DNA from: Streptomyces clavuligerus
Lineage (GTDB): Bacteria > Actinomycetota > Actinomycetes > Streptomycetales > Streptomycetaceae
Assembly: GCF_005519465.1 (NCBI RefSeq)
Contig: NZ_CP027858.1
Location: forward strand, 6,249,001 to 6,313,000
Direction: 5' to 3'
Length of the DNA stretch: 64,000 bases
The position numbers were made by a program, and so were the translations under genes. The notes beneath the pieces were generated by a model that saw only the letters and a program-made list of their open reading frames with translations, searched no databases and was not told the origin of the DNA. Below are positions 1 through 64,000 of the stretch, piece by piece (within the stretch, counting starts at the first letter, position 1; every line of letters starts with the position of its first letter).

Positions 1-1384
1 TCGGCGTGACACAGTTGGTGACGGAGTCGGCGACACGGTAGACGGCCTGGGTGGTCTCGGGCTCGATGCCGATGAGCATCAGCATGGGCACGAGCACCGG
101 CGCGGCCAGCGCCCACAGCGCCGATCCGCTGGTGATGACGAGATTCATGAACGTGATCAGCACCGCGATGCCGACCAGCACGGTCCACCCCTCCATGTCC
201 AGGGCGCGCAGTGTCTCGGCGCCCTTCACGGCGAGGATGTCGCCGATGTTCGTCCATTTGAAGTAGGCGAGGAACTGGGAGATCGCGAAGAACAGGACGA
301 GGATCGGCGCCATCGACCGGGTGCCGTCGACCATCGCGTCGATGATGTCGCGGGGAGCGGAGAAGGTGCCGGAGACCCGCCCGTAGACGGTGCCGAGCAC
401 GGCGAAGAACAGCCCCAGGACGAGCGCCATCCCGCCGATCAGGGGGGAGTTGACGATGCCGCCGCCCTCGCCCCGCAGCGGGGAGGACGCGGGGACCATG
501 GCCGCCACCAGGAATCCGACGAAGCCGAGGGCGCACAGCCCGGTCACGCGCAGCGCGCGGCTCTGCTCCTCGGTGACCTCGATGGCCTCCCGCTCCGCCG
601 CGTCCGGCGCGCTGATCGGCTCGTCGGGCTCCAGGTCCGCACGGCGGACCAGGACCTTGTCGACGACGAGGGTGATCACCAGAGCCACCAGGACCGACGA
701 TCCGACCCCGAAGAAGTAGTTGGACACGGGGGTGACGACGTACTCGGCGTCGATGGTGTGCGCGGCGGCGGTGGTGATGGACGACAGCAGGACATCGGTG
801 GTGGTGAGCGACGGCGAGGCGTTGTAACCGGCGGAGATCGAGACATAGGCGACGATGCAGCCGAGCACCGGGCTGCGGCCCGCCGCGCGGAAGATCAGCG
901 CGCCGATCGGGATGAGGGTGAAGTAGGCCGCGTCGCCCGCCACATGGCTGACCATGGCCGTCATCGACAGGGCGAAGGTGAGGTACTTGCCCGGCACCCG
1001 CGCGACCATGCGGCGCAGCAGCGCGGAGAACAGTCCGCTCTTCTCGGCGACGACGATGCCGAACATCACGGTGAGGATGGTGGCCAGCGGCGGGAAGGCC
1101 GCGAAGTTGTCGACGGCGCCCTCGACGGCCATGGTCAGGCCGTCCTTGCTGAGCAGGCTCTCCACCGTGATCGTCTTGTGGGTGCCGGGGTGCTCGGCGC
1201 TCACACCGGCCCACGCCAGCACGGCGCTGAGGACGGCGACGACCCCCGCCAGAATCCAGAACAGCCAGAACGGGTGGGGGAGCTTGTTGCCGACCTTCTC
1301 GATCGCCGCGAAGCCCCGGAACGCGGTGCGCAGGGCTCTCGACTGCGGCTCGGCGGGCGGAGTGGGGGCGGAGGTGACGCTCAT
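1..1384 (-). CDS. AbgT-family transporter (3' end outside window)
   Basis: The minus frame opens at an ATG (1384) and stays open to base 1, so about 461 residues are visible and the C-terminus is missing. The product is a polytopic inner-membrane protein with many hydrophobic segments and the characteristic stretches SHMAGDAAYF and ISAGYNASPS of the AbgT family. Members carry p-aminobenzoyl-glutamate or related aromatic amides, and some export sulfonamides; the substrate here is not readable. The N-terminal ~25 residues are cytosolic and Pro/Ser-rich. The gene is divergent from a tandem Lrp-type regulator 115 bp away, which is the most likely regulator. A general dicarboxylate or di-tripeptide permease is the less likely alternative. 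Confidence 0.88.
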   Translation of the reverse strand, partial: MSVTSAPTPPAEPQSRALRTAFRGFAAIEKVGNKLPHPFWLFWILAGVVAVLSAVLAWAGVSAEHPGTHKTITVESLLSKDGLTMAVEGAVDNFAAFPPLATILTVMFGIVVAEKSGLFSALLRRMVARVPGKYLTFALSMTAMVSHVAGDAAYFTLIPIGALIFRAAGRSPVLGCIVAYVSISAGYNASPSLTTTDVLLSSITTAAAHTIDAEYVVTPVSNYFFGVGSSVLVALVITLVVDKVLVRRADLEPDEPISAPDAAEREAIEVTEEQSRALRVTGLCALGFVGFLVAAMVPASSPLRGEGGGIVNSPLIGGMALVLGLFFAVLGTVYGRVSGTFSAPRDIIDAMVDGTRSMAPILVLFFAISQFLAYFKWTNIGDILAVKGAETLRALDMEGWTVLVGIAVLITFMNLVITSGSALWALAAPVLVPMLMLIGIEPETTQAVYRVADSVTNCVTP

Positions 1385-1499
1385 CGGTACCTCTTTGTGC
1401 AAGGGGAGGATGTTCCTGCGAACAATGGCACCTGAGTGGGAGATTCTCTAGACTTGGTAGATAACAGTGGGATTAATCAGCGGTCTAAGGTAGGGCACC
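1385..1499. promoter_or_regulatory. Divergent promoter region with TAGAC/GTCTA dyad
   Basis: This 115-bp divergent intergenic region is markedly AT-richer than its surroundings between about 1440 and 1490. It holds an inverted pair, TAGAC (1449-1453) and GTCTA (1483-1487), centred in that stretch. It is a plausible operator for the Lrp-type regulator controlling both itself and the transporter. This is inferred from position and symmetry only. Confidence 0.35.
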
Positions 1500-2531
1500 A
1501 TGACCCGCCCTCTCCTCGACGAGCTCGACCGGCGCCTCATCGGCGCGCTGCACCTGGCACCCCGGGGCACCTGGGACGACATCGGCGGAATCCTGGCCGC
1601 CGACGCCAGCACGCTCAAGCGCCGTTACGACCGGCTGCGCGAGGCCCGGATGGTCCGGGTGATCGGGCAGGCGGACTGGGGCATGCACTCCGCGGCGATG
1701 CCGGTCCATGTCCTCCTGGACATCACCGGCGAGAGCCCGCTCGCCGTCCTCCAGCGGCTCCGGGACCTGCCTCACCTCAGCCTGCTGGCGCAGATCTCCG
1801 GCGACTACCCCCTCTACGCCGTTGTCCACGCCCCCTCCGAGGCCGCCACCAGCCGGGCCGTCGACCGGATGTTCTCCGTCCCGGGCGTCCGCCGGGTCAA
1901 CGCCCTGCCCGCCCTCAGCACGCTGCGCCGGGGCATCAGCTGGGACCCGCAGTTCCTCACCGACGCCGAACGCGACGACCTGCTCCGGCTCGGCGGCGCC
2001 CGGCCCGGGTCCACGGCGACCGCGACGGCGACACCCCCCGCCAAACCCCTCAGCGAGGCCGAGCGCTCCGTCGTCGCCGAGCTGATCCAGGACGGCCGCG
2101 CGTCCGCGGCGCGCATCGCCCGGACGGCCGGACTGGCCACGTCCACCGCGCACCGGGTTGTCCGCAGGGTGCTCGACGAGGGGTGGGTCAGGCCCCGGCT
2201 GGAGATCGTGTCCGAGTGGCTCGGCTTCCAGACCCCCTTCATGCTCCGGCTGCGGGTGGCCCCGGGGGAGACCCCCGAGGTCATGCGCCGTATCGACCGG
2301 CTCCCCCAGACCCGGCTCGTCGCCCACGTCGCCAGCGATCTGTCCGTCCTCGCCACCGGCCTGGTCACCGACCGCTCCGCCCTCGCGCTCTTCGTCGACG
2401 ACGAACTCGCCGGAATCCCCGGTGTCCTCGCCGTCGGCGTCGACGTGATGCTCGTCGAACCGCGCCGCTACTGGCTGGACCGCGATCTGGCCTCCGGCCT
2501 CGGCGCGTTCCACGCGCCGGCGCTGCTGTAG
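1500..2531 (+). CDS. Lrp/AsnC-family regulator with two tandem HTH-sensor modules
   Basis: The 343-residue product is about twice the length of ordinary Lrp proteins (~150). It has two winged HTH segments, one near residues 5-50 (DELDRRLIGAL...) and one near 180-230 (LSEAERSVVAELIQDGRAS). Each is followed by an AsnC-ligand-like region (about 65-135 and 240-325). Such double-Lrp proteins are common in Streptomyces and usually control a neighbouring transporter or catabolic gene in response to an amino-acid-like ligand. The neighbour here is the divergent AbgT-type transporter, so control of aromatic amino-acid-conjugate uptake or export is inferred. The ATG at 1500 follows a weak purine stretch (aaggtaggg). 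Confidence 0.87.
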   Translation: MTRPLLDELDRRLIGALHLAPRGTWDDIGGILAADASTLKRRYDRLREARMVRVIGQADWGMHSAAMPVHVLLDITGESPLAVLQRLRDLPHLSLLAQISGDYPLYAVVHAPSEAATSRAVDRMFSVPGVRRVNALPALSTLRRGISWDPQFLTDAERDDLLRLGGARPGSTATATATPPAKPLSEAERSVVAELIQDGRASAARIARTAGLATSTAHRVVRRVLDEGWVRPRLEIVSEWLGFQTPFMLRLRVAPGETPEVMRRIDRLPQTRLVAHVASDLSVLATGLVTDRSALALFVDDELAGIPGVLAVGVDVMLVEPRRYWLDRDLASGLGAFHAPALL

Positions 2532-2565
2532 CCCGGCGTCGGAGCAGCCGGCCGGCGCAGCCCGC

Positions 2566-3900
2566 TCAGGAGGTGTTCAGGGCGACCGTGGGGTGCAGCC
2601 GCGCCGCCCGCACCGCCGGGTAGAGCCCTGCCAGGACCCCGATGAGCAGCGTCGCCGCGAACCCGGCGGCCACCGACCACGGGGGGACCACGGGGGTCCA
2701 GCCCTGCACCCGGGCGAAGCCGAACGTGGCCGCCGTGCCGAGGAGGGCACCGGCCGCGCCGCCGAGGGCGGACAGCAGCAGCGACTCGGTGAGGAACTGG
2801 AGCCGTACCGCGCCCCTGGTGGCGCCGAGCGCACGGCGGAGACCGATCTCCTGGCGCCGCTCCAGCACCGAGACGACCATGGTGTTGGCCACGCCGACCC
2901 CGCCGACCAGGAGCGCCACCGCGCCCAGTCCGAGCATCAGGGCCGTCAGGCCCCGGTCGGTCGCCGCCTTCGCCGCCAGCGCGTCCGAGGGGCGCGAGAC
3001 CTTCACCGAGCCCGGCGCTCCGGGGCTGACGGTACGGGCCAGCACGGCGCGTACGTCCTCGACCGTCGCGTCCGGGGAGCGCTCGAAGACCGTCGTCGGA
3101 TGTCCGTCGAAGCCGAAGTACCGCTCGGCGGTGGGGAAGCCGACCAGCGCCACCCGGTCCAGGGTGGGAACCAGCTCCACGGGTGCGAGGATGCCGACCA
3201 CGACGACATGGGTGTCGTTCATCATGATCTTCTGGCCCGGTCCGGTGATCCCCAGGCGCTGGGCGGCGACCGGGCCGAGGACGGTGACCGGCAGGCGCTC
3301 GCCCGCCGCGTCGAGCCAGACCCCCTTCGCCACCCGGGCGTTCAGGGCCGTCAGCAGATCGGTGCGGGCCGCCTGGGCGGTGACCCCCGCCGCGCGCTCC
3401 TCGGGCACCACGTCGCTGCGGCGGATTCTGGCCTGGACCTCCCCGGTCGCGGTGGCGTGCTGGACGGGGCCGACGCGCTCGACCATGGCCACCGCCGCCC
3501 GGGGCAGCTTCGCCGGGGCGCCTGCCGCGTCGTCGGCCCCCTCCACGGTGAGCAGATTGGTGCCGAGGCGGTCGAGCCGGGCCATCAGATCCGACCTGCT
3601 GGACTCGGAGAGTCCCACCACGGCCACCATCGTGGCGATCCCGATCGCGATGCCGAGCGCGGACAGGGCGACCCGGGCGCGGCGGGCCCGCAGCCCGACC
3701 GCGCCGAGGCCGAGGACATCGCGGACCGACAGCCGCGCGGGGCCGAGCCGCCGCGCCGCCCCGCGTGAACCGTGCCGGGACGGCGAAGCCGGTGCCGGTG
3801 CCGGTGATGACGGCGGCGCGGTTGCCGCCGGTGCCGATGCCGGTGATGGCGACGGAGCCCCGGAGGGCCCGCGCCGCCGTCCCCGTCGCGGGGCGCTCAT
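2566..3900 (-). CDS. MacB/FtsX-type ABC transporter permease
   Basis: The 444-residue inner-membrane permease has one transmembrane helix near 77-97, a large extracytoplasmic domain (about 98-310) and three C-terminal helices. Between helices lies the family-typical cytosolic loop [19 protein letters not shown] that contacts the ATPase. This is the MacB/FtsX layout (mechanotransmission, not classic import). It is the last gene of a four-gene unit and overlaps the ATPase gene by four bases (ATGA). The first ~55 residues are an unusual Pro/Ala/Ser-rich cytosolic extension encoded by low-complexity GC repeats; a shorter start inside this stretch is possible. The substrate is unknown; a lipid, peptide or lipoprotein is typical. 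Confidence 0.9.
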
Positions 3901-4829
3901 CGTGGACCCACCTCCCGCGCACCGGAGTCGGAGACGATCGTGCCGTCCCGGAACCGGACCCGGCGCGGCAGCGACCGGGCGATCCCGTCGTCATGGGTGA
4001 TCACACAGATCGTGGTGCCCGCCGCGTTCAGCTCGTGCAGCAGCTCCATCACCACCGCGCCGGACGCGCTGTCCAGCGCGCCCGTCGGCTCGTCGGCGAG
4101 CAGCAGATCGGGCGCGCCGACCAGCGCGCGGGCGATGGCGACGCGCTGTTTCTCGCCGCCGGACAGCTCGGCGGGCCGGTGGCCGAGACGGTGGCCGAGC
4201 CGGACGCGCTCCAGGGCGGCCCGGGCCCGCTCCCGGCGCTCCCGGCGGGGGACACCCGCGTACAGCAGTCCGTCCGCGACGTTGTCGACGGCGTCACGGC
4301 CCGCCGCCAGATGGAAGTGCTGGAACACAAAGCCGATGTGGCGGGCCCGCAGCGCGGACAGCTGGGCGTCCGAGAGCCGGCCCACGTCGTGTCCGGCCAC
4401 ACGGACCGTGCCCGCCGTGGGGGCGTCGAGCGTGCCCACGACATGGAGCATCGTCGACTTGCCGGAGCCCGACGGGCCGACGATCGCGAGGAGTTCGCCG
4501 CTGTCGACGGTGAGGTCCACCCCGCGCAGGGCCCGTACCCCGCCGGGGTACGACTTGACGACGTCCCGCAGTTCGACGACGGGGACCGGGGCGAGAGGGG
4601 TGGTTCCGGCGGCGGACGCGAAGGCTCCGGAGGCCGTACCGACGGCCGTGGACACGGCGGCGGCACCTCCGGTGCCGACACCCTCGGCGGAGGCACCCCC
4701 GAGCAGGGCATCCCTGAGGGCTGCATCCTCGGCGGAGGCACCCCTGAGGGCGGCACCCCTGAGGGTGGCATCCCCGGCGGCGGCGGACGCGTCCGCTCCG
4801 GCGCCGGAGGAAGGGGCGGAGAGTGTCAT
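3897..4829 (-). CDS. MacB-type ABC transporter ATP-binding protein
   Basis: The 310-residue ATPase has Walker [10 protein letters not shown] (118-126), a Q-loop (Q170), signature [15 protein letters not shown] (222-236), Walker B LLLADEP (242-248) and a downstream H-switch in VITHD. It matches the LolD/MacB subfamily that drives FtsX-like permeases. The ABC core begins only near residue 83 (VVELRDVV). The preceding ~80 residues are a low-complexity tail, part of which is a run of pentapeptide-like units encoded by 15-nt tandem repeats (4678-4782). The true start may therefore lie further in. It overlaps the adaptor gene upstream and the permease gene downstream by four bases each, implying translational coupling. 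Confidence 0.92.
4678..4782. repeat. Seven degenerate 15-nt tandem repeats
   Basis: Units begin at 4678, 4693, 4708, 4723, 4738, 4753 and 4768, with consensus roughly gcayccctgagggcg or gcatcctcggcggag. Because 15 is a multiple of three they keep frame in the ATPase gene and encode five-residue units such as [15 protein letters not shown] and AALRD near residues 16-50. This resembles pentapeptide-repeat spacing but is short and probably arose by slippage. Confidence 0.8.
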
Positions 4830-5896
4830 TCCGTTGCCACCCCCACCGTCAGCCCCTCCCTGATCCGCGCACCGCTGACCTCGATCCGTCCGTCGGCCGT
4901 CAGCCCCGTCTCCACCCGCACCATCCGGGAGGCGCCGCCCTGGACGACCTCCAGTCCGTAGCCGCCGTCCGCGCCGCGCAGCGCGACGACCGCCTCCACC
5001 GGGACGGTGAGCACGTCCTCACGGCTCCTGCTGACGAACTTCACGGTCACCGTGGCCCTCGTGTCCTCGCCGGACACCACCGCCGCGCCGCCGTCCAGGC
5101 CGATCTCGACCGTGATGCTGTTCGACGCCGCGGCGTCCTCCCCGTTCTCCGGCCGCACCGTCCCGGTGACCCGGCCCTTCGCGGTCGTCCCGCTGGGCAG
5201 CGTCACCTCGGTGCGCGTGCCCGGTGCGGCGAGCGACACATCGCTCTGGTCCAGTTCCGCGCGGACCACCGGCCGGGTCGAGGCGACGGTGAGGACGGCC
5301 CCGTCCGGTCCGACCCGGTCGGCGAGGGCGGCGTCCGCGCGGACGACGGTGACCTCCTCGGGCTGGAAGACCACATGCCCCTCACCGACCCGGCCCGTCA
5401 CCACCCGGTTGAGGGACTTCTGCCACCGTTTGACGGCCGCCTCGGTCGCCCTGTCGTAGCGCGGGTCGACGTACAGCCCGCCGCCGTACCCGAGCGCGAC
5501 GAGATTGCGCTCCAGTTGCAGGACGTCGCTGCCCCGGTCGCCCGGCTTCATCTCCCGGAACGAGGGCACCGGCCCATACAGCAGCGTGACCGGCTTGTCG
5601 TCCAGTTCGTAGAGGGCCCGACCGCGGGTGACGGTGGCGCCCTCCCGCGCCGCGACCGTCACCGTGCCCGCGACCGCCGGTTTCACCGCGCGGTGCCGGG
5701 CGAAGTCGATCCGTCCGTCGACCGTCTCGGAGACGACGAGGTCGGCCCGGGTGATCGTGGTGGTGGCGGGTGGCCGCCGCTCGGCCCGGCCGCTCCCTGC
5801 GTCGGCCCCGCCACCGCCGTGCACCAGGGCGCCCGCGCCCAGCGCGGCGGCGGTGACGGCGGCGGCGCCGACGGCGTATCCCGTACGACGCCTCAT
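4826..5896 (-). CDS. HlyD/MacA-like periplasmic adaptor with peptidoglycan-binding domain
   Basis: The 356-residue protein has a single N-terminal membrane anchor (about 7-27) and a Gly/Ala-rich stalk. The first half of a lipoyl/barrel-type adaptor region (about 45-105) is interrupted by a PG_binding_1-like insert (about 117-168, [16 protein letters not shown] and a [14 protein letters not shown] helix). The second half of the barrel follows (residues ~170-350). This interrupted order is typical of actinobacterial adaptors that pair with MacB-type ABC pumps, tying the complex to peptidoglycan. It starts at an ATG one base after the lipoprotein stop and overlaps the ATPase start, so all four genes should be co-transcribed. 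Confidence 0.88.
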
Positions 5897-6565
5897 CTAC
5901 TGCATCCCGTCCAGACCTTCGAGCAGCTTGCTCTCGCACGCCGTGCGGGCCCGCTGATACGAGGGTGTCCGCTCGTCGATCCTCGGATTCATGGGGTCGG
6001 GCTCGCCGCCGGGCATGACCCCGCCACCGGACAGGGTGGGGTTGGCGAACGCGGAAACGCCGTTGTCGCGCATGCACGTCGCGTGCGCGAGCATCGACTC
6101 GTAGTCCTTCTGTTTGTCGCGCGGGGGGCTCAGCTCGTCCGCCGCCAGCATCTTCTCGGCGCAGACACCGTTCCGGCCGCCCTTCGTGTCCGAGCCGTCG
6201 CCGTTCGGGTCCCTGATCTCGTTGATCTTCGACCAGTCCAGATAGCCGCTCAGCCGGGGATCGGGGAAGTCCTTCACCCCCGCCTTGGTCCGCATGCAGC
6301 GGACGTACTCCAGCTGCGCGTCGTAATAGGCGCTCTTGCCCGCGGTGGTGGACCCCTTGTCCCCGCCGTCACCCGCGCGGTCCTGGGTACCGGACGGGCG
6401 CTGCGCGGCCGGTTCGTCCGGCACGGACGCGATCGCGCCGCTCCCGTCCTCGCGAGCGCCGTCCGCACGGCCGCACGCGGCCGACAGGGCGAGCAGGGGA
6501 ACGAGGACGACCACGGCGGCGGCGGGCCGGAGCCGCGCGGTGCGGTGCACGGTGGGGATCTTCAT
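5897..6565 (-). CDS. Exported lipoprotein heading the MacAB-like operon
   Basis: The start is placed at the ATG at 6565 because it opens directly into a signal peptide (MKIPTVHRTARLRPAAAVVV...) ending in the lipobox LSAAC. Upstream in-frame starts would put ~60 polar residues before it. The mature part (about 185 residues) carries two repeats built on CMR followed by a Gly-Val and a Pro-rich stretch (YVRCMRTKAGVKDF and HATCMRDNGVSAF), and further Cys residues likely to pair. Lipoproteins with this CMR pattern commonly precede HlyD-MacAB genes in actinobacteria, suggesting an extracytoplasmic substrate-binding or sensor component. The exact role is unknown. Confidence 0.82.
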   Translation of the reverse strand: MKIPTVHRTARLRPAAAVVVLVPLLALSAACGRADGAREDGSGAIASVPDEPAAQRPSGTQDRAGDGGDKGSTTAGKSAYYDAQLEYVRCMRTKAGVKDFPDPRLSGYLDWSKINEIRDPNGDGSDTKGGRNGVCAEKMLAADELSPPRDKQKDYESMLAHATCMRDNGVSAFANPTLSGGGVMPGGEPDPMNPRIDERTPSYQRARTACESKLLEGLDGMQ

Positions 6566-6698
6566 GCGACCACCGTCGGCCCCGCACATGGTGGACGGCC
6601 CATCGCCGCATGATGAACGCGTAACAATGTGCGCGAGCGCGGCCCGCTTCCCCTCCTCCCCGGCCTGAGCAGGGAAACCGTCGCGCATAATCGGCCCC

Positions 6699-7388
6699 AT
6701 GCCCCAGGTACTGCTGATCGAGGATGACGTGTCCGTGCGCGACGGCATGGAGCTGGTCCTGCGCAGGCACGGCTACGGCGTCGACACGGCCGCCACCGGT
6801 GAGGAGGCCCTCGCCCTGCTGGCCGGACCGGCGGGCACGGCCGTCGAACTGGCCGTGCTCGATCTCATGCTCCCCGGCATCGACGGCTTCGAGGTCTGCC
6901 GCAGGCTGCGCGCCACCGGCTCCACCGTGCCGGTGATCATGCTCACCGCGCGCGGCGACGACGACGACATCGTGTACGGACTGGGGGCGGGCGCCGACGA
7001 CTACGTGGTCAAACCGGTGACCGCGCCGGTCCTGGAGGCCCGCATCCGCGCGGCGCTGCGGCGGGCCGAGCCGGTGCGGTCGGCCCGGGGCGAGAACCAC
7101 GCGGGACTGGTCATCGACCGGGCGGGCCTCACCGTCACCAAACACGGCGCCGCCGTCGCCCTGCCCCCCACCGAGCTGCGGCTGCTGCTGGAGCTCTCGG
7201 CCTCCCCGGGCCGGGTCTTCAGCCGGGAGCAACTGCTCCAGTCCGTGTGGGAACACGACTTCCTCGGGGACTCACGGTTGGTGGACGCGGCCGTCGGCCG
7301 ACTCCGCGCCAAGGTCGAGGACCGGCCCGCGCAGCCGCGCTGGATTCAGACGGTGCGCGGTTTCGGCTACCGCTTCGGACCGCTGTGA
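6699..7388 (+). CDS. OmpR/PhoB-type response regulator
   Basis: The 229-residue protein has a receiver domain (1-115) with acidic pocket EDD (8-10), phospho-acceptor D55 (LAVLDLMLPG), T83 and K105. A winged-helix DNA-binding domain (about 130-227) ends in the signature VRGFGYRFG. It belongs to the AfsQ1/CseB/MtrA-like class of Streptomyces. The stop overlaps the kinase start (GTGA), so the pair is translationally coupled. The 133-bp gap to the divergent MacAB-like operon holds AT-richer sequence around 6605-6632 (gatgaacgcgtaacaatg), a reasonable site for autoregulation and control of the pump operon. That control is inferred. Confidence 0.93.
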   Translation: MPQVLLIEDDVSVRDGMELVLRRHGYGVDTAATGEEALALLAGPAGTAVELAVLDLMLPGIDGFEVCRRLRATGSTVPVIMLTARGDDDDIVYGLGAGADDYVVKPVTAPVLEARIRAALRRAEPVRSARGENHAGLVIDRAGLTVTKHGAAVALPPTELRLLLELSASPGRVFSREQLLQSVWEHDFLGDSRLVDAAVGRLRAKVEDRPAQPRWIQTVRGFGYRFGPL

Positions 7389-9088
7389 ACGTGTTCCGCG
7401 CCCGCCGGACGCGCCGCCCCGGCGGGGACACGCCCACCGGGCCCCGCCCGGACCCGCCCACCGGCCCCGGTCCCCGGGCCGGTGCGCACGGGCCGATCCC
7501 GATTCCGGACGCGGACGGGCCCCGGGCCGCCGGGGACGAGCCGCGCCGCGCGGGGGGCGGCCCCCGCCCGGACGCCGACGGGCCCCGGACCGGTACGCGC
7601 GAGCCGGTCCCCGCCGCGAACAGGTCCCGCCCTTCGCGCGCCCTGTGGCGGCTCGGCGGGCTGCGCACCCGGCTCGTCCTCGCCTTCGTCCTGGTCGCCG
7701 CCGTCAGCGGGGCCACCGCGACGGCGCTCGCCTACCGCGAGTCGCGCAACGCCGTCCTGGACCGCAAACAGGACGCGGTGCGCACCGAGGTCAGGAACCG
7801 GATCGAGCAGGAGGCGGCCGACTTCGACATCCCCGCCGACGAGGTCTCCCTCACCCGCCTCGCCACCGGCATCGCCGACGGGCTCGGCAGCGACACCGTC
7901 GTGCTCGTCCAGTACCGCACCCTCACGGCCACGTCCGACGCGTCCGCCGACCGTACGTGGATCACCCCCGCCCTGCGCGCGGCGGTCCGCGACCGCAACC
8001 GTATGAGCTTCCAGCGGGTCGACCGGCAGGGCACCCCCTACCTCGCCGTGGGCACACCCGTCGCCTTCGAGTCGGGGACGCCCTCCGGTCTCGACGTCTT
8101 CGCCGTCACCTCGCTGCGGGCCGAACTGGAGGCCACGTCCGGCGTGGTCGAGGCGGTGCGCGACGGCCTCGTCCCGGTGGCGGCGCTCGCCGCCGTCCTC
8201 GCGCTCCTCGCCGCCGGAACGGTTCTGCGCCCGGTGCGCGAGCTGGGCCGGGCCACCCGCCGCCACGCCGCGGGCGACCTCGGCTCCCGTGCCCGGGTGC
8301 GCGGACGCGACGAACTCGCCGACCTGGCCCGGGACTTCAACGAGACCGCCGAGGCCCTGGAGACCTCCGTGGCCGAGCTGCGCGAGCAGGACGCCCGGGC
8401 GAAACGCTTCGTCGCCGATGTCTCGCACGAGCTGCGCACCCCGCTCGCGGCGATGACGATGGTCGCCACCGTCCTCGACGAGGACGCGGCGGCGCTGCCC
8501 CCGGACACCGCGCACGCCGCCCGCACGGTCAGCCAGGAGATCTCCCGGCTCTCCCGGCTCGTGGACGACCTCATGGAGATGTCGCGCTTCGACTCGGGAG
8601 CGGCCCGGCTGCACACGGCCGACACCGACCTCGCGGAGGCCGTCCGCGCCACCCTGGCCCTGCGCGGCTGGACCGGCCGGGTCACGGCCGAGCTGCCCGA
8701 CGGCATCCGGGCCCGCGTCGACCGGCGGCGCGTGGACGTGATCGTCGCCAACCTCGTCGGCAACGCGCTGCGGCACGGCGCGGCGCCCGTGACCCTCACC
8801 CTCGCCGCCGACCCGGCGGGCGGCACGGTGACCGTCGAGGTCGCCGACCGGGGCCCCGGGCTGCCGCCCGAGGTGCTCGCCCATGTCTTCGACCGCTTCT
8901 ACAAGGCCGACACCGCGCGCACCCGCTCCGGGGACGCCGGGCAGGGCAGCGGCCTCGGCACCGCCATCGCGCTGGAGAACGCCCGACTGCACGGCGGCAC
9001 CGTCGACGCCGCCGACCGGCCCGGCGGCGGCGCCGTGTTCACCCTGAGGCTGCCGCTGCGGCCCGCCGGAGAGGAGGAGGACCGATGA
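7385..9088 (+). CDS. Membrane sensor histidine kinase
   Basis: The start chosen is the GTG at 7385 that overlaps the regulator stop, giving 567 residues. Layout: a Pro/Gly-rich cytosolic leader (1-88), TM1 (~95-117), an extracytoplasmic sensor region (~118-260), TM2 (~262-281), HAMP (to ~335), HisKA with H348 in VSHELRTPL, N-box LVGNALRHG (457-465), G1 ADRGPGLP and G2 GSGLGTAI. All catalytic motifs are intact. The ligand is unknown. Context with a GerMN lipoprotein downstream and a peptidoglycan-binding pump divergent suggests sensing of cell-envelope state, comparable to MtrAB-LpqB or CseBC arrangements. The long disordered leader is unusual for this family. Confidence 0.92.
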   Translation: MNVFRARRTRRPGGDTPTGPRPDPPTGPGPRAGAHGPIPIPDADGPRAAGDEPRRAGGGPRPDADGPRTGTREPVPAANRSRPSRALWRLGGLRTRLVLAFVLVAAVSGATATALAYRESRNAVLDRKQDAVRTEVRNRIEQEAADFDIPADEVSLTRLATGIADGLGSDTVVLVQYRTLTATSDASADRTWITPALRAAVRDRNRMSFQRVDRQGTPYLAVGTPVAFESGTPSGLDVFAVTSLRAELEATSGVVEAVRDGLVPVAALAAVLALLAAGTVLRPVRELGRATRRHAAGDLGSRARVRGRDELADLARDFNETAEALETSVAELREQDARAKRFVADVSHELRTPLAAMTMVATVLDEDAAALPPDTAHAARTVSQEISRLSRLVDDLMEMSRFDSGAARLHTADTDLAEAVRATLALRGWTGRVTAELPDGIRARVDRRRVDVIVANLVGNALRHGAAPVTLTLAADPAGGTVTVEVADRGPGLPPEVLAHVFDRFYKADTARTRSGDAGQGSGLGTAIALENARLHGGTVDAADRPGGGAVFTLRLPLRPAGEEEDR

Positions 9089-9621
9089 GGGCCGCGACCG
9101 GAGCGATCCGCGCCGCGCTGACCGTCTCGGCGGCCGTCCTGCTCACCGGCTGCGGGGTCGGGGTGCACCCCACCGGCGTCCTCGACGGCGGCGCGGCCCC
9201 CGGCGGGCTGACAACCGGGATGCGGCTCTACTTCGTCTCCTCGGCGGGACGTCTGGAGGCGGTGTCGCGCCCGTCCGGCGAAGAGCCGTGGAAGCTGGGC
9301 AACCCCGACACCATCATCAAGCTGCTCCTGGGCGGCCCGTCGGAGGCGGAGCGCGAGGCCGGGCTCACCACCCTGGTGGAGATAGGCGGTTTTCGCGGAG
9401 CGGCCGGCAAGGGCAGGGTCACCGTGCAGATCCCGCACGCGGACCTGTTCATGTCGTCGGTGGACGACCGCAATCTGATGGGGCAGCTCGTGTGCAGCGT
9501 CGCGCGGGGGCAGGTCGTCGCCGACGGCACGGGGACAAAACGGACCGACGACATTCGCGTCGAGGTGTGGTCGATGGGTGGCCGGGAGGGGTCCTACGTC
9601 TGCTCCGACTTCCTGGGCTGA
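9085..9621 (+). CDS. GerMN-like lipoprotein
   Basis: The start ATG (9085) overlaps the kinase stop (ATGA). The 178-residue product has a signal peptide with lipobox LLTGC and then a GerMN-like segment: MRLYFVSSAGRLEAV followed by LLLGGPSEAEREAGL, the family's LL-G-P-x-x-E-x-x-x-GL pattern. GerMN domains occur in LpqB, which partners the MtrAB two-component system. The same role, an accessory lipoprotein modulating the upstream kinase, is inferred here. It is much shorter than LpqB and lacks a propeller domain. Confidence 0.8.
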   Translation: MRAATGAIRAALTVSAAVLLTGCGVGVHPTGVLDGGAAPGGLTTGMRLYFVSSAGRLEAVSRPSGEEPWKLGNPDTIIKLLLGGPSEAEREAGLTTLVEIGGFRGAAGKGRVTVQIPHADLFMSSVDDRNLMGQLVCSVARGQVVADGTGTKRTDDIRVEVWSMGGREGSYVCSDFLG

Positions 9622-9643
9622 GGGACCCGGCCCCCGCTGAACG

Positions 9644-9685
9644 GGGTGGCGCCGCCCGGTCCTGCCGGTCCGGGCGGCGCCACCC
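9644..9685. terminator. Bidirectional hairpin terminator
   Basis: A perfect 16-bp stem (9644-9659 with 9670-9685, core ggtggcgccgcccgg) and a 10-nt loop lie between the convergent lipoprotein and secreted-protein genes. There is no strong T-run, as is usual for high-GC actinobacterial terminators. Confidence 0.75.
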
Positions 9686-9702
9686 GCGGGCTCAGCGGGA
9701 GA

Positions 9703-11271
9703 TCACTGGGTGCGGTAGGCGTCGATCGCGGTCTGGGTCAGCGTGTTGCCCGCGGTGTCGGTCAGCTCGGCCCGCAGCGCGACCCGGGTGCCCGCGCGCG
9801 GATTGGGCACCGTCACCGCGCCGCCCTCGACGGGGAGCCGCTTCCAGGAGGCCCCGCCGTCCACCGAGTACGAGACCGCCAGCGAGCGGACCCGCCCCTG
9901 CGCGGCACCCGTCACGGAGACCGGGACCCGCAGCGGGGCGTACGCCTTCGCGGTGCCGAGCAGGCTCAGCGCGGGGGAGAAGCGCACCGCGCCGAGCGGC
10001 AGCGGCTCCGGACCGCCCGTCGTGTCCGACGAGAACGTCCACTCCGCGGTCACCCCGGGCCGCAGCCCGGGTGCCCCGGGCCGTCGCACCGTGCTGGTGA
10101 GCCGGTAGTCGGCGCGCCCCGGCGGCACGGTGAACGCGGTCGTCCGCGGGCCGTTCGGCGTGCCCGGCCCGGGTGCCACCGGCACGCCGTCGCGGTACAG
10201 CGTGGTCGTGGGCACCGCGTTCGACGAGGACCACGGCAGATGCCCGTCCCCGTCGGTGAGCAGCGGCACGTCGACGGCGATACGGTTCCCGTCGCGCACC
10301 GCGCCCGCCCGGCCGGTGAGATCCGGGCCGAAGACCCCGTTGTCGAAGGTGAGGGTCCGCGTCTGACCGGCCCGCAGGGAGAAGCCCTCGACCGAGTAGT
10401 CCGCGACGGTCGTCCCGGCGGCGTCACGGGCGTCGTAGCTCAGGCCCCAGGTGCCGCGCTCCGGTGTCACGAGATAGGTGCCGGTGCCGGGCGTCCTGAG
10501 CCGGTTGCCGTAGCCGATGGCCGGTCCGGGGCTCGGGTGCAGGCCGACGAGCGCGCCCGTGCTGTCGGCCAGGGCGGCGCCCCGGACCTTCAGCGTGGCC
10601 AGATCCTCACGTGCGGGGTGCCGGGTGAGCCCGTCCAGGGCACGGCTCCGGTCCGCGAAGTGGTACCCGAGCGCGTAGGCGCCGTCGGGGGTCGGCCAGT
10701 AGCTGTCGTACCACTGCCGCACCGAACCGGGCTCGGCGTCGGGACCCAGATGCGCGACGCGCAGCTCCGGATTCGTGACGGAGACATTGGTGGACTCGGT
10801 GGCACCGCCGTGCGTGACCGCGAGGTGCAGCGAGCCGACGTAGAACGCGGCGGCGGGGTCGGGCGGCCGGACGTCGACGGGGGCGGTGGTCCGCGCGTCG
10901 ACGGTGACGGTGGTGTCGCCGTCCAGGTCCAGCCGGGGCTGGACGACCCAGTCCACGGGCGCGCCCGATGCGCCGGTGGTGAGCGTGGACTCCAGCAGAT
11001 ACCGGCCCCGGGGCAGTCGTACGGTGACCGTTCCGGTGGGGTCGTGGGGCGTGACGGACTCCGCGGCGCCCGGCCCGGAGATGCCCCTGACCATGGTCTC
11101 GTAGTCGCCGGTCGGGGCCCCCGACCGGCCGATGTGCTGGATCGTGAGGGCGTACGTCGCCGGTTCCGCGGCGAAGGCCGGGCCCGTGGCGGGCAGGGTT
11201 CCGCCGGTCAGGGCGACCGTGAGGGCCAGGGCGCCGAGGGCGCCGCGGCGGGACGGAGAGGAAGGGTTCAT
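9703..11271 (-). CDS. Secreted beta-rich protein of unknown function
   Basis: The ATG at 11271 is preferred because it opens a Tat-like leader (SRRGALGALALTVALTGG) with an AFA-like cleavage site near residue 36; upstream codons would extend it with charged residues. The mature ~485 residues contain several probable beta-sandwich segments, including YRLTSTVRRPG and a C-terminal VSYSVDGGASWKRLPV stretch seen in sialidase-like or Ig-like folds. The layout resembles the C-terminal half of some large Streptomyces subtilisin-type exoproteins, but no protease catalytic motif is present. The function is not assignable; it may be a stand-alone accessory or a truncated relative of such proteins. Confidence 0.72.
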   Translation of the reverse strand: MNPSSPSRRGALGALALTVALTGGTLPATGPAFAAEPATYALTIQHIGRSGAPTGDYETMVRGISGPGAAESVTPHDPTGTVTVRLPRGRYLLESTLTTGASGAPVDWVVQPRLDLDGDTTVTVDARTTAPVDVRPPDPAAAFYVGSLHLAVTHGGATESTNVSVTNPELRVAHLGPDAEPGSVRQWYDSYWPTPDGAYALGYHFADRSRALDGLTRHPAREDLATLKVRGAALADSTGALVGLHPSPGPAIGYGNRLRTPGTGTYLVTPERGTWGLSYDARDAAGTTVADYSVEGFSLRAGQTRTLTFDNGVFGPDLTGRAGAVRDGNRIAVDVPLLTDGDGHLPWSSSNAVPTTTLYRDGVPVAPGPGTPNGPRTTAFTVPPGRADYRLTSTVRRPGAPGLRPGVTAEWTFSSDTTGGPEPLPLGAVRFSPALSLLGTAKAYAPLRVPVSVTGAAQGRVRSLAVSYSVDGGASWKRLPVEGGAVTVPNPRAGTRVALRAELTDTAGNTLTQTAIDAYRTQ

Positions 11272-11535
11272 ACCGGGTACTGCTCCGCCGGAGCGCGTGG
11301 TTCCTGTGAGCCGGGTCACTTCCCGGAGCTGTGCGTGCGATCCGGGGCGCCCGCGGGGGCGCCCGCCCGCCCCCGGTACGCGGGAGCGGGCGGGCGGCTG
11401 AGCCGGTGGGCGGCCGTCGCCCCCGAGCGGCGACGGGGGACGGGGCGCGGCCCCGGGGTGGTGACGGACGAGACGTCAGCCCGGGCGGTGACGGGCGAGG
11501 TGCCCCGGGGCGGTGACGGACGGGACGCCGCCCCT

Positions 11536-11577
11536 GGAGCCGGTGGCCGTCGGGCCGGAGCCGGTGGCGGTCGGGCC
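11536..11577. repeat. 21-bp tandem duplication in a repeat-rich gap
   Basis: Two adjacent 21-bp copies (11536-11556 and 11557-11577, one mismatch) lie just after the stop of the membrane-protein gene. The surrounding 312-bp gap (11272-11583) has no convincing gene. It also holds three imperfect ~30-bp copies beginning ggtgacgg (about 11460, 11489, 11512). It probably contains the upstream region of the secreted-protein gene and the 3' tail of the membrane-protein gene. Confidence 0.7.
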
Positions 11578-11583
11578 GCCGGA

Positions 11584-13596
11584 TCAGAGCAGCAGCAGGA
11601 CCACCGCCGCCCAGACCGCCGCCGCGACGACGATCACCGGGCCCAGGGGCGCCCCCTGTTCGGCGGCGCCCGCCTTCTGCTCGGGGCGCAGCTCGGGGTG
11701 GTGCAGAAGGGCCCGCAGCGCCTCGGCGGCCTTCAGCGCCGCCGAGGTCCTGCCCAGCCTGGTCTGGAACCAGTGGGCGCCGACGGGGGACAGATCGCCG
11801 TCGGCGCCGTTGCCGGACACCTCGATCTCGATGGTGTCGGGGCGGTGCCGGACAGCGATGACGGAGTCCCAGGGGATGTGCCGTACCCGCCAGGGACCGG
11901 CGACCCAGATGCCGTCCCGGTCGGCGGTCAGCCGCCAGTTCAGCGCCGTCGCGACCGCGTTCACCAGCACGGGGACGACGATCACCGCCAGCAGCCACTG
12001 CCAGGACGGGCCGTCGTCGAGCACGGCCCAGGTGCCGCCGCCCTGCACCAGCAGCAGGAAGAGGCCCACGGCGCGCGATCCGCCGTCGGCGGACCAGGTC
12101 AACGGTGCGGCCGACGGCAGCATCTCCGCCGCGATCGCGTCCGCGGGGCGGGGCGGACGGTCGCCGCGGCCCGCCCCGCCCCGGGAGCCGAACAGGCCGG
12201 ACAGCTCCTGCCCCACGGCCCGTACGGGGGTGACACTCCGCTCGACCTCCACCTCGGGCTCGGCGTCGGCCCCGCTGCCGGAACCCCGCTCCGCCACGGG
12301 GGCGAGGAAGACGACCTCGGCCCCCGTGTACAGCGGGCCGTACAGCAGCCCCTCGCGCAGCGGAGGCACCGAACCCCCGCCCTTCAGCACCGCCTTCAGC
12401 TCCTCCTTCTCCCGCCGCCACTGCTCCGCCGCGGCCTCCTCGTCCTCGTCGTCCCCCTCGGTCCCGGTCTCGGCACCGTCCCGGCCGTCCTCGTCCTCGG
12501 CGGTATCGTCGGTGTCGTCGTCGTCCGTCGCGTACAGCGAGTGGAAGGTGAGCAGCGGGGTCTCGGCCACCGTGTCGTCGGCCGCGTACACCCAGGTGCG
12601 CCCGTCCTCGTGGCCCTCCCGCAGCAGGACTCTCAGGACCGGTACCCGTCCGCTGTCCAGCGCGCGGGAACGGCGGCGCCCGGTCAGCCCGTTGACGAGG
12701 AAGGCCAGGCCCAGCACCCCGCTCCCCAGCAGCAGGGTCTCCCATCCGAAGATGTCGTACGGCTCGGACACGAGCCGGACCCAGTCGCCGTCGACGACGA
12801 TCTCCACGTCGGAGCCCACGGGGTAGTCCTCGGGGAAGGCTGTCTCCAGTGTGTACCGCCGGTCCCCGGCGGGCTCCCCCGTCTCGACCGTCCCCGCCGT
12901 CCCGGTCGGTTCGACGACCATCGACGACAGATCCTCGTCCCGCACCTCGACCGTGAGGACCCGGGCCGTCATCCGGGTGGCGCGATCCGCTCGTTCCTCA
13001 TAGGCGCCGATGACGTCGAACGCCTGCCAGAGCGCGAACCCCGTGACGGAGAGCAGCAGTACACCGATGACCGATGACATCCGGCCACGGGCGAAGCGGC
13101 CCGCCGACTCGGGCAGCGGATGCCGCGCGGGCCCCGCGGCCTCCTCCGCGAGCGCCCGCTGTCCGCGTGTGGCGCTCAGCCGGTGCACCAGCGTGACGGC
13201 GACGAGACCGGCGGCGGCCAGAAAGCCGGACTCGCCCGTTCCGCTCGCCGGTGTCCCCGCGTCCAGCAGCCGGAACACGCTGATGGCCGCGAGGACGGCG
13301 ATCGAGAGGAGCGCGTACCGGGGCTGCCGCCAGACCCAGTACGCGCAGAGCAGCAGCAGACCGAAGTGGAGGGGGAACAGCCAGTCGGCGCCGCACGGCT
13401 GCGCCGCCGTGCACGCCGGGACCGGCTCCCAGACGATCGCCCAGGCCACTCCGGCCGCCAGCACGAGCGTGGCGAACAGCGGATGGGCCCACCGCCCCGG
13501 CACGGCGGCCGACCATCTCCGGGCGTCGGCGGACCGCCACGCGACGGCCCCGGCGGGTATGTGTTCGGGTGGAAGGGGGAGAGGAAGCTCACTCAC
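11584..13596 (-). CDS. Polytopic membrane protein with PH-like C-terminal domain
   Basis: The chosen start is a GTG at 13596 (VSELPLPLPP), giving 670 residues; the longer open frame upstream overlaps the P450 promoter and start. The N-terminal half has about five transmembrane helices (around 35-135) and a further pair (about 175-195 and 270-290). A long acidic Asp/Glu linker (roughly 340-380, DDDDTDDTAEDEDG) follows. After two more helices, a C-terminal PH-like segment (GIWVAGPWRVRHIPWDSVI) appears, then another hydrophobic end. PH-domain membrane proteins of this kind are frequent and uncharacterised in Streptomyces. No enzyme motif is visible. Confidence 0.78.
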   Translation of the reverse strand: MSELPLPLPPEHIPAGAVAWRSADARRWSAAVPGRWAHPLFATLVLAAGVAWAIVWEPVPACTAAQPCGADWLFPLHFGLLLLCAYWVWRQPRYALLSIAVLAAISVFRLLDAGTPASGTGESGFLAAAGLVAVTLVHRLSATRGQRALAEEAAGPARHPLPESAGRFARGRMSSVIGVLLLSVTGFALWQAFDVIGAYEERADRATRMTARVLTVEVRDEDLSSMVVEPTGTAGTVETGEPAGDRRYTLETAFPEDYPVGSDVEIVVDGDWVRLVSEPYDIFGWETLLLGSGVLGLAFLVNGLTGRRRSRALDSGRVPVLRVLLREGHEDGRTWVYAADDTVAETPLLTFHSLYATDDDDTDDTAEDEDGRDGAETGTEGDDEDEEAAAEQWRREKEELKAVLKGGGSVPPLREGLLYGPLYTGAEVVFLAPVAERGSGSGADAEPEVEVERSVTPVRAVGQELSGLFGSRGGAGRGDRPPRPADAIAAEMLPSAAPLTWSADGGSRAVGLFLLLVQGGGTWAVLDDGPSWQWLLAVIVVPVLVNAVATALNWRLTADRDGIWVAGPWRVRHIPWDSVIAVRHRPDTIEIEVSGNGADGDLSPVGAHWFQTRLGRTSAALKAAEALRALLHHPELRPEQKAGAAEQGAPLGPVIVVAAAVWAAVVLLLL

Positions 13597-13973
13597 ACCC
13601 GCAATTATCGGCCAGGTTGAAATCCGTCCGGGAGGGGGCCCGGCCCTCGGACATCCGGGCCGCGGCGGCGGCGTCATCCGGCCGCCCGCCGCGTCGTCCG
13701 GCGCCGCACACATCATCCGGCCACGCCACGCGTCACCCGGTACCGGACCCGGCCCGGCGCCGACCGCACGGTTTCCGCCAGGTCCGGGCGCCGCCCCGGT
13801 TTCCCCCCGTCCCGGCACGGTCATATCGGGTGCGAGACCACCGGACGACTCGATTCCGGCGTACCGTCGGACATCTGTCATGTGACGACTTCGCCCCTTC
13901 GCCGCCCGCCCGTGGAACACCGCAGCCACCCGCCCGCCGCCGTGACCGGAAGCCGACCGAAGGAACCCCCGCC
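13597..13973. other. Divergent intergenic region, no gene
   Basis: This 377-bp gap lies between the membrane protein (minus) and the P450 gene (plus). It is rich in catccgg/cacccgg-type short repeats (13672-13745). An AT-richer spot at 13868-13885 (acatctgtcatgtgacg) could hold a promoter or operator for the P450 gene. No coding frame is convincing. Confidence 0.4.
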
Positions 13974-15347
13974 ATGGCTCGTCGCACCGCATCGTCGTCC
14001 CTCGCCCCCGCCCCGTCCGGCAGCGCTCTCGCCCCCGTCATGGGGGACCCCGGTCTGCCCTACATCGGGTACGCGCTCCACACGATGTGGAACCCGATTC
14101 GTCACTTCCGCCGCCGCTATGACCAGTACGGCCCCGTCTCCTGGGGGAACTTCCTCGGCCGCCCGATCGTCTCCGTCCAGGGCCCGGAAGCGGCCCAAGT
14201 GGTCCTCGGCAACCGGGAGAAGGCGTTCGCCTCCGGGCCCGCCTGGGACTACTTCATCGGCCCGTTCTTCGAACGCGGGATCATGCTGCTGGACTCCGAC
14301 GAACACCTCAGGCACCGCCGCATCATGCAGCAGGCGTTCACCCGGGAGAGGCTCGCGGGCTATCTGGAGTACATCGACCAGAGCGCGCGCCGGGGCATCG
14401 ACGCCTGGCGGCCGGGGCGGCGCACCCTGCTCCCGCTGTTCCGGCGGCTCACCCTCGACATGGCCCTCGACGTCTTCCTCGCGCTCGACCTCGACCGCGC
14501 CGGAAGCCACCGCGTCGAGCGGGCCTTCGAGGACGCCGTCCGCGCCGGACTCGCCCTCGTCCGCTTCCCGGTGCCCGGTCTGCGCTGGAGCCGGGGCCTG
14601 AAGGCCCGCCGCTATCTCGTCGACTTCCTCACCGGTCATATCCCGGCCAAACGGGACAGGGGAGGCGACGACCTCTTCGCGGTGCTCTGCGGGGCCCGTT
14701 CCGAGGACGGCGAACGCTTCAGCGACACCGATGTCGTCAACCACATGATCTTCGTGCTGATGGCCGCGCACGACACCTCCACCATCGCCCTGACCACCAT
14801 GGCCTATTATCTGGCCCGCCACCCCGAGTGGCAGGAACGGTGCCGGGACCGGTCCCTGGCCCTCGGTGACGGCCCCGTCGACAGCGCCGCCCTGGACGCG
14901 CTGACCGAACTCGACCTCGTCCTGCGGGAGTCGCTGCGGCTGTGCCCGCCCGTCCCGCTGCTCCCGAGGATCGCCGTCCGCGACACCGAAGTCCTCGGCC
15001 ACCACATCCCCGCCGGCACCTTCGTCGGGGTCACCGCCTTCTCCAACCACCGGCTGCCCGAGCACTGGCCCGACCCGGAGCGGTTCGACCCGGAACGCTT
15101 CGCGGTCGCGCGCCGGACCGAAATCACCCACCCCTACTCCTGGTTCCCCTTCGGCGGCGGCGTCCACAAGTGCATCGGGATGCACTTCGCGAACCTCCAG
15201 ATAAAAGCGGTCATGCACCAGATGCTGCGCACGCACGCCTGGTCGGTCCCCGAGGGCTACACCTGGCGGCTCGACATGAGCACCCTGCCCGTCCCCCGGG
15301 ACGGCCTGCCCGTGACGCTGCGCCCCTCCCCGGCGGCGGTCCGGTGA
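13974..15347 (+). CDS. Cytochrome P450
   Basis: The ATG at 13974 follows a gaagga Shine-Dalgarno and gives 457 residues, normal for a soluble bacterial P450. Visible motifs are the I-helix oxygen-binding AAHDTS (264-269), the ExxR pair E319/R322 in LRESLRL, the PERF-type DPERF, and the heme loop FPFGGGVHKCIG with ligand C400. The His-x-Asp-Thr I-helix is canonical. No ferredoxin or reductase gene is adjacent, so electrons must come from elsewhere. Substrate and CYP family cannot be read. There is no surrounding biosynthetic cluster, so a housekeeping lipid or terpenoid oxidation is as likely as secondary metabolism. Confidence 0.93.
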   Translation: MARRTASSSLAPAPSGSALAPVMGDPGLPYIGYALHTMWNPIRHFRRRYDQYGPVSWGNFLGRPIVSVQGPEAAQVVLGNREKAFASGPAWDYFIGPFFERGIMLLDSDEHLRHRRIMQQAFTRERLAGYLEYIDQSARRGIDAWRPGRRTLLPLFRRLTLDMALDVFLALDLDRAGSHRVERAFEDAVRAGLALVRFPVPGLRWSRGLKARRYLVDFLTGHIPAKRDRGGDDLFAVLCGARSEDGERFSDTDVVNHMIFVLMAAHDTSTIALTTMAYYLARHPEWQERCRDRSLALGDGPVDSAALDALTELDLVLRESLRLCPPVPLLPRIAVRDTEVLGHHIPAGTFVGVTAFSNHRLPEHWPDPERFDPERFAVARRTEITHPYSWFPFGGGVHKCIGMHFANLQIKAVMHQMLRTHAWSVPEGYTWRLDMSTLPVPRDGLPVTLRPSPAAVR

Positions 15348-15353
15348 CCCGGC

Positions 15354-15900
15354 CCGCGAGGCGGGCGACGGCGCCGCCGCCGGCCGCGGCGGGGTCCGCG
15401 TCGAGCGCTCCGTACGGTGTCGGCAGCGCCCGGGGGAAGGCCCGCCGGTAGTCGCCCGGCGGTCAGCCCAGCGCTCGTCAGGACGTCCACGTAGAGCACC
15501 GGGCCGTCGACCCGCACCCGGGGGTAGCGCCCGGAGAGCCGGGCGGTGTGCGTCCGGTGGGCCGCGGCCCGCCGCCCGTCCAGCAGCCCGGCCTCGGCGA
15601 GCGCGACGGCGCCCGTGCAGAGGGAGACCACGCGGGCCCTCTCGTCATGGGCCCGGCGCAGGGCCGTGATCAGCCCCGAGGGGAGCGGACGACCCTCCTC
15701 CGCACAGGGGTCGGGAACGGAGGGGACGACGACGGTGTCGGCTCCGGCCAGGTCGTCCAGCCCGTAGGGGGTCCGCAGCGCGAACCCGGCCCTGGTGCCG
15801 AGTGCTGTCCCGCCTCCTCCTCGCGGACGCCGCACAGCCGCAACGGACACCCGCCCGCCGCGACCCTGCTGTGGCGCACCGGCCGTACCGCGCTCCCCGG
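15354..15900 (-). pseudogene. Decayed GlxA-type (DJ-1/PfpI + AraC HTH) regulator
   Basis: One minus frame keeps a clear DJ-1/PfpI core: GFALRTPYGLDDLAGADTVV, VVSLCTGAVALAEAGLLDGR, HRTHTARLSGRYPRVRVD and VLYVDVLTSAG (about 15790 down to 15465). The preceding N-terminal segment (RLCGVREE, about 15820-15846) is in another frame. After TSAG the expected linker and first HTH are missing. A third frame gives PPGDYRRAFPRALP (about 15423-15460), which is the AraC C-terminal end. So there are at least two frameshifts and an internal deletion of roughly 130 codons. The intact family senses small molecules and activates neighbouring genes. It is convergent with and nearly abuts the P450 gene. Confidence 0.7.
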
Positions 15901-16013
15901 GCTGCCGCGGCGCACGGAGCGGCAGTGGGACGGGACGGCGCGCCCCGCGCCGCCGCCCCGGTGGGCTGACGCCCGGTTCCACCCACTCCGCCACGGCGCG
16001 TCGGTTGAACCGG

Positions 16014-16047
16014 CCACCCCGGTCCGATGATCATCGGACCGGGGTGG
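16014..16047. promoter_or_regulatory. Perfect 34-bp palindrome upstream of PIG-L gene
   Basis: Bases 16014-16030 and 16031-16047 are exact reverse complements with no loop; the core is ggtccgatgatcatcggacc. It ends 16 bp before the ATG at 16064, overlapping the leader just ahead of the AGGAGG ribosome site. It could be an operator for a dimeric repressor, a transcript 5' hairpin, or the terminator of the decayed regulator's unit. The centre lacks the 3-8-nt loop and U-tract of a normal terminator, favouring an operator. Confidence 0.6.
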
Positions 16048-16063
16048 GTGGAAGGAGGTCCGC

Positions 16064-17665
16064 ATGGGCCGGAACCGGCCTCTCGTCCGTTCAGCCGCAG
16101 CCGATGCCGCCGGTGACACGGGTGCCGCCCGTCGCACCGGTGTCGCGGACACCGACGATGGCACGGGCCGCACGGGCCGGTGCGGCCCCGGCCGCCGCGA
16201 GGGTGGCACCTCCGCCCCCTCCCGTCCCCGGGCATCGACGCTCGTCACCGCGGCCCTCGCCGTGTCCGCCGCCCTCGCGGCCGTCGTCGGCTGCGCGCCC
16301 GCGCCCGGCCCGGGGCACGCCCCCGGGACCCTGTCCGCGCCGCCCCGCTCCGGGACCCCGGCGGCCCGGGAGTCACCGGGCTGCCACCGCACCCTGGTCG
16401 CCGTGGCCCACCCCGACGACGACCTCTTCTTCCTCAACCCCCGGATCCGCGACACCATCCGGGCGGGCTGCCCCGTCGACACCGTCTTCCTGACCGCGGG
16501 CGACGGCGGCAAGAAGGACCCGACGGCGGCCCGGGAGTACGTCGACCGCAGACAGTACGGGGTCCGCGCCGCCTACGCCGAGATGGCGGAGGCCGCCAAC
16601 CGCTGGGACCGCGACGACGTCCCGGCGGGCGGCGTCACGGTCCGCTCGTACCGGCTCGCCGACCAGGCCCGGAACACCGACGTCCGGCTCACCTTCCTCG
16701 ACCTCCACGACGGTCTGCCCGAGGGGCAGCAGCCGAACAGCATGCGCAGACTCCTCACCGGGGAGACCCGGGAGATCGAGGCGTTCCAGGGCGGAGCGCG
16801 CTACACCGAACAGCGCCTGCTCGACACGGTCTCGGACCTCGCCCGGCTGGCCCGCGCGGACCGCATCCTCACCCTCGACCACGACAACGCCTCCTTCGCC
16901 TTCGGACTCGGCGGCGGGGTCGACCACGCCGACCACGGCACCGGGGCCCGCTATGTCCGCAGGGTGGGATACGCGCTCGGCATCCCCGTGACCGCCTACC
17001 TCGGCTACACCATGTCCCCGCTCGCCCCGAACCTCACCCCCGGCCAGGTGGCCGAGAAGGACGAGGTGGCGCGCTGGTACCTCGCCAACCGCACCTGCCA
17101 CGCCAATGGCACCTGCGCCAGTGTGGCCCCCTACCGGGGCACGCTGCGCAAGGACTGGAGCCTGTGGGTCCACCGGCAGTACGAGGTGGTCCACCGCGCT
17201 CCCCGGCCGGGGGAGCTGCTGGGGGACATCGGCCGCACCACCCACGCCGCCGGACGCGACCCGGCGCGCTGTCTGGACCCGGGCGGCACACCCCCGGCGG
17301 CGGGCCCCGTCCGCCTCCGGCGCTGCGCCGGCTCCCCGGCCCAGCGCTGGGACATCGGGGGCGACGGCACGATCCGCCCGCGCGCCGACCGGTCCCGGTG
17401 TCTGACCGCCCTCGGCCCGTCCGCCGGACTCGAACCGTGCGCCACCGGCCGCGCCGAGCAGCGCTGGACCCGTGAACCCTGGCCCGACACCACCTGGAAA
17501 CGCACGGCCTGGCGCATCGCGGGCGCCGGGAACCGCTGCCTGTACCAGGACGACCGGCAGTTCCCCGCCCACTGGGCGGACCGGGACCGGCAGGACCCCG
17601 GGCTGACCCTCGCCGACTGCGGCGGCCCGCCACGGCCCGAACTGTACTGGCGCTGGGGCGGCTGA
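16064..17665 (+). CDS. PIG-L family deacetylase, exported, with ricin-like tail
   Basis: The ATG at 16064 sits 7 bases after ggaaggagg, a strong ribosome site, and gives 533 residues. A long Arg-rich leader precedes a hydrophobic segment (58-76) ending VVGC, a plausible lipobox (C77). The catalytic PIG-L domain (about 108-330) shows AVAHPDDD (H116, D118, D119), the zinc/acid motif of GlcNAc-type deacetylases. A later GVDHADHGTGARYV carries the third His region. The C-terminal ~140 residues (CLDPGGTPPA..., RRCAGSPAQRWDI, CATGRAEQRW) form an incomplete ricin-B-like beta-trefoil. The product probably deacetylates an extracellular amino-sugar polymer or glycolipid. Confidence 0.85.
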   Translation: MGRNRPLVRSAAADAAGDTGAARRTGVADTDDGTGRTGRCGPGRREGGTSAPSRPRASTLVTAALAVSAALAAVVGCAPAPGPGHAPGTLSAPPRSGTPAARESPGCHRTLVAVAHPDDDLFFLNPRIRDTIRAGCPVDTVFLTAGDGGKKDPTAAREYVDRRQYGVRAAYAEMAEAANRWDRDDVPAGGVTVRSYRLADQARNTDVRLTFLDLHDGLPEGQQPNSMRRLLTGETREIEAFQGGARYTEQRLLDTVSDLARLARADRILTLDHDNASFAFGLGGGVDHADHGTGARYVRRVGYALGIPVTAYLGYTMSPLAPNLTPGQVAEKDEVARWYLANRTCHANGTCASVAPYRGTLRKDWSLWVHRQYEVVHRAPRPGELLGDIGRTTHAAGRDPARCLDPGGTPPAAGPVRLRRCAGSPAQRWDIGGDGTIRPRADRSRCLTALGPSAGLEPCATGRAEQRWTREPWPDTTWKRTAWRIAGAGNRCLYQDDRQFPAHWADRDRQDPGLTLADCGGPPRPELYWRWGG

Positions 17666-20845
<3,180 letters not shown>

Positions 20846-20868
20846 CCCGCGCGCGGGGGCGGGGACGG

Positions 20869-20914
20869 CCGGAGCCGGGACGTACCGCTGTCGCGGCGGA
20901 CGTCCCGGCTCCGG
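20869..20914. terminator. Bidirectional hairpin terminator
   Basis: A perfect 15-bp stem (20869-20883 ccggagccgggacgt with 20900-20914) and a 16-nt loop lie between the convergent glycosyltransferase fusion and htpG. There is no T-run. Confidence 0.75.
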
Positions 20915-20983
20915 TCAGGGTCGGGGCGGCCCCGGGAAGGCCGTCCGGGACAGCCCCGCACGGCCCCGGCCCGCCGCCCGGGG

Positions 20984-22972
20984 TCAGAGGGTCCGCTGCA
21001 CCCGGTCGGCCACCAGCCGGACGAAGCGCGACGGGTCGCTCAGCTCCCCGCCCTCCGCCAGCAGCGCCATCTCGTAGAGCAGTTCGGCGTTCTCCCCGAG
21101 CGTGGTCTCCGCGGCGGCGGCAACCTCGGTACCGTCCGTCCCCCCGGCCCCGTCGGCGTGCGCCCGCCGCATCCCGCCCACCAGCGGATGGTCCGGGTTC
21201 AGCTCCAGAATCCGCTTGACCTCGGGCACCGGCTGCCCCATGGCGCGGTACATGTTCTGGAGCGCCGGGGTCACATCGCCCGCGTCCGAGACGACACAGG
21301 CGGGCGAGACGGTCAGCCGCGAGGACAGCCGCACCTCCTTGACCTGCTCACCGAGGTGCTGGGACATCCACTCCAGCAGCGCCGCGTACTCCTCCCGCTG
21401 CCGCTCCCGCTCCGCGCCGGACTCCTTCTTCTCGTCCTCGGTGCCGAGGTCGACATCGCCCTTGGCCACGGACCGGAGCTGCTTGCCCTGGAACTCGGGC
21501 ACCGTGTCCACCCACACCTCGTCCACGGGGTCGGTCAGCAGCAGCACCTCGATCCCCTTGGCCCGGAACGCCTCCATGTGCGGCGAGTTCTCGACGGCCT
21601 GCCGGGACTCCCCGGTGAGGTAGTAGATGTGCTCCTGGCCGTCCTGCATCCGCTCCGCGTACTGCGCCAGCGTGGTCGGCTGCTCCGCGTCCCGCGTGGT
21701 GGCGAACGAGCAGATCCCGAGGATCGCGTCCCGGTTCTCGAAGTCGCTCAGCAGCCCCTCCTTGACGACCCGCCCGAACTCCGTCCAGAACGTGGCGTAC
21801 CGCTCGGGCGCGCCGGTCATCATCTCCTTGACCGTCGACAGCACCTTCTTCGCCAGTCTGCGGTGCATGAGCTGGATCTGCCGGTCCTGCTGGAGGATCT
21901 CGCGCGAGACGTTCAGCGACAGGTCCTGCGCGTCCACGACACCCTTGACGAAGCGCAGATACGGCGGCATGAGCGCTTCGCAGTCGTCCATGATGAAGAC
22001 GCGCTTCACATAGAGCTGGACACCGCGCTTGTAGCCCTGGAGGAAGAGGTCGCGGGGCGCCTGCGCGGGGATGAAGAGCAGCGCCTGGTACTCGAAGGTG
22101 CCCTCCGCCTGGAGCCGGATCGTCTCCAGCGGGTCGTTCCAGTCATGGCTGATGTGCTTGTACAGCTCGTGGTACTCGTCGTCGCCGACCTCGCTGCGCG
22201 GACGGGCCCACAGCGCCTTCATCGAGTTCAGCACCTCGGGCTCGGGGGCCGCCCCGGTGCCCTCCGCCGCCTCGGCGCCGTCCGTGCCGTCCGTGCTGTC
22301 GGTGCCGTCCGCGGCGCCCGCCTCGGGAATCATCCGGATGGGCCAGGTGATGAAGTCCGAGTAGCGCTTGACGATCTCCCTGATCTTCCACGGGGAGGTG
22401 TAGTCGTACAGCCGGTCCTCGGCGTCCTCCGGCTTGAGCCGGAGGGTGACGGCCGTGCCCTGCGGGGCGTCGTCGACGGTCTCGATCGTGTACGTGCCCT
22501 CACCGGTCGAGGACCAGCGGGTGCCGTGCTCCTCACCGGCGCGCCGGGTCACCAGGGTGACCTCGTCGGCCACCATGAAACTGGCGTAGAAACCGACGCC
22601 GAACTGGCCGATCAGCCCCTCGGCCGCCGTGCTGTCCTCGGCCTCCTTCAGCTCCCGCAGAAAGGCCGCCGTACCCGAGTTCGCGATCGTCCCGATGAGC
22701 CGCACCACCTCTTCGTGCGACATACCGATCCCGTTGTCCCGCACGGTGAGCGTACGGGCCTCCCGGTCGGGCTCGATCCCGATGTGCAGATCGGAGACGT
22801 CCGCGCCGGGCGCGTCGTCGCGGAGTGCGTCCAGCCGCAGCTTGTCGAGCGCGTCGGAGGCGTTGGAGACGAGTTCCCGCAGGAACACATCCTTGTTCGA
22901 GTAGATCGAGTGGATCATCAACTGGAGAAGCTGGCGCGCTTCCACCTGAAACTCGAACGTCTCAGTCGACAT
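20984..22972 (-). CDS. htpG: Molecular chaperone HtpG (Hsp90)
   Basis: The 662-residue protein has the full GHKL ATPase N-domain ([44 protein letters not shown]), the middle domain ([19 protein letters not shown], with the catalytic-Arg segment) and the C-terminal dimerisation domain. Length is normal for bacteria, slightly extended by two Gly/Thr-rich inserts: a [17 protein letters not shown] linker near 225-245 and an [17 protein letters not shown] stretch near the end. It is a cytosolic ATP-dependent foldase acting with the DnaK system. It is a single gene; promoter sequence lies in the 133-bp gap upstream. No HspR or CIRCE-type site was recognised there. Confidence 0.97.
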
Positions 22973-23105
22973 GGTCCCTGGTTCCTTCTCAGATCACCGG
23001 AGTGCGGATGCTGACCTGGGCACTGTAGATCAGAGGATTGCCATCCAAAATCCCGTCCCGGATCTTTCCGGTGGCGTCCGGCGGCTTCCGCGCGGTGACC
23101 CGGCG

Positions 23106-24716
23106 TCATTCCGCCGGTACGGAGAGCGGGTGCCGGAAGACGCCGAGCGGGTCCCAGCGGGCCTTCACCCGGCGCAGCCGGGGCGCGTTCACCCCGTGGT
23201 AGAGCGTCTGCCAGTCGACACCTGAGGTGTTCAGGGAGAGGTCCGCGAGATCGGTGTCGGGGTAGTTGACGAAGGCCCCGTCGCTGTTGCCGCCGGGTGC
23301 CGGGACCCCGCCGGTGTCCGCGTACACGTCCCGGTAGAACGCCCGTATCCAGTCGAGGTGGGCGGCGTCCTGAGCCGGGGTGTGCCATCCGGCCAGATAG
23401 ACCAGTTTGAGTACCGAGTCCCGCTGGGCGCTCGCGGTCGCGTCCGGGGCGACGGCGTTGACCTGCCCGCCGTAGGTGTTGAGGGTGAGGCTGCCGTAGG
23501 CGTCCGTGTCCGTGCGGGTGAGATGGTGGTGGACGGCGGCGAGCTGACGGCCGGTGAACCGGCTCCGCAGATAGCCGGACTTGACCTTCAGCCGCCAGTC
23601 GCCCACCGCGTTCTCGCCCGAGCCCCGCAGGGTCGCCGTCAGCCACGGCAGCCGCCGGGAGGTGACCGACGCGGGGCGGGCCGTCCCCTCGGCGAGCGCG
23701 TCCAGATGCTCCCGCAGCACCCGCTCGGCCTCCGGGCCGTCCGCCGTGACCTGCCCGAAGAGGAACGGACCGCCCCCGCCGGTGGTCCGGTTGAGCGAGA
23801 ACTCCGCGTAGAGCGCGGCGGCGGGCGACCCGGGGGCGCTGTTGCGCTCCGCCCACCGGCCGTGGTTGTCGGCCAGCCGGACGAAGGCGTCCCGGTCCAG
23901 CTCCCGAGGGTCCCACTCGGCGCGGAAGGTCAGCACGGTCGCCGGAGGGACCGGCAGCAGCCGCTCCGGCGGGGTGGCGCGGGAGGTCCCCGGCGAGCGG
24001 AACCAGTACCGGGTAGCCACCCCGAAGGTGCCGCCACCGCCGCCGGTGTGCGCCCACCACAGCTCCCGGCGGGGGTCGCCCGGCTCCCGGGTCGCGAGCA
24101 CGCTCCGCGCCCGGCCCGCGCGGTCCACCACCACGGTCTCCACCGCGTACAGATGGTCCGACACCAGCCCGTACAGCCGGCACAGGGGGCCGTAGCCGCC
24201 GCCGGAGACATGGCCGCCGATGCCCACGTCCGGGCAGTAGCCGCCGGGAACCGTCACCCCCCAGCCGAGGTGGAGCAGCCGGTAGACCTCCTCCAGGGTG
24301 GCCCCGGGCTCCACCGCGAAGGCGTGGAGCGCCGGGTCGTACCCCACCGCCCGCATCCGGGACATGTCGATGAGCGTCCGCACCCGCGGATGGTCCACGA
24401 AGTCCTCGAAGCAGTGGCCGCCGCTGCGGACGGCGATCCTCCGCCCCCGGCGGACGGCCTCCTGGACACAGCGCACCACCTGTGCCGTGGACTCCACCGG
24501 CCGGACCTCGTCGGGGGTGCCCCGGAAGCGGTTCGCGCCCCGGCTCACCAGATGGCCGTAGCGCGGGTCGTCCGGCAGCACCCGGGGCGCCTCGGGCGCC
24601 GGGCCCCCGGTCCCGGCCGGGTCCGCCGCCCGTGCCGCGCCCGGCGGCAGGACCAGCCCCGCCCCCGCGAACGCCGCCGCCCCCAGCACCCGCCGTCTGC
24701 CGCGCTCCCCGCCCAT
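23106..24716 (-). CDS. Secreted FAD-dependent oxidase, berberine-bridge type
   Basis: The 536-residue protein starts with a Tat signal (GRRRVLGAAAFAGAGLVL, cleavage near ARA-A). The FAD_binding_4 domain carries RSGGHCFEDF (H101) and GGYCPDVGIGGHVSGGGYG (C161). These are the two positions that attach FAD through both His and Cys in bicovalent flavoproteins such as GOOX-like oligosaccharide oxidases. A C-terminal BBE segment includes the YPDTDL region (FVNYPDTDLAD), contacting the flavin. It likely oxidises a sugar or an alcohol outside the cell with O2. It stands alone, 123 bp after the next gene's stop, with its own ribosome site. Confidence 0.9.
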   Translation of the reverse strand: MGGERGRRRVLGAAAFAGAGLVLPPGAARAADPAGTGGPAPEAPRVLPDDPRYGHLVSRGANRFRGTPDEVRPVESTAQVVRCVQEAVRRGRRIAVRSGGHCFEDFVDHPRVRTLIDMSRMRAVGYDPALHAFAVEPGATLEEVYRLLHLGWGVTVPGGYCPDVGIGGHVSGGGYGPLCRLYGLVSDHLYAVETVVVDRAGRARSVLATREPGDPRRELWWAHTGGGGGTFGVATRYWFRSPGTSRATPPERLLPVPPATVLTFRAEWDPRELDRDAFVRLADNHGRWAERNSAPGSPAAALYAEFSLNRTTGGGGPFLFGQVTADGPEAERVLREHLDALAEGTARPASVTSRRLPWLTATLRGSGENAVGDWRLKVKSGYLRSRFTGRQLAAVHHHLTRTDTDAYGSLTLNTYGGQVNAVAPDATASAQRDSVLKLVYLAGWHTPAQDAAHLDWIRAFYRDVYADTGGVPAPGGNSDGAFVNYPDTDLADLSLNTSGVDWQTLYHGVNAPRLRRVKARWDPLGVFRHPLSVPAE

Positions 24717-24839
24717 GTCCCGTTCCCTCCGCCGCTGGTGGTAGAAGGGGGACAGTACGAAGCGCGGCGCGCGGAGGGAAGACCGCAGGGGGACGCGGCA
24801 CCGGCGGGGCAGGACCGGGCGGCGGACCGGGGCACCCGG

Positions 24840-26045
24840 TCAGCGCGACGGCAGCGGCGCGAACGGGTTGGGGGCCAGCCCCGTCCAGGTGTGCAGCACC
24901 ACGCGGCCGGTCTGCCGGACGATCCCGCCCGACTCCACCCGGCCCGCCTCGGCGAGATAGAAACGCCCGTCGTCCAGCGCGATCAGACCGTACTGACCGG
25001 CCGACTCGAAGCCGTACACCCCCGACGGCACGTGGTGCAGCCCCTGCGGAAGCAGGGTGAGCAGCTTCCCGTACTCGGGCTTCGCCTGTCCGCGCACCTG
25101 GCCCCAGTACGGGCGCTCGGAGCCGTCCACGACGAACAGCGAGTAGTTCGGGAAGGTCTTCTTCTTCCCCTTGTAGACGGCCATCAGCCAGTCGCCGCTC
25201 TCGTCGTCGTACTCCAGGTTCTGCACCCCGTAGGTGGTGTTCCCGGTGTACACGAAGAACTTGCCGTCGGGCACCGACGGGCCGCTGGTGTGCGGGTCGG
25301 CCTCGGTGAGCGGACGCTCGTACTTGCGCCAGCGCCGCACGTCGTACTGGAGCAGCACCTGATGGTCGTTGTCGGCCCGGGTGGTGTTCGAGTACACCCC
25401 GTACGCGACGGTCAGCCGCTCCCGGCCCGGACGGCCGAAGGCGGGACCGAAGGCGATACCGTCGATGCCGCTGCACCCGTAGCGGTGGTCGGGGGTGTTC
25501 CCCGTGTTGCCGTCGAAGACGCCGTCCCCGTTCATGTCGGCGGTGTAGTCCTCGACGACCTCCTTGAGATGGACCGTGGAGACCACACCGGTGGTCTCGG
25601 CGTCCATGTTCATCCGGGTGATGCGGTCCGCGTCGAAGATCGCGACATAGAACGCCTGCGCCGCCTTGTACTCCAGCGAGGCGTAGACCCGGCCGTCGGA
25701 TCTGTTGAAGTCCATGTCGCCGAGGTGGCCGGTGAAGCCGGTGACGGAGCCGACGGGGGTGCCGCGCAGATCGGTCTTCACCAGCAGATTGGTGAACGAG
25801 AAGTACATGAACCCCTTGCGGAGGTCGAGGGCCGTGCCCTGGAGATGGCCGGATTCCCATGCCCCGCCGTCTATGGCCGGGGGAGCGGTGGGCCGGTGCT
25901 TGCCCTGTACCGCCGCACCGCCCGTCGGCTGGGGCGCGCGTTCCGGAGCGCGTTCCGGGGCGGCGGCTCGGGCGCCCTGCGCCCCGGCCAGTACCGCCGC
26001 CGTGGCGACGAGCGAGGTCAACAGGGCTGTGACGTTCCTTCGCAT
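24840..26045 (-). CDS. Secreted protein with Ca2+-loop motif, unknown function
   Basis: The start ATG at 26045 opens a Sec signal peptide (MRRNVTALLTSLVATAAVLA, cleavage near GARA-A) and gives 401 residues. A short Pro/Arg spacer (APERAPERAPQP) follows. The body shows repeated short beta-strand patterns (FMYFSFTNLLVKTD, RVYASLEYK, YGLIALDDGRFYLAE) suggestive of a beta-propeller. DMNGDGVFDG (170-179) matches a dockerin or EF-hand calcium loop. Similar secreted proteins occur in Streptomyces without a known role. A lectin, lyase-like propeller or surface-binding protein are possibilities; no catalytic residues are identifiable. Confidence 0.75.
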   Translation of the reverse strand: MRRNVTALLTSLVATAAVLAGAQGARAAAPERAPERAPQPTGGAAVQGKHRPTAPPAIDGGAWESGHLQGTALDLRKGFMYFSFTNLLVKTDLRGTPVGSVTGFTGHLGDMDFNRSDGRVYASLEYKAAQAFYVAIFDADRITRMNMDAETTGVVSTVHLKEVVEDYTADMNGDGVFDGNTGNTPDHRYGCSGIDGIAFGPAFGRPGRERLTVAYGVYSNTTRADNDHQVLLQYDVRRWRKYERPLTEADPHTSGPSVPDGKFFVYTGNTTYGVQNLEYDDESGDWLMAVYKGKKKTFPNYSLFVVDGSERPYWGQVRGQAKPEYGKLLTLLPQGLHHVPSGVYGFESAGQYGLIALDDGRFYLAEAGRVESGGIVRQTGRVVLHTWTGLAPNPFAPLPSR

Positions 26046-26232
26046 GGGCTCCTCCGCCGTCCTGTTCCTGGGTTTGAGGCATCCGGCCCGCCCCGCCGGA
26101 GATGTCCGGGCCTGAGAGTGATGCCCGGCGTGAGTGCACGGGAGACCAGCGGAATGTGAACGTGGCGCGTCTCGTGCGTGTGCGAACGGAAAGTACCCAG
26201 TGGAGAAAGAGGGAGGAGCCCGGCGGCGGGAC

Positions 26233-26248
26233 GCCCCCCGAAGGGGGC
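26233..26248 (-). terminator. UUCG-tetraloop hairpin after the SDR gene
   Basis: On the minus strand the stop TAA (26257-26255) is followed within 6 bases by GCCCCCTTCGGGGGGC, a 6-bp GC stem closed by the very stable C(UUCG)G tetraloop. It is probably a terminator or 3'-end stabiliser. No gene is seen in the rest of the 209-bp gap to 26046, which holds the promoter of the secreted protein. Confidence 0.6.
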
Positions 26249-26254
26249 CGCGCT

Positions 26255-27112
26255 TTAGGCGGTGTGGCCGACCACCGTGTCCGCGAGTCGGCTGAGCCGC
26301 TTCACGGTGCGTTCGTCGGTGGCGCCGGGGGCCGGGTCCATCCGCCGGTCGCGGTCGTAGTAGGCGCCGTTGACGATCTCGACCGCCGGGTCGCACAGCC
26401 GTACGACATGCCGGGCGCCCTCCGCCGCGGTGGCGCCCCGGTGGGCGTAGAGCGGCAGCAGCCCGGTCGCGCAGATCCCCGGGTGCACCGAGACCGCCGT
26501 GACCCGGGGGTCGGCGGCGAAGATCGTCAGCGCGAGCTGGGACTGGGCGTACGCCGCCAGCCGGGAGTAGCGGCGGGCCCGCTGCGGGTCGCTCCACTGG
26601 ATGGAGCCGGTGCGGTGCAGCGAGGACGACACATGCACCACCCGGCCGCCCGGGTCGGAGGTCAGCGCCTGTTCGAGGAGGCAGGTGAGGAGATAGTGCG
26701 CCAGAAAGTTGACCTGGAAGGTCAGTTCATTGCCGTCGCCGGTGACCGTGTGGCGCTCGGGCGCGGCGACGGCGGCGTTGTTGACGAGCACATCGAGACG
26801 GGGGTGGCTCGCGGTCACGGCGCGCGCCATCTCGGCGACCTCGTCGAGACGGGTGAAGTCGGCGTGGAAGACCCGCAGCCGGTTCTCGGGCACCCCGGCA
26901 GTGGCGATCAGCCGGTCGGCCGCCGCCCGCGCCTCCTCGGCGGTGCGCCCGTGCAGCAGCACGGTGGAGCCGCCCTCGGCGAGCAGTCGCGCGGTCTCGT
27001 GACCGATACCGGAGGTGGCTCCGGTGACCAGCACGGTACGGGAACGCGCGGCGGCGGGGCCCGCGGTGGGGCCCACGGCGGAGTCTGCGGCGGAAAGGGG
27101 CGATACGGGCAT
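26255..27112 (-). CDS. Short-chain dehydrogenase-like protein lacking the catalytic Lys
   Basis: The 285-residue Rossmann protein starts at ATG 27112. It shows the cofactor motif TGATSGIG, the structural NNAAV, the catalytic-Ser segment VVHVSSSLHRTG and the Tyr in AAYAQSQLAL. It resembles the retinol-dehydrogenase/WWOX-like extended group of SDRs, which use NADP(H). The classical YxxxK reads YAQSQ (codon CAG), so the lysine that lowers the Tyr pKa and holds the ribose is missing. It may be inactive, or may use another base. It is monocistronic with its own terminator. Confidence 0.85.
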   Translation of the reverse strand: MPVSPLSAADSAVGPTAGPAAARSRTVLVTGATSGIGHETARLLAEGGSTVLLHGRTAEEARAAADRLIATAGVPENRLRVFHADFTRLDEVAEMARAVTASHPRLDVLVNNAAVAAPERHTVTGDGNELTFQVNFLAHYLLTCLLEQALTSDPGGRVVHVSSSLHRTGSIQWSDPQRARRYSRLAAYAQSQLALTIFAADPRVTAVSVHPGICATGLLPLYAHRGATAAEGARHVVRLCDPAVEIVNGAYYDRDRRMDPAPGATDERTVKRLSRLADTVVGHTA

Positions 27113-27679
27113 CGGGGTTCCAAGGTGTCGGCCCGTGCGGACGTCGCACGGGTGAGGGGGAGAGGGTGTCGCGGTGGGCGACGGGAACGGAGCGGGGCGC
27201 CGGACCGGCGAGCGGTCACGGCGCCCCTGGGGCTGCGGACGCTCGTCAGCGTCCGGCAGCGGGCTCCGGGAGGCAGCGGGGCACACGAACGGGCGACGCC
27301 TGATGAGGCGGCCGGTCGAGAAGGAGCCACGCGCTGTTCACATCACCATCCGACCCCGTCCGGCACGCCCGCGCCAGCGTCGCCGCGCTTCCCTGATGCC
27401 GCCCTGACGCGGCCCTGGCGCTGCCTTGACGCGCCGTCGCCCGCGCCTGCGGGGTGCGGCTCCTGCGGTCCCCTGCGGTCTCCTGCGGGCTACGGGCCCG
27501 GTGATCCCCGCGGCCCCGGTGGCCCCGGGCCGTGTCGTCACCGTCCTGTCCGCGTTCGCGATGTCGTTCCCTTGTGTCTGGCGCCACCGGTGGTACCCCC
27601 GGCGCGGTGCGGGCGGTACCCGCAACGGGAACTCTCTCCTCCGCTGTGCGTCCGTGCGTACCCCGCGCCGCGACACCGG
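27113..27679. other. Intergenic, no gene seen
   Basis: This 567-bp GC-rich stretch lies upstream of the SDR gene. It contains short ctgcggt/ctgacgc direct repeats around 27395-27490 and a ccaccggtgg palindrome near 27586, but no open frame with actinobacterial codon bias. It should contain the SDR promoter close to 27113-27200. Confidence 0.4.
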
Positions 27680-28400
27680 GGCTCCCGGGCGGATGGGGCC
27701 GGGCGGTGGGTCCGCAGTCGTCGGGTGACCTGGTGGTGCCAGGGGGAGGGTGTCCGTCGGGTCAGCCGTCCATGTGGGTGGCCGGTGCGGGGGGCGTGGC
27801 TCTGTACTGCGGGTCGTGAGGCCGGGGCCGGGGGTGCGGTGCTCCGCGGCCGTCCCGGGCGGACGGGGTCGGCCGGTGGGTCCGGTGGGTGCGGTGGGCT
27901 CAGCACCGGCCGGGGGTGCGCGGTCGTCGGGTGACCCGGTGGTGCCAGGGGGAGGGTGTCCGTCGGGTCACCCGTCCATGCGGGTGGCCGGTGCGGGGGG
28001 CGTGGCTCTGTACTGCGGGTCGTGAGGCCGGGGCCGGGGGTACGGCGCTCCCCGGCCGTCCCGGGCGGACGGGGTCGGCCGGTGGGTGCGGTGGGCTCAG
28101 TACCGGTCGGGGGTGCGCGGTCGTCGGGTGACCTGGTGGTGCCGGGGGAGGGTGTCCGTCGGGTCAGCCGTCCGGGCGGGTGGCCGGTGCGGGGGATGTC
28201 GCTCTGCACGTGGGTCGTGGGGCCGGGGTTTCGGGTGGGTGGTGTTCTCCGGCCGTCCCCGGTGGACGCGGCCGGGCCGGTGGGCTCAGTACCGGTCGGG
28301 GGTCCGCAGTCGCCGGGTGACCTGGCCGACGGTGGTGTGGCGGTCCCAGGGGACGATGTCCATCAGCTCAGCCGCCCACGCGGGCAGCCGGTGCGGCGGA
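27680..28400. repeat. Four tandem ~200-bp copies of the vWA gene 3' end
   Basis: The anchor cgggtgac occurs at 27722, 27928, 28125 and 28314, so periods are 206, 197 and 189 bp. The last copy (about 28260-28400) is the real 3' end of the vWA-like gene. The third reads, on the minus strand and in the gene's frame, PPHRPPARTADPTDTLPRHH then QVTRRPRTPDRY and a stop. The gene itself ends with PPHRLPAWAAELMDIV and QVTRRLRTPDRY. The second copy has a one-base insertion between the two peptides and ends VTRRPRTPGRC-stop. The first diverges after VTRRLRT. The array looks like an unequal duplication in decay. Confidence 0.82.
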
Positions 28401-29299
28401 CAGGGCACGAAGGCCGTCACCCGGCACCCCGCGCGCCCCAGCCGCCGGGTCAGCTCCGCCCACTCCTCCCGCCCGCTCCGGCGCGGATGCGCCACCGGGC
28501 CGCCGGTCCCCAGATCGCTCAGGACCAGCACCCGCGTGCCCCGCGTCGGCGGGGTGTACGGCCCCCAGGACCAGCGGCCCTCCTCGCCCACCCCCCGCAG
28601 CGGCGAGTCCTCGAAGTACCGCGCCCGGGTGTGCTCCCGGCCCACGACGGCCCGGATCTGCGCCACCAGCTCCCCCTGGTCCCGGGCGAAGGGCTCCATG
28701 CCCACCCCCAGGTCCACCAGGATCTGCGCCCCGAACCGGAGCGTGGCCACGGGCCGCAGCGGAAGCCGGGCCAGGGCGTGCCCCCGGGCCAGCCGCCGCA
28801 CGATCCGGGGGATGTCCGGCTCGCCGTCGTCCACCACCCGGGCCACCGCCGTCTGCACCATCGCCGCCGACGACCGGCGGGCCAGCAGCGGCTCGTACGG
28901 CGGCGGGGTGCCCCGGCGCACCGGCCCCGCGACGGGCAGCGCCGCCGCCCGCCACTCCCGTACGGGCAACGGCTCCACGGCCACGGGCGTCAGCAGCCGC
29001 GCCGCCGCCACCGGGGCGGCCGGGCCCGCGGCACCGGCCGCGCCGGGCCCCCCGGCGGCGTCCGCCGCCGGATCGGCCGGGGCGGGGGCGGCCGGTGCCT
29101 CCCGCACCGCCACCGTCTCCTCCTCGCGCGCAGGTGACAGGCCCGCCGGGGCGGCGTCCGGCCCCGGTTCCCGGGAGGCCCCGCCGCCCCGGGGGGCGAA
29201 ACCGAGCAGCGCGGCGATCGTCCGCCGCCGCTCCCGGTCGCCGGGAGCGGCGAGCGCGAGGGCCGTCGCCAGATCCCCGAGCCAGATGTCGCCGGCCAT
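28286..29299 (-). CDS. vWA-like protein with degenerate MIDAS, partner of MoxR
   Basis: This is the last gene of the TIR-MoxR-vWA operon (337 residues), three bases after the MoxR stop. A short N-terminal helix pair (1-35) and a long Ala/Pro linker (40-125) lead to a vWA-like fold: strand QILVDLGVGM (192-201), later RVLVLSDLG (256-264) and RVTAFVP. Real vWA domains bind Mg2+ through DxSxS; here the motif reads D196-L-G198-V-G200, so metal coordination is probably lost. A vWA protein adjacent to a MoxR ATPase is a classic pair, in which the ATPase remodels a target presented by the vWA partner. The 3' end is tandemly duplicated downstream. Confidence 0.75.
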   Translation of the reverse strand: MAGDIWLGDLATALALAAPGDRERRRTIAALLGFAPRGGGASREPGPDAAPAGLSPAREEETVAVREAPAAPAPADPAADAAGGPGAAGAAGPAAPVAAARLLTPVAVEPLPVREWRAAALPVAGPVRRGTPPPYEPLLARRSSAAMVQTAVARVVDDGEPDIPRIVRRLARGHALARLPLRPVATLRFGAQILVDLGVGMEPFARDQGELVAQIRAVVGREHTRARYFEDSPLRGVGEEGRWSWGPYTPPTRGTRVLVLSDLGTGGPVAHPRRSGREEWAELTRRLGRAGCRVTAFVPCPPHRLPAWAAELMDIVPWDRHTTVGQVTRRLRTPDRY

Positions 29300-29302
29300 C
29301 CG

Positions 29303-30340
29303 TCAGCCCCCCGGCTGCTGCGGCTTGAGCAGCGTCAGACTCTTCAGCAGCGGCCAGCGGCCGTCCGCGACGTCGATCCCCAGCGAGCGGCAGGCCCGCA
29401 GGGCGTCCAGGAACTCGGCGGTGCTCGGCGGCCGGATGGCCTGCGCCCGCGCCTCCTCGCGCGCCCGTTCGATCTCGGCGGCCAGCTCCCGCGCCAGCTC
29501 CTCGTCGGCGGCGGAGAACTCCCCGTAGTCGCTGCGGAAGTGCGCCTCCGCGATCTCCACCAGCCGTCCGGCGTCCGGCTCCGGCAGCGACGCGATCACA
29601 CAGCGGCGCAGGAACGCCTGCGGCAGCTCCCGCTCCTCGTTGGTGGTGATGATCACCAGATGCCGCAGCGGCTCCGCGTCCCCCGCGGTCTCCTGCTTGC
29701 GGACGGTCTCCCCGGTCTCGGCGACCGTGAACCGGTGCGAGCCCAGCGGGACCAGCAGGCTGTTGGGCAGATCGGGGTCGGCCTTGTCGATCTCGTCCAC
29801 GAGGACCACCGAGTGCGGACCGGTCCGCTCCGCGTTGATCTCCGCCCAGGCGTCGGGGCGCTCCGGGCGCCCCCCGCCGCCGCCGCGCGCGGACCGGGGG
29901 TCGAAGGCCCACCAGAGCGGCCCCGGGGTGACATAGCGCTGATCGTCCAGTTCGGTGCCCGCCGCCCGGACCTGGGCGTCGCTCAACCTGCGGACGTGGT
30001 CGTACGTCCACAGCAGATCGTCCGCCTGGGAACGGGAGGTGACCACGTGTTCGTAGTAGCGCCAGCCCCGCTCGCGGGCCACATAGGCGGCCAGCGAGGA
30101 CTTCCCCGAGCCGGGTTCGCCGCGCAGCAGCAGCGGACGGCCGGTCGCCAGGGCCACCTCGACGGCCAGCGCCACATCGGGCGGCATGATGTAGACCTGC
30201 CCGTCCCGGGAGTCGGGGGAGTGGAGCGGCCCCGGCAACCCCCCGTCCGTGCCGGTGCCGGTAGGGGTGCCGGTGTGCCGGTCCGGGTCCCGGGGCCCGC
30301 CCGGTTCCGGGGACCGGTCGACGGCGGCCGGTGCGTCCAT
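29303..30340 (-). CDS. MoxR-family AAA+ ATPase
   Basis: The 345-residue ATPase has Walker A GEPGSGKS (74-81), Walker B VVLVDEID (178-185), sensor-1 TTNE (232-235) and arginine-finger candidates FLRR (243-246), all intact. It lacks a membrane segment. Two ATGs are possible. The one at 30340 (MDAPAAVD) is chosen because GGAGG lies 8 bases before it, within the stop region of the TIR gene; the ATG at 30355 has no ribosome site. MoxR ATPases act as chaperones that activate or disassemble complexes. Position between a TIR gene and a vWA gene suggests it gates that effector. Confidence 0.9.
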   Translation of the reverse strand: MDAPAAVDRSPEPGGPRDPDRHTGTPTGTGTDGGLPGPLHSPDSRDGQVYIMPPDVALAVEVALATGRPLLLRGEPGSGKSSLAAYVARERGWRYYEHVVTSRSQADDLLWTYDHVRRLSDAQVRAAGTELDDQRYVTPGPLWWAFDPRSARGGGGGRPERPDAWAEINAERTGPHSVVLVDEIDKADPDLPNSLLVPLGSHRFTVAETGETVRKQETAGDAEPLRHLVIITTNEERELPQAFLRRCVIASLPEPDAGRLVEIAEAHFRSDYGEFSAADEELARELAAEIERAREEARAQAIRPPSTAEFLDALRACRSLGIDVADGRWPLLKSLTLLKPQQPGG

Positions 30341-30345
30341 TCGGT

Positions 30346-31650
30346 TTACCTCCATGAGCCGTTCAGCCGCCTGGGCAGTTCGCGCAGGTCCTCGGCGAGT
30401 TGGTAGCCGAGGATCTCTTCGTCCTCGGTGAGCTGGGGCGCCACCATGACCAGGTCGTCCAGCCGCCAGTCGCGCAGCGTACGGTCGTCCGGCACCGTCC
30501 CGCCCGTGAGCAGGATGAGCACCAGCCAGGGGAAGCGGCGGCGGACCTCTCCCACGGCCTCGGCCACCACGGCGGGCCGGAGCGCCGAGACGTCGACGCT
30601 CAGACAGTGCAGGACGTTCTCCCGGGGCCGGAACCGTTCGGGCGGCACCCCCGGAGGGTAGTGGAGCAGCGCGCGGACGGCGTCGACGCACTCCTCGACC
30701 AGCTCCCCGGCCGCGTCCTCGCCGAGCGGGAGCCCCCCGGCGGCGGCGAGGTGGTACCGGTCCAGTTGCAGACACATCGCCCGGTCCACATAGTGACCCG
30801 CCGTGCTGTGCTGACGGGCGTTGAGGACGACCGCCCGGCTCCGCCCGCAGCCGGGCGGCGGGAGTATGTGCCGCGCGGACTCCCCGTTCACCCAGACGGG
30901 CAGCAACTGCGCGACCAGCCGGTGGAGCTGATCACTGCTGAGGTACGGGGCCAGCTCCATCAGCGCGCTCTTCAGCGCCGCGCCCTCCACCGTCCCCAGC
31001 AGCCGGTGGGCGAGGAGCAGGCAGGCCCCGGAGTCCGCGCGGACATCGGCCAGCTCCGCCTCCTCGATGCCGAGGGAACGGGCCACCGCCAGCAGCGGAC
31101 GGTCGTTCCCCGTCTGCCGGAGCTGCTCCGCCAGCCGGGCGACCCAGACGCGCATGGGGTCGCCGTCGGCGGCCGGTCCCGGCTGCTCGGGGAAGCGCCC
31201 GAGCACGGACGCGGCCAGCCGCTCCGCGTACCCCCGCCGGGCGGCGCCTTCCCCGCCCTCCCCGCCGTTCTCCTCCCAGGGTTCCCGCGCGAACTCCACC
31301 GGCAGGACGTCCGAGAACCCGGCGTCCTTGAGCCGCCCCGAGGACATCTTCCCGACCAGTACGGGGATCACCCGGAAGCGCGGGTTGAGGGCCCGCCGCC
31401 ACAACAGGATGTTGACCTCGCGCCGGACCCAGAAGGATTCCAGGGCCGCCTCGTTGAAGAGGACGACCGCCGCGTCGCACTCCGCGAGCCACTGGTAGAG
31501 CGTCGCGCACCAGTCGACCCCCGGGCGGAGCGCCTCCATGTCCACCCGTACCTCGAAGTTCTTCGAGGTGAGGCCGGAGGCGACCCGCTGGAGCACCTCC
31601 AGGGTGAGCGGGTCCCGTTTCGCGCTGTGACTGATGAATACCTGGGTCAC
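30346..31650 (-). CDS. TIR-domain effector with unknown C-terminal region
   Basis: The start is the GTG at 31650 (VTQVFISHS), giving 434 residues. The N-terminal TIR domain (1-125) has the box-1 strand VFISHSAKRD, the conserved Trp/Asp loop (PGVDWCATLYQWL) and ESFWVRREVN. In that motif E78 occupies the NADase catalytic-Glu position. A Gly/Glu linker (127-138) leads to a ~295-residue region with helical repeats (LSSDQLHRLVAQLLPVWV) and ARQHSTAGHYVDRAMCLQLD, resembling parts of proteins associated with vWA-MoxR pairs. TIR enzymes deplete NAD+ or make cyclic-ADPR signals on infection; that activity is inferred. It heads the operon. Confidence 0.82.
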   Translation of the reverse strand: MTQVFISHSAKRDPLTLEVLQRVASGLTSKNFEVRVDMEALRPGVDWCATLYQWLAECDAAVVLFNEAALESFWVRREVNILLWRRALNPRFRVIPVLVGKMSSGRLKDAGFSDVLPVEFAREPWEENGGEGGEGAARRGYAERLAASVLGRFPEQPGPAADGDPMRVWVARLAEQLRQTGNDRPLLAVARSLGIEEAELADVRADSGACLLLAHRLLGTVEGAALKSALMELAPYLSSDQLHRLVAQLLPVWVNGESARHILPPPGCGRSRAVVLNARQHSTAGHYVDRAMCLQLDRYHLAAAGGLPLGEDAAGELVEECVDAVRALLHYPPGVPPERFRPRENVLHCLSVDVSALRPAVVAEAVGEVRRRFPWLVLILLTGGTVPDDRTLRDWRLDDLVMVAPQLTEDEEILGYQLAEDLRELPRRLNGSWR

Positions 31651-31901
31651 CGCGCCGCCCGGCCCCCACCGCGCCGGGCCTCCGGCGCGGGCGCCGCCGG
31701 CGGACGGGGGACGGGCCGTCGCCCGGGACCGGGTGGCGTGGTGCCGGTGTGCCGACCGTATCGGTGCTTCCCCCCGTACGTGTCCACACCGCGATTCTGG
31801 CGGACGCGCGCGGGGTTCGGCAGAGTTTCCGGGAGTTCGGCCCCTACCATTGAGCTGTCGGGGCGGCCGGAACGCACGAACGAGCAGGGAAGCAGGGGGA
31901 G
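31651..31901. promoter_or_regulatory. Divergent promoter region of the putative conflict system
   Basis: This 251-bp region lies between the TIR operon (minus) and the NACHT gene (plus). A plus-strand -10-like TACCAT is at 31845-31850, about 50 bp before the ATG at 31902, and an AGGGGGAG ribosome site immediately precedes that ATG. On the minus side the stretch 31651-31740 is extremely GC-rich. A shared control region would allow co-induction of both arms; no operator dyad was recognised. Confidence 0.4.
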
Positions 31902-34900
31902 ATGGAGCCCGCGTGGACCACGGTGGGGCTGCCGTCACCGGCGGTCGGGCCGCTGGTGGCACGGCTCTTCCTGCCCGCGGCCCCGGAGCCGGACGGCCCC
32001 GAGCCGCTGGAACGCGTTCTCGCCTTCGCCGAGGGCGGGCGCCCGATCGGCCGGGGCGCGGCGCACGCCCTGATCTCGGAGCTGTTCCGGCACTCCTCGC
32101 ACGGACGCGGCAGACGGTTCACGGCGGAGGAGCGCCAGACCATCGCGGACGCGCTCGACCAGTCGGTACGGGCGCTGCGGACGCTGGGGCTGAGCGATCT
32201 CCAGGTGGTGCGGGAGGGGCACCAGTCCCTGATGGGGCGGCTGAGCCGTACCGGCGGGGCCGGGCGGGCCGCGCTCTCGGCCAAGGGCATGCGGGTCTGG
32301 GAAGCGCTCCTGACGGCGGTCTGCGTCCATGTCGTGGACCGGCTCGCCCGGCGGTCGCCCCTGGTGGCGCGCGAGGCACGGCGGCAGGCGCGCGCCCACG
32401 CCGAGCTGATCGGACGCTCCGACGAACGGCTCCTCGCCGAGAGTGTCCGACTGGCCGACGCCGACCAGGAGTTCGAGCTGGGCCACCTCGGTGCGCTGGG
32501 CGAGCGGTACCGGACCGTCTCCGTCCTCGGCCTGGCGGACGTCTCCCCGGGCGCGGCGACCCGATGGCTGGAACACGTCCATGTCCCGCTGGCCGCCGTG
32601 ACCGGCGACGGAGGGCCGCCCCGGCCCGCGCACCGGCTGCCGGAGCGGCATCCGCGGCTGCTGCTGCGGGGCGGACCCGGCGCGGGGAAGACGGTGCTGG
32701 CCCACTGGCTCGCGGCCCGTGCGGCGGCCGACCGGGACACCGGCCGGATTCCGTTCCTCGTCCCGCTGCGGCTGCTCGGCGCGCAGGAGGCGATGCCGGA
32801 GACCGTCGAGGAGTTCCTCGCCACCGCCCCCGGCCTGCCGCTGGAGCGGCTGCACGACGGATGGATCGACCGGGTGCTCGCCGAGGGGCGGGGCCTGGTC
32901 GTCGTCGACGGGCTCGACGAGGTCCACACCGCCGTCCGCGCCGCCGTCGGGCGGCGCCTCGCCGAACTCCTCGCCGTCTACCCCGGCACCCGCTGCGTGG
33001 TCCTGACCCGGCCCCGCGCGGTACGCGACGGCTGGCTCGCCCGCCACGGCTTCACCGAGGCGACCCTGCTCCCGCTCACCCCCGACGGGGTGAGCGAACT
33101 CGTCCGGCGCTGGTGCGCCGACGACAGGGGCGACGGCGGCGGAGCCCGGGAGGACGGCGGCGGGTCCGGGACGGGTGCCGACAGCGGTGCCGGGCCCGGC
33201 GCCGCGCTGAACGGACTCCTCCGCTCCCGGCCCGGTCTCGCCGACGCGGCGACCAACCCCCTGATCTGCGCCGCGCTCTGCGCCCTGACGGCCGAACACG
33301 GCCTCCTCACCGAACACGACTGCCTCAGCGGTGTCCTGCCCATGCTCTTCGGCGGCCGGGACGGACGCCGCGGGGTGCGGCCCCCCGGCGGCGCGCCCCC
33401 CGGCCGGGACCTCTGCTACGAGGCGGCCCAGAGCGTCGCCCGCGCGACCGTCCTCGAAGGCAGCCCGGAACTCCCCACCCGTACCGTGCTGCGGCTCTTC
33501 ACGGAGCACGACGAGCACGGCGCACCGGGCGGGCAGGACCCGCCGCACGGGCGGGAGCCGTTCGGGGACCCCCGGCGGCTGCTCGCCCATCTGGTCGACC
33601 GCACGGGCGTCCTGAGCACCGGCCCCGCGGACACGGTCGCCTTCACCCACCCCGTCTTCCGGGACTTCCTCCTCGCCCGGCGGATCGCGCGCTGGAACGA
33701 CCGGGAACTCCTGGTGCGGCAGGTCGGCTCGGCCGACCTCTACCCGGTGGTCAGCCTGCTGACCGAGGGGCAGGAGAACGGGGACATCAGCTTTCTGATC
33801 GACGGGCCGGGGCACGACCGGCCGCCCCTCCCGGCCGGGGAGCCGACGGAGGGGACCGCCGGCGAACCGCGGTCCGCCCCCGCCCCGGCGGCGTCCCGCG
33901 CGGAGCCGGACACCCCGCCCACCGTTGCCCGGCCACCGGCGGCACCTCCCCCGCCCGCGCGGGCGCCCGTCCGCCCGTCCGGACCCACCCGGGGAGCCCA
34001 TGAGCTGGCCATGGCCCTCAGCGTGGCCACCCGTGTCGAACCCGAGCTGATCCGCGCCGTCCGCGTCCGCCTCTTCCCCTGGCTGGACGTGGGCGACGAG
34101 TCCGACCTCTGGTTCGGCCCCTGGACCGCGACCCGGACCCGGGCCGCCATCGCGCTCCGCCCCGACCTGCTGCCCGCCCTCCGCGCGGAACTGGCCGACC
34201 GGCTCCACCGGAGCCCCCCGGACGACCCGCTGCGCTCGCTGGGCGCGCTCGTCGCCGAGGTGCACAGCGCGCTCCCGCCCGCGCTGCGGCTGGAGGAGCG
34301 GGTCACCTGGATCGACGTCTCGGTCCGCTCCGGGCGTCAGAAGACCCTGGAGAGGGCCCTGGAGCCCGCCCTCCGCGCCCTCCTCACCGAGGGCCGCGAC
34401 GGCCTCGCCGACTGGCTCGCCGGAGCCTGGCCCCGGCTGCCCGAAGCCGTCAGGAGCACCGTGACGGCCTGGCAGCTCGCCAATCTCGCCGCCCACCGGG
34501 CACCCGACCACGGCCCCCCCGTACCCGAGCCGCCCGGCGGGCTGACCCCCGGCCATGTCGCCGTCCTCGCCGAGGCCGTCCCGCACGTCGCCCTGCCGGT
34601 CAGCCTGAGCGGTCCCCGGCTGCGGCTGGGAGCCCCGGCGGCCACGGGCGGCGCCGCGATCCTCGTCCCGGACACCGACCCCCGGGTGATCGAGATCCTG
34701 TCCCCCGGCGGCGGCCCCGCGCGGACCGTCCTGGTGGAGCGTGACGGGGAACACACCGTCGAGATCGGTACCGGCCCCGGCCCGGTGCGCCTGCGGACGC
34801 CGACGGGCGCGGTGTACGAGCTGGTGCCCGAACGGGCGCCGACCCGCCCCGCCCCGCTCCCGGAGCGGGGGACCGTCGCGGAACTGCTCGTCCTGCTGGA

Positions 34901-36518
34901 CCCGGGCACACAGCCCGGGGTGCCCCGCCGGGCGGTGGAGGAACTGCGGGCCCTGCTGGAACTGCTCGGCGACGCCGGGCTGCCGGAGGTGCAGGTGCTG
35001 CGGCAGTTCCGGCTCCCGGACACCGGCACCCGGGTGGACGCGGTCATCGCGGGGATGCGCCCCGGCGGGCGCGAGCCCTCGTACGCGGTGGTGGAACTGA
35101 GGCGATGGCGCCACGGGGAGGTCGACCGGCGGATGGAGCGGGACGCCACCGCCCGGGTGCGCCGCTCCGTCGACCACCTCACCCGGCGGCTCGCCCTGCT
35201 GCGCGACAGCCCCGAGCTGATCGACGGATTCGTCCACTGGTACCGCACCGACCCTGCCGAGCGCGCCGCGACCGGGTCCGGCAGGCTCTTCCCCGACGTC
35301 AGCCGGGACCGGGCGCTGGAACTCCTGCGGGAGCGCTTCGCCCCGCTCCCCGGCGCACCGGCGGTCGACGCCCTGCTGGACAGCGACACGGTCCCCGAGG
35401 ACCCGGCGCAGTTCGTGCTCCGGCCGGACCAGGAGGAGGGGTACGGGGCGGTCCTGCGGCGGGTGGAGCGGGCCCGGGAGGCGCACCCCCAGGAGGTGAT
35501 CATCGTGACCGGGGGGCCGGGCAGCGGCAGGAGCGCCGTCGGACTCGCCCTCCTGCGGGAGCTGCGCCGCAGGAGCGAGGAGGTGTACTACACCAACGGC
35601 TCGCCCGCGCTGGAGCATCTGCTCTCCTCGGTGGGACTCCTCGACGGGGTGCGCAAACACCCCGCCGAGCGCGCGGGCTTCGGAGGCGAAGCCGACGGCA
35701 CGGGCTTCCTGCTGTACGACGAGGCCCAGTGTCTGCGGGGGCCGTTCGCGCCCCGGCCCGTCAGCCGCTTCGACCAGCGGCTGCGCCGGGGCCAGGTCGA
35801 CCGGATGATCAGGGCCGCCCGGGTGCCGGTCTTCCTGCTGGACGAGGAGGACACGGGCCATCCCGGCGAGGTCGGCTCCTTCGTCTCGATCGCCTCCGCC
35901 GCCACCGACCAGGGCCGCACCGTCCGCGAGATCGATCTCGACGCCTTCGGCGCGGGCGCCGGGTGGGGCCATGCGCAGTGGGTGTCCCGGCTGCTCGGGC
36001 TGCGCGCGGAGCCGGTCGGCCGGTACCCGAGCGACAGCACCCCCGCGCTGCTGCTGGCGGAGAGTCCGCGCCGGCTGGAGGAGGCGGTGCGGGCCCGGAC
36101 CGCCGAGGGAGGCACCGCGCGGCTCACGGCGGGTTCGGCCTGGCCCTGGTACGCGCCGGAGTCCGAGGTCCGGATCGGCGACTGGGCGCGCCCCTGGGGG
36201 CACCGGCTGATCGACTCCGACCCCTCGGCCGCGCACCCGCTCGAACGGGTCGAACGGGTCCAGGACGTGCGCGGCTGCGCGTTCGACTGGTGCGGTGTGC
36301 TCATGGGACCCGATCTGGTATGGCGGGAGGGGCGGTGGGTCACCGACCTCGACGCCTCCCACGACCCCCGGATGCGCTCCCTGCCGCCCGAGGAGGCCGC
36401 CCGCTGTGTCGTCCGCCTCTACCGCACCCTCCTCACCCGTGGTCTGCACGGCACCGTGCTCCACTCCACCGACGAGGAGACCCGGGCCCGCCTGGCGGAG
36501 CTGATCCCCCGGGTCTGA
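31902..36518 (+). CDS. NACHT NTPase - PD-(D/E)XK-like - DUF2075 fusion protein
   Basis: The 1538-residue product has an N-terminal helical region (1-240). A NACHT STAND module follows, with Walker A GGPGAGKT (257-264), Walker B VVVDGLDE (333-340), VVLTRPRA (366-373) and a winged-helix part to ~640. After a Pro/Ala linker (640-695) comes a helical domain (TRVEPELIRAVRVRLFPWLD, 710-729, GDESDLWFGP). A nuclease-like stretch (1030-1070) has D1046 and V-E1065-L-R1067, an ELR in place of ELK. The DUF2075 module (~1170-1538) shows GGPGSGRS (1204-1211), LLYDEAQ (1270-1276), DWCGVLMGPDLVW and YRTLLTRGLHGT, the last two strongly diagnostic. Its Walker A lysine is Arg1210. It is divergent from the TIR-MoxR-vWA operon and is probably an intracellular sensor/effector. 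Confidence 0.85.
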   Translation: MEPAWTTVGLPSPAVGPLVARLFLPAAPEPDGPEPLERVLAFAEGGRPIGRGAAHALISELFRHSSHGRGRRFTAEERQTIADALDQSVRALRTLGLSDLQVVREGHQSLMGRLSRTGGAGRAALSAKGMRVWEALLTAVCVHVVDRLARRSPLVAREARRQARAHAELIGRSDERLLAESVRLADADQEFELGHLGALGERYRTVSVLGLADVSPGAATRWLEHVHVPLAAVTGDGGPPRPAHRLPERHPRLLLRGGPGAGKTVLAHWLAARAAADRDTGRIPFLVPLRLLGAQEAMPETVEEFLATAPGLPLERLHDGWIDRVLAEGRGLVVVDGLDEVHTAVRAAVGRRLAELLAVYPGTRCVVLTRPRAVRDGWLARHGFTEATLLPLTPDGVSELVRRWCADDRGDGGGAREDGGGSGTGADSGAGPGAALNGLLRSRPGLADAATNPLICAALCALTAEHGLLTEHDCLSGVLPMLFGGRDGRRGVRPPGGAPPGRDLCYEAAQSVARATVLEGSPELPTRTVLRLFTEHDEHGAPGGQDPPHGREPFGDPRRLLAHLVDRTGVLSTGPADTVAFTHPVFRDFLLARRIARWNDRELLVRQVGSADLYPVVSLLTEGQENGDISFLIDGPGHDRPPLPAGEPTEGTAGEPRSAPAPAASRAEPDTPPTVARPPAAPPPPARAPVRPSGPTRGAHELAMALSVATRVEPELIRAVRVRLFPWLDVGDESDLWFGPWTATRTRAAIALRPDLLPALRAELADRLHRSPPDDPLRSLGALVAEVHSALPPALRLEERVTWIDVSVRSGRQKTLERALEPALRALLTEGRDGLADWLAGAWPRLPEAVRSTVTAWQLANLAAHRAPDHGPPVPEPPGGLTPGHVAVLAEAVPHVALPVSLSGPRLRLGAPAATGGAAILVPDTDPRVIEILSPGGGPARTVLVERDGEHTVEIGTGPGPVRLRTPTGAVYELVPERAPTRPAPLPERGTVAELLVLLDPGTQPGVPRRAVEELRALLELLGDAGLPEVQVLRQFRLPDTGTRVDAVIAGMRPGGREPSYAVVELRRWRHGEVDRRMERDATARVRRSVDHLTRRLALLRDSPELIDGFVHWYRTDPAERAATGSGRLFPDVSRDRALELLRERFAPLPGAPAVDALLDSDTVPEDPAQFVLRPDQEEGYGAVLRRVERAREAHPQEVIIVTGGPGSGRSAVGLALLRELRRRSEEVYYTNGSPALEHLLSSVGLLDGVRKHPAERAGFGGEADGTGFLLYDEAQCLRGPFAPRPVSRFDQRLRRGQVDRMIRAARVPVFLLDEEDTGHPGEVGSFVSIASAATDQGRTVREIDLDAFGAGAGWGHAQWVSRLLGLRAEPVGRYPSDSTPALLLAESPRRLEEAVRARTAEGGTARLTAGSAWPWYAPESEVRIGDWARPWGHRLIDSDPSAAHPLERVERVQDVRGCAFDWCGVLMGPDLVWREGRWVTDLDASHDPRMRSLPPEEAARCVVRLYRTLLTRGLHGTVLHSTDEETRARLAELIPRV

Positions 36519-36528
36519 GCCGCCCCGT

Positions 36529-37611
36529 TCAGCAGATGCGCGGCAGTTGCTCCCCGATCGGCAGGTCCACCACCCGGGTCCCCCCGAACGCGGTCCGCGC
36601 CACCACCATCCCCGGATGGTCCGCGACGCACTCGCCGATGACCGCCGCCGCCGCGCCCAGCGGATGCGCGCGCATCGCGGCGAGGACCGCGTCGGTGTGC
36701 TCGCGGGGGACGAACGCAACGAGTTTGCCCTCGTTGGCGACGTAGAAGGGGTCGAGGCCGAGCACCGCGCAGGCGTTGGCGACGGGGGGCGGGACCGGGA
36801 CGGCGGACTCCTGGAGGGTGACGCCGACGCCCGCCGCCGAGGCGATCTCGTGGAGGGACGCGGCGAGGCCGCCCCGGGTGGGGTCGCGCAGGACATGGAG
36901 GTCGGGGGTGACGGCCAGCATCGCGTCCACCAGCGTGCCGAGCGCGGCGCAGTCGCTCTCGATCTCGACGCCGAACTCCAGCCCCTCCCGCACACTCATG
37001 ATCGCCACCCCGTGCAGCCCGATCTCCCCGCTGACGAGCACCGTGTCGCCGGGCCTGGCACGCTGCGGCCGGATGTCGACGCCGGGCGGGATCAGTCCGA
37101 TCCCGGCGGTGTTGAGGTAGACGCCGTCGCCGTGGCCCGCCTCCACCACCTTGGTGTCGCCGGTCACCACCTGGACGCCCGCCCGGCGGGCCGCCGTGCC
37201 CATGGCCTCGGCGACCCGGGCGACGAGGGCGGTCTCCACGCCCTCCTCCAGGATCGCGGCACAGGACAGCCACGCGGCCCGCGCCCCGCTCATCGCCAGA
37301 TCGTTGACGGTGCCGTTGACGGCCAGGTCGCCGATGCTGCCGCCGGGGAAGAAGAGGGGCCGGACCACGAACGAGTCCGTGGAGAAGGCGATCCTGGCCC
37401 CGCCGGGGTCGAGCACCGCCGAGTCGCCGAGGGCGGCGAGGACGGGCCCGTCGCCGAAGGCGGGCAGGAAGACGTTCTCGACGAGTTCGGCGGAGAGCGC
37501 CCCGCCGCCGCCGTGGCCCATCACCACCCGGGGGTGGTCCCGCAGCGGCAGCGGACACGTCCAGCCGCTCGGGTCCACCGGGCCTGCCTGGGGGAGGACG
37601 GTGTCAGCCAA
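36529..37611 (-). CDS. hypE: Hydrogenase maturation protein HypE
   Basis: The product, 360 residues, belongs to the PurM/ThiL-like carbamoyl dehydratase family and ends in the diagnostic PRIC, whose Cys carries the thiocyanate made from HypF's carbamoyl group. Core motifs include [15 protein letters not shown] and [12 protein letters not shown]. The start is set at TTG 37611 because GGAGG lies 9 bases upstream and it overlaps the hypD stop by 8 bases; an ATG start would add ~30 Pro/Arg residues. HypE supplies CN- for the Fe(CN)2CO unit of the large subunit. It is the last gene of the hyp block; its stop lies 10 bp from the convergent NACHT gene stop. Confidence 0.95.
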
Positions 37612-38785
37612 CGGGGTTCGCCTCCACAGGAGTCGGGACGGCGGACGACGGCACGGCGGAGGGTACGGGTGCCGGCGCGGGCGCACCGGGCGCGGGGGCA
37701 CCCAGCCGCCGGTAGAGGTAGTACGCGGCGCACGCCCCCTCGCTGGAGACCATGGTGGCCCCGAGCGGCGTCCGGGGGGTGCACACGGTGCCGAACGCGC
37801 CGCACTCGTTCGGCTTCAGCAGCCCCTGAAGCACTTCGCCGCTGCGGCACTCGGCGGGTTCCCGGGTGTCGATCCCCGTGACGTCGAAACGGTGCTCCGC
37901 GTCCTGGTCGCGGTAGCGGGGCGAGAGCCGCCAGCCGCTGCGCGGGATCACTCCGATGCCGCGCCAGGCGCGGTCGGTGACCTCGAAGACGTCCTCCAGC
38001 ATCGCGCGGGCCGCCGGGTTCCCCCCGGGCGGCACGGCGCGCGGATAGGCGTTGTCCACGGTGTGCTCGCCCCGTTCGAGCTGCCGCACCGTGCGGCGGA
38101 CGCCCTCCAGGATGTCCAGGGGCTCGAAGCCGGTGACCACGATCGGCACCCTATGTTTCTCGGCCAGTTCCGGGTACTCCCCGGTGCCCATCACACTGCA
38201 CACATGCCCGGCGGCGAGGAAGCCCTGCACCCGGCAGTCCGGGGACGTCATGATCGCCTCGATGGCGGGAGGCACCCGGACGTGCGAGATCAGCGTGCTG
38301 AAGTTGCGGACGCCCTGACGGCGGGCCTGATGCACGGCCATCGCGTTGGGCGGGGCGGTGGTCTCGAAACCGATGCCGAAGAACACCACCTCGCGGTCCG
38401 GGTGGTCACGGGCGATCCGCAGCGCGTCCAGCGGCGAGTACACCACCCGGACGTCCCCGCCCTCGCCGCGCACCCGGAACAGATCGCGGTCGGTGCCGGG
38501 CACCCGGAGCATGTCCCCGAAGGAACAGAAGATCACTCCGGGCCGGGAGGCGATCGCCAGCGCCTTGTCGATCACTTCGAGCGGGGTGACGCACACCGGG
38601 CACCCCGGGCCGTGGATCAGCTCCACGCCCTCCGGCAGCAGTTGGTCGATGCCATGGCGGATGATGGTGTGGGTTTGCCCGCCGCACACCTCCATCAGCG
38701 CCCAGGGGCGGGTGACCGCGGCCCTGATGTCCTCCACCAGGCCCCGGGCCAGTTCCGGGTCCTGGAACTCCGTCACATATCTCAC
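37604..38785 (-). CDS. hypD: Hydrogenase maturation protein HypD
   Basis: The 393-residue scaffold protein has the invariant motifs [17 protein letters not shown] and GFETTAP, and the Cys cluster that binds a [4Fe-4S] centre ([20 protein letters not shown]). With HypC it holds iron while CN- and CO are attached. The C-terminal ~35 residues form a Pro/Ala tail not typical of the family. The ATG (38785) overlaps the hypC stop by four bases. Confidence 0.97.
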
Positions 38786-39105
38786 CGCGCCGCCTCCCGG
38801 TCCTGTTCCTGCTCCCGCGCGCGCTCAGGGGACTCGCCGGGGGGCGCCGCCGCCTCCCAGGGGTCGCCGAACTCCTCCTGGAGAAGCCCCAGTTCGGCGA
38901 AGAGCTCCAGCGTCCGCAGGGCGGACTCCTCGTCGAGGCGCTGGAGGGCGAAGCCGACGTGGACGATGGCGTACTCGCCCACCGCCAGATCGGGCAGATA
39001 CTCCAGGCACACGTCCTTGACCACGCCGCCGAAGTCCACGACGGCCATCCGGGTGCCGTCCCGTTCCTCGATCTCCATCACTCTGCCGGGCACCGCCAGG
39101 CACAT
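38782..39105 (-). CDS. hypC: Hydrogenase maturation chaperone HypC
   Basis: The 107-residue small chaperone starts with the invariant MCLAVPGRV, whose Cys2 binds the iron precursor. The sequence [17 protein letters not shown] and [12 protein letters not shown] are typical OB-fold parts. An acidic C-terminal tail (about 80-107) extends beyond the normal ~80 residues. The start lies inside the hypF 3' end (28-bp overlap), with a ribosome site in coding sequence. Confidence 0.96.
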
Positions 39106-41576
39106 GGGTCCGCCTCCTCTCCCGTCGTGGCCCGTGCGGCCACCATGAGCTGGCCGAGGGCCAGCCCTCCGTCGTTGGGCGGCACCCGCCGGTGCCGCAG
39201 TACGGTGAAGCCGTCCGCCGCGAGCGCCCGCGTGCAGGACGACAGCAGCAGCGCGTTGCCGAAGACGCCGCCGGTCAGCGCCACCGTGTCCAGGCCGTGC
39301 CGGTCCCGGGCGAGTCCGCACAGCCGCCGCACCGCGTCGGTGACCCCGGCGTGGAAACGGGCCGCCACCAGCCCGGCGGGCGCGCCGGAGCGCAGGTCGT
39401 CGACCACGGCCGCGAGGACGGGGGCGGGCGTGGCGGTCCAGCGGCCGTCGTCCCGCTCCGTCAGCGCGAAGCGACAGCCGGGGCCGTGACCGGAGTCCGG
39501 GCCGGAGCCGGAGCCTGGGGCCGGGGGGTCGGGCGGACCGTACGCGTACGCCGCCGCCTCCAGTTCGATCGCCGCCTGGGCCTCGTACCCGGCCCGGTGG
39601 CAGACCCCGGCCAGCGAGGAGACCGCGTCGAAGAGCCGGCCCATGCTGGAGGTGGCCACACAGTTGAGCCCGGTCTCCAACTGCCGTTCGAGGACCCGGA
39701 GTTCGTCCTCCGGACAGGTCCGCACACAGGCGAGGTCGCCGGTCCAGGCGATCCCGGCGGCACGCAGATGGGACAGGGCCATGCGGTACGGGCGGACCAC
39801 CGCCGCGTCCCCGCCCGGCAGCGGCACCGGCTCCAGATGGGCGAAGCGGCGGAAGCCGCGGTAGTCGGCGATCAGCACCTCGCCGCCCCAGACGGTGCCG
39901 TCCCCGCCGTGGCCGGTGCCGTCGAAGGCGACGCCGATCACCGGCCGGGTCCCGTCCAGACCGTGTTCCGCCATCGCCGCCGCGACATGGGCGTGGTGGT
40001 GCTGGACACCGGTGACGGCGCGGCCCGCCGCCAGTCGCCGCACCCGGCGCGCGGAACGGTAGCCGGGGTGGCGGTCGGCCACGGGGGCCGCCCGTTCCAC
40101 CCCGGTCACGGCCTTCAGATGGGCCACGGCGCGGTCGAACGCCCGGAGCGTCGCCAGGTCGTCCATGTCGCCGATGTGCCCCGACAGCCAGGCCCAGCGG
40201 TCCTGCGCCAGCGCGAACACGTTCTTCAGATCGCCGCCCGCCGCGAGCAGCGGGGGCACCGGCAGCGGCAGCCGCACCGGCGCGGGCACGAAGCCCCGGG
40301 AGCGCCGCAGCGGCAGCGGCACCCCGTCCACCACGCGGACCACCGAGTCGTCGCACGGCACCCGGATCGGCCGGTCGTGCGCCAGCCAGGCGTCGACGAG
40401 CGGGGCGAGCCGTTCCAGCGCTTCGGCGTCCTCCGTGACGATGGGCTCACCGGCGAGGTTCCCACTGGTCATCACGAGCACCCGGGGTCCTTCCGGGTCG
40501 CCGTCGAGGCCCAGCAGCAGATGGTGCAACGGGGTGTACGGCAGCATCACGCCCAGATCGGGCGCGCGGGGTGCCACCAGGTCGGCCGCCGCCGGGCCGC
40601 CGCCGGGCGGCTCCGGGCGGCGGCGCAGCAGCACGATGGGCCGGGCGGGACCGGTGAGCAGCGCGCGTTCCTCGGGTCCGAGGCGGACCAGGGGCGCGAT
40701 GTCCTCGGGCGCGCGGACCATCAGCGCGAACGGCTTGTCGCCCCGGTTCTTGCGCCGCCGCAGCAGGGCGACCGTCCCCGCGTTCGCGGCGTCGCAGGCC
40801 AGGTGGTAGCCGCCGACGCCCTTCACGGCGAGGACGGCCCCGGCGGCGAGCAGCCGCCGTGCCTCGACGAGCGCGGTGTCCCCGGTGCGCCGGGGCGCGC
40901 CCGGGGCGATGAGCGTGAGCCGGGGGCCGCAGTCGTGGCAGGAGACCGGCTGGGCGTGGAAGCGCCGGTCGGCGGGGTCGGCGTACTCGCGGGCGCAGGC
41001 GCGGCACATCGGGAACCCGGCCATGGTCGTATGGGCCCGGTCGTAGGGGAGCGCGGTGACGATGGTGAAGCGCGGCCCGCAGTCGGTACAGGTGATGAAG
41101 GGGTGGCGGAAGCGCCGGTCGGCCGGGTTCCGCAGCTCGGCGAGGCACGCGGCGCAGGTCGCGGTGTCCGGCGGGATCAGGGTCCGGCCCGCGCCCCGGC
41201 CCCCGGCCCCGTCCGGGTCCCGGCCGCCGCCCCGGTCCGTTCCCCGGTCCGTTCCCCGTCCGGTTCCCGCGCGGGACGAGGGGGCGATCGCGAATCCGCG
41301 CGCCCCGGTGGCCCGGATCTCCTCCTGCCGCACGGCGGCCACATCGGCCAGCGGGGGCGCGTCGGACACGATCCGGCGGCAGAAGGCGTCGACGGCGTCC
41401 GGTGGCCCCTCGACCTCCGCGAGCACCCCGTCCCCGGTGTTCGTGACATGGCCGGAGAGTCCCAGTCCGGTGGCGAGCGCGAAGACGAAGGGCCGGAAGC
41501 CCACCCCCTGGACCAGGCCCTGGACGGCGACCCGCCGCCGCAGCGGAACGGCGGAGTCCACCGGGCGGCCGGTCAC
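39078..41576 (-). CDS. hypF: Carbamoyltransferase HypF
   Basis: The 832-residue, four-part enzyme has an acylphosphatase domain (VQGLVQGVGFRPFVFALA), two zinc-finger repeats (CAACLAEL...CTDCGPRF and CRACAREY...CHDCGPRL), a YrdC-like domain (VKGVGGYHLACDA) and a Kae1-like C-terminal domain (VQHHHAHVAAAMAEH, FDGTGHGGDGTVWGGE, TGGVFGNALLL). It makes carbamoyl-AMP from carbamoyl phosphate and ATP and loads HypE. The ~40-residue Gly/Asp/Arg linker after the acylphosphatase domain contains short GTDRGTDRG repeats. The start ATG overlaps the hypB stop by four bases. Confidence 0.97.
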   Translation of the reverse strand: MTGRPVDSAVPLRRRVAVQGLVQGVGFRPFVFALATGLGLSGHVTNTGDGVLAEVEGPPDAVDAFCRRIVSDAPPLADVAAVRQEEIRATGARGFAIAPSSRAGTGRGTDRGTDRGGGRDPDGAGGRGAGRTLIPPDTATCAACLAELRNPADRRFRHPFITCTDCGPRFTIVTALPYDRAHTTMAGFPMCRACAREYADPADRRFHAQPVSCHDCGPRLTLIAPGAPRRTGDTALVEARRLLAAGAVLAVKGVGGYHLACDAANAGTVALLRRRKNRGDKPFALMVRAPEDIAPLVRLGPEERALLTGPARPIVLLRRRPEPPGGGPAAADLVAPRAPDLGVMLPYTPLHHLLLGLDGDPEGPRVLVMTSGNLAGEPIVTEDAEALERLAPLVDAWLAHDRPIRVPCDDSVVRVVDGVPLPLRRSRGFVPAPVRLPLPVPPLLAAGGDLKNVFALAQDRWAWLSGHIGDMDDLATLRAFDRAVAHLKAVTGVERAAPVADRHPGYRSARRVRRLAAGRAVTGVQHHHAHVAAAMAEHGLDGTRPVIGVAFDGTGHGGDGTVWGGEVLIADYRGFRRFAHLEPVPLPGGDAAVVRPYRMALSHLRAAGIAWTGDLACVRTCPEDELRVLERQLETGLNCVATSSMGRLFDAVSSLAGVCHRAGYEAQAAIELEAAAYAYGPPDPPAPGSGSGPDSGHGPGCRFALTERDDGRWTATPAPVLAAVVDDLRSGAPAGLVAARFHAGVTDAVRRLCGLARDRHGLDTVALTGGVFGNALLLSSCTRALAADGFTVLRHRRVPPNDGGLALGQLMVAARATTGEEADPCAWRCPAE

Positions 41577-42478
41577 AGCGGGTCCACCACCGGGGCGCCG
41601 TGCGGATGCGGGGCACCGGCGGCGGACCCGTGGTCGTGCCGGTGGTCGTGGTCGTGCGGCGTGTGGTCGTGGGTGTGGGCGTGGTCGTGTCCGTGCGCCG
41701 GGTGGTCGTGCGTGTGGGCGTGGGCGTGCTCATGGACGGTGGGGACCCGCCCCACCGCGGAAACGGGCACGGGCGCGGGTGCGGGCTCCGGGGTGCGGGC
41801 CAGCACCGGCCGGTGCGGCACGGCGCCCTCCTGCACCGCGAGCGCCCGCTCCAGCAGGGCCCCGGTGCCCCGGCCGTCGCGCGCCGAGGTGAACACGACC
41901 TCGACCCCGGGGTTGACGCGGGCGACGTTCTCCAGGAACGCCTCCTCGTCGAAACCGACCGCCGCCGCCAGGTCCGTCTTGGTGACGAGCACCACCTGCG
42001 CGAGACCGAAGGCGGTGGGGTACTTGAGCGGCTTGTCCTCGCCCTCCGTCACCGACGCCAGCGTCACCCGCAGCGACTCGCCCAGGTCGTAGACGGCCGG
42101 GCAGACCAGATTGCCCACGTTCTCCAGGAACAGCACCCGGGTGCCGGGAGGCAGCCAGCCCGCCAGATAGCCGCGCAGCATCACGGCCTCCAGGTGGCAC
42201 AGCCCCCCGGTGAGGATCTGCTGCACCGGTACGCCCGTCCGCGCGAGCCTCCGGGCGTCGTTCTCGGTGGCCAGGTCGGCGGTGAGCGCGGCGACCGGGA
42301 CACCGCGCTCCCTGGCCGCCGCCAGCTCCCCCTCCAGGAGGGCGGTCTTCCCGCTGCCCGGACTGGAGAGGAGGTTGACGGCCACCGTGCCCCGCGCGGC
42401 CAGCTCGGAGCGCAGCAGCGCCGCGCTGTCGTCGTTGCGGGCCAGGACCGCCTGCCGGAGGTCGGACGAACGGCACAT
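41573..42478 (-). CDS. hypB: Nickel-inserting GTPase HypB with C-terminal His-rich tail
   Basis: The start ATG at 42478 (MCRSSDLRQ) gives 301 residues. The G-domain has P-loop SSPGSGKT, metal-binding Cys-His in GGLCHLEAV, LENVGNLVCPAVYDLGE and the base-recognition TKTD. These define HypB, which delivers Ni to the large subunit with HypA. The last ~50 residues hold 19 histidines, mostly alternating with Asp, Ala or Thr (HAHTHDHPAHGHDH). Nickel-storing His runs are usually N-terminal in HypB, so the C-terminal placement is unusual. The N-terminal high-affinity Cys motif of E. coli HypB is absent. Confidence 0.95.
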   Translation of the reverse strand: MCRSSDLRQAVLARNDDSAALLRSELAARGTVAVNLLSSPGSGKTALLEGELAAARERGVPVAALTADLATENDARRLARTGVPVQQILTGGLCHLEAVMLRGYLAGWLPPGTRVLFLENVGNLVCPAVYDLGESLRVTLASVTEGEDKPLKYPTAFGLAQVVLVTKTDLAAAVGFDEEAFLENVARVNPGVEVVFTSARDGRGTGALLERALAVQEGAVPHRPVLARTPEPAPAPVPVSAVGRVPTVHEHAHAHTHDHPAHGHDHAHTHDHTPHDHDHRHDHGSAAGAPHPHGAPVVDPL

Positions 42479-42567
42479 GGAACCTGTGGCCCCTTCTGAA
42501 GATCGGTCTCTGGTCTGTCCCCGGGACACCGCCGCACCGGGCCGGAACGGCCCCGTCCGCGCCCGGC

Positions 42568-42945
42568 TCAGGAGGGTGGGGCGGGGGCCGACGGGACCGT
42601 TCCGGCCCACTCGACCTCGCGGACGCGCAGCTCCCGCCCGGTCAGCAGCACGGCATCCGGGCCCCCGCAGCGCGGGCAGAGCAGATCGGGCGGCATCCCC
42701 GGACGCCACTCGACCGCGCACGGGCCGCACCGGGCCAGCGCCGCCACGCCCAGGGTCTCCAGGGCGGCCCCCTCCAGGACCGTCCCCGCGCAGGCCAGGG
42801 CGAAGCAGAACGCCAGCGCCTCCGGCACCACTCCGGCCAGCTCGCCGACCTCGAGGCGCACCGTCGCCACCGCCGTCGCGCCGTGCCGCACGGCCGCGTC
42901 CGCCACCTGCTCGACGACGGCCGCGGCGATCGACATCTCATGCAT
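42568..42945 (-). CDS. hypA: Nickel metallochaperone HypA
   Basis: The 125-residue protein begins MHEMSIAAAVVEQV; His2 is the nickel ligand of the family. The zinc loop is CGPCAVEW with CPRCGG, both CxxC pairs intact. It works with HypB. The chosen start (42945) is the ATG that gives MHE; an internal ATG three codons on would lose the nickel site. A 222-bp gap separates it from the structural hydrogenase unit and may contain a second promoter. Confidence 0.95.
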   Translation of the reverse strand: MHEMSIAAAVVEQVADAAVRHGATAVATVRLEVGELAGVVPEALAFCFALACAGTVLEGAALETLGVAALARCGPCAVEWRPGMPPDLLCPRCGGPDAVLLTGRELRVREVEWAGTVPSAPAPPS

Positions 42946-43167
42946 CGGCGCGCCTCGTTCCAAGGCCGGGGCCACGGCCGCCGGCCGCGCACGGTCCACC
43001 CGGCCGGTCCACCCGGTCCGGTCCTGGTCGCTGCCGCACGGCCCGGTGGCCGCCGTCAGCGGGTCCATTCCACGGGGCCGGGGCGGCCGGAACCGGGAGC
43101 CACGCCGCCGACCGGACGGCGGCGACCCCATTGCAGCAGCGCCGGGCGCAGCGCCGCCCCGGGAGGG

Positions 43168-43272
43168 TCACATCCGGGAGATCTCCAGATAGCGCCTGAT
43201 GTCGGGCATGGTGCGCCACAGCACCAGTCCGATCGCGCCCGCCAGGGCCGTACCCACCACTGCTTTCAGCAT
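43168..43272 (-). CDS. DUF6893-type micro-protein, single transmembrane helix
   Basis: A 34-residue frame, MLKAVVGTALAGAIGLVLW then RTMPDIRRYLEISRM, overlaps the protease stop by 7 bases. It has one membrane helix (about 3-20) and a conserved-looking basic tail (PDIRRYL). Similar tiny proteins, annotated DUF6893 from memory, recur next to Streptomyces hydrogenase genes. A role in anchoring or quinone access of the complex is conjecture. Confidence 0.72.
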   Translation of the reverse strand: MLKAVVGTALAGAIGLVLWRTMPDIRRYLEISRM

Positions 43273-43862
43273 GACGATGCCTCCGCTTTCCCAGATGTCC
43301 CGGACCTCGAATCCCCCGCCGCCTCCGCCGCCGACCCCGTTCCCGCCGTCGTCCGTGTCTCCTCGTCGAGCACCCGCAGCACCATCCGTACGGCCTCGCC
43401 GACCGCCGCCCCGACGGGGGCGCTCAGCCCCATCCCCTCCGCCGTCGACCCCGGTTCGCAGCCCACGACGAGCACCCGGTCCGGCGGGGTGCCGCCGGTG
43501 CCCGCGCTCAAGGTCGCGAGCAGGGCCAGCACCGCGTCCGGGCCCATCCGATGGCCGTCCAGCGCGGGCACGGCCGAGGGCTCGACGGGGCCGCTGCCGG
43601 CCTCGAACACCTCGATCAACTGGAGCGTCCCCGGCGGCTCGCCCCGGCTGACGGCGTCGACGAGCACCAGCGTGCGGTAACCGTCGAGCAGTTGGTACGC
43701 CAGATGCACCCCGCGCACCCCGACGTCGACCACGTCGACCCCGGCGGGGACCGGGTGCGCCCCGAGCGCGCGCACGACCTCGACCCCGAAGCCGTCGTCC
43801 CCGAGGAAGACATTGCCCACGCCCGCGACCAGCACCCGGCGTTCCATCCGGCGGTCCGTCAC
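43266..43862 (-). CDS. Hydrogenase maturation endopeptidase (HyaD/HybD type)
   Basis: A GTG at 43862 overlaps the upstream stop (GTGA), giving 198 residues; ATG 43847 would give 193. The N-terminal LVAGVGNVFLGDDGFGVEVV is the family motif in which the first acidic residue binds nickel (Asp here, Glu or Asp in relatives). A second acidic site lies in VVDVGVRG and LVLVDAVSRG. It should cleave the large-subunit tail after DPCxPCxxH once nickel is in place. A Ser/Thr-rich tail (~160-198) is unusual. Confidence 0.88.
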   Translation of the reverse strand: MTDRRMERRVLVAGVGNVFLGDDGFGVEVVRALGAHPVPAGVDVVDVGVRGVHLAYQLLDGYRTLVLVDAVSRGEPPGTLQLIEVFEAGSGPVEPSAVPALDGHRMGPDAVLALLATLSAGTGGTPPDRVLVVGCEPGSTAEGMGLSAPVGAAVGEAVRMVLRVLDEETRTTAGTGSAAEAAGDSRSGTSGKAEASSC

Positions 43863-45298
43863 GACGCCTCCAGGGGAGTGACCTCGTCGGGCTGGAAGTA
43901 GCGGAACCGCCCCTGCGCCCGCCAGAGGTCGGCGCCCGGGTCGTCCTCGACGGTGACGGCCAGATGGACCGAGCCGTCGACATCGTGCAGCACCGCCTCG
44001 ACGAGGGCCGTGCGGCCGTCCAGGAACAGGTCCTGCGCGTCGGTGCGGCGCCGACCGGGCCGCAGTAGCACCCGGCTGCCCGCGCCCACCGCGACGCCCC
44101 CGACCGCCACCGTGTCCCGGGCGGGGTCCACGCCGCGGTCGGCCCCGGGGTCCCACCACGGCTGCTCCCCGGACGCGTCCGCCGCGCCGGGCACGGGGGA
44201 GACCTCCCGCAGCGAGCGCACCGCCCCGTGCAGCCGCTCCAGCACCTCCGGCGGCAGCGACGCCGCGAAGTCCACCACCGCGCCCGCCCGTGCGTCGGTG
44301 CCCCGGGCCTCCCGCATCTCCCGGTCGGTCAGACAGGCCGTGCGCAGCGCCAGGATCTCGTCGATCTCGGTGGCGTCGTAGAGGGCGGCCGGGCTCTCGG
44401 GGGCGATCCGCGGATGGTCCTCCAGAATGATCGGCGAGGACAGCAGGACGTCGTCGCCGCCCTCGGGGTCGGCCAGCACCGGCCAGGTGTGCTCACCGGC
44501 GCACTCGGCCACCGCGGGCGCCGCCCACCGCGGCGGGTCGGTGGCGGAGAGGAAGCGGCCCCGGTCGAGGGCGAGCAGCAGATGCGCCGAGAGCAGCGAG
44601 TGCGGCAGGGCGTCGGCCCGGTCGGCGCCCGCGGGCGGGGCCGTCCAGCCGCCGGTGTTCGCCACGACGGCGGTGAGCCGCAGGGCCCCGTACGGGCCGG
44701 GCAGCTCCCGCGCGCGCAGCCGCAGCACGCCGCTGACCTCCTCGGTGGCGTACCGCAGCCGCCCCACGGGCGCGCCTTTCTCCGTGACGGGTTCCGTCTC
44801 CCGGCGGGCGGGCAGCAGGAACGGGTGCTCGACCCCCTCCGGCCGGGTCAGCCGCTCCAGCGGCAGCAGCAGCCGTACCGACTCCGGCACGCCCTCGTCC
44901 CAGGGGGTGAGGACCCGGTCGGACAGCTCCAGTTCGGGAACGGTGAGGTACGCGTCGGGGCCGGGCGCGGCCGCCCGCTGCACCGTTCTGCGGCGGGCCC
45001 GCAGAAAACGCAGCTCCACGGCGAGGTGCCCGCCGGGGCCCCGGGGTTCGAGCAGACACTCGGTGCGCTGGTGGGAGTGCTCGCCGCTGTCGCGCCCGTA
45101 CCCGGGCGGCACCAGGACGCCGAACTGCCAGCGCAGCCGGTTCTTGGCGGCGGACGCCCGATAGGGGTAGAGGACATAGCCCTCGAACAGCACCGCGTCC
45201 GCGATCCGCCGGGCCGGGGCGAGCCGCGCCTCCGTGGCGGGCGGGAAGACACAGCCGGTGACACCGCCCACGGGCCCGGCGGGACGCGCCGCGCTCAC
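43859..45298 (-). CDS. Hydrogenase-operon protein of unknown function
   Basis: The 479-residue protein has no recognised enzyme motif. It shows ADAVLFEGYVLYPYRASAAK near the N-terminus, a middle all-beta-like region, and a C-terminal GRFRYFQPDEV. Relatives occur only (to my knowledge) beside group 1h/5 hydrogenase genes in actinobacteria and some other soil bacteria, always with the DUF6084/DUF5947 genes. It overlaps both neighbours by four bases. A role in assembly or electron transfer of this oxygen-tolerant hydrogenase is inferred from context only. Confidence 0.75.
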   Translation of the reverse strand: MSAARPAGPVGGVTGCVFPPATEARLAPARRIADAVLFEGYVLYPYRASAAKNRLRWQFGVLVPPGYGRDSGEHSHQRTECLLEPRGPGGHLAVELRFLRARRRTVQRAAAPGPDAYLTVPELELSDRVLTPWDEGVPESVRLLLPLERLTRPEGVEHPFLLPARRETEPVTEKGAPVGRLRYATEEVSGVLRLRARELPGPYGALRLTAVVANTGGWTAPPAGADRADALPHSLLSAHLLLALDRGRFLSATDPPRWAAPAVAECAGEHTWPVLADPEGGDDVLLSSPIILEDHPRIAPESPAALYDATEIDEILALRTACLTDREMREARGTDARAGAVVDFAASLPPEVLERLHGAVRSLREVSPVPGAADASGEQPWWDPGADRGVDPARDTVAVGGVAVGAGSRVLLRPGRRRTDAQDLFLDGRTALVEAVLHDVDGSVHLAVTVEDDPGADLWRAQGRFRYFQPDEVTPLEAS

Positions 45299-45990
45299 CG
45301 GGCCTCCCCGCCCGCCGCCGCCCCGTCGATCCCACCGGGGTCACCGCTCGCACGGACCGTGCCGGACTCCGCCGCCTCGATGAGTTCCCGTACCGTCGCC
45401 TCCCAGGAGGGCAGCGCCCGGCGGGTGCGGAACGCCAGCAGCTCGTCCATCGTGTCGGAGGGGAGCCGCAGCCAGCCGCAGCCGGGAAAGTGCTGCTCCA
45501 TCATCTCCCGCCACACCTTCACCGGCAGCCGCACGGGTGCCTCCAGATCCCAGGGCACCGGCGTCACATGGAAACCGGCGGGCCCGCTGAACACCGTCCC
45601 CGAGAACAGCATCAGCAGCGGCGCCTCCCCGCTCTCCAGCGCCCGGAAGTAGCGCGTGGCGGCGATGTCGAGGTCATAGGTGCAGGGCACCGGCAGCTCG
45701 ACCTCGGTCTCCCCGGTGAACCCGGGCACCATCAGGGGCACTTCGGCGAACTGGATGGGGTTCAGGGTGCCGCCCCAGCGGGAGCGCTCCCCGAACAGCC
45801 CGGTCAGCCGCCCGCCCTCCGCCTCGTCGTAGCCGCGCCGCGCGGGCTCGATACGGAGCTGGCAGCGGAGCGCGAGCGCGTGCACCCGGGTGCCCGCGGG
45901 AGCGGTGATCCGCAGCCGGAACGCCAGGGTCGGTCCGGCGGCGTACCGGTCGGCACGTACGTCCGTACAGCGAAAGCCCAGCTCCTTCAT
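45295..45990 (-). CDS. DUF6084-like hydrogenase-operon protein
   Basis: The 231-residue protein starts at ATG 45990 (MKELGFRCTDVRADRY). It is mainly beta-strand (LAFRLRITAPAGTRVHALAL, ELPVPCTYDLDIAATRYFRAL, LLMLFSGTVF) with a C-terminal helix. I assign DUF6084 from memory of annotated hydrogenase operons. There are no Cys ligands suggesting metal binding. A 13-bp gap separates it from the preceding DUF5947 gene. The function is unknown. Confidence 0.75.
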   Translation of the reverse strand: MKELGFRCTDVRADRYAAGPTLAFRLRITAPAGTRVHALALRCQLRIEPARRGYDEAEGGRLTGLFGERSRWGGTLNPIQFAEVPLMVPGFTGETEVELPVPCTYDLDIAATRYFRALESGEAPLLMLFSGTVFSGPAGFHVTPVPWDLEAPVRLPVKVWREMMEQHFPGCGWLRLPSDTMDELLAFRTRRALPSWEATVRELIEAAESGTVRASGDPGGIDGAAAGGEAR

Positions 45991-46003
45991 GCCACGGCCT
46001 CCC

Positions 46004-46831
46004 TCATGCCACGGTCTCCTTCGGCAGCGGCTCGGCGCGCTCCGCCAGGTCGGCGAAGAAGGCGTCCAGGTCGGCGTTGGCCTCGGCGCCGCCGTCGAAG
46101 CCGCGCCAGCGCAGCCGCATCCGGCCGACCAGCTCGTAGCAGACGTCGACCGGTACGAGCAGACAGCGGATCCGGTCGCCGGTCCGGCGCAGCAGCAGGG
46201 CCTCGACGTCGGGGCGCAGCACGGCGGCGAGCCGGCTGTTCCCGAACGCCGCCCGCCAGGCGTCCTCGTCCCGTTCGGCCTCGGTGGCTCCCGCCGGGCT
46301 CGGATAGCACAGGATGCGCCGCCCCAGGGCCGTGTTGTCCAGGACGAACGCGGTGCTGACGGGGATGCGCAGGGCGGTCCACGCGGCCTCGTCGGGCTCA
46401 TGGCCGGGGTCGGTGAGACAGCGGTCCGGGAGGGGGAGGTAGCGGCCCTGTGCCGGGGCCCGCCCCTGCTCCTGTCGCTCCGGCTGTCCTTCTCGCTGTC
46501 CTTCCCGCTGCCCGTCGGGGCGTTCGAACAGCAGGGCGCAGGCGATACAGACGCAGACGAGCGCCCGGGCGGCGGTGTCCGCGAGGTGGCGGTGGCCGTC
46601 GTCCACCCGCTGGGAGCAGAGTCCGCACCGTTCGGGGCGGACGGCCGGGGTCCGGCGCAGCCCGCGCAGCAGGGTCGTCCCGGGGCGGGTGAGGGGCCGC
46701 ACCTCCCGGTCCGGCCATGACCCGGCGGGCACAGCGGGCACAGCGGGGTCGGTGGGCATGCCGGGCGGCTCGGGCGGGTCGGCGGGGTCGGGCACCCCCG
46801 CCGGGCCGCTCGTGCCGGGGCCGCCGGTCAC
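46004..46831 (-). CDS. DUF5947-like protein with Cys-rich motif
   Basis: A GTG at 46831 overlaps the NifU-like stop by four bases and gives 275 residues. The first ~65 are Pro/Gly-rich. ERCGLCSQRV, then DDGHRHL and CVCIACALLF, form a probable zinc or Fe-S site (two CxxC-like pairs plus His). A repetitive DGQREGQREGQPERQEQG linker follows. The second half is globular (IPVSTAFVLDNTALGRRILCY). It is an accessory gene typical of group 1h hydrogenase operons. Confidence 0.78.
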   Translation of the reverse strand: MTGGPGTSGPAGVPDPADPPEPPGMPTDPAVPAVPAGSWPDREVRPLTRPGTTLLRGLRRTPAVRPERCGLCSQRVDDGHRHLADTAARALVCVCIACALLFERPDGQREGQREGQPERQEQGRAPAQGRYLPLPDRCLTDPGHEPDEAAWTALRIPVSTAFVLDNTALGRRILCYPSPAGATEAERDEDAWRAAFGNSRLAAVLRPDVEALLLRRTGDRIRCLLVPVDVCYELVGRMRLRWRGFDGGAEANADLDAFFADLAERAEPLPKETVA

Positions 46832-47301
46832 CGGGCCTCCGCCGGGGGGCGGCTGCCGATCTGGAGCAGGGGCCGCTCGGACTCCTCCCGCTCCCACACC
46901 ACCGCGGTCACTTCCGGGGCGTGGCAGGCGAGGGCGTTCTCGACGTCCTCGGGGCGGGCGCCGCAGCCCCGGCCCTCGCGCCGCAGGGTGAGGGTGCCGG
47001 TCGCCGGGTCGAAGCCGGTGCGCTCCACCCGGCCCGCCCCCGTCGCGTCGAGCGCCCGTCCGATCCGGGTGCCGACGGGCTCCGGGTGGAGGTCGTGCAG
47101 CGTCAGCAGCCCCGCCACCGCCGGGTCGTCCAGCGCCCGGCCGAGCGCCCCCTGCGGCAGCGCCCGTACCAGCCGGTCCAGTCCGTCGCCGTGCAGTGCG
47201 AGCAGCGCGCGCACCAGTTCCTCGCCCGCCTCGCGCGCGGTGTCGTCCGTCAGCCGGTCCAGGGCGCGCTGCACCCGTGCGCCGGTCTCCTCCGCCGTCA
47301 T
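46828..47301 (-). CDS. NifU-like hydrogenase-operon protein
   Basis: The 157-residue protein has a helical N-terminal part (VQRALDRLTDDTAREAGEEL) and a C-terminal half (RREGRGCGARPEDVENALAC then HAPEVTAVVWE) with the fold pattern of NifU C-terminal domains. The CxxC scaffold is altered: the Cys residues stand in GCGA and LACH contexts. It may help deliver Fe-S clusters to the hydrogenase. It overlaps hhyL and the DUF5947 gene by four bases each. Confidence 0.7.
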   Translation of the reverse strand: MTAEETGARVQRALDRLTDDTAREAGEELVRALLALHGDGLDRLVRALPQGALGRALDDPAVAGLLTLHDLHPEPVGTRIGRALDATGAGRVERTGFDPATGTLTLRREGRGCGARPEDVENALACHAPEVTAVVWEREESERPLLQIGSRPPAEAR

Positions 47302-49082
47302 CCGCCGAGCCCGCTCAGCCCGGTGGGCACGTGCATCCGCTGGAGGGTGCGGCCCCCGCCGACGTACATGTGGACGCCGCAGGGCAGACAGGGGTCGAAG
47401 CTGCGGACGGCCCGCATGATGTCGATGCCCTTGAAGTTCTCCGGCGGGTTCTCCTCGAAGATCGGGGTGTTCTGCACGGCGTCCTCGTACGGCCCCGGGG
47501 TGCCGTAGCTGTCACGGACGCTGGCGTTCCAGGGCGTCGGGGGATAGGGGTGGTAGTTCGCGATCTTCCCGTCGCGGATCACCATGTGGTGGGAGAGGAC
47601 ACCGCGCACGGCCTCGGTGAAGCCGCAGCCGATGGACTCGTCCGGCACCTCGAACCGCTCCCAGGTCTTGTGGCGGCCCGCCCGCACCTCCTCCAGCGCC
47701 TTCTCGGTGAAGTGCAGGGCCGCGGCGGCGGCGTACGCCTGGAAGTAGGTGCGGGCCCGGTTGCGTTCGATGGCGTTGCTCCAGGCCGGGATCTTCCACT
47801 CGAAGGTGGCCTCGGGCTTGGTCATCGAACGGGGCAGATTGATCCGCACACTGTGTCCGGTGGCCTTGATGTAGCCGATGTCGACGAGACCGGAGAGCGC
47901 CGTGGACCAGAGCCGGGCGATGGGCCCGCCGCCGGTGTCCAGGGCGAGGTGGTCCTTTCCGTCGAACCAGCGCGGGGACATCACCCAGCTGTACTTGTCG
48001 TCGAAGTCGCGCTTCTGCGGGGCGGGGATGGTGTGCTGGTTCCACGGGTGCCGGGGGTCGACCGGGTTGCCCAGCGGGTCGCGGGCGACGAAGAGGTCCC
48101 GGCCCTCCCAGTCCTCGTAGTACGAGCTGCCGAGCAGGATGCGGATACCGAGGTTGATCTCGGTGAGGTCGTTGGTGACCAGCTTGCCGTCGACCACCAC
48201 ACCGGGGGTGACGAACATCTTCCGGCCCCAGTCCGTCATCCTGCGGTAGGTGAAGTCGCAGTGGTCCGGGTCGTTGAGGCTGCCCCAGCACCCCAGCAGC
48301 ACCCGGCGGCGGCCGACCTCCTCGTACCCGGGCAGCGCCTCGTAGAAGAAGTCGAACAGGTCGTCGTGGAGCGGCACGACTTTCTTCATGAACTCCACGT
48401 ACCGCATCAGCCGGGTGAGATAGTCGGTGAACAGCTGTACGGTCGCGACGGTGCCGACGCCCCCGGGGTAGAGGGTGGAGGGGTGGACATGCCGGCCCTC
48501 CATGAGACAGAACATCTCCCGTGTGTACCGGCTGACCTGGAGCGCTTCCCGGTAGAACTCGCCCTCGATGGGGTTGAGCGCCCGCATGATGTCGGCGATC
48601 GTGCGATAGCCGTGGTCGCCCGCGTGCGGGGCCTCGGTCCGCTCGGCCTGCTCCAGCACCCCGGGGTTGGTCTCCTTGACCATCTTCTCGCAGTAGTCGA
48701 CCCCGACCAGGTTCTCCTGGAAGATGTTGTGGTCGAACATGTACTCGGCCGCCTCGCCGAGGTTGATGATCCACTCACCGAGGTGCGGAGGCTTCACCCC
48801 GTACGCCATGTTCTGCGCGTACACCGAGCAGGTGGCGTGGTTGTCGCCGCAGATGCCGCAGATCCGGCTGGTGATGAAGTGGGCGTCCCGGGGGTCCTTG
48901 CCACGCATGAAGACGCTGTAGCCGCGGAAGACGGACGAGGTGCTGTAGCACTCGGCGACCCGTTTCGCCTTGAAGTCGATTTTGGTGTGGATGCCCAGGC
49001 TGCCCACGATCCGGGTGATCGGGTCCCAGGACATCTCCATCAGGCCGCTGCCGTCTCCGGCCGCCTTCGTCGTCGGTGCCAT
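47298..49082 (-). CDS. hhyL: [NiFe] hydrogenase large subunit, group 1h
   Basis: The 594-residue catalytic subunit has the N-terminal nickel-ligand motif RICGICGDNH (C75, C78) and the C-terminal DPCLPCGVH (C565, C568, H571). A 23-residue tail after H571 is the expected substrate of the maturation protease. Size and the DPCLPCGVH signature fit the high-affinity, O2-insensitive group 1h (formerly 5), which oxidises atmospheric H2 during starvation. The ATG at 49082 follows hhyS by 117 bp, a longer gap than elsewhere in the operon. Confidence 0.95.
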   Translation of the reverse strand: MAPTTKAAGDGSGLMEMSWDPITRIVGSLGIHTKIDFKAKRVAECYSTSSVFRGYSVFMRGKDPRDAHFITSRICGICGDNHATCSVYAQNMAYGVKPPHLGEWIINLGEAAEYMFDHNIFQENLVGVDYCEKMVKETNPGVLEQAERTEAPHAGDHGYRTIADIMRALNPIEGEFYREALQVSRYTREMFCLMEGRHVHPSTLYPGGVGTVATVQLFTDYLTRLMRYVEFMKKVVPLHDDLFDFFYEALPGYEEVGRRRVLLGCWGSLNDPDHCDFTYRRMTDWGRKMFVTPGVVVDGKLVTNDLTEINLGIRILLGSSYYEDWEGRDLFVARDPLGNPVDPRHPWNQHTIPAPQKRDFDDKYSWVMSPRWFDGKDHLALDTGGGPIARLWSTALSGLVDIGYIKATGHSVRINLPRSMTKPEATFEWKIPAWSNAIERNRARTYFQAYAAAAALHFTEKALEEVRAGRHKTWERFEVPDESIGCGFTEAVRGVLSHHMVIRDGKIANYHPYPPTPWNASVRDSYGTPGPYEDAVQNTPIFEENPPENFKGIDIMRAVRSFDPCLPCGVHMYVGGGRTLQRMHVPTGLSGLGG

Positions 49083-49199
49083 GGTGTGTGTCGTGCCCTT
49101 CTGCGTACGGGGTGGAGGCGGCGGGAGGCGCGGGCCGCGGACCTGCGGGGGCGCGCGGTGCGGCCGGGGCGGCGCGGGGGGCGGCGGCGGGCCGCGGGG

Positions 49200-50282
49200 T
49201 CACCAGGGCGTGCGGTAGCCGGTGGTGAGCCGGTCGCCCGGGTGGCGCCACTTGGGTTCCTTGTCGACGGTCCGCAGCGTGATCGACCGCAGTCGGCGGA
49301 TCACGGAGCCATAGGCGGAGCTGGCGTCGCTGGAGACGAGCGACCCGGGGGGCGGGTCCATGAACGGCATGAACTTGTCGGGGAAGCCGGGCATCGTGCA
49401 CGCGATGCAGATGCCGCCCACATTGGGGCAGCCGCCCACCCCGCCCAGCCAGCCGCGCTTGGTGACATTGCACTTGACCACGGGGCCCCAGCAGCCGAGC
49501 CGCACCAGACACTCGGGGGTGCCGTACTCGGTGGCGAACTGCCCCTGCTCGTAGTAGCCGCCCCGGTCGCAGCCCTCGTGCACGGTGGCGCCGAACAGCC
49601 AGGCCGGGCGGAGCTTGTCGTCCAGCGGGATCATCGGCGCGGAACCGGCGAGCTGGTACAGCAGATAGGTCAGGGTCTCGGCGAGGTTGTCGGGCTGGAT
49701 GGGGCAGCCGGGGACGCAGACGATCGGCAGCCCCGCCTTCGAGGTCCAGTCCCAGCCGAGATAGTCGGGGACCCCCATGGCCCCGGTCGGATTGCCCGCC
49801 ATGGCGTGGATGCCGCCGTAGGTGGCGCAGGTGCCGATCGCGACGATCGCGGTGGCCTGGGGGGCGAGCCGGTCCAGCCACTCACTGGTGGTGATGGGCT
49901 GGCCGGTGCGGGGGTCGTCGCCGAAGCCGCACCAGTAGCCCTCCTGCTTGATCTGCTCATTGGGGATCGAGCCCTCGACGACGAGGACGAAGGGGTCCAG
50001 CTCACCGCGCTCGCCCTTGAAGAACCACTCGATGAACGTGTCGGCGCCCTGGACGGGCCCGCACTCGAAGTCGATCAGCGGCCAGTGCACCGCCACCTTG
50101 GGCAGCCCCGGCAGCGCGCCGGTGACGATCTCCTCGATGCTGGGCTGCATGGCGGCCGTCAGGGCGACGGAGTCGCCGTCGCAGCTCAGACCCGCGTTGA
50201 TCCAGAGAATGTGCACCACATCGCTGTCGGCGGCCCCGTGCGGGCCCTCCGCCTTCGCTGTGGTCGTGCCGGTGTCGCTCAT
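49200..50282 (-). CDS. hhyS: [NiFe] hydrogenase small subunit, group 1h
   Basis: The 360-residue Fe-S subunit has GLSCDGDSVAL, GTCATYGGI, GCPIQPDNL, EGCDRGGYYEQG and a C-terminal Cys set (GGVGGCPNVGGICIACTMPG). Three clusters are expected. At the proximal-cluster site the usual CxxC reads C34-D-G-D37, with Asp in place of Cys, as known for oxygen-tolerant group 5/1h enzymes. There is no Tat signal, so the enzyme is cytosolic or inner-face membrane-associated. It is first in the operon, with a promoter in 50283-50618. Confidence 0.95.
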   Translation of the reverse strand: MSDTGTTTAKAEGPHGAADSDVVHILWINAGLSCDGDSVALTAAMQPSIEEIVTGALPGLPKVAVHWPLIDFECGPVQGADTFIEWFFKGERGELDPFVLVVEGSIPNEQIKQEGYWCGFGDDPRTGQPITTSEWLDRLAPQATAIVAIGTCATYGGIHAMAGNPTGAMGVPDYLGWDWTSKAGLPIVCVPGCPIQPDNLAETLTYLLYQLAGSAPMIPLDDKLRPAWLFGATVHEGCDRGGYYEQGQFATEYGTPECLVRLGCWGPVVKCNVTKRGWLGGVGGCPNVGGICIACTMPGFPDKFMPFMDPPPGSLVSSDASSAYGSVIRRLRSITLRTVDKEPKWRHPGDRLTTGYRTPW

Positions 50283-50618
50283 GAGGTGTCTCCCCGATTC
50301 AGGGATGCCAGGGATGCGTCAGAGGAAAGGCGCTTGCACAACGGTCATAACACCTTATTCAGGCATATGTCGGGTTGGGGAGCGCCGTTGGGGTCGCTCG
50401 GAAAGCCGCACTCCGGCGGGGCTGTCCGGGCGACTCGTTCCCGGCTCCCGCCCTCGGCCCGTCCCCGGCTCCCGCCCTCGCGCTCAGGGCGGCCCGCCCC
50501 CGGCTCCCACCGCCGCGCTCCCGGCGGTCCGCCCCCGCGATGTGATCCATCTCTCAGCGGTCAACCGGGGACCCGCCGCCGGGCGTAAGGCCAGGAGAAG
50601 CGATTCAGCGAGGAGCCG
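50283..50618. other. Divergent intergenic region with hydrogenase promoter and short repeats
   Basis: This 336-bp gap lies between hhyS and the mannosyltransferase gene. An AT-richer stretch (50335-50385, with cataacaccttattcagg) is the best candidate for the hhy promoter. From 50441 to 50535, three imperfect ~30-bp copies containing cccggctcccgccctcg occur in tandem. No coding frame is convincing. Confidence 0.5.
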
Positions 50619-51977
50619 ATGGCACACCAGACACACCGCGAGGACCTGCCGCCCACGGTCGCGGTCCCCCTGCCCCGCCGTCTCGGGGAGATCTCCCGCC
50701 GCCGCGGTGCGACCGCGGCGGCGGCCAGGACCGCCCGGGCGTGCGGGACGGCCCCGGGGGCGGCAGGGCGGCACGGGACCCCGGCGACCGCGCCCCCGGG
50801 GCGCGACAGGGGTGCCCGGGGTGCCCGCGGCGGGCGGGACACGGCCGCGCCGCCCGGGCCCGCCCGCCTCGCCCGCACGGTGTGGACCGTCGTCGGCGTC
50901 CACGCCGTGAGCACCGCCGTCCATCTGCTGATCCTCGCCCTGCTGAACCCGCCCGGCGGCCCCCGGCTCAAGGACCGGCTGCTGGCCTGGGACGCGCTGC
51001 TCTACCTCTCCATAGCCACCGACGGCTACCCCCGGGGCCTCTCCTACACCCCGGAGGGCAGCCTCACCGGCAACAACCTGGCCTTCTTCCCGCTCTACCC
51101 GCAGCTCGTCCGGCTGCTCCACCGGAGCACCGGCACCGACGCGGGCACCGCCGCCATCGCCCTCTCCCACCTCGCGCTGCTCGCCGCGCTCTTCGCCACG
51201 TACGCGCTGCTCACCCGCCTGTACGGGGAACGGGTCGCCGTCATCGGCAGTGTGCTGCTGGCGGGCGCCCAGCCCATGGCCCTGACCTTCCTCATGGGCT
51301 ACAGCGAGGCCCTGTTCCTCGCGCTGGCCACCGCCACCCTGCTCGCCGCCCACCGCGGGGCCTGGCTCACCGCCGGGGTGCTGACCCTGCTCGCCGGGCT
51401 CACCCGCCCCGCCGCCGGAGCCGTCGCCCTCGCCCTGATCGCCGCCGTGGTGCTGGAGATCCGGCGCACCGGCCGCCTCGACTGGCGGCCCGTCACCGCC
51501 GTCGTCGTCGGCTGCTCCGGAACCCCCGCGTATCTGCTGTGGGTGGGCAACCGCGTGGGGCAGCTCAACGGCTGGTTCGTCATCCAGGAGGCGGGCTGGG
51601 GCACCCACTGGGACAGCGGCGCCGCCTTCCTCCGCTTCCTCCTCGACACCTTCCGGGCCGCGGACGGATGGGTCGCGCTCAGCACGGCGCTCCTGCTCCT
51701 CGCCGCCGTCTGCGCCACCGCCGTCGCCTGGCGGCGCGGGGTCTGGCCCCCGCTGCTGGTCTACGGCACCACCGTCGTCGTCCTGACCCTAGGACAGAGC
51801 AACTACTACCACTCCAAGCTGCGGCTGATCGTTCCCGCGCTCGTCTTCCTGGTGCCCCCCGCCCTGGCCCTGGCCCGCGCCCGCACCCGTACCGCCGTCG
51901 CCGTGCTGGCCGCCGCCACGCTCTTCGGGAGCTGGTACGGGGCCCATATGCTCACGGTCTGGCGGTACGCGATCTGA
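50619..51977 (+). CDS. PIG-V-like integral membrane mannosyltransferase
   Basis: The 452-residue protein has a ~80-residue Ala/Arg-rich cytosolic leader and about nine transmembrane helices. The first extracytoplasmic loop has WDALLYLSIATDGY and AFFPLYPQLVRLL, the PIG-V/GT-C pattern in which the acidic residue after Trp is catalytic. Such enzymes use lipid-linked mannose. Substrate here is unknown; phospholipid or cell-wall mannosylation is likely. It is a single-gene unit with a terminator at 51983-52026. The translated region after residue 85 is well conserved-looking, so a later start is possible. Confidence 0.85.
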   Translation: MAHQTHREDLPPTVAVPLPRRLGEISRRRGATAAAARTARACGTAPGAAGRHGTPATAPPGRDRGARGARGGRDTAAPPGPARLARTVWTVVGVHAVSTAVHLLILALLNPPGGPRLKDRLLAWDALLYLSIATDGYPRGLSYTPEGSLTGNNLAFFPLYPQLVRLLHRSTGTDAGTAAIALSHLALLAALFATYALLTRLYGERVAVIGSVLLAGAQPMALTFLMGYSEALFLALATATLLAAHRGAWLTAGVLTLLAGLTRPAAGAVALALIAAVVLEIRRTGRLDWRPVTAVVVGCSGTPAYLLWVGNRVGQLNGWFVIQEAGWGTHWDSGAAFLRFLLDTFRAADGWVALSTALLLLAAVCATAVAWRRGVWPPLLVYGTTVVVLTLGQSNYYHSKLRLIVPALVFLVPPALALARARTRTAVAVLAAATLFGSWYGAHMLTVWRYAI

Positions 51978-51982
51978 AGCCC

Positions 51983-52026
51983 CGTCCACGGGGGCGCGCC
52001 GGACGACGGCCGCGCCCCCGCGGACG
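51983..52026. terminator. Bidirectional hairpin terminator
   Basis: A 16-bp stem with one A-C mismatch (51983-51998 with 52011-52026, core cgggggcgcg) and a 12-nt loop lie between two convergent genes, just after the mannosyltransferase stop and 8 bp before the chitinase stop. Confidence 0.7.
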
Positions 52027-52033
52027 GTGGCGG

Positions 52034-53110
52034 TCAGCGGCCCTGGAGCGCCCGGACGTTGTCGCCGAAGGTCCAGTTCCGTGAGCCGTCCCAATTCAGC
52101 GACCAGGTCATCAGCCCCTTGAGGGCGTTGCCGTAGCCGTTCCACGCCTGGGTCACCAGGCCCGGAGCCATATGGCCGCCGCCCGCGCCCGGCTGCGCCG
52201 GCAGGCCGGGGGCCTGCTTGTCGTAGGGGACCCGGATGGTGGTGCCCTGGATCACCAGCCCCCGGTTCAGACAGTCGGTCTGCGCCCGGAAACCGGCGAC
52301 CGTCCCGGCCGCGTAGGAGTCGCCGGAACAGCCGTACATGCTGCCGTTGTAGTACTGCATGTTCAGCCACCACAGCCGGCCGTTGTCGGCGTACTTCTTG
52401 ATGATGGGCAGATACGAGCCCCAGATGGAGCCGTACACGACGCTGCCACCGGTGACATAGGCGGTCTCGGGCGCCATGGTCAGGCCGAAGTTCGGGGGCA
52501 TCTGGGCGAGCACCCCGTCGATGATGTGGATCAGATTGGCCTGGGACGCCGAGAGCTGGTTGATGTTCCCGGTGCCGACCAGCCCGGTCTCGATGTCGAT
52601 GTCGATGCCGTCGAAGTTGAACCGTTTGAGGATCGGGACGATGGTCGCGATGAAGCGGTCGGCCACGGCGCGCGAGCTGAGGTCGATCCCGGCCGCGGCG
52701 CCGCCGATCGACATCAGGATGGTCTGGCCGTCCGCCTTGGCCTGGCACATCTCGGCGGGCGTCGGCACCTTCACCGTGGTGTCCATACCGTTCTCCCACA
52801 GCACGGTGCCGTCGGAGCGGATGACCGGGAAGGCGGCGTTGAGCACGTTGTAGCCGTGGGCGCGGATACGGGGGTCGGTGATCGGTATCCAGCCGAGCGG
52901 GGGGTGGACGCCGTTGGCCGCGCCGTCCCAGTTCTCCCAGTAGCCCTGGAGCACCTTCCCGGCGGGCTTCGACTTGACCGCGCAGGTCTCGGCGCGGTCG
53001 GCGCGGGGCGGGACGGGGGACGCGGGTGCGGCGGCGGCGGTGGCGGGCAACTGGGCCAGGAAGGCCAGCGCGAGCCCCGCGCCCAGCAGACGCAAGGTCC
53101 GGTGGATCAT
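52034..53110 (-). CDS. Secreted GH18 chitinase
   Basis: The start is ATG 53110 (MIHRTLRLLGAGLALAFLAQ), opening a Sec signal peptide cleaved after the Ala-rich run (TAAAA-PA). The 358-residue product is a compact GH18 domain with FDGIDIDIE, the DxxDxDxE active-site motif, whose final Glu is the acid. SIGGAAAGIDL and YNGSMYGC match the barrel strands. It lacks a carbohydrate-binding module. A DasR-type operator lies about 280 bp upstream, so expression should respond to chitin degradation products via GlcNAc-6-P. Confidence 0.92.
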   Translation of the reverse strand: MIHRTLRLLGAGLALAFLAQLPATAAAAPASPVPPRADRAETCAVKSKPAGKVLQGYWENWDGAANGVHPPLGWIPITDPRIRAHGYNVLNAAFPVIRSDGTVLWENGMDTTVKVPTPAEMCQAKADGQTILMSIGGAAAGIDLSSRAVADRFIATIVPILKRFNFDGIDIDIETGLVGTGNINQLSASQANLIHIIDGVLAQMPPNFGLTMAPETAYVTGGSVVYGSIWGSYLPIIKKYADNGRLWWLNMQYYNGSMYGCSGDSYAAGTVAGFRAQTDCLNRGLVIQGTTIRVPYDKQAPGLPAQPGAGGGHMAPGLVTQAWNGYGNALKGLMTWSLNWDGSRNWTFGDNVRALQGR

Positions 53111-53624
53111 GCGGTGTGCTCCCTTCGTGCCGTGCGTTTCCGGTACGTGCGGTTGATGGTGCGCGTGCTGCGCGGCCCGGGTCGGCCCGGGGCGGTACCG
53201 CTGATACGCGGTCACGACCAGGGGGACCGGGACGGGATGTGCCAGGGCGCCGAGCGCCGGGACCGCGCGCGCTACGGCGGCGGTTGTGGTCCTCGGGCGG
53301 CGGAACGGGGGAGGGCAGGGTGGGGGGACACGCTCACCTCCTGGACGTGGGGGGCCTGGAGACGTACGCGGGCGTCGGCTCACCGTAAGTTGGTCCAGAC
53401 CAACCGTCAATGGGCGGGTACGGAACGGCTGTCGGGGCGGACGGCTCGACAAGGGCTTGTCGCCGGTGTCCGGCGGGTGTGGACCTCCGATCTTTGCGCC
53501 CCCTGTGTCGGCGCGCGCTGTTGTCGCCCTGTACGCGCGCCCCGCGTGCGCCTGGCGGACACGATGGAGCGAAGTTTGTCCACAGGGGGGACCGCCTGTC
53601 GGTGGCGTCTGTCACAGTGACGTC
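53111..53624. other. Divergent intergenic region upstream of the chitinase, no gene
   Basis: This 514-bp gap separates the chitinase and the DUF4240 gene. It holds the dre site (53389-53404) and, near the plus gene, a cacagtgacgtcatg dyad (53613-53627) that overlaps its start. No open frame looks coding. Confidence 0.5.
53389..53404. promoter_or_regulatory. DasR-responsive element (dre)-like operator
   Basis: The 16-bp palindrome gttggtccagaccaac matches the Streptomyces dre consensus (agtggtctagaccact type) at the core positions TGGTC and GACCA. DasR represses chitin and GlcNAc genes and is released by GlcN-6-P. The distance to the chitinase ATG (about 280 bp) is long, implying a far-upstream promoter or regulation of the divergent gene too. 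Confidence 0.7.
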
Positions 53625-54221
53625 ATGACCATGGACATCGCGGCAGCGCACGAGACGCTGCCCCTCGACGACTTCTGGCAGCTCATCGATGCCGCCCGGG
53701 AGCGTGCCACGGAGGAGCGGCCGTTCGCCCAGGCCCTCACGGACATTCTCGCCGACTGTCCACCGCAGACGATCCTCGCCTATGAGCGGACCTTTACCGA
53801 TGTCCATGAACGGCTCTACCGCTGGGATGTCTGGGCGGCGGCCTTCCTCATAGGCGGCGGCTGCTCCGACGACTCCTTCATGGACTTCCGCGCCGGGGTG
53901 ATATCCCAGGGGCGCGAGTGGTACGAGCGGGTCCTCGCCTCCCCCGACAGCCTCGCCCGCCACCCGCTCGCCCTCGACGGCGACCCGGGACATCTGGAGA
54001 ACCTGTTCGACGAGAGGGTCAACTACGCGGCGGCGAAGGCGTATCCCCGCGCCCTCGGCGACCCCGAAGCCTGGGACGCCATGGTCGCCGAAGGCTATGA
54101 CGCCGACGAGCCGGAGGAGGACACCATGGGGGAGGCGTTCGACTTTGGGGACGAGCGCGAGATGCGCCGCAGACTGCCCTCACTCACCGTCCTCATCGCC
54201 GACGGGGAGGACCGGCCGTGA
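53625..54221 (+). CDS. DUF4240 domain protein
   Basis: The 198-residue cytosolic protein starts at ATG 53625 (MTMDIAAAHETL); ATG 53631 is possible. It carries the DUF4240 hallmarks FWQLIDAARE near the N-terminus, RWDVWAAAFLIGGGCSDDSF and MDFRAGVISQGREWYE, and an acidic C-terminus. Family function is unknown; many sit near toxin-immunity genes. Its 3' end overlaps the convergent membrane-protein gene by 42 bp. Confidence 0.82.
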   Translation: MTMDIAAAHETLPLDDFWQLIDAARERATEERPFAQALTDILADCPPQTILAYERTFTDVHERLYRWDVWAAAFLIGGGCSDDSFMDFRAGVISQGREWYERVLASPDSLARHPLALDGDPGHLENLFDERVNYAAAKAYPRALGDPEAWDAMVAEGYDADEPEEDTMGEAFDFGDEREMRRRLPSLTVLIADGEDRP

Positions 54222-55196
54222 GCGGCGCAGCCGACGGAGAAGGTGCCAGAAGGCCCCCACGGCGACGGACGCTCCGAAGAGGGCCACGACGGCCGCCGGC
54301 CAGGGGGAGTCCCAGAGGCGCAGCCCCAGCAGCAGGACGAGGACGACGAGACCGGCGGGGAGCAGCAGGGAGAGCACGGCCCGCAGCACCGCGGCGGACA
54401 GCCCCGGGACCCGGGAGCCGCGCGCCGAGGGGGGTTCGCTGAAGTAGAACAGCGCCGCGCGGTCGGTGAGCCGTTCGGTGGCGCGGTGGTACGACACCGC
54501 CATATAGGGCAGCAGCACCAGCGGGGCGACCAGACTCAGGGCGAAGACCGCGCCGGTGACGGCCCAGCGGACGGACTGGAGGACGAGCCGCCGCCGGGAC
54601 CGGCCTCCCTCCGCCTGCCCCGGCGGGGTGAGCAGCCCGAGCAGCCGGGCCATGCGCAGGGTCACGTCCCACAGCGGCCGGGGCCGCAGCAGTGCCCGCC
54701 GGGGAACGGGTGCTGTGTCCGCGATGGTCGCGAGCGCCGTCCGGGCCCGTGCCGTGTCCTCGTACACGCCCATGAGGACCAGCAGTTCGGCGGCGCGCTC
54801 GGGGGACGTGGGGTCGCGGCCGTCGAGCCCGGCCAGCTCCAGGACGGTACGGGCCTGGTTGAGCAGCGCCGCGCAGAAGGCGAGCGGCACCAGCAGCAGG
54901 AAGGGGCCGCCGACGAGGGAGCCCTCGGCGACGGTGCTGCGTCTGCCGTGCGCGGCCACCAGGGCCCGCAGCCGGGCGGTGTCCGCGTCGGGGTGGCGCT
55001 CCCGCAGCCGGACCAGGGCGTGGTCGGCGGCCGGGCCCATGTGCCGCAGGGCGAACCAGGCCAGGTGCTCCGGCAGATGGTGGGGGTCGGCGAGCACGGC
55101 CCGCAGCAGGGGGCGTTCGGGTGGGACGTCCCGCGGCGGCCGTGGTCCGTCCGGCGCGCCGGGCGCCGGGCCGGGGGGCCGCGGCGGCTCAGACAC
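54180..55196 (-). CDS. Membrane protein of unknown function
   Basis: GTG 55196 (VSEPPRPPG) overlaps the DUF2252 stop and gives 338 residues. A Pro-rich start leads to an Arg-rich helical part (RAVLADPHHLPEHLAWFALRH) and a first hydrophobic stretch (FLLLVPLAFCAALL). Three C-terminal transmembrane helices follow (AVTGAVFALSLVAPLVLL, AVLRAVLSLLLPAGLVVLVL and the AVVALFGASVAVGAFW segment). No domain is recognised. It is translationally coupled to DUF2252. Confidence 0.7.
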   Translation of the reverse strand: MSEPPRPPGPAPGAPDGPRPPRDVPPERPLLRAVLADPHHLPEHLAWFALRHMGPAADHALVRLRERHPDADTARLRALVAAHGRRSTVAEGSLVGGPFLLLVPLAFCAALLNQARTVLELAGLDGRDPTSPERAAELLVLMGVYEDTARARTALATIADTAPVPRRALLRPRPLWDVTLRMARLLGLLTPPGQAEGGRSRRRLVLQSVRWAVTGAVFALSLVAPLVLLPYMAVSYHRATERLTDRAALFYFSEPPSARGSRVPGLSAAVLRAVLSLLLPAGLVVLVLLLGLRLWDSPWPAAVVALFGASVAVGAFWHLLRRLRRSRPVLPVGDEDGE

Positions 55197-56526
55197 CGGA
55201 GGTCGCCGCCAGGTCCCCGGAGGCGATGGCGGAGACCAGGGCCGTGTGGTCCCGGGCGTTCTGGTCCGCGTACCGCACGGCGAACTCGCCGATGGCACGG
55301 TCGAAGACGTCCCCGCCGCCGAGATACGCGGCGATGGCGATCCGGTCGCCCGTGCGCGCGTGCGCCTGGGCGAGCGCGGTGCCGCACAGCCCGGCGTAGC
55401 GGGCCGTCGTCTCCGCGGACATCCCGGCGAGATCGACCGAGCCCTTCATGTCCCGGAGCTGACGCCAGTAGAAGTGGCGGCCGGTCGGCCCGGTGACCCA
55501 GCCGAGGAAGATGTCACTGGCGGACTGGAGCAGCCGCTGCCCCGCGACGACGCGGTGCCCGTGGTGTCCATGGGCGCTCGGCGGCAGCCACCGTTCGAGC
55601 ACCGCCGGACCGGCCTCCTTGACCTGGAGGAAGAGCGGATCGTCGGCGTCCCGGCCGGTCAGCAGGGCGACGAAGCAGCGGGTCCCCACACTGCCGACGC
55701 CCACCACCTTGGCGGCGACGTCCACCACCCGGAAGGCGTCCAGCAGCATCCGGCGGTCCTCGGGGAGGCTCGCGCGGTACTCGCCGAAGATCGCGCGGAC
55801 GGTGCTCCGGTCCAGCGCGTCGACCGGTGAGATCAGCGGCGGCTCAGGGCGGAACCGGCGCTTCCCGTCGACCACCTCGGTGAGTTTCCCCAGGGCCTGG
55901 AGGCTGGTGCGGCGCCGGGCCCTGGCGAACTGGGCCTCCGCCATCGGGCGGTTCCCGGGCCGGATCAGCGGCAGCAGCTCGGCGGTGTCGATCCGGGCGT
56001 ACCAGACGGCCAGTTCACCGGCGAGGGCCAGGGTCCGCATGGTCCGCCGGTACTCCTGGGCGGCGGTGACGGCGGCCCGCCGGGCGGCCGTGGCGCTGTG
56101 GCCGTGCTCCAGGGCGGCGACGGCGGCTCCGGCGGCGAGCCGTTCCACATCCCACTCGAAGGGGCCGGGCAGGGTCTCGTCGAAGTCGTTGAGGTCGAAG
56201 AGGAGGGCGCGCTCGGGGGAGGCGTACATGCCGAAGTTCAACGGGTGGGCGTCGCCGCAGAGCTGGACGGTCAGCCCGGTGCGCGGGCGGGCGGCGAGAT
56301 CGGCCGCCATGACGGCCGCCGCGCCGCGCAGAAAGGCGAAGGGCGAGGCCGCCATCCGGCCGTGGCGCACGGGCAGCAGCTCCTGCACCCGGTCCGCTTC
56401 CTGCTCGCTGAGCATCCGCAGCGGGTCGGGCCGGTCGGCGTGCGGAATCCAGGCGCCGAGGGACGACCGGGGGACGGCCTTGCGCCGGTCCTTCCCCCGG
56501 CTCGCGCGTTCGCCCGGTGTCGCCAT
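55189..56526 (-). CDS. DUF2252 protein
   Basis: The 445-residue cytosolic protein starts at ATG 56526 (MATPGERASRGKDRRKAVP). DUF2252 core motifs are visible: FAFLRGAAAVMAADL, CGDAHPLNFGMYASPE, LLFDLNDFDETLPGPFEWDV and KEAGPAVLERW. The His-Asp and Asp-x-Asn-Asp sets resemble kinase-like (APH) active sites, and the family is thought to phosphorylate an unknown substrate. It is paired with the membrane protein downstream (8-bp overlap). Confidence 0.9.
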   Translation of the reverse strand: MATPGERASRGKDRRKAVPRSSLGAWIPHADRPDPLRMLSEQEADRVQELLPVRHGRMAASPFAFLRGAAAVMAADLAARPRTGLTVQLCGDAHPLNFGMYASPERALLFDLNDFDETLPGPFEWDVERLAAGAAVAALEHGHSATAARRAAVTAAQEYRRTMRTLALAGELAVWYARIDTAELLPLIRPGNRPMAEAQFARARRRTSLQALGKLTEVVDGKRRFRPEPPLISPVDALDRSTVRAIFGEYRASLPEDRRMLLDAFRVVDVAAKVVGVGSVGTRCFVALLTGRDADDPLFLQVKEAGPAVLERWLPPSAHGHHGHRVVAGQRLLQSASDIFLGWVTGPTGRHFYWRQLRDMKGSVDLAGMSAETTARYAGLCGTALAQAHARTGDRIAIAAYLGGGDVFDRAIGEFAVRYADQNARDHTALVSAIASGDLAATSGV

Positions 56527-56689
56527 GGAGACCTCCCGGGGCCGTCCCCCGCCGCGTCCGGCGGGGGAGAGGGGGCTTGTGTGCTCCAGTGAAACTCCGC
56601 CCGCCCGCACCACGCAATCCCGACACCGCCCACGGGCACCCCACCCCGGCCCACGGCGCGCCGAACCCGGGGCCCACCCGCGCCTCGCG

Positions 56690-57330
56690 CACGAGCGGGC
56701 CCAAGGGCTGCGCCTCCGCCCCGTGACGAGTGGGCCCGAGGGGTGTGCCTCGGCCCCTCTCCCGGGCTGGACGATGGCCCCGCGCCCTGTCCCCGCGTGG
56801 ACGATCACCTCGGCCCGGGACGGTTCCCCGGGCGAGCGGGCCGTGGGGGCGCGTGGCTGCCGGGAGCGGGGAGCGGGCCCCTCGGCCGCAGCCTCGGCCG
56901 CCGCGCGGGCGGTGTCGGCGCGTGGCTGCTGAAAGCGGGGAGCGCGCGCCTGTCTCTTGGGCCGGGCGTTTGCCTCGGCCCGGGGCGAGTGGGCCATGGG
57001 GGTGCGTGGCTGCCGGGAGTGGAGCGCGGGCCCCCGCCTCTTGGGCCAGGTGTTTGCCTTGGCCCTGCGGCGAGTGAGCCGAAGGGGTGCCGCGGGTGCC
57101 GAAGCGGAGAGCGTGCCTCCGCCCGCCCGTCTCCCGGGCCGGACGACGGCCCCGCGCCCCGTCCGTGCGTGGACGTCTGCCCTGGCCCCGTGGGCGAGCG
57201 CGCGTTTGCCGAAAGCGGAGAGCGCGCCCTCGCCCCTGTCCCTGCACCGGCCGTTTGCCTTGCCCCTGCGGCGAGTGAGCCGAAGGGGCGCGTGGCTGCC
57301 GAATGTGGAGAGCGCGCGGAGCCCGTGAGG
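56690..57330. repeat. Mosaic of degenerate 70-110-bp direct repeats
   Basis: The module gcgtggctgccg-n-agcgg(g)gagcg recurs at about 56851, 56921, 57004, 57090, 57198 and 57289 (spacing 70-108 bp). A second module, cgtttgcctcggccc with gcgagtg(g/a)gcc, occurs at about 56966, 57050 and 57252. A third, ctcccgggc with ggacga and ggccccgcgccc, is at 56759 and 57131. This fills most of a 950-bp gap (56527-57476) between DUF2252 and the sialidase-like gene. No true gene is seen; the long frames here are repeat-encoded. Confidence 0.75.
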
Positions 57331-57353
57331 AACGAGCGGGCGAGCACGGTCGA

Positions 57354-57463
57354 CCGTCGGCGGACGCTTCAGCGCTCCGGAGGCGAACCGAGCCACAAAA
57401 AGGGGCGTCCGTCGGCAGACGCTTCAGCGTCCCGGAGGCGAACCGAGCCACAAAAAAAGAGGC
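57354..57463. repeat. 55-bp tandem duplication with internal dyad
   Basis: Copy 1 begins at 57354 and copy 2 at 57409. Each contains gacgcttcagcg, then ggaggcgaaccgagccac, then an A-run of 5-7. In copy 2 the dyad gacgct-tc-agcgtc is complete. On the minus strand the A-runs become T-runs downstream of the sialidase-like gene (stop 57477), so the element may also serve as its terminator. Confidence 0.75.
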
Positions 57464-57476
57464 GCCACCAAAAAAA

Positions 57477-58340
57477 TCAGTGCGCGTCGTCCGGGGTGAC
57501 GTCGAGCCGTCGGGTGAAGTCCGTGCCGCCGTCCGTCGACTCGTAGACGCCGTCCTGGCTCGCCGCCACCAGCCGCTTTCCGTCGACGGCTGTCAGGGCC
57601 TGCGGTCCGCCGCCGGGCAGTGTTCCGGTCTTCTTCCAGCTCTTTCCGCCGTCGGCGCTGACGCTGACCGTGCCTTTCGGGTCGACTCCGTAGAGCGCGT
57701 CCTCGGCCGTCCAGGAGATGAAGGCCAGTACCGGGCCCGCGCCGGGGGCGAAGGTCCGGCCGCCGTCGGTGCTGCGGGAGACTCCGGACTCGGTCGTGGC
57801 GAGCACGGTCTCCGGGTCGCCGGGGCTGACGGCGAGGTCCAGCGCCGCCAGCTTGCTGCGGTTGTCCCAGTTTTCCCCGTCCTTGCTGACCCGGAGGAGT
57901 CCGTTGGTGCTGTCGTAGCCGTAGATCGTGTCGTGGGCGTGGACGAGGGAGTGGAAGTCGACCTCGCCGCTGAGTGAGCGGTCCTTCCAGGTGCGGCCGG
58001 TGTCGGTGCTTTCGATGAGCCCCAGGTTCGAGGGGGCGTCCCGGCCCGGTGCCGGGTGCCCGCTGGCGAGGAACCGGCTCTTCCCGGCGGTGGTGAAGCC
58101 CATGAAGTCGTCCTTGCGGTCGCCGACGAGGCTGGGCTTTCCGTCCTTGTCCGGGGTGTAGATCCCGTTGTGTGTCGCGACGTAGAGCTTGCCGTCGGCG
58201 GGGCCGATCTCCACTCCGTGGATATGGCTGATCGCGGTGGACGAGCCGGGGTCGCCCCCGTCGTCGGCGCAGGCGGTGAGGGTGAGGGCCAGTGCGACGG
58301 CGGAGACACCGGCGGTTATGAGGGTACGGCGCTTCGTCAT
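57477..58340 (-). CDS. Sialidase-like (BNR) lipoprotein
   Basis: The 287-residue protein starts at ATG 58340 (MTKRRTLITAGVSAVALALT) and has lipobox LTAC. The mature part has repeated Asp-box (BNR) motifs (STDTGRTWKD, SKDGENWDN, STDGGRTF, SADGGKSWKK, STDGGTDF) making a beta-propeller. It resembles the 'F510_1955 family glycosylhydrolase' proteins that accompany DUF305 and copper genes in actinobacteria; the label is from memory. Catalytic Asp/Glu/Tyr of real sialidases were not identified. Confidence 0.85.
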   Translation of the reverse strand: MTKRRTLITAGVSAVALALTLTACADDGGDPGSSTAISHIHGVEIGPADGKLYVATHNGIYTPDKDGKPSLVGDRKDDFMGFTTAGKSRFLASGHPAPGRDAPSNLGLIESTDTGRTWKDRSLSGEVDFHSLVHAHDTIYGYDSTNGLLRVSKDGENWDNRSKLAALDLAVSPGDPETVLATTESGVSRSTDGGRTFAPGAGPVLAFISWTAEDALYGVDPKGTVSVSADGGKSWKKTGTLPGGGPQALTAVDGKRLVAASQDGVYESTDGGTDFTRRLDVTPDDAH

Positions 58341-58533
58341 GGGATGAGGGTCCTGATCGGGTGGGTGTACGGGTCGCGGGTGCGGCCCGTGATGTGGATG
58401 GGGTGTGACAGGGCCGGGCGGCCCTTCTCCGGGAAACCGGTTCAACCCGGTCACCCAGGGAAGCCCGGAAGCCCGGGGGCTCAGGAGGGCGACGCCTCGG
58501 GTCCGCCCGGCCCTGGGGTGGCGCGGGCGCGGC

Positions 58534-59226
58534 TCAGAGCCGGGCGAGGATCTTCTCCAGCCGGGCGATCTCCGCCGACTGTGTGGTGATCACGTCCTCG
58601 GCGAGCTGCCGGGCGGTGGCGTTGCGGCCGTTCTTCCGCTCGTCCTCGGCCATCTCGACCGCGCCCTTGTGGTGGTCGATCATGAGCTGGGCGAAGGCCC
58701 GGTCGAAGGCCCTGCCCTGGGCGGCCTTCAGCCCGGCCAGGTCCTTCGCGGACATCATCCTGGCCATGCCGCCGCTCTCGGAGCCATGGCCGGAGCCATG
58801 GTCCATCGGGGCCGTGCCGGGCTTGCCCCAGGCCCTGAGCCAGGACGTCATCTTCTGGATCTCGGGGTCCTGCGCCCCGGAGATCTCCCGGGCGAGCGCC
58901 GTGATCTCCGTGTCCTCGGCCCGCCCGTCGGCCAGCGCGGACATCTCCAGCGCCTGCTCGTGGTGGGGGATCATCATCTGCGCGAACATCACGTCGGTGT
59001 CGTTGAACGCGCCCGGCGCCGGGTTGGCACCCGAGCCCGAGCCCGCGGCGGCGTCCGGGCTCGCCGGGCCCGCCGCGCTCGACTGCGTACCGCCGTGGTC
59101 CATACCGGCCATGTCGTCGTCACCGCCGCAGGCGGCGAGTGTCAGCCCGGCGGCCACGACGGCGGCGAGGAGAGCGCCGCGACGGCGGAGCACCGCTCCG
59201 CGGGAGGGACGGGGGGATGCGGTCAT
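58534..59226 (-). CDS. DUF305 lipoprotein
   Basis: Start ATG 59226, lipobox LAAC in the signal peptide (GALLAAVVAAGLTLAACGG), 230 residues. The domain has FAQMMIPHHEQALEMS and FAQLMIDHHKGAVEMAEDE, the paired Met/His helices of DUF305. The region between includes Met/His-rich AGMDHGG and MDHGSGHG. DUF305 proteins are ferritin-like four-helix bundles linked to copper or metal binding at the cell surface. The gene lies 193 bp upstream of the sialidase-like lipoprotein and 92 bp after the DUF6153 gene, likely one metal-related unit. Confidence 0.92.
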   Translation of the reverse strand: MTASPRPSRGAVLRRRGALLAAVVAAGLTLAACGGDDDMAGMDHGGTQSSAAGPASPDAAAGSGSGANPAPGAFNDTDVMFAQMMIPHHEQALEMSALADGRAEDTEITALAREISGAQDPEIQKMTSWLRAWGKPGTAPMDHGSGHGSESGGMARMMSAKDLAGLKAAQGRAFDRAFAQLMIDHHKGAVEMAEDERKNGRNATARQLAEDVITTQSAEIARLEKILARL

Positions 59227-59318
59227 GAGAAAACCTCGCACTGCTGTGTCCTGCGGGAAGAGGGAAGGAAGGCGGACCGCTCCACGGGCAGCACACAGTG
59301 CCCGCGGCGGTGGTCGGC

Positions 59319-59888
59319 CTATATCCGCAGGATCGACAGCTCGGCGAGAAGGGGTCCGGGAGGCGGGGGCTGCGGGCGCACCGCGGCGATGAGGGCGCCC
59401 CGCAGCGCGGTCAGCCAGGTTGCCCGGCGGCCCAGCGCGGCCCGGACCAGGGCGAGGACCACCCAGGCACCGAGGATCGCGACACAGAGCGTGGACATGT
59501 CCATCGCCATGCCCGAATCGTGTGACGCGGAGCCCGGGCCCGGATCGGCGTCGGTTCCCGGAACCGCCGGACCGAGGGCCGAGGCGCCGCCGCCGGGGCC
59601 GTGCGGCCCCTCGGCGGCCGTCCCGGACGCGTCGGCCGGTACGGCCACGGAGGCCACGGCGGCGGTGTTCTCCCAACCGGCCGTGTGCTCGGGTCCGAAC
59701 GGGTTCTTGGGCCCTGACCCGGCCGTCGGCCCGGCCATCGTCTCCGGCGCGGCCCCGGCATGGGACATTCCGGAGCCGCCCTCGGGGTGCCCGGTCGTAT
59801 GCATGGCAAAGACACCCAGCGCGAGCACGGCGACCAGCAGCAGATGCCCCCAGGCACCCGCCGCCCGTGTCCACCGGCGCGCTCGCAT
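59319..59888 (-). CDS. DUF6153-like small membrane protein, Met/His-rich
   Basis: ATG 59888 (MRARRWTRAAGAWGHLLLVA) gives 189 residues. Two transmembrane helices flank a hydrophilic middle: an N-terminal one (~14-30, ending MHTTGHPEGG) and a C-terminal one (~135-155, MSTLCVAILGAWVVLALVRA). The SHDSGMAMDMS stretch is Met/Asp/His-rich and may bind copper. DUF6153 proteins are annotated next to DUF305 in Streptomyces (from memory). Its role is unknown. Confidence 0.78.
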   Translation of the reverse strand: MRARRWTRAAGAWGHLLLVAVLALGVFAMHTTGHPEGGSGMSHAGAAPETMAGPTAGSGPKNPFGPEHTAGWENTAAVASVAVPADASGTAAEGPHGPGGGASALGPAVPGTDADPGPGSASHDSGMAMDMSTLCVAILGAWVVLALVRAALGRRATWLTALRGALIAAVRPQPPPPGPLLAELSILRI

Positions 59889-60015
59889 ATGTCTGACCTC
59901 CGCCCCCGACCCTACCCAAGGCTCCCCGGCTCCGCCGCGACCGGCCCCGACCGGGGCGCGGCGCCCACCCCGCGCGCCCCGATCGGCCGATGGGCGGGGT
60001 GCCCCGCCCCGGGGT

Positions 60016-60699
60016 TCAGCGCGAGCGCAGCCAGGCGTAGGCGCCCTCCGCCGTGAACGCGCTCTGACCCCCGGCGTAGAGCAGATCCGCCCGGGCGAAC
60101 GCCGGGTCCGCCGCCGTCGCCTCCTCATACGGAACGGCGATGCAGCGCATCCCGGCCGCGTGCGCCGCCGCCGCGCCCGGGGCCGCGTCCTCGACGACCA
60201 CACAGTCGGCGGGCGCGCTCCCCAGCAGCCGGGCCGCCGCCAGGAAGACGTCGGGCTCCGGCTTGCCCCGGGGGACCTCCTCGGCGGACACGGTCGTCGT
60301 GATCAGGGTGTCGAGGCCGGTGGCGGCGAGCACCGCTTCGATGGCCGCCCGGGAGGAACCGGAGGCCACGGCCAGGGGGACACCCGCCGCGTGCAGCAGC
60401 TCGACAAAGGCCCGCATCTGCGGGAACACCTCGGTCGCGGTCCGCGCCAGCGCCAGATAGTGCCGGTTCTTCCCGGCGAGCAGGGTCTCGACAGATGCCT
60501 CGATGCCGTACTCCCCGCGCAGGATCTCCAGCGTCTCCCGGGTGCCGATACCGATGAACCGGCTGTGCCGCTCCCAGTCGTAGTCCGTCACGCCGTACTC
60601 CGCGAGCAGTCGGCGGCCCGCTTCCCAGTAGTTCGGCTCGCTGTCCACCAGAGTGCCGTCGAGATCGAAAATGACCGAAGTGGTACGCGGAATGCTCAT
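60016..60699 (-). CDS. HAD-family phosphatase (beta-phosphoglucomutase-like)
   Basis: The 227-residue HAD hydrolase starts at ATG 60699. Motif I is FDLDGTLVDSE with the nucleophile Asp, motif II is ASGSSR, motif III is PRGKPEPDVF, and motif IV is VVEDAAPGAAAAHAAG. The inserted helical cap after DSE is type C1. It probably dephosphorylates a sugar phosphate or similar metabolite. Confidence 0.93.
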   Translation of the reverse strand: MSIPRTTSVIFDLDGTLVDSEPNYWEAGRRLLAEYGVTDYDWERHSRFIGIGTRETLEILRGEYGIEASVETLLAGKNRHYLALARTATEVFPQMRAFVELLHAAGVPLAVASGSSRAAIEAVLAATGLDTLITTTVSAEEVPRGKPEPDVFLAAARLLGSAPADCVVVEDAAPGAAAAHAAGMRCIAVPYEEATAADPAFARADLLYAGGQSAFTAEGAYAWLRSR

Positions 60700-61141
60700 G
60701 ATCTCAGCATGCCAAGTCCCTCCGGGACCGTCTGTACGGCCTCCCGAACGCCTCCGGTCGCCTCCGATCGGCGCGGATCGCCTCCGAAGGGCTGGCCGCC
60801 ACGGTGCGCGGGGCTCTTTGCCGGAGCATGGGGACCGTCTCGCGTGGAGGATTGCGCTGGAGGGCAAACGCTTGGAACGGACATGCCCGACCAGGGAGAG
60901 TGGAACCACCACGAACGCGTGAGAACGCCTCGGCGGACCGCACCGGCCTTGGGGGGACGGGTGTGTGACGCCGGGCATCCGGGGCCCGGGTGCTCCGTGC
61001 CGGACGGTGGCCTACGGGGGTGGTCACCGTACGGCGGCCGGAGCATCCGGGCCCGTTCCCGCCGTTCTCCGTGTTCGTGGGTGAACCAGCGGGGCGGCGG
61101 CGGGAGGGGGGTGGGGGAGGGACCGTGATGGCACATCCATA
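60700..61141. other. Intergenic, no gene; gcctcc repeats
   Basis: This 442-bp gap sits upstream of the HAD gene and downstream of the ArsR-like gene. Near the HAD start, four gcctcc copies recur within 60738-60790, on the minus strand ggaggc boxes, and could mark a regulator site or be compositional. No coding frame is convincing. Confidence 0.35.
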
Positions 61142-62137
61142 TCACTCGGGCATTTCGCCGTTGAGCAGGGCGATGCCCAGCCGGGTGATCCGATGCCGTA
61201 CCGCACCGCCCTCCCGGCGGGTCTCCAGCAGCCCCGCCTTCCGCAGCACGGCGGTGTGGCGGCTGACGACCGGCGGTGCGACGCCGACCCGCCGCCCCAG
61301 CTCGGTGGTGGTCCCGGTGTGCGCCGCCGCTTCGAGCAGCGCGGCCCGGGTCCGCCCGAGCAGCGCCACCACCGGCGCAGTGCCGTCCGCGTCGGCACGC
61401 ATCGGATCGCGGATCAGCCGGCCCAGCGGCGGAGAGATCGGATAGACCAGAACGGGCGGCTGCTCCCCGTCCATCAGGGTGATCGGCTGGATACGGCAGA
61501 AGTACGAGGGCACCAGCACCAGACCGCGCCCGCCGAGATACACGTCCTGATCCGCGTAGACCGGTATCTGGAGCACCGGCGCCTCCCAGACGACCCGGGG
61601 GTGCAACTGGGACAGGAGCCGGTCGAGACCACCACTGAGCAGCGCCCGCGCCTGCTGGGCGCGGTCGGCCTCGGCATGGGCCAGCATGGCTCCCTGGTAC
61701 GGGGCCAGCGCCCGCCGGTGGTACGCGGTCATCGCGTCGCCGAGCCGCCGCAGCGCCCCCGGATCGCCGCTGCCGAGCGCACGGGTCCACGGCGTGGGCG
61801 GGCTCTCCGCCGCGAGCTGGGACAGCTCCGCCTTCAGCCGGGCGCGGGGCGTGGACAGCACCCGGTCGAGCTGCGCGCCGAACCCGTCCTCCCCGCGCCC
61901 GGGGGTGAGGAAGTCGGGGGAGTAGCCCCAGGGTCTGGCCAGTTGGGTCAGCAGCCGCAGCGGGGACGGCTCCCGCACCAGCGGGCGGACGGTCCGGCGC
62001 CACTCGCTGAACGCGAGATGGCCGTGGTCGGGCTCCTGCGCCAGATGCAGGCTGAGCAGTACCTCCCACAGGGGGTCGAAGCCGTCCGCCACGGTGACTC
62101 TGCGGAGATCGTCGCCGGTGAAGTGGATGCGTAACAT
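61142..62137 (-). CDS. ArsR-like transcriptional regulator, DUF5937 type
   Basis: The 331-residue protein starts at ATG 62137 (MLRIHFTGDDLRRVTVADG). A ~240-residue N-terminal DUF5937-type domain carries FTGDDLRRV and FDPLWE. A C-terminal winged helix (ALLGRTRAALLEAAAHTG, VGVAPPVVSRHTAVLRKAGL) is of the ArsR kind. Such regulators occur widely in Streptomyces and often control adjacent permeases or efflux genes; no target is obvious here. Ligand unknown; no metal-binding Cys motif. Confidence 0.85.
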   Translation of the reverse strand: MLRIHFTGDDLRRVTVADGFDPLWEVLLSLHLAQEPDHGHLAFSEWRRTVRPLVREPSPLRLLTQLARPWGYSPDFLTPGRGEDGFGAQLDRVLSTPRARLKAELSQLAAESPPTPWTRALGSGDPGALRRLGDAMTAYHRRALAPYQGAMLAHAEADRAQQARALLSGGLDRLLSQLHPRVVWEAPVLQIPVYADQDVYLGGRGLVLVPSYFCRIQPITLMDGEQPPVLVYPISPPLGRLIRDPMRADADGTAPVVALLGRTRAALLEAAAHTGTTTELGRRVGVAPPVVSRHTAVLRKAGLLETRREGGAVRHRITRLGIALLNGEMPE

Positions 62138-62255
62138 CGTTGTCGGGCCTCTCCTCGCGCGGCTGGGCAGTACGAGGATGGGGGATCGGTGCCCCGCCCG
62201 GCGAGCGGGGCCGTGACCGGAGCCGCCCGCCGGTACTGCGGACGCCCCGTTCGCG

Positions 62256-63389
62256 TCAGCCGCGCCGCCGCAGCCAGTCGCCGAACTCCCGCAGCGCCTC
62301 CTCGGCGCCCCGGCGGCCGAAACCTATCCGGAACCGGTCGTCCGGGGTCGCGGTCAGCTCCGAGCGGTAGACGCTCGCGGGCAGCAGCAGCACTCCCGCC
62401 TCCGCCACCAGCCGGGCGCAGAACTCCTCCACCCCGTCCGCTCCGCGGTAGCGGGGGAAGGCGACGCAGCCGCCGTCCGGCGCCCGCCACTCGAACAGCT
62501 CGGGGAAGTCCGCGAAGAACGCGTCGAACAGCGGAAGCTGCTCGGCGATCAGGGCGCGGTTGCGCTCCAGGATGCTCCTCCTGGCCTTGATCGCTATCCG
62601 GGCCAGGACCTCGCTCGGGGCGGCGTTGCAGATGCTGGTGTAGTGCTTGGCCCGCTCCAGCCGGGAGCGCAGCTCCCGGTCCCGGCAGACGATCCAGCCG
62701 ACCCGCAGCCCCGGCATCCCCAGGGACTTGGAGGTGACGTTGAGCGACAGCGCCCGCTCGGAGAGGTCGGCGGCCTGCGGCAGGGCCCTCGCGGGGTCCC
62801 GCTCCAGGCCCCGGTAGACCTCGTCGCTGAAGAGACGGATGCCGCGCTCGTCGCACATCCGGGTCAGCGCGGCGAAGTCGGCGGCCGGGATCACCTTGCC
62901 GGTGGGGTTGTGGGGGAAGTTCACCGAGACGACCCGGGTGTTCGGACGCAGCGCCGCCGCCACCCGGTCCAGGTCCAGCGCCCAGTCGTGCCGCTCGTCC
63001 AGTGCCACGCCGGTGACCTCGCAGAGCGCGAGCGGCACGGTCTCGGCCGACTGGTAGTTGGGGGTGACCACCACCGCGTGGTCGTCCGCCCCCAGCAGCA
63101 CGTTCATCGCCAGGTACAGACCCTCCTCGGCCCCGGCGAAGCAGACGACGTCGTCCGCCTCCGCGTTCTCGTACATTCCGGCGACGGCCTCGCGCAGCGC
63201 CGGGTCGCCGAAGGTGTCCGTATAGCCGAGGGACAGCGCCCCGAACGCCTCCCGGTCCTCGTCGTCCGCGAGCGTCAGCAGCTCGGAGAGGGTCATCGTC
63301 TGCATGTCGGAGGCGGTCAGATGGTGCCGTGCGGTGAACTCCCAGCGGGAGAGATGGGTTTCCAGCCGGAAGTCGGGCAGCCGGGTCAT
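62256..63389 (-). CDS. PLP-dependent aminotransferase, class I/II
   Basis: The 377-residue enzyme starts at ATG 63389 (MTRLPDFRLETHLSRWEF), overlapping the upstream regulator stop by four bases. The cofactor lysine is in NVTSKSLGMPGLRVGW, with NFPHNPTGK and SDEVYRGLE as other PLP contacts. It is a fold-type I aminotransferase resembling those described as capreomycidine synthase-like or Asp/Tyr aminotransferases. Substrate cannot be read. Confidence 0.92.
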   Translation of the reverse strand: MTRLPDFRLETHLSRWEFTARHHLTASDMQTMTLSELLTLADDEDREAFGALSLGYTDTFGDPALREAVAGMYENAEADDVVCFAGAEEGLYLAMNVLLGADDHAVVVTPNYQSAETVPLALCEVTGVALDERHDWALDLDRVAAALRPNTRVVSVNFPHNPTGKVIPAADFAALTRMCDERGIRLFSDEVYRGLERDPARALPQAADLSERALSLNVTSKSLGMPGLRVGWIVCRDRELRSRLERAKHYTSICNAAPSEVLARIAIKARRSILERNRALIAEQLPLFDAFFADFPELFEWRAPDGGCVAFPRYRGADGVEEFCARLVAEAGVLLLPASVYRSELTATPDDRFRIGFGRRGAEEALREFGDWLRRRG

Positions 63390-64000
63390 GGGGTGGTGGT
63401 CCTTCGTGCTCTGTGCTCGGAGAGCAGGGCGTACACGGTGGAACGTGAGGCTTTCAGGGCGCCCGCGACGACCGGTGCCGCGCGGCGCACCTCGAACACC
63501 CCGGCCTCGTCGAGGAGTCCGACGACGGTCAGGCGCTCGGCGCGGCCCAGCCGCTCGACGGGCCGCCCGTGGTCCCGGACATAGCCGCCGACGATGTGCT
63601 GGATGCGCTCGGACCAGTCCTGCTCGAAGAGGGGCTCCGGCCGCCGGACGACGGGCGCGCCGAACGAGGACAGCAGCGCCGCCGCCTGCTCCAGCGGGGT
63701 CCGGTCCAGATTGACGCAGAGCACCGCCGACGGGTGTCCGTCCGGGGCGCGCAGCACCGCGCTGACCGAGGAGAGCCGGCGCCCGTCGGCGAGCAGCTTC
63801 TCGTACGGCCCGTACACATCGCGGTCCGCCGGGTCGAGCGCGTCCAGCTCGCCCAGGAGGGAGGGGTCCCCCGCCCCGCGCGGCCCCATCGCGTTCCAGA
63901 TGCCCATGACCCGGTCGGTGTCCGGGTCGTGCAGCACCACCTCGGCGTAGGGCCCCAGCAGCAGGGCGATGGCCCGGCACACCGGCTCCCACAGGGTGAG
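63386..64000 (-). CDS. YheO/DauR-like PAS-HTH regulator (5' end outside window)
   Basis: About 204 residues are visible and the frame stays open to the window edge, so the start probably lies beyond it; a GTG at 63982 would truncate the typical LTLWEPVCRAIALLLGP start. The N-terminal PAS-like YheO domain (EVVLHDPDTDRVMGIWNAM, AVLCVNLD) precedes a C-terminal HTH (RAAPVVAGALKASRSTVYAL). Such regulators (DauR in Pseudomonas) control amino-acid catabolism. Coupling to the aminotransferase by a four-base overlap suggests it regulates that gene. Confidence 0.85.
   Translation of the reverse strand, partial: LTLWEPVCRAIALLLGPYAEVVLHDPDTDRVMGIWNAMGPRGAGDPSLLGELDALDPADRDVYGPYEKLLADGRRLSSVSAVLRAPDGHPSAVLCVNLDRTPLEQAAALLSSFGAPVVRRPEPLFEQDWSERIQHIVGGYVRDHGRPVERLGRAERLTVVGLLDEAGVFEVRRAAPVVAGALKASRSTVYALLSEHRARRTTTP

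Follow-up and report, generated by a model that had tools for sequence, protein, structure and literature searches.

A TERNS3-like MoxR-vWA locus of Streptomyces clavuligerus with a divergently encoded, NACHT-fused fourth subunit

A four-gene locus within the 64,000-nucleotide stretch of Streptomyces clavuligerus NZ_CP027858.1 analysed here (the window) looks like a MoxR-vWA system of the TERNS3 type, to which we liken it by the published description of that class. Its fourth subunit is a giant protein fused to a NACHT NTPase and encoded divergently from the other three genes. With moderate confidence, we consider the locus a TERNS3-type immune system in which NACHT would be the sensor, a pseudoenzyme tail the bait, the MoxR-vWA pair the gate, and a TIR protein the executing NADase.

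The architecture and the motif states given below are direct observations. All four genes (28286..36518) are open in the list of reading frames and were also picked by a codon-usage gene caller. The arm on the minus strand runs from the TIR gene through MoxR to the vWA-like gene, and the giant occupies a single frame on the plus strand (Table 1). No sigma-70-like consensus site was found in 31600-31950. The sequence-only reading had placed the four genes around one 251-bp control region and had taken the giant for a single 1538-residue frame, and both statements hold; misassembly of the giant is unlikely, since the order NACHT, 692-1000 module, nuclease/helicase is identical in four other assemblies (L051, L052, L053, L054). 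Downstream, the hyp genes (NiFe-hydrogenase maturation) begin at 36529, adjoining the locus.

Table 1. Features of the locus, in window positions.
Feature	Coordinates	Strand	Details
vWA-like co-chaperone, 337 aa	28286..29299	-	Separate gene, last of the TIR arm; MoxR neighbour in relatives
MoxR-type AAA+ ATPase, 345 aa	29303..30340	-	AAA_5 Pfam match and aligned motifs
TIR gene, 434 aa	30346..31650	-	First of the TIR arm
TERNS3-like third component, helical and alpha/beta C-terminal region	30364..31254	-	Residues 133-429; AlphaFold
TIR domain	31273..31641	-	Residues 4-126; catalytic-type Glu78 in WVRRE
Divergent gap	31651..31901	.	251 bp, GTG of TIR gene to ATG of giant
Giant, 1538 aa	31902..36518	+	NNH1, NACHT, vWA-L-like module, pseudonuclease, SLFN-type helicase
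NNH1 domain	31926..32432	+	Residues 9-177; Pfam PF22733 E 8e-15
NACHT NTPase	32658..33122	+	Residues 253-407; Pfam E 2.9e-18; Walker A and B intact
vWA-L-like module	33978..34901	+	Residues ~692-1000; homologous to N-terminus of the usual fourth gene (BLAST)
PD-(D/E)XK-like domain	34926..35234	+	Residues ~1009-1111; Arg1067 replaces catalytic Lys; Asp1046, Glu1065 kept
Schlafen-group-3 (DUF2075) helicase	35493..36473	+	Residues 1198-1524; Pfam PF09848 E 2.1e-37

Judged by homology, the giant is the fourth subunit of the system, with NACHT fused in front and a nuclease and Schlafen-type helicase behind. Its vWA-L-like module is 39-54% identical to that of 11 relatives, is common to their fourth genes and lies where a vWA-L protein would be expected; its profile match to a VMAP system's vWA-L region is weak (P 0.0088, probability 4.6%). 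Because it carries the module with which the normal fourth gene begins, the giant belongs to the MoxR-vWA machine itself and is not the separate arm for which it had been taken when this module was overlooked. The intact NACHT NTPase proposed at the outset was borne out: Walker A has the form GxxGxGKT and Walker B is of the D-G-x-D-E type, as in STAND NTPases, and Walker motifs are present in all six giants. None of the other five giants yielded an NNH1 match at E <= 0.01; one of these may be truncated where its contig stops.

In 43 of the 47 relatives that could be assessed for orientation (L052 is omitted, having a contig end there, and L097 is scored as co-directional on the basis of a 47-residue match where its contig ends), the fourth gene points the same way as the others, and a profile built from one sequence detected no NACHT ahead of it. 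It is NACHT-fused and divergent in L051, L053, L054 and L055, as in the window, and on account of this common layout we file the divergent giant as a TERNS3 variant; the window departs from the arrangement in which the fourth gene follows 3' of vWA on the same strand, a criterion of our own and not of the authors of the class. Pfam recovered NACHT in 6 of 35 fourth proteins, behind the module and never in front (best E 8.6e-7), these proteins representing 35 of the 48 loci (the 13 omitted are four SLFN giants, five genus-locus repeats and four broken or cut genes). The co-occurrence search thus found the combination conserved among relatives, so that the proposal of four genes acting as one unit came through the refutation that the sequence-only reading had set itself, namely a lack of neighbourhood conservation.

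In the minus-strand arm, MoxR matches AAA_5 at E 2.6e-13, and its Walker A Lys, Walker B DE and RRC arginines are invariant in 12 of 12 aligned proteins, in keeping with the intact ATPase claimed earlier. It adjoins a separate vWA gene, as TERNS3 requires. The latter was called by position and family alignment (29-44% identity to 10 others): the vWA-like partner stood as a conserved MoxR neighbour, but its Pfam VWA_CoxE match is weak (E 0.093), and VWA_CoxE reaches E <= 0.1 in 4 of 11 family members (best 0.0054). The TIR effector was confirmed by a TIR_2 match (E 2.2e-14) and an intact Glu78, and the TIR fold with its catalytic-type Glu, seen by Pfam and alignment, predicts NADase activity. 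No Pfam family matched the residues that follow, which an AlphaFold model (mean pLDDT 91) renders as helical and alpha/beta; gene order and TIR fusion agree, by description alone, with TERNS3 in the available text of Kaur et al. 2021 (PMC8195603). TIR is not universal among third components. A pattern search found no Glu motif in L077, L087, L091, L096, L097 and L098, although in L077, L096 and L098 the Glu is present in the alignment; the TIR-protein set A5 takes 35 of the 40 references and the window protein, omitting L076, L080, L091, L092 and L095.

From this composition we infer a mechanism in which sensing falls to the NACHT giant, whose pseudo-nuclease/pseudo-helicase tail would bind invader nucleic acid, or a phage protein targeting such enzymes, as a bait or decoy; NACHT would assemble using ATP; the vWA-L/vWA/MoxR chaperone would set the threshold and remodel the complex; and the TIR-TERNS3 protein, then released or clustered, would cleave NAD+, so that the infected cell may be killed or arrested, or a nucleotide signal made. 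That NACHT senses and TIR executes, as had been suggested, is still the best reading, with the motifs of both intact.

The last step could take another form, in which the product of TIR is a nucleotide signal received by an effector encoded elsewhere, such as the SLATT protein at C1:915964, with no NAD+ depletion. A SLATT-type membrane protein accompanies 13 of the 48 related loci (confirmed by Pfam for three seeds, L053, L055 and L028, and assigned in the rest by phmmer to eight seeds) as well as the second locus of the genome, at C1:915964, and the available text of Kaur et al. 2021 (PMC8195603) predicts an ADP-ribose-type signal. Given so frequent a companion, a nucleotide signal is indicated as much as simple NAD+ depletion. 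However, window positions 20001-45000 yielded no SLATT companion, no SLATT gene was found beside L051 (a short contig) or L054, and we regard signalling without depletion as unlikely for this locus.

The PD-(D/E)XK-like segment recognised earlier does show the fold elements, with a predicted helix-strand-strand-strand-helix-strand core (pLDDT 65-87 except for one loop with 30, the model as a whole being poor), but E-x-R replaces the E-x-K of relatives, which breaks the D...E-x-K set of active enzymes at Arg1067, and the downstream Q/Y motif is lost. Likewise, the DUF2075 helicase-like module is a whole domain (profile positions 2-354 of 354) of the SLFN-g3_helicase family, which we take to be the former DUF2075, the label borne by several plasmid relatives; yet it lacks the Walker A Lys (now Arg1210) and other motif residues of an active helicase, with motifs III, IV and V altered and Walker B and motif VI kept. 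Replacement of the nuclease Lys by Arg together with loss of Q and Y marks 4/4 window-clade loci and 0/18 free-standing enzymes; helicase motifs III and IV have likewise lost their Gln in 4/4, and the residues altered in the window clade are retained by 17-18 of the 18 free-standing relatives. A match was present in 51 of the 198 genomes, and these counts draw on 18 of the 20 best-scoring loci, excluding L029 (the window) and L031 (the SID5910 giant). Such degeneration makes the tail enzymes unlikely to be active effectors in the window clade.

Accordingly improbable, in our estimate, is a giant that degrades nucleic acid after sensing while TIR makes only a signal, even though the frame has stayed open across 1538 codons, Asp1046, Glu1065 and the Walker B Glu are kept, the Walker A Lys lost in the window is kept in L051, L053 and L054, and the same giant in L052 (SID5910) has an intact cassette. 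REase-fold effectors are listed for such systems in the available text of PMC8195603, and the same REase-SLFN cassette fills the effector slot of the VMAP system L050 as its C-terminal module (VMAP-C E 2.5e-38, SLFN E 1.5e-81); that cassette has itself lost the nuclease Asp as well as the Arg of motif IV. The L055 giant ends in a different tail, which shows that the class does not depend on this cassette. Returning to the bait, the locus might be the bacterial equivalent of plant NLRs that have an integrated decoy, with a dead nuclease-helicase on a NACHT receptor that would report through a covalently joined MoxR-vWA chaperone to a TIR NADase. We offer this tentatively; a free-standing SLFN-g3 enzyme that the tail could imitate is missing from the window genome, which weakens a simple decoy of the cell's own enzyme.

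A chance neighbourhood of two independent defence genes, the TIR-MoxR-vWA operon on one side and the NACHT giant on the other, is very improbable: their orientation is divergent, and bacterial NACHT proteins do defend against phage (PMC12169576, available text), but the giant contains the fourth-gene module, no other fourth gene is called beside the operon and four further assemblies show the same divergent pair. Least credible is a non-immune cellular chaperone, for instance for the adjacent hydrogenase maturation genes, because, although MoxR-CoxE-type pairs serve metalloenzymes (PMC7159879, available text) and the weak match of the vWA protein is to a CoxE-like family, the 60 related loci searched, a few of them repeats, gave no BLAST match at E <= 1e-8 to any of 13 hydrogenase-region proteins, the system is patchy (14/199 genus genomes) with plasmid copies, and TIR and NACHT are present.

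The locus thus represents a compact four-gene sub-class with a recognisable putative sensor (NACHT), gate (MoxR-vWA) and executor (TIR), the tails of which differ naturally: those of the window clade are degenerate, the L052 tail is intact and L055 has a different one. This layout and these variants make two questions testable: which part senses and which executes in MoxR-vWA conflict systems, for which hypermutation of putative sensors has been described (PMC10907252, available text), and whether bacteria, like plants, fuse pseudoenzyme baits to NLR-like receptors.

Among known systems, the closest are the TERNS3 ternary systems, predicted by Kaur et al. 2021 for multicellular lineages such as actinobacteria (PMC8195603, available text). 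These share with the window a 5' TIR with an alpha+beta third component, MoxR, a separate vWA, and a protein with vWA-L and variable C-terminal modules, REase-fold ones among them, so that MoxR-vWA systems with a third component had been rightly named as relatives. The window vWA-L protein differs in bearing an N-terminal NNH1-NACHT, in lying on the opposite strand and in ending in a degenerate nuclease and Schlafen-type helicase; the NACHT front fusion, divergent layout and Schlafen-type helicase are absent from the text of section 6 of that paper. Our literature search, within the text available to it, turned up nothing on NACHT with DUF2075 beyond a genome paper, although a close class, TERNS3, was already published; the literature searched, which omits most subscription journals and preprints, treats MoxR-vWA conflict systems by comparative genomics, and no functional experiment on a TERNS3 system appeared in it.

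VMAP ternary systems share the MoxR-vWA core, and inactive effectors, sporadic NACHT modules, REases and helicases are reported for them (Kaur et al. 2020, PMC7159879, available text); one of them, L050, shares the REase-SLFN cassette. In the window the third component is TIR-TERNS3-like, and vWA and vWA-L are separate genes. The VMAP-C domain that marks this class was not found: none of the four window proteins matches it at E <= 1 (positive control L050, E 2.5e-38). Bacterial NLR-related bNACHT defence proteins, which are mostly stand-alone, have a NACHT NTPase presumed to couple sensing to an effector, whereas the window NACHT forms part of a MoxR-vWA subunit and execution would fall to a separate TIR protein. 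Free-standing Schlafen-group-3/DUF2075 enzymes have the same order of nuclease and helicase and are 39-42% identical to the window tail in the loci used; unlike the window, the 18 compared retain both Lys residues, in the nuclease and in Walker A, and their open frames (651-763 aa, n=18) leave no room for NACHT and vWA-L parts. Overall, the locus looks like a novel variant of a system class that others predicted from sequence.

By sequence comparison, the 1538-aa giant encoded divergently from the TIR-MoxR-vWA operon appears to be the usual vWA-L/effector subunit of MoxR-vWA ternary systems, with NNH1-NACHT fused in front, a nuclease-helicase cassette fused behind and its gene inverted. We base this assignment on the giant holding the module that characterizes the fourth gene of such systems (BLAST matches to the fourth genes of ten related loci, L017-L026, fall on giant residues 679-1023, and the modules are 39-54% identical to that of the window in alignment A1), and on the gene calls, which place no further fourth gene beside the window operon. 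The sequence-only reading had located all four genes correctly; its depiction of the giant as a separate second arm holds for the presence of a divergent NACHT giant, but not for its separateness, given the module shared with the fourth genes.

Genes of the window system, related loci and neighboring features (window positions, where window = C1:6249001-6313000 of the 8.5-Mb genome, unless prefixed)
Feature	Position	Strand	Description
TIR gene	30346-31650	minus	Pfam TIR match
MoxR gene	29303-30340	minus	Pfam AAA_5-type ATPase match
vWA-like gene	28286-29299	minus	weak Pfam match; call leans on gene position and conservation in the family
Giant gene	31902-36518	plus	Pfam NNH1, NACHT, Schlafen-group-3 helicase
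Tandem repeat	27699-28325		206-bp unit, 3.2 copies, 87% matches
NiFe-hydrogenase cluster	36529-50282		convergent with giant
L051			Streptomyces MAG Bin5.20; divergent, NACHT in front
L053			STR69; divergent, NACHT in front
L054			Act143; divergent, NACHT in front
L055			strain 13-12-16; divergent, NACHT in front; TIR gene cut by contig
L052			SID5910; NACHT giant at contig end
L028	C1:900001-918000		second, distant system in the same genome
L050	L050:4671-12673		VMAP ternary system (trypsin-VMAP, MoxR, vWA)
GTPase gene	L088:13541-16324		Corallococcus; dynamin-like, C-terminal TIR domain
Paired Schlafen-group-3 genes	G081:C398:1724-4884		
Paired Schlafen-group-3 genes	G088:C1:4835767-4839625		

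Intergenic gaps within the operon are 5 and 3 bp, and 251 bp separate the divergent starts of the TIR gene and the giant. The tandem repeat lies downstream of the operon, overlapping the end of the vWA gene. The hydrogenase cluster, which starts 10 bp past the giant, comprises by Pfam large and small subunit, maturation protease, HypD, HypC, HypF, CobW/HypB-type and AIR-synthase-like genes.

Conservation of the unit is borne out in relatives. The TIR protein has matches at E<=1e-3 in 14 of 199 genus genomes (own included) and at E<=2e-35 in ten, own among them. The order TIR-MoxR-vWA-fourth gene recurs by gene calls in eight of the nine strong genus relatives, by six-frame profile search on a contig of equal length (L082) in the ninth, and on both plasmid matches. 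Where called (L017-L026), the fourth gene encodes a large protein of 997-1489 aa, and these proteins have an N-terminal module in common. Scanning named genomes with A1 yielded 48 loci, 31 of these relatives being titled Streptomyces. Pfam searches of 35 fourth proteins from the module onwards matched TPR_12 (18), NB-ARC (13), TIR_2 (13), NACHT (6) and CHAT (3), a mixed content indicating that their C-terminal part is variable. Two of the 35 vWA-L proteins match the type VI secretion sheath families VipA and VipB, neither being from L087 or L088; at L088 the GTPase gene lies directly downstream of the system. The co-directional systems of L022-L024 are flanked by genes resembling, by eye, those of the FxsB/FxsC peptide system, namely its radical-SAM and TIR-like components.

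The divergent, NACHT-fused form is the less common one among these loci. Orientation could be assessed in 47 loci, of which 43 are co-directional and four divergent; a profile built on the NACHT of the window detected that domain in front of the module in all four divergent loci and in none of the 43. The order NACHT, module, nuclease, helicase is common to the giants of the window, L051, L053 and L054, and NNH1 was not detected in the latter three. In the L055 giant the front is trypsin-like and the tail resembles AAA/NB-ARC and TPR modules; only its NACHT and AAA matches exceed Pfam cut-offs. A tree of joined core proteins, built without L052 and L055, groups the window with L051, L053 and L054 in a single clade (local support 1.0), although the core proteins of these three relatives share only 43-68% identity with their window counterparts. 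In these relatives the giant is followed by a gene for a 146-aa protein, SRPBCC-like by eye, which is missing from the window, so either the unit moved or its flanks changed.

L028 encodes a SLATT protein, a separate NACHT-family protein (unfused, E 1e-8, Walker A degenerate-looking by eye), MoxR, vWA, a fourth protein and a TIR protein. With its own NACHT gene, this locus fits the view of NACHT as a functional partner that fusion joined to the giant in the lineage of the window. L028 lies on another branch of the core-protein tree and is thus parallel to the window locus, not its ancestor. The C-terminus of its fourth protein resembles, by eye, an inactive alpha-amylase; Malt_amylase_C occurs in 3 of 35 relatives. 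With some loci cut, at least 13 of the 48 have a SLATT_1/DUF4231-type protein near the system, and at least seven more have a member of another companion family, hydrophobic-looking and without Pfam match; no such companion was found in window 20001-45000.

Catalytic positions of the tail were scored in the window clade (window, L051, L053, L054) against 18 free-standing Schlafen-group-3 relatives, with helicase motif names that we take to follow SF1 nomenclature. The nuclease E-x-K Lys is Arg in 4/4 and Lys in 18/18, respectively; the Q and Y of the downstream nuclease motif and the motif III Gln are lost in 4/4 and kept in 18/18, and the motif IV Gln is lost in 4/4 and kept in 17/18. Within the clade, the Walker B Glu is kept in the window and lost in the other three, the Walker A Lys is lost in the window only, and the motif VI Arg and the nuclease Asp and Glu are retained in all four. 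The L052 tail keeps all scored positions. Since divergent species all preserve an open frame, we read this degenerate tail as a probable kept pseudoenzyme rather than gene death. The same cassette ends the vWA protein of the VMAP-type system L050 (VMAP-C E 2.5e-38), having lost the nuclease Asp and motif IV Arg. No free-standing Schlafen-group-3 copy was found in the window's own genome. In a number of genus genomes such a nuclease-helicase lies near another, diverged copy whose open frame spans ~700-770 aa, possibly a two-gene defence unit.

NACHT domains oligomerise on sensing. Alongside the observed architecture, conservation and motif states of the locus, family knowledge suggests that the NACHT of the giant would do likewise; in our reading the pseudoenzyme tail is a putative bait and the vWA-L module would dock the giant on vWA-MoxR. 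MoxR-vWA would restructure its bound partner, as outlined by Kaur et al. 2020 (PMC7159879), and the TIR-TERNS3 protein, a predicted NADase, would cleave NAD+ as the output. Decoy roles for inactive effectors are already proposed there.

Literature searches, whose coverage left out most subscription journals and preprints, gave nothing beyond a genome paper for NACHT with DUF2075, Kaur et al. 2020 alone for the combination of NACHT with MoxR, TIR and Streptomyces, and a single relevant publication for TERNS3. As the same combination was not found in the literature covered, we call the window locus, judged by its sequence, a new form of an apparently TERNS3-type system, a class so far predicted. 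That class, with TIR as signal generator, was proposed by Kaur et al. 2021 (PMC8195603), and the variable C-terminal part of the fourth proteins agrees with the effectors as described by Kaur et al.
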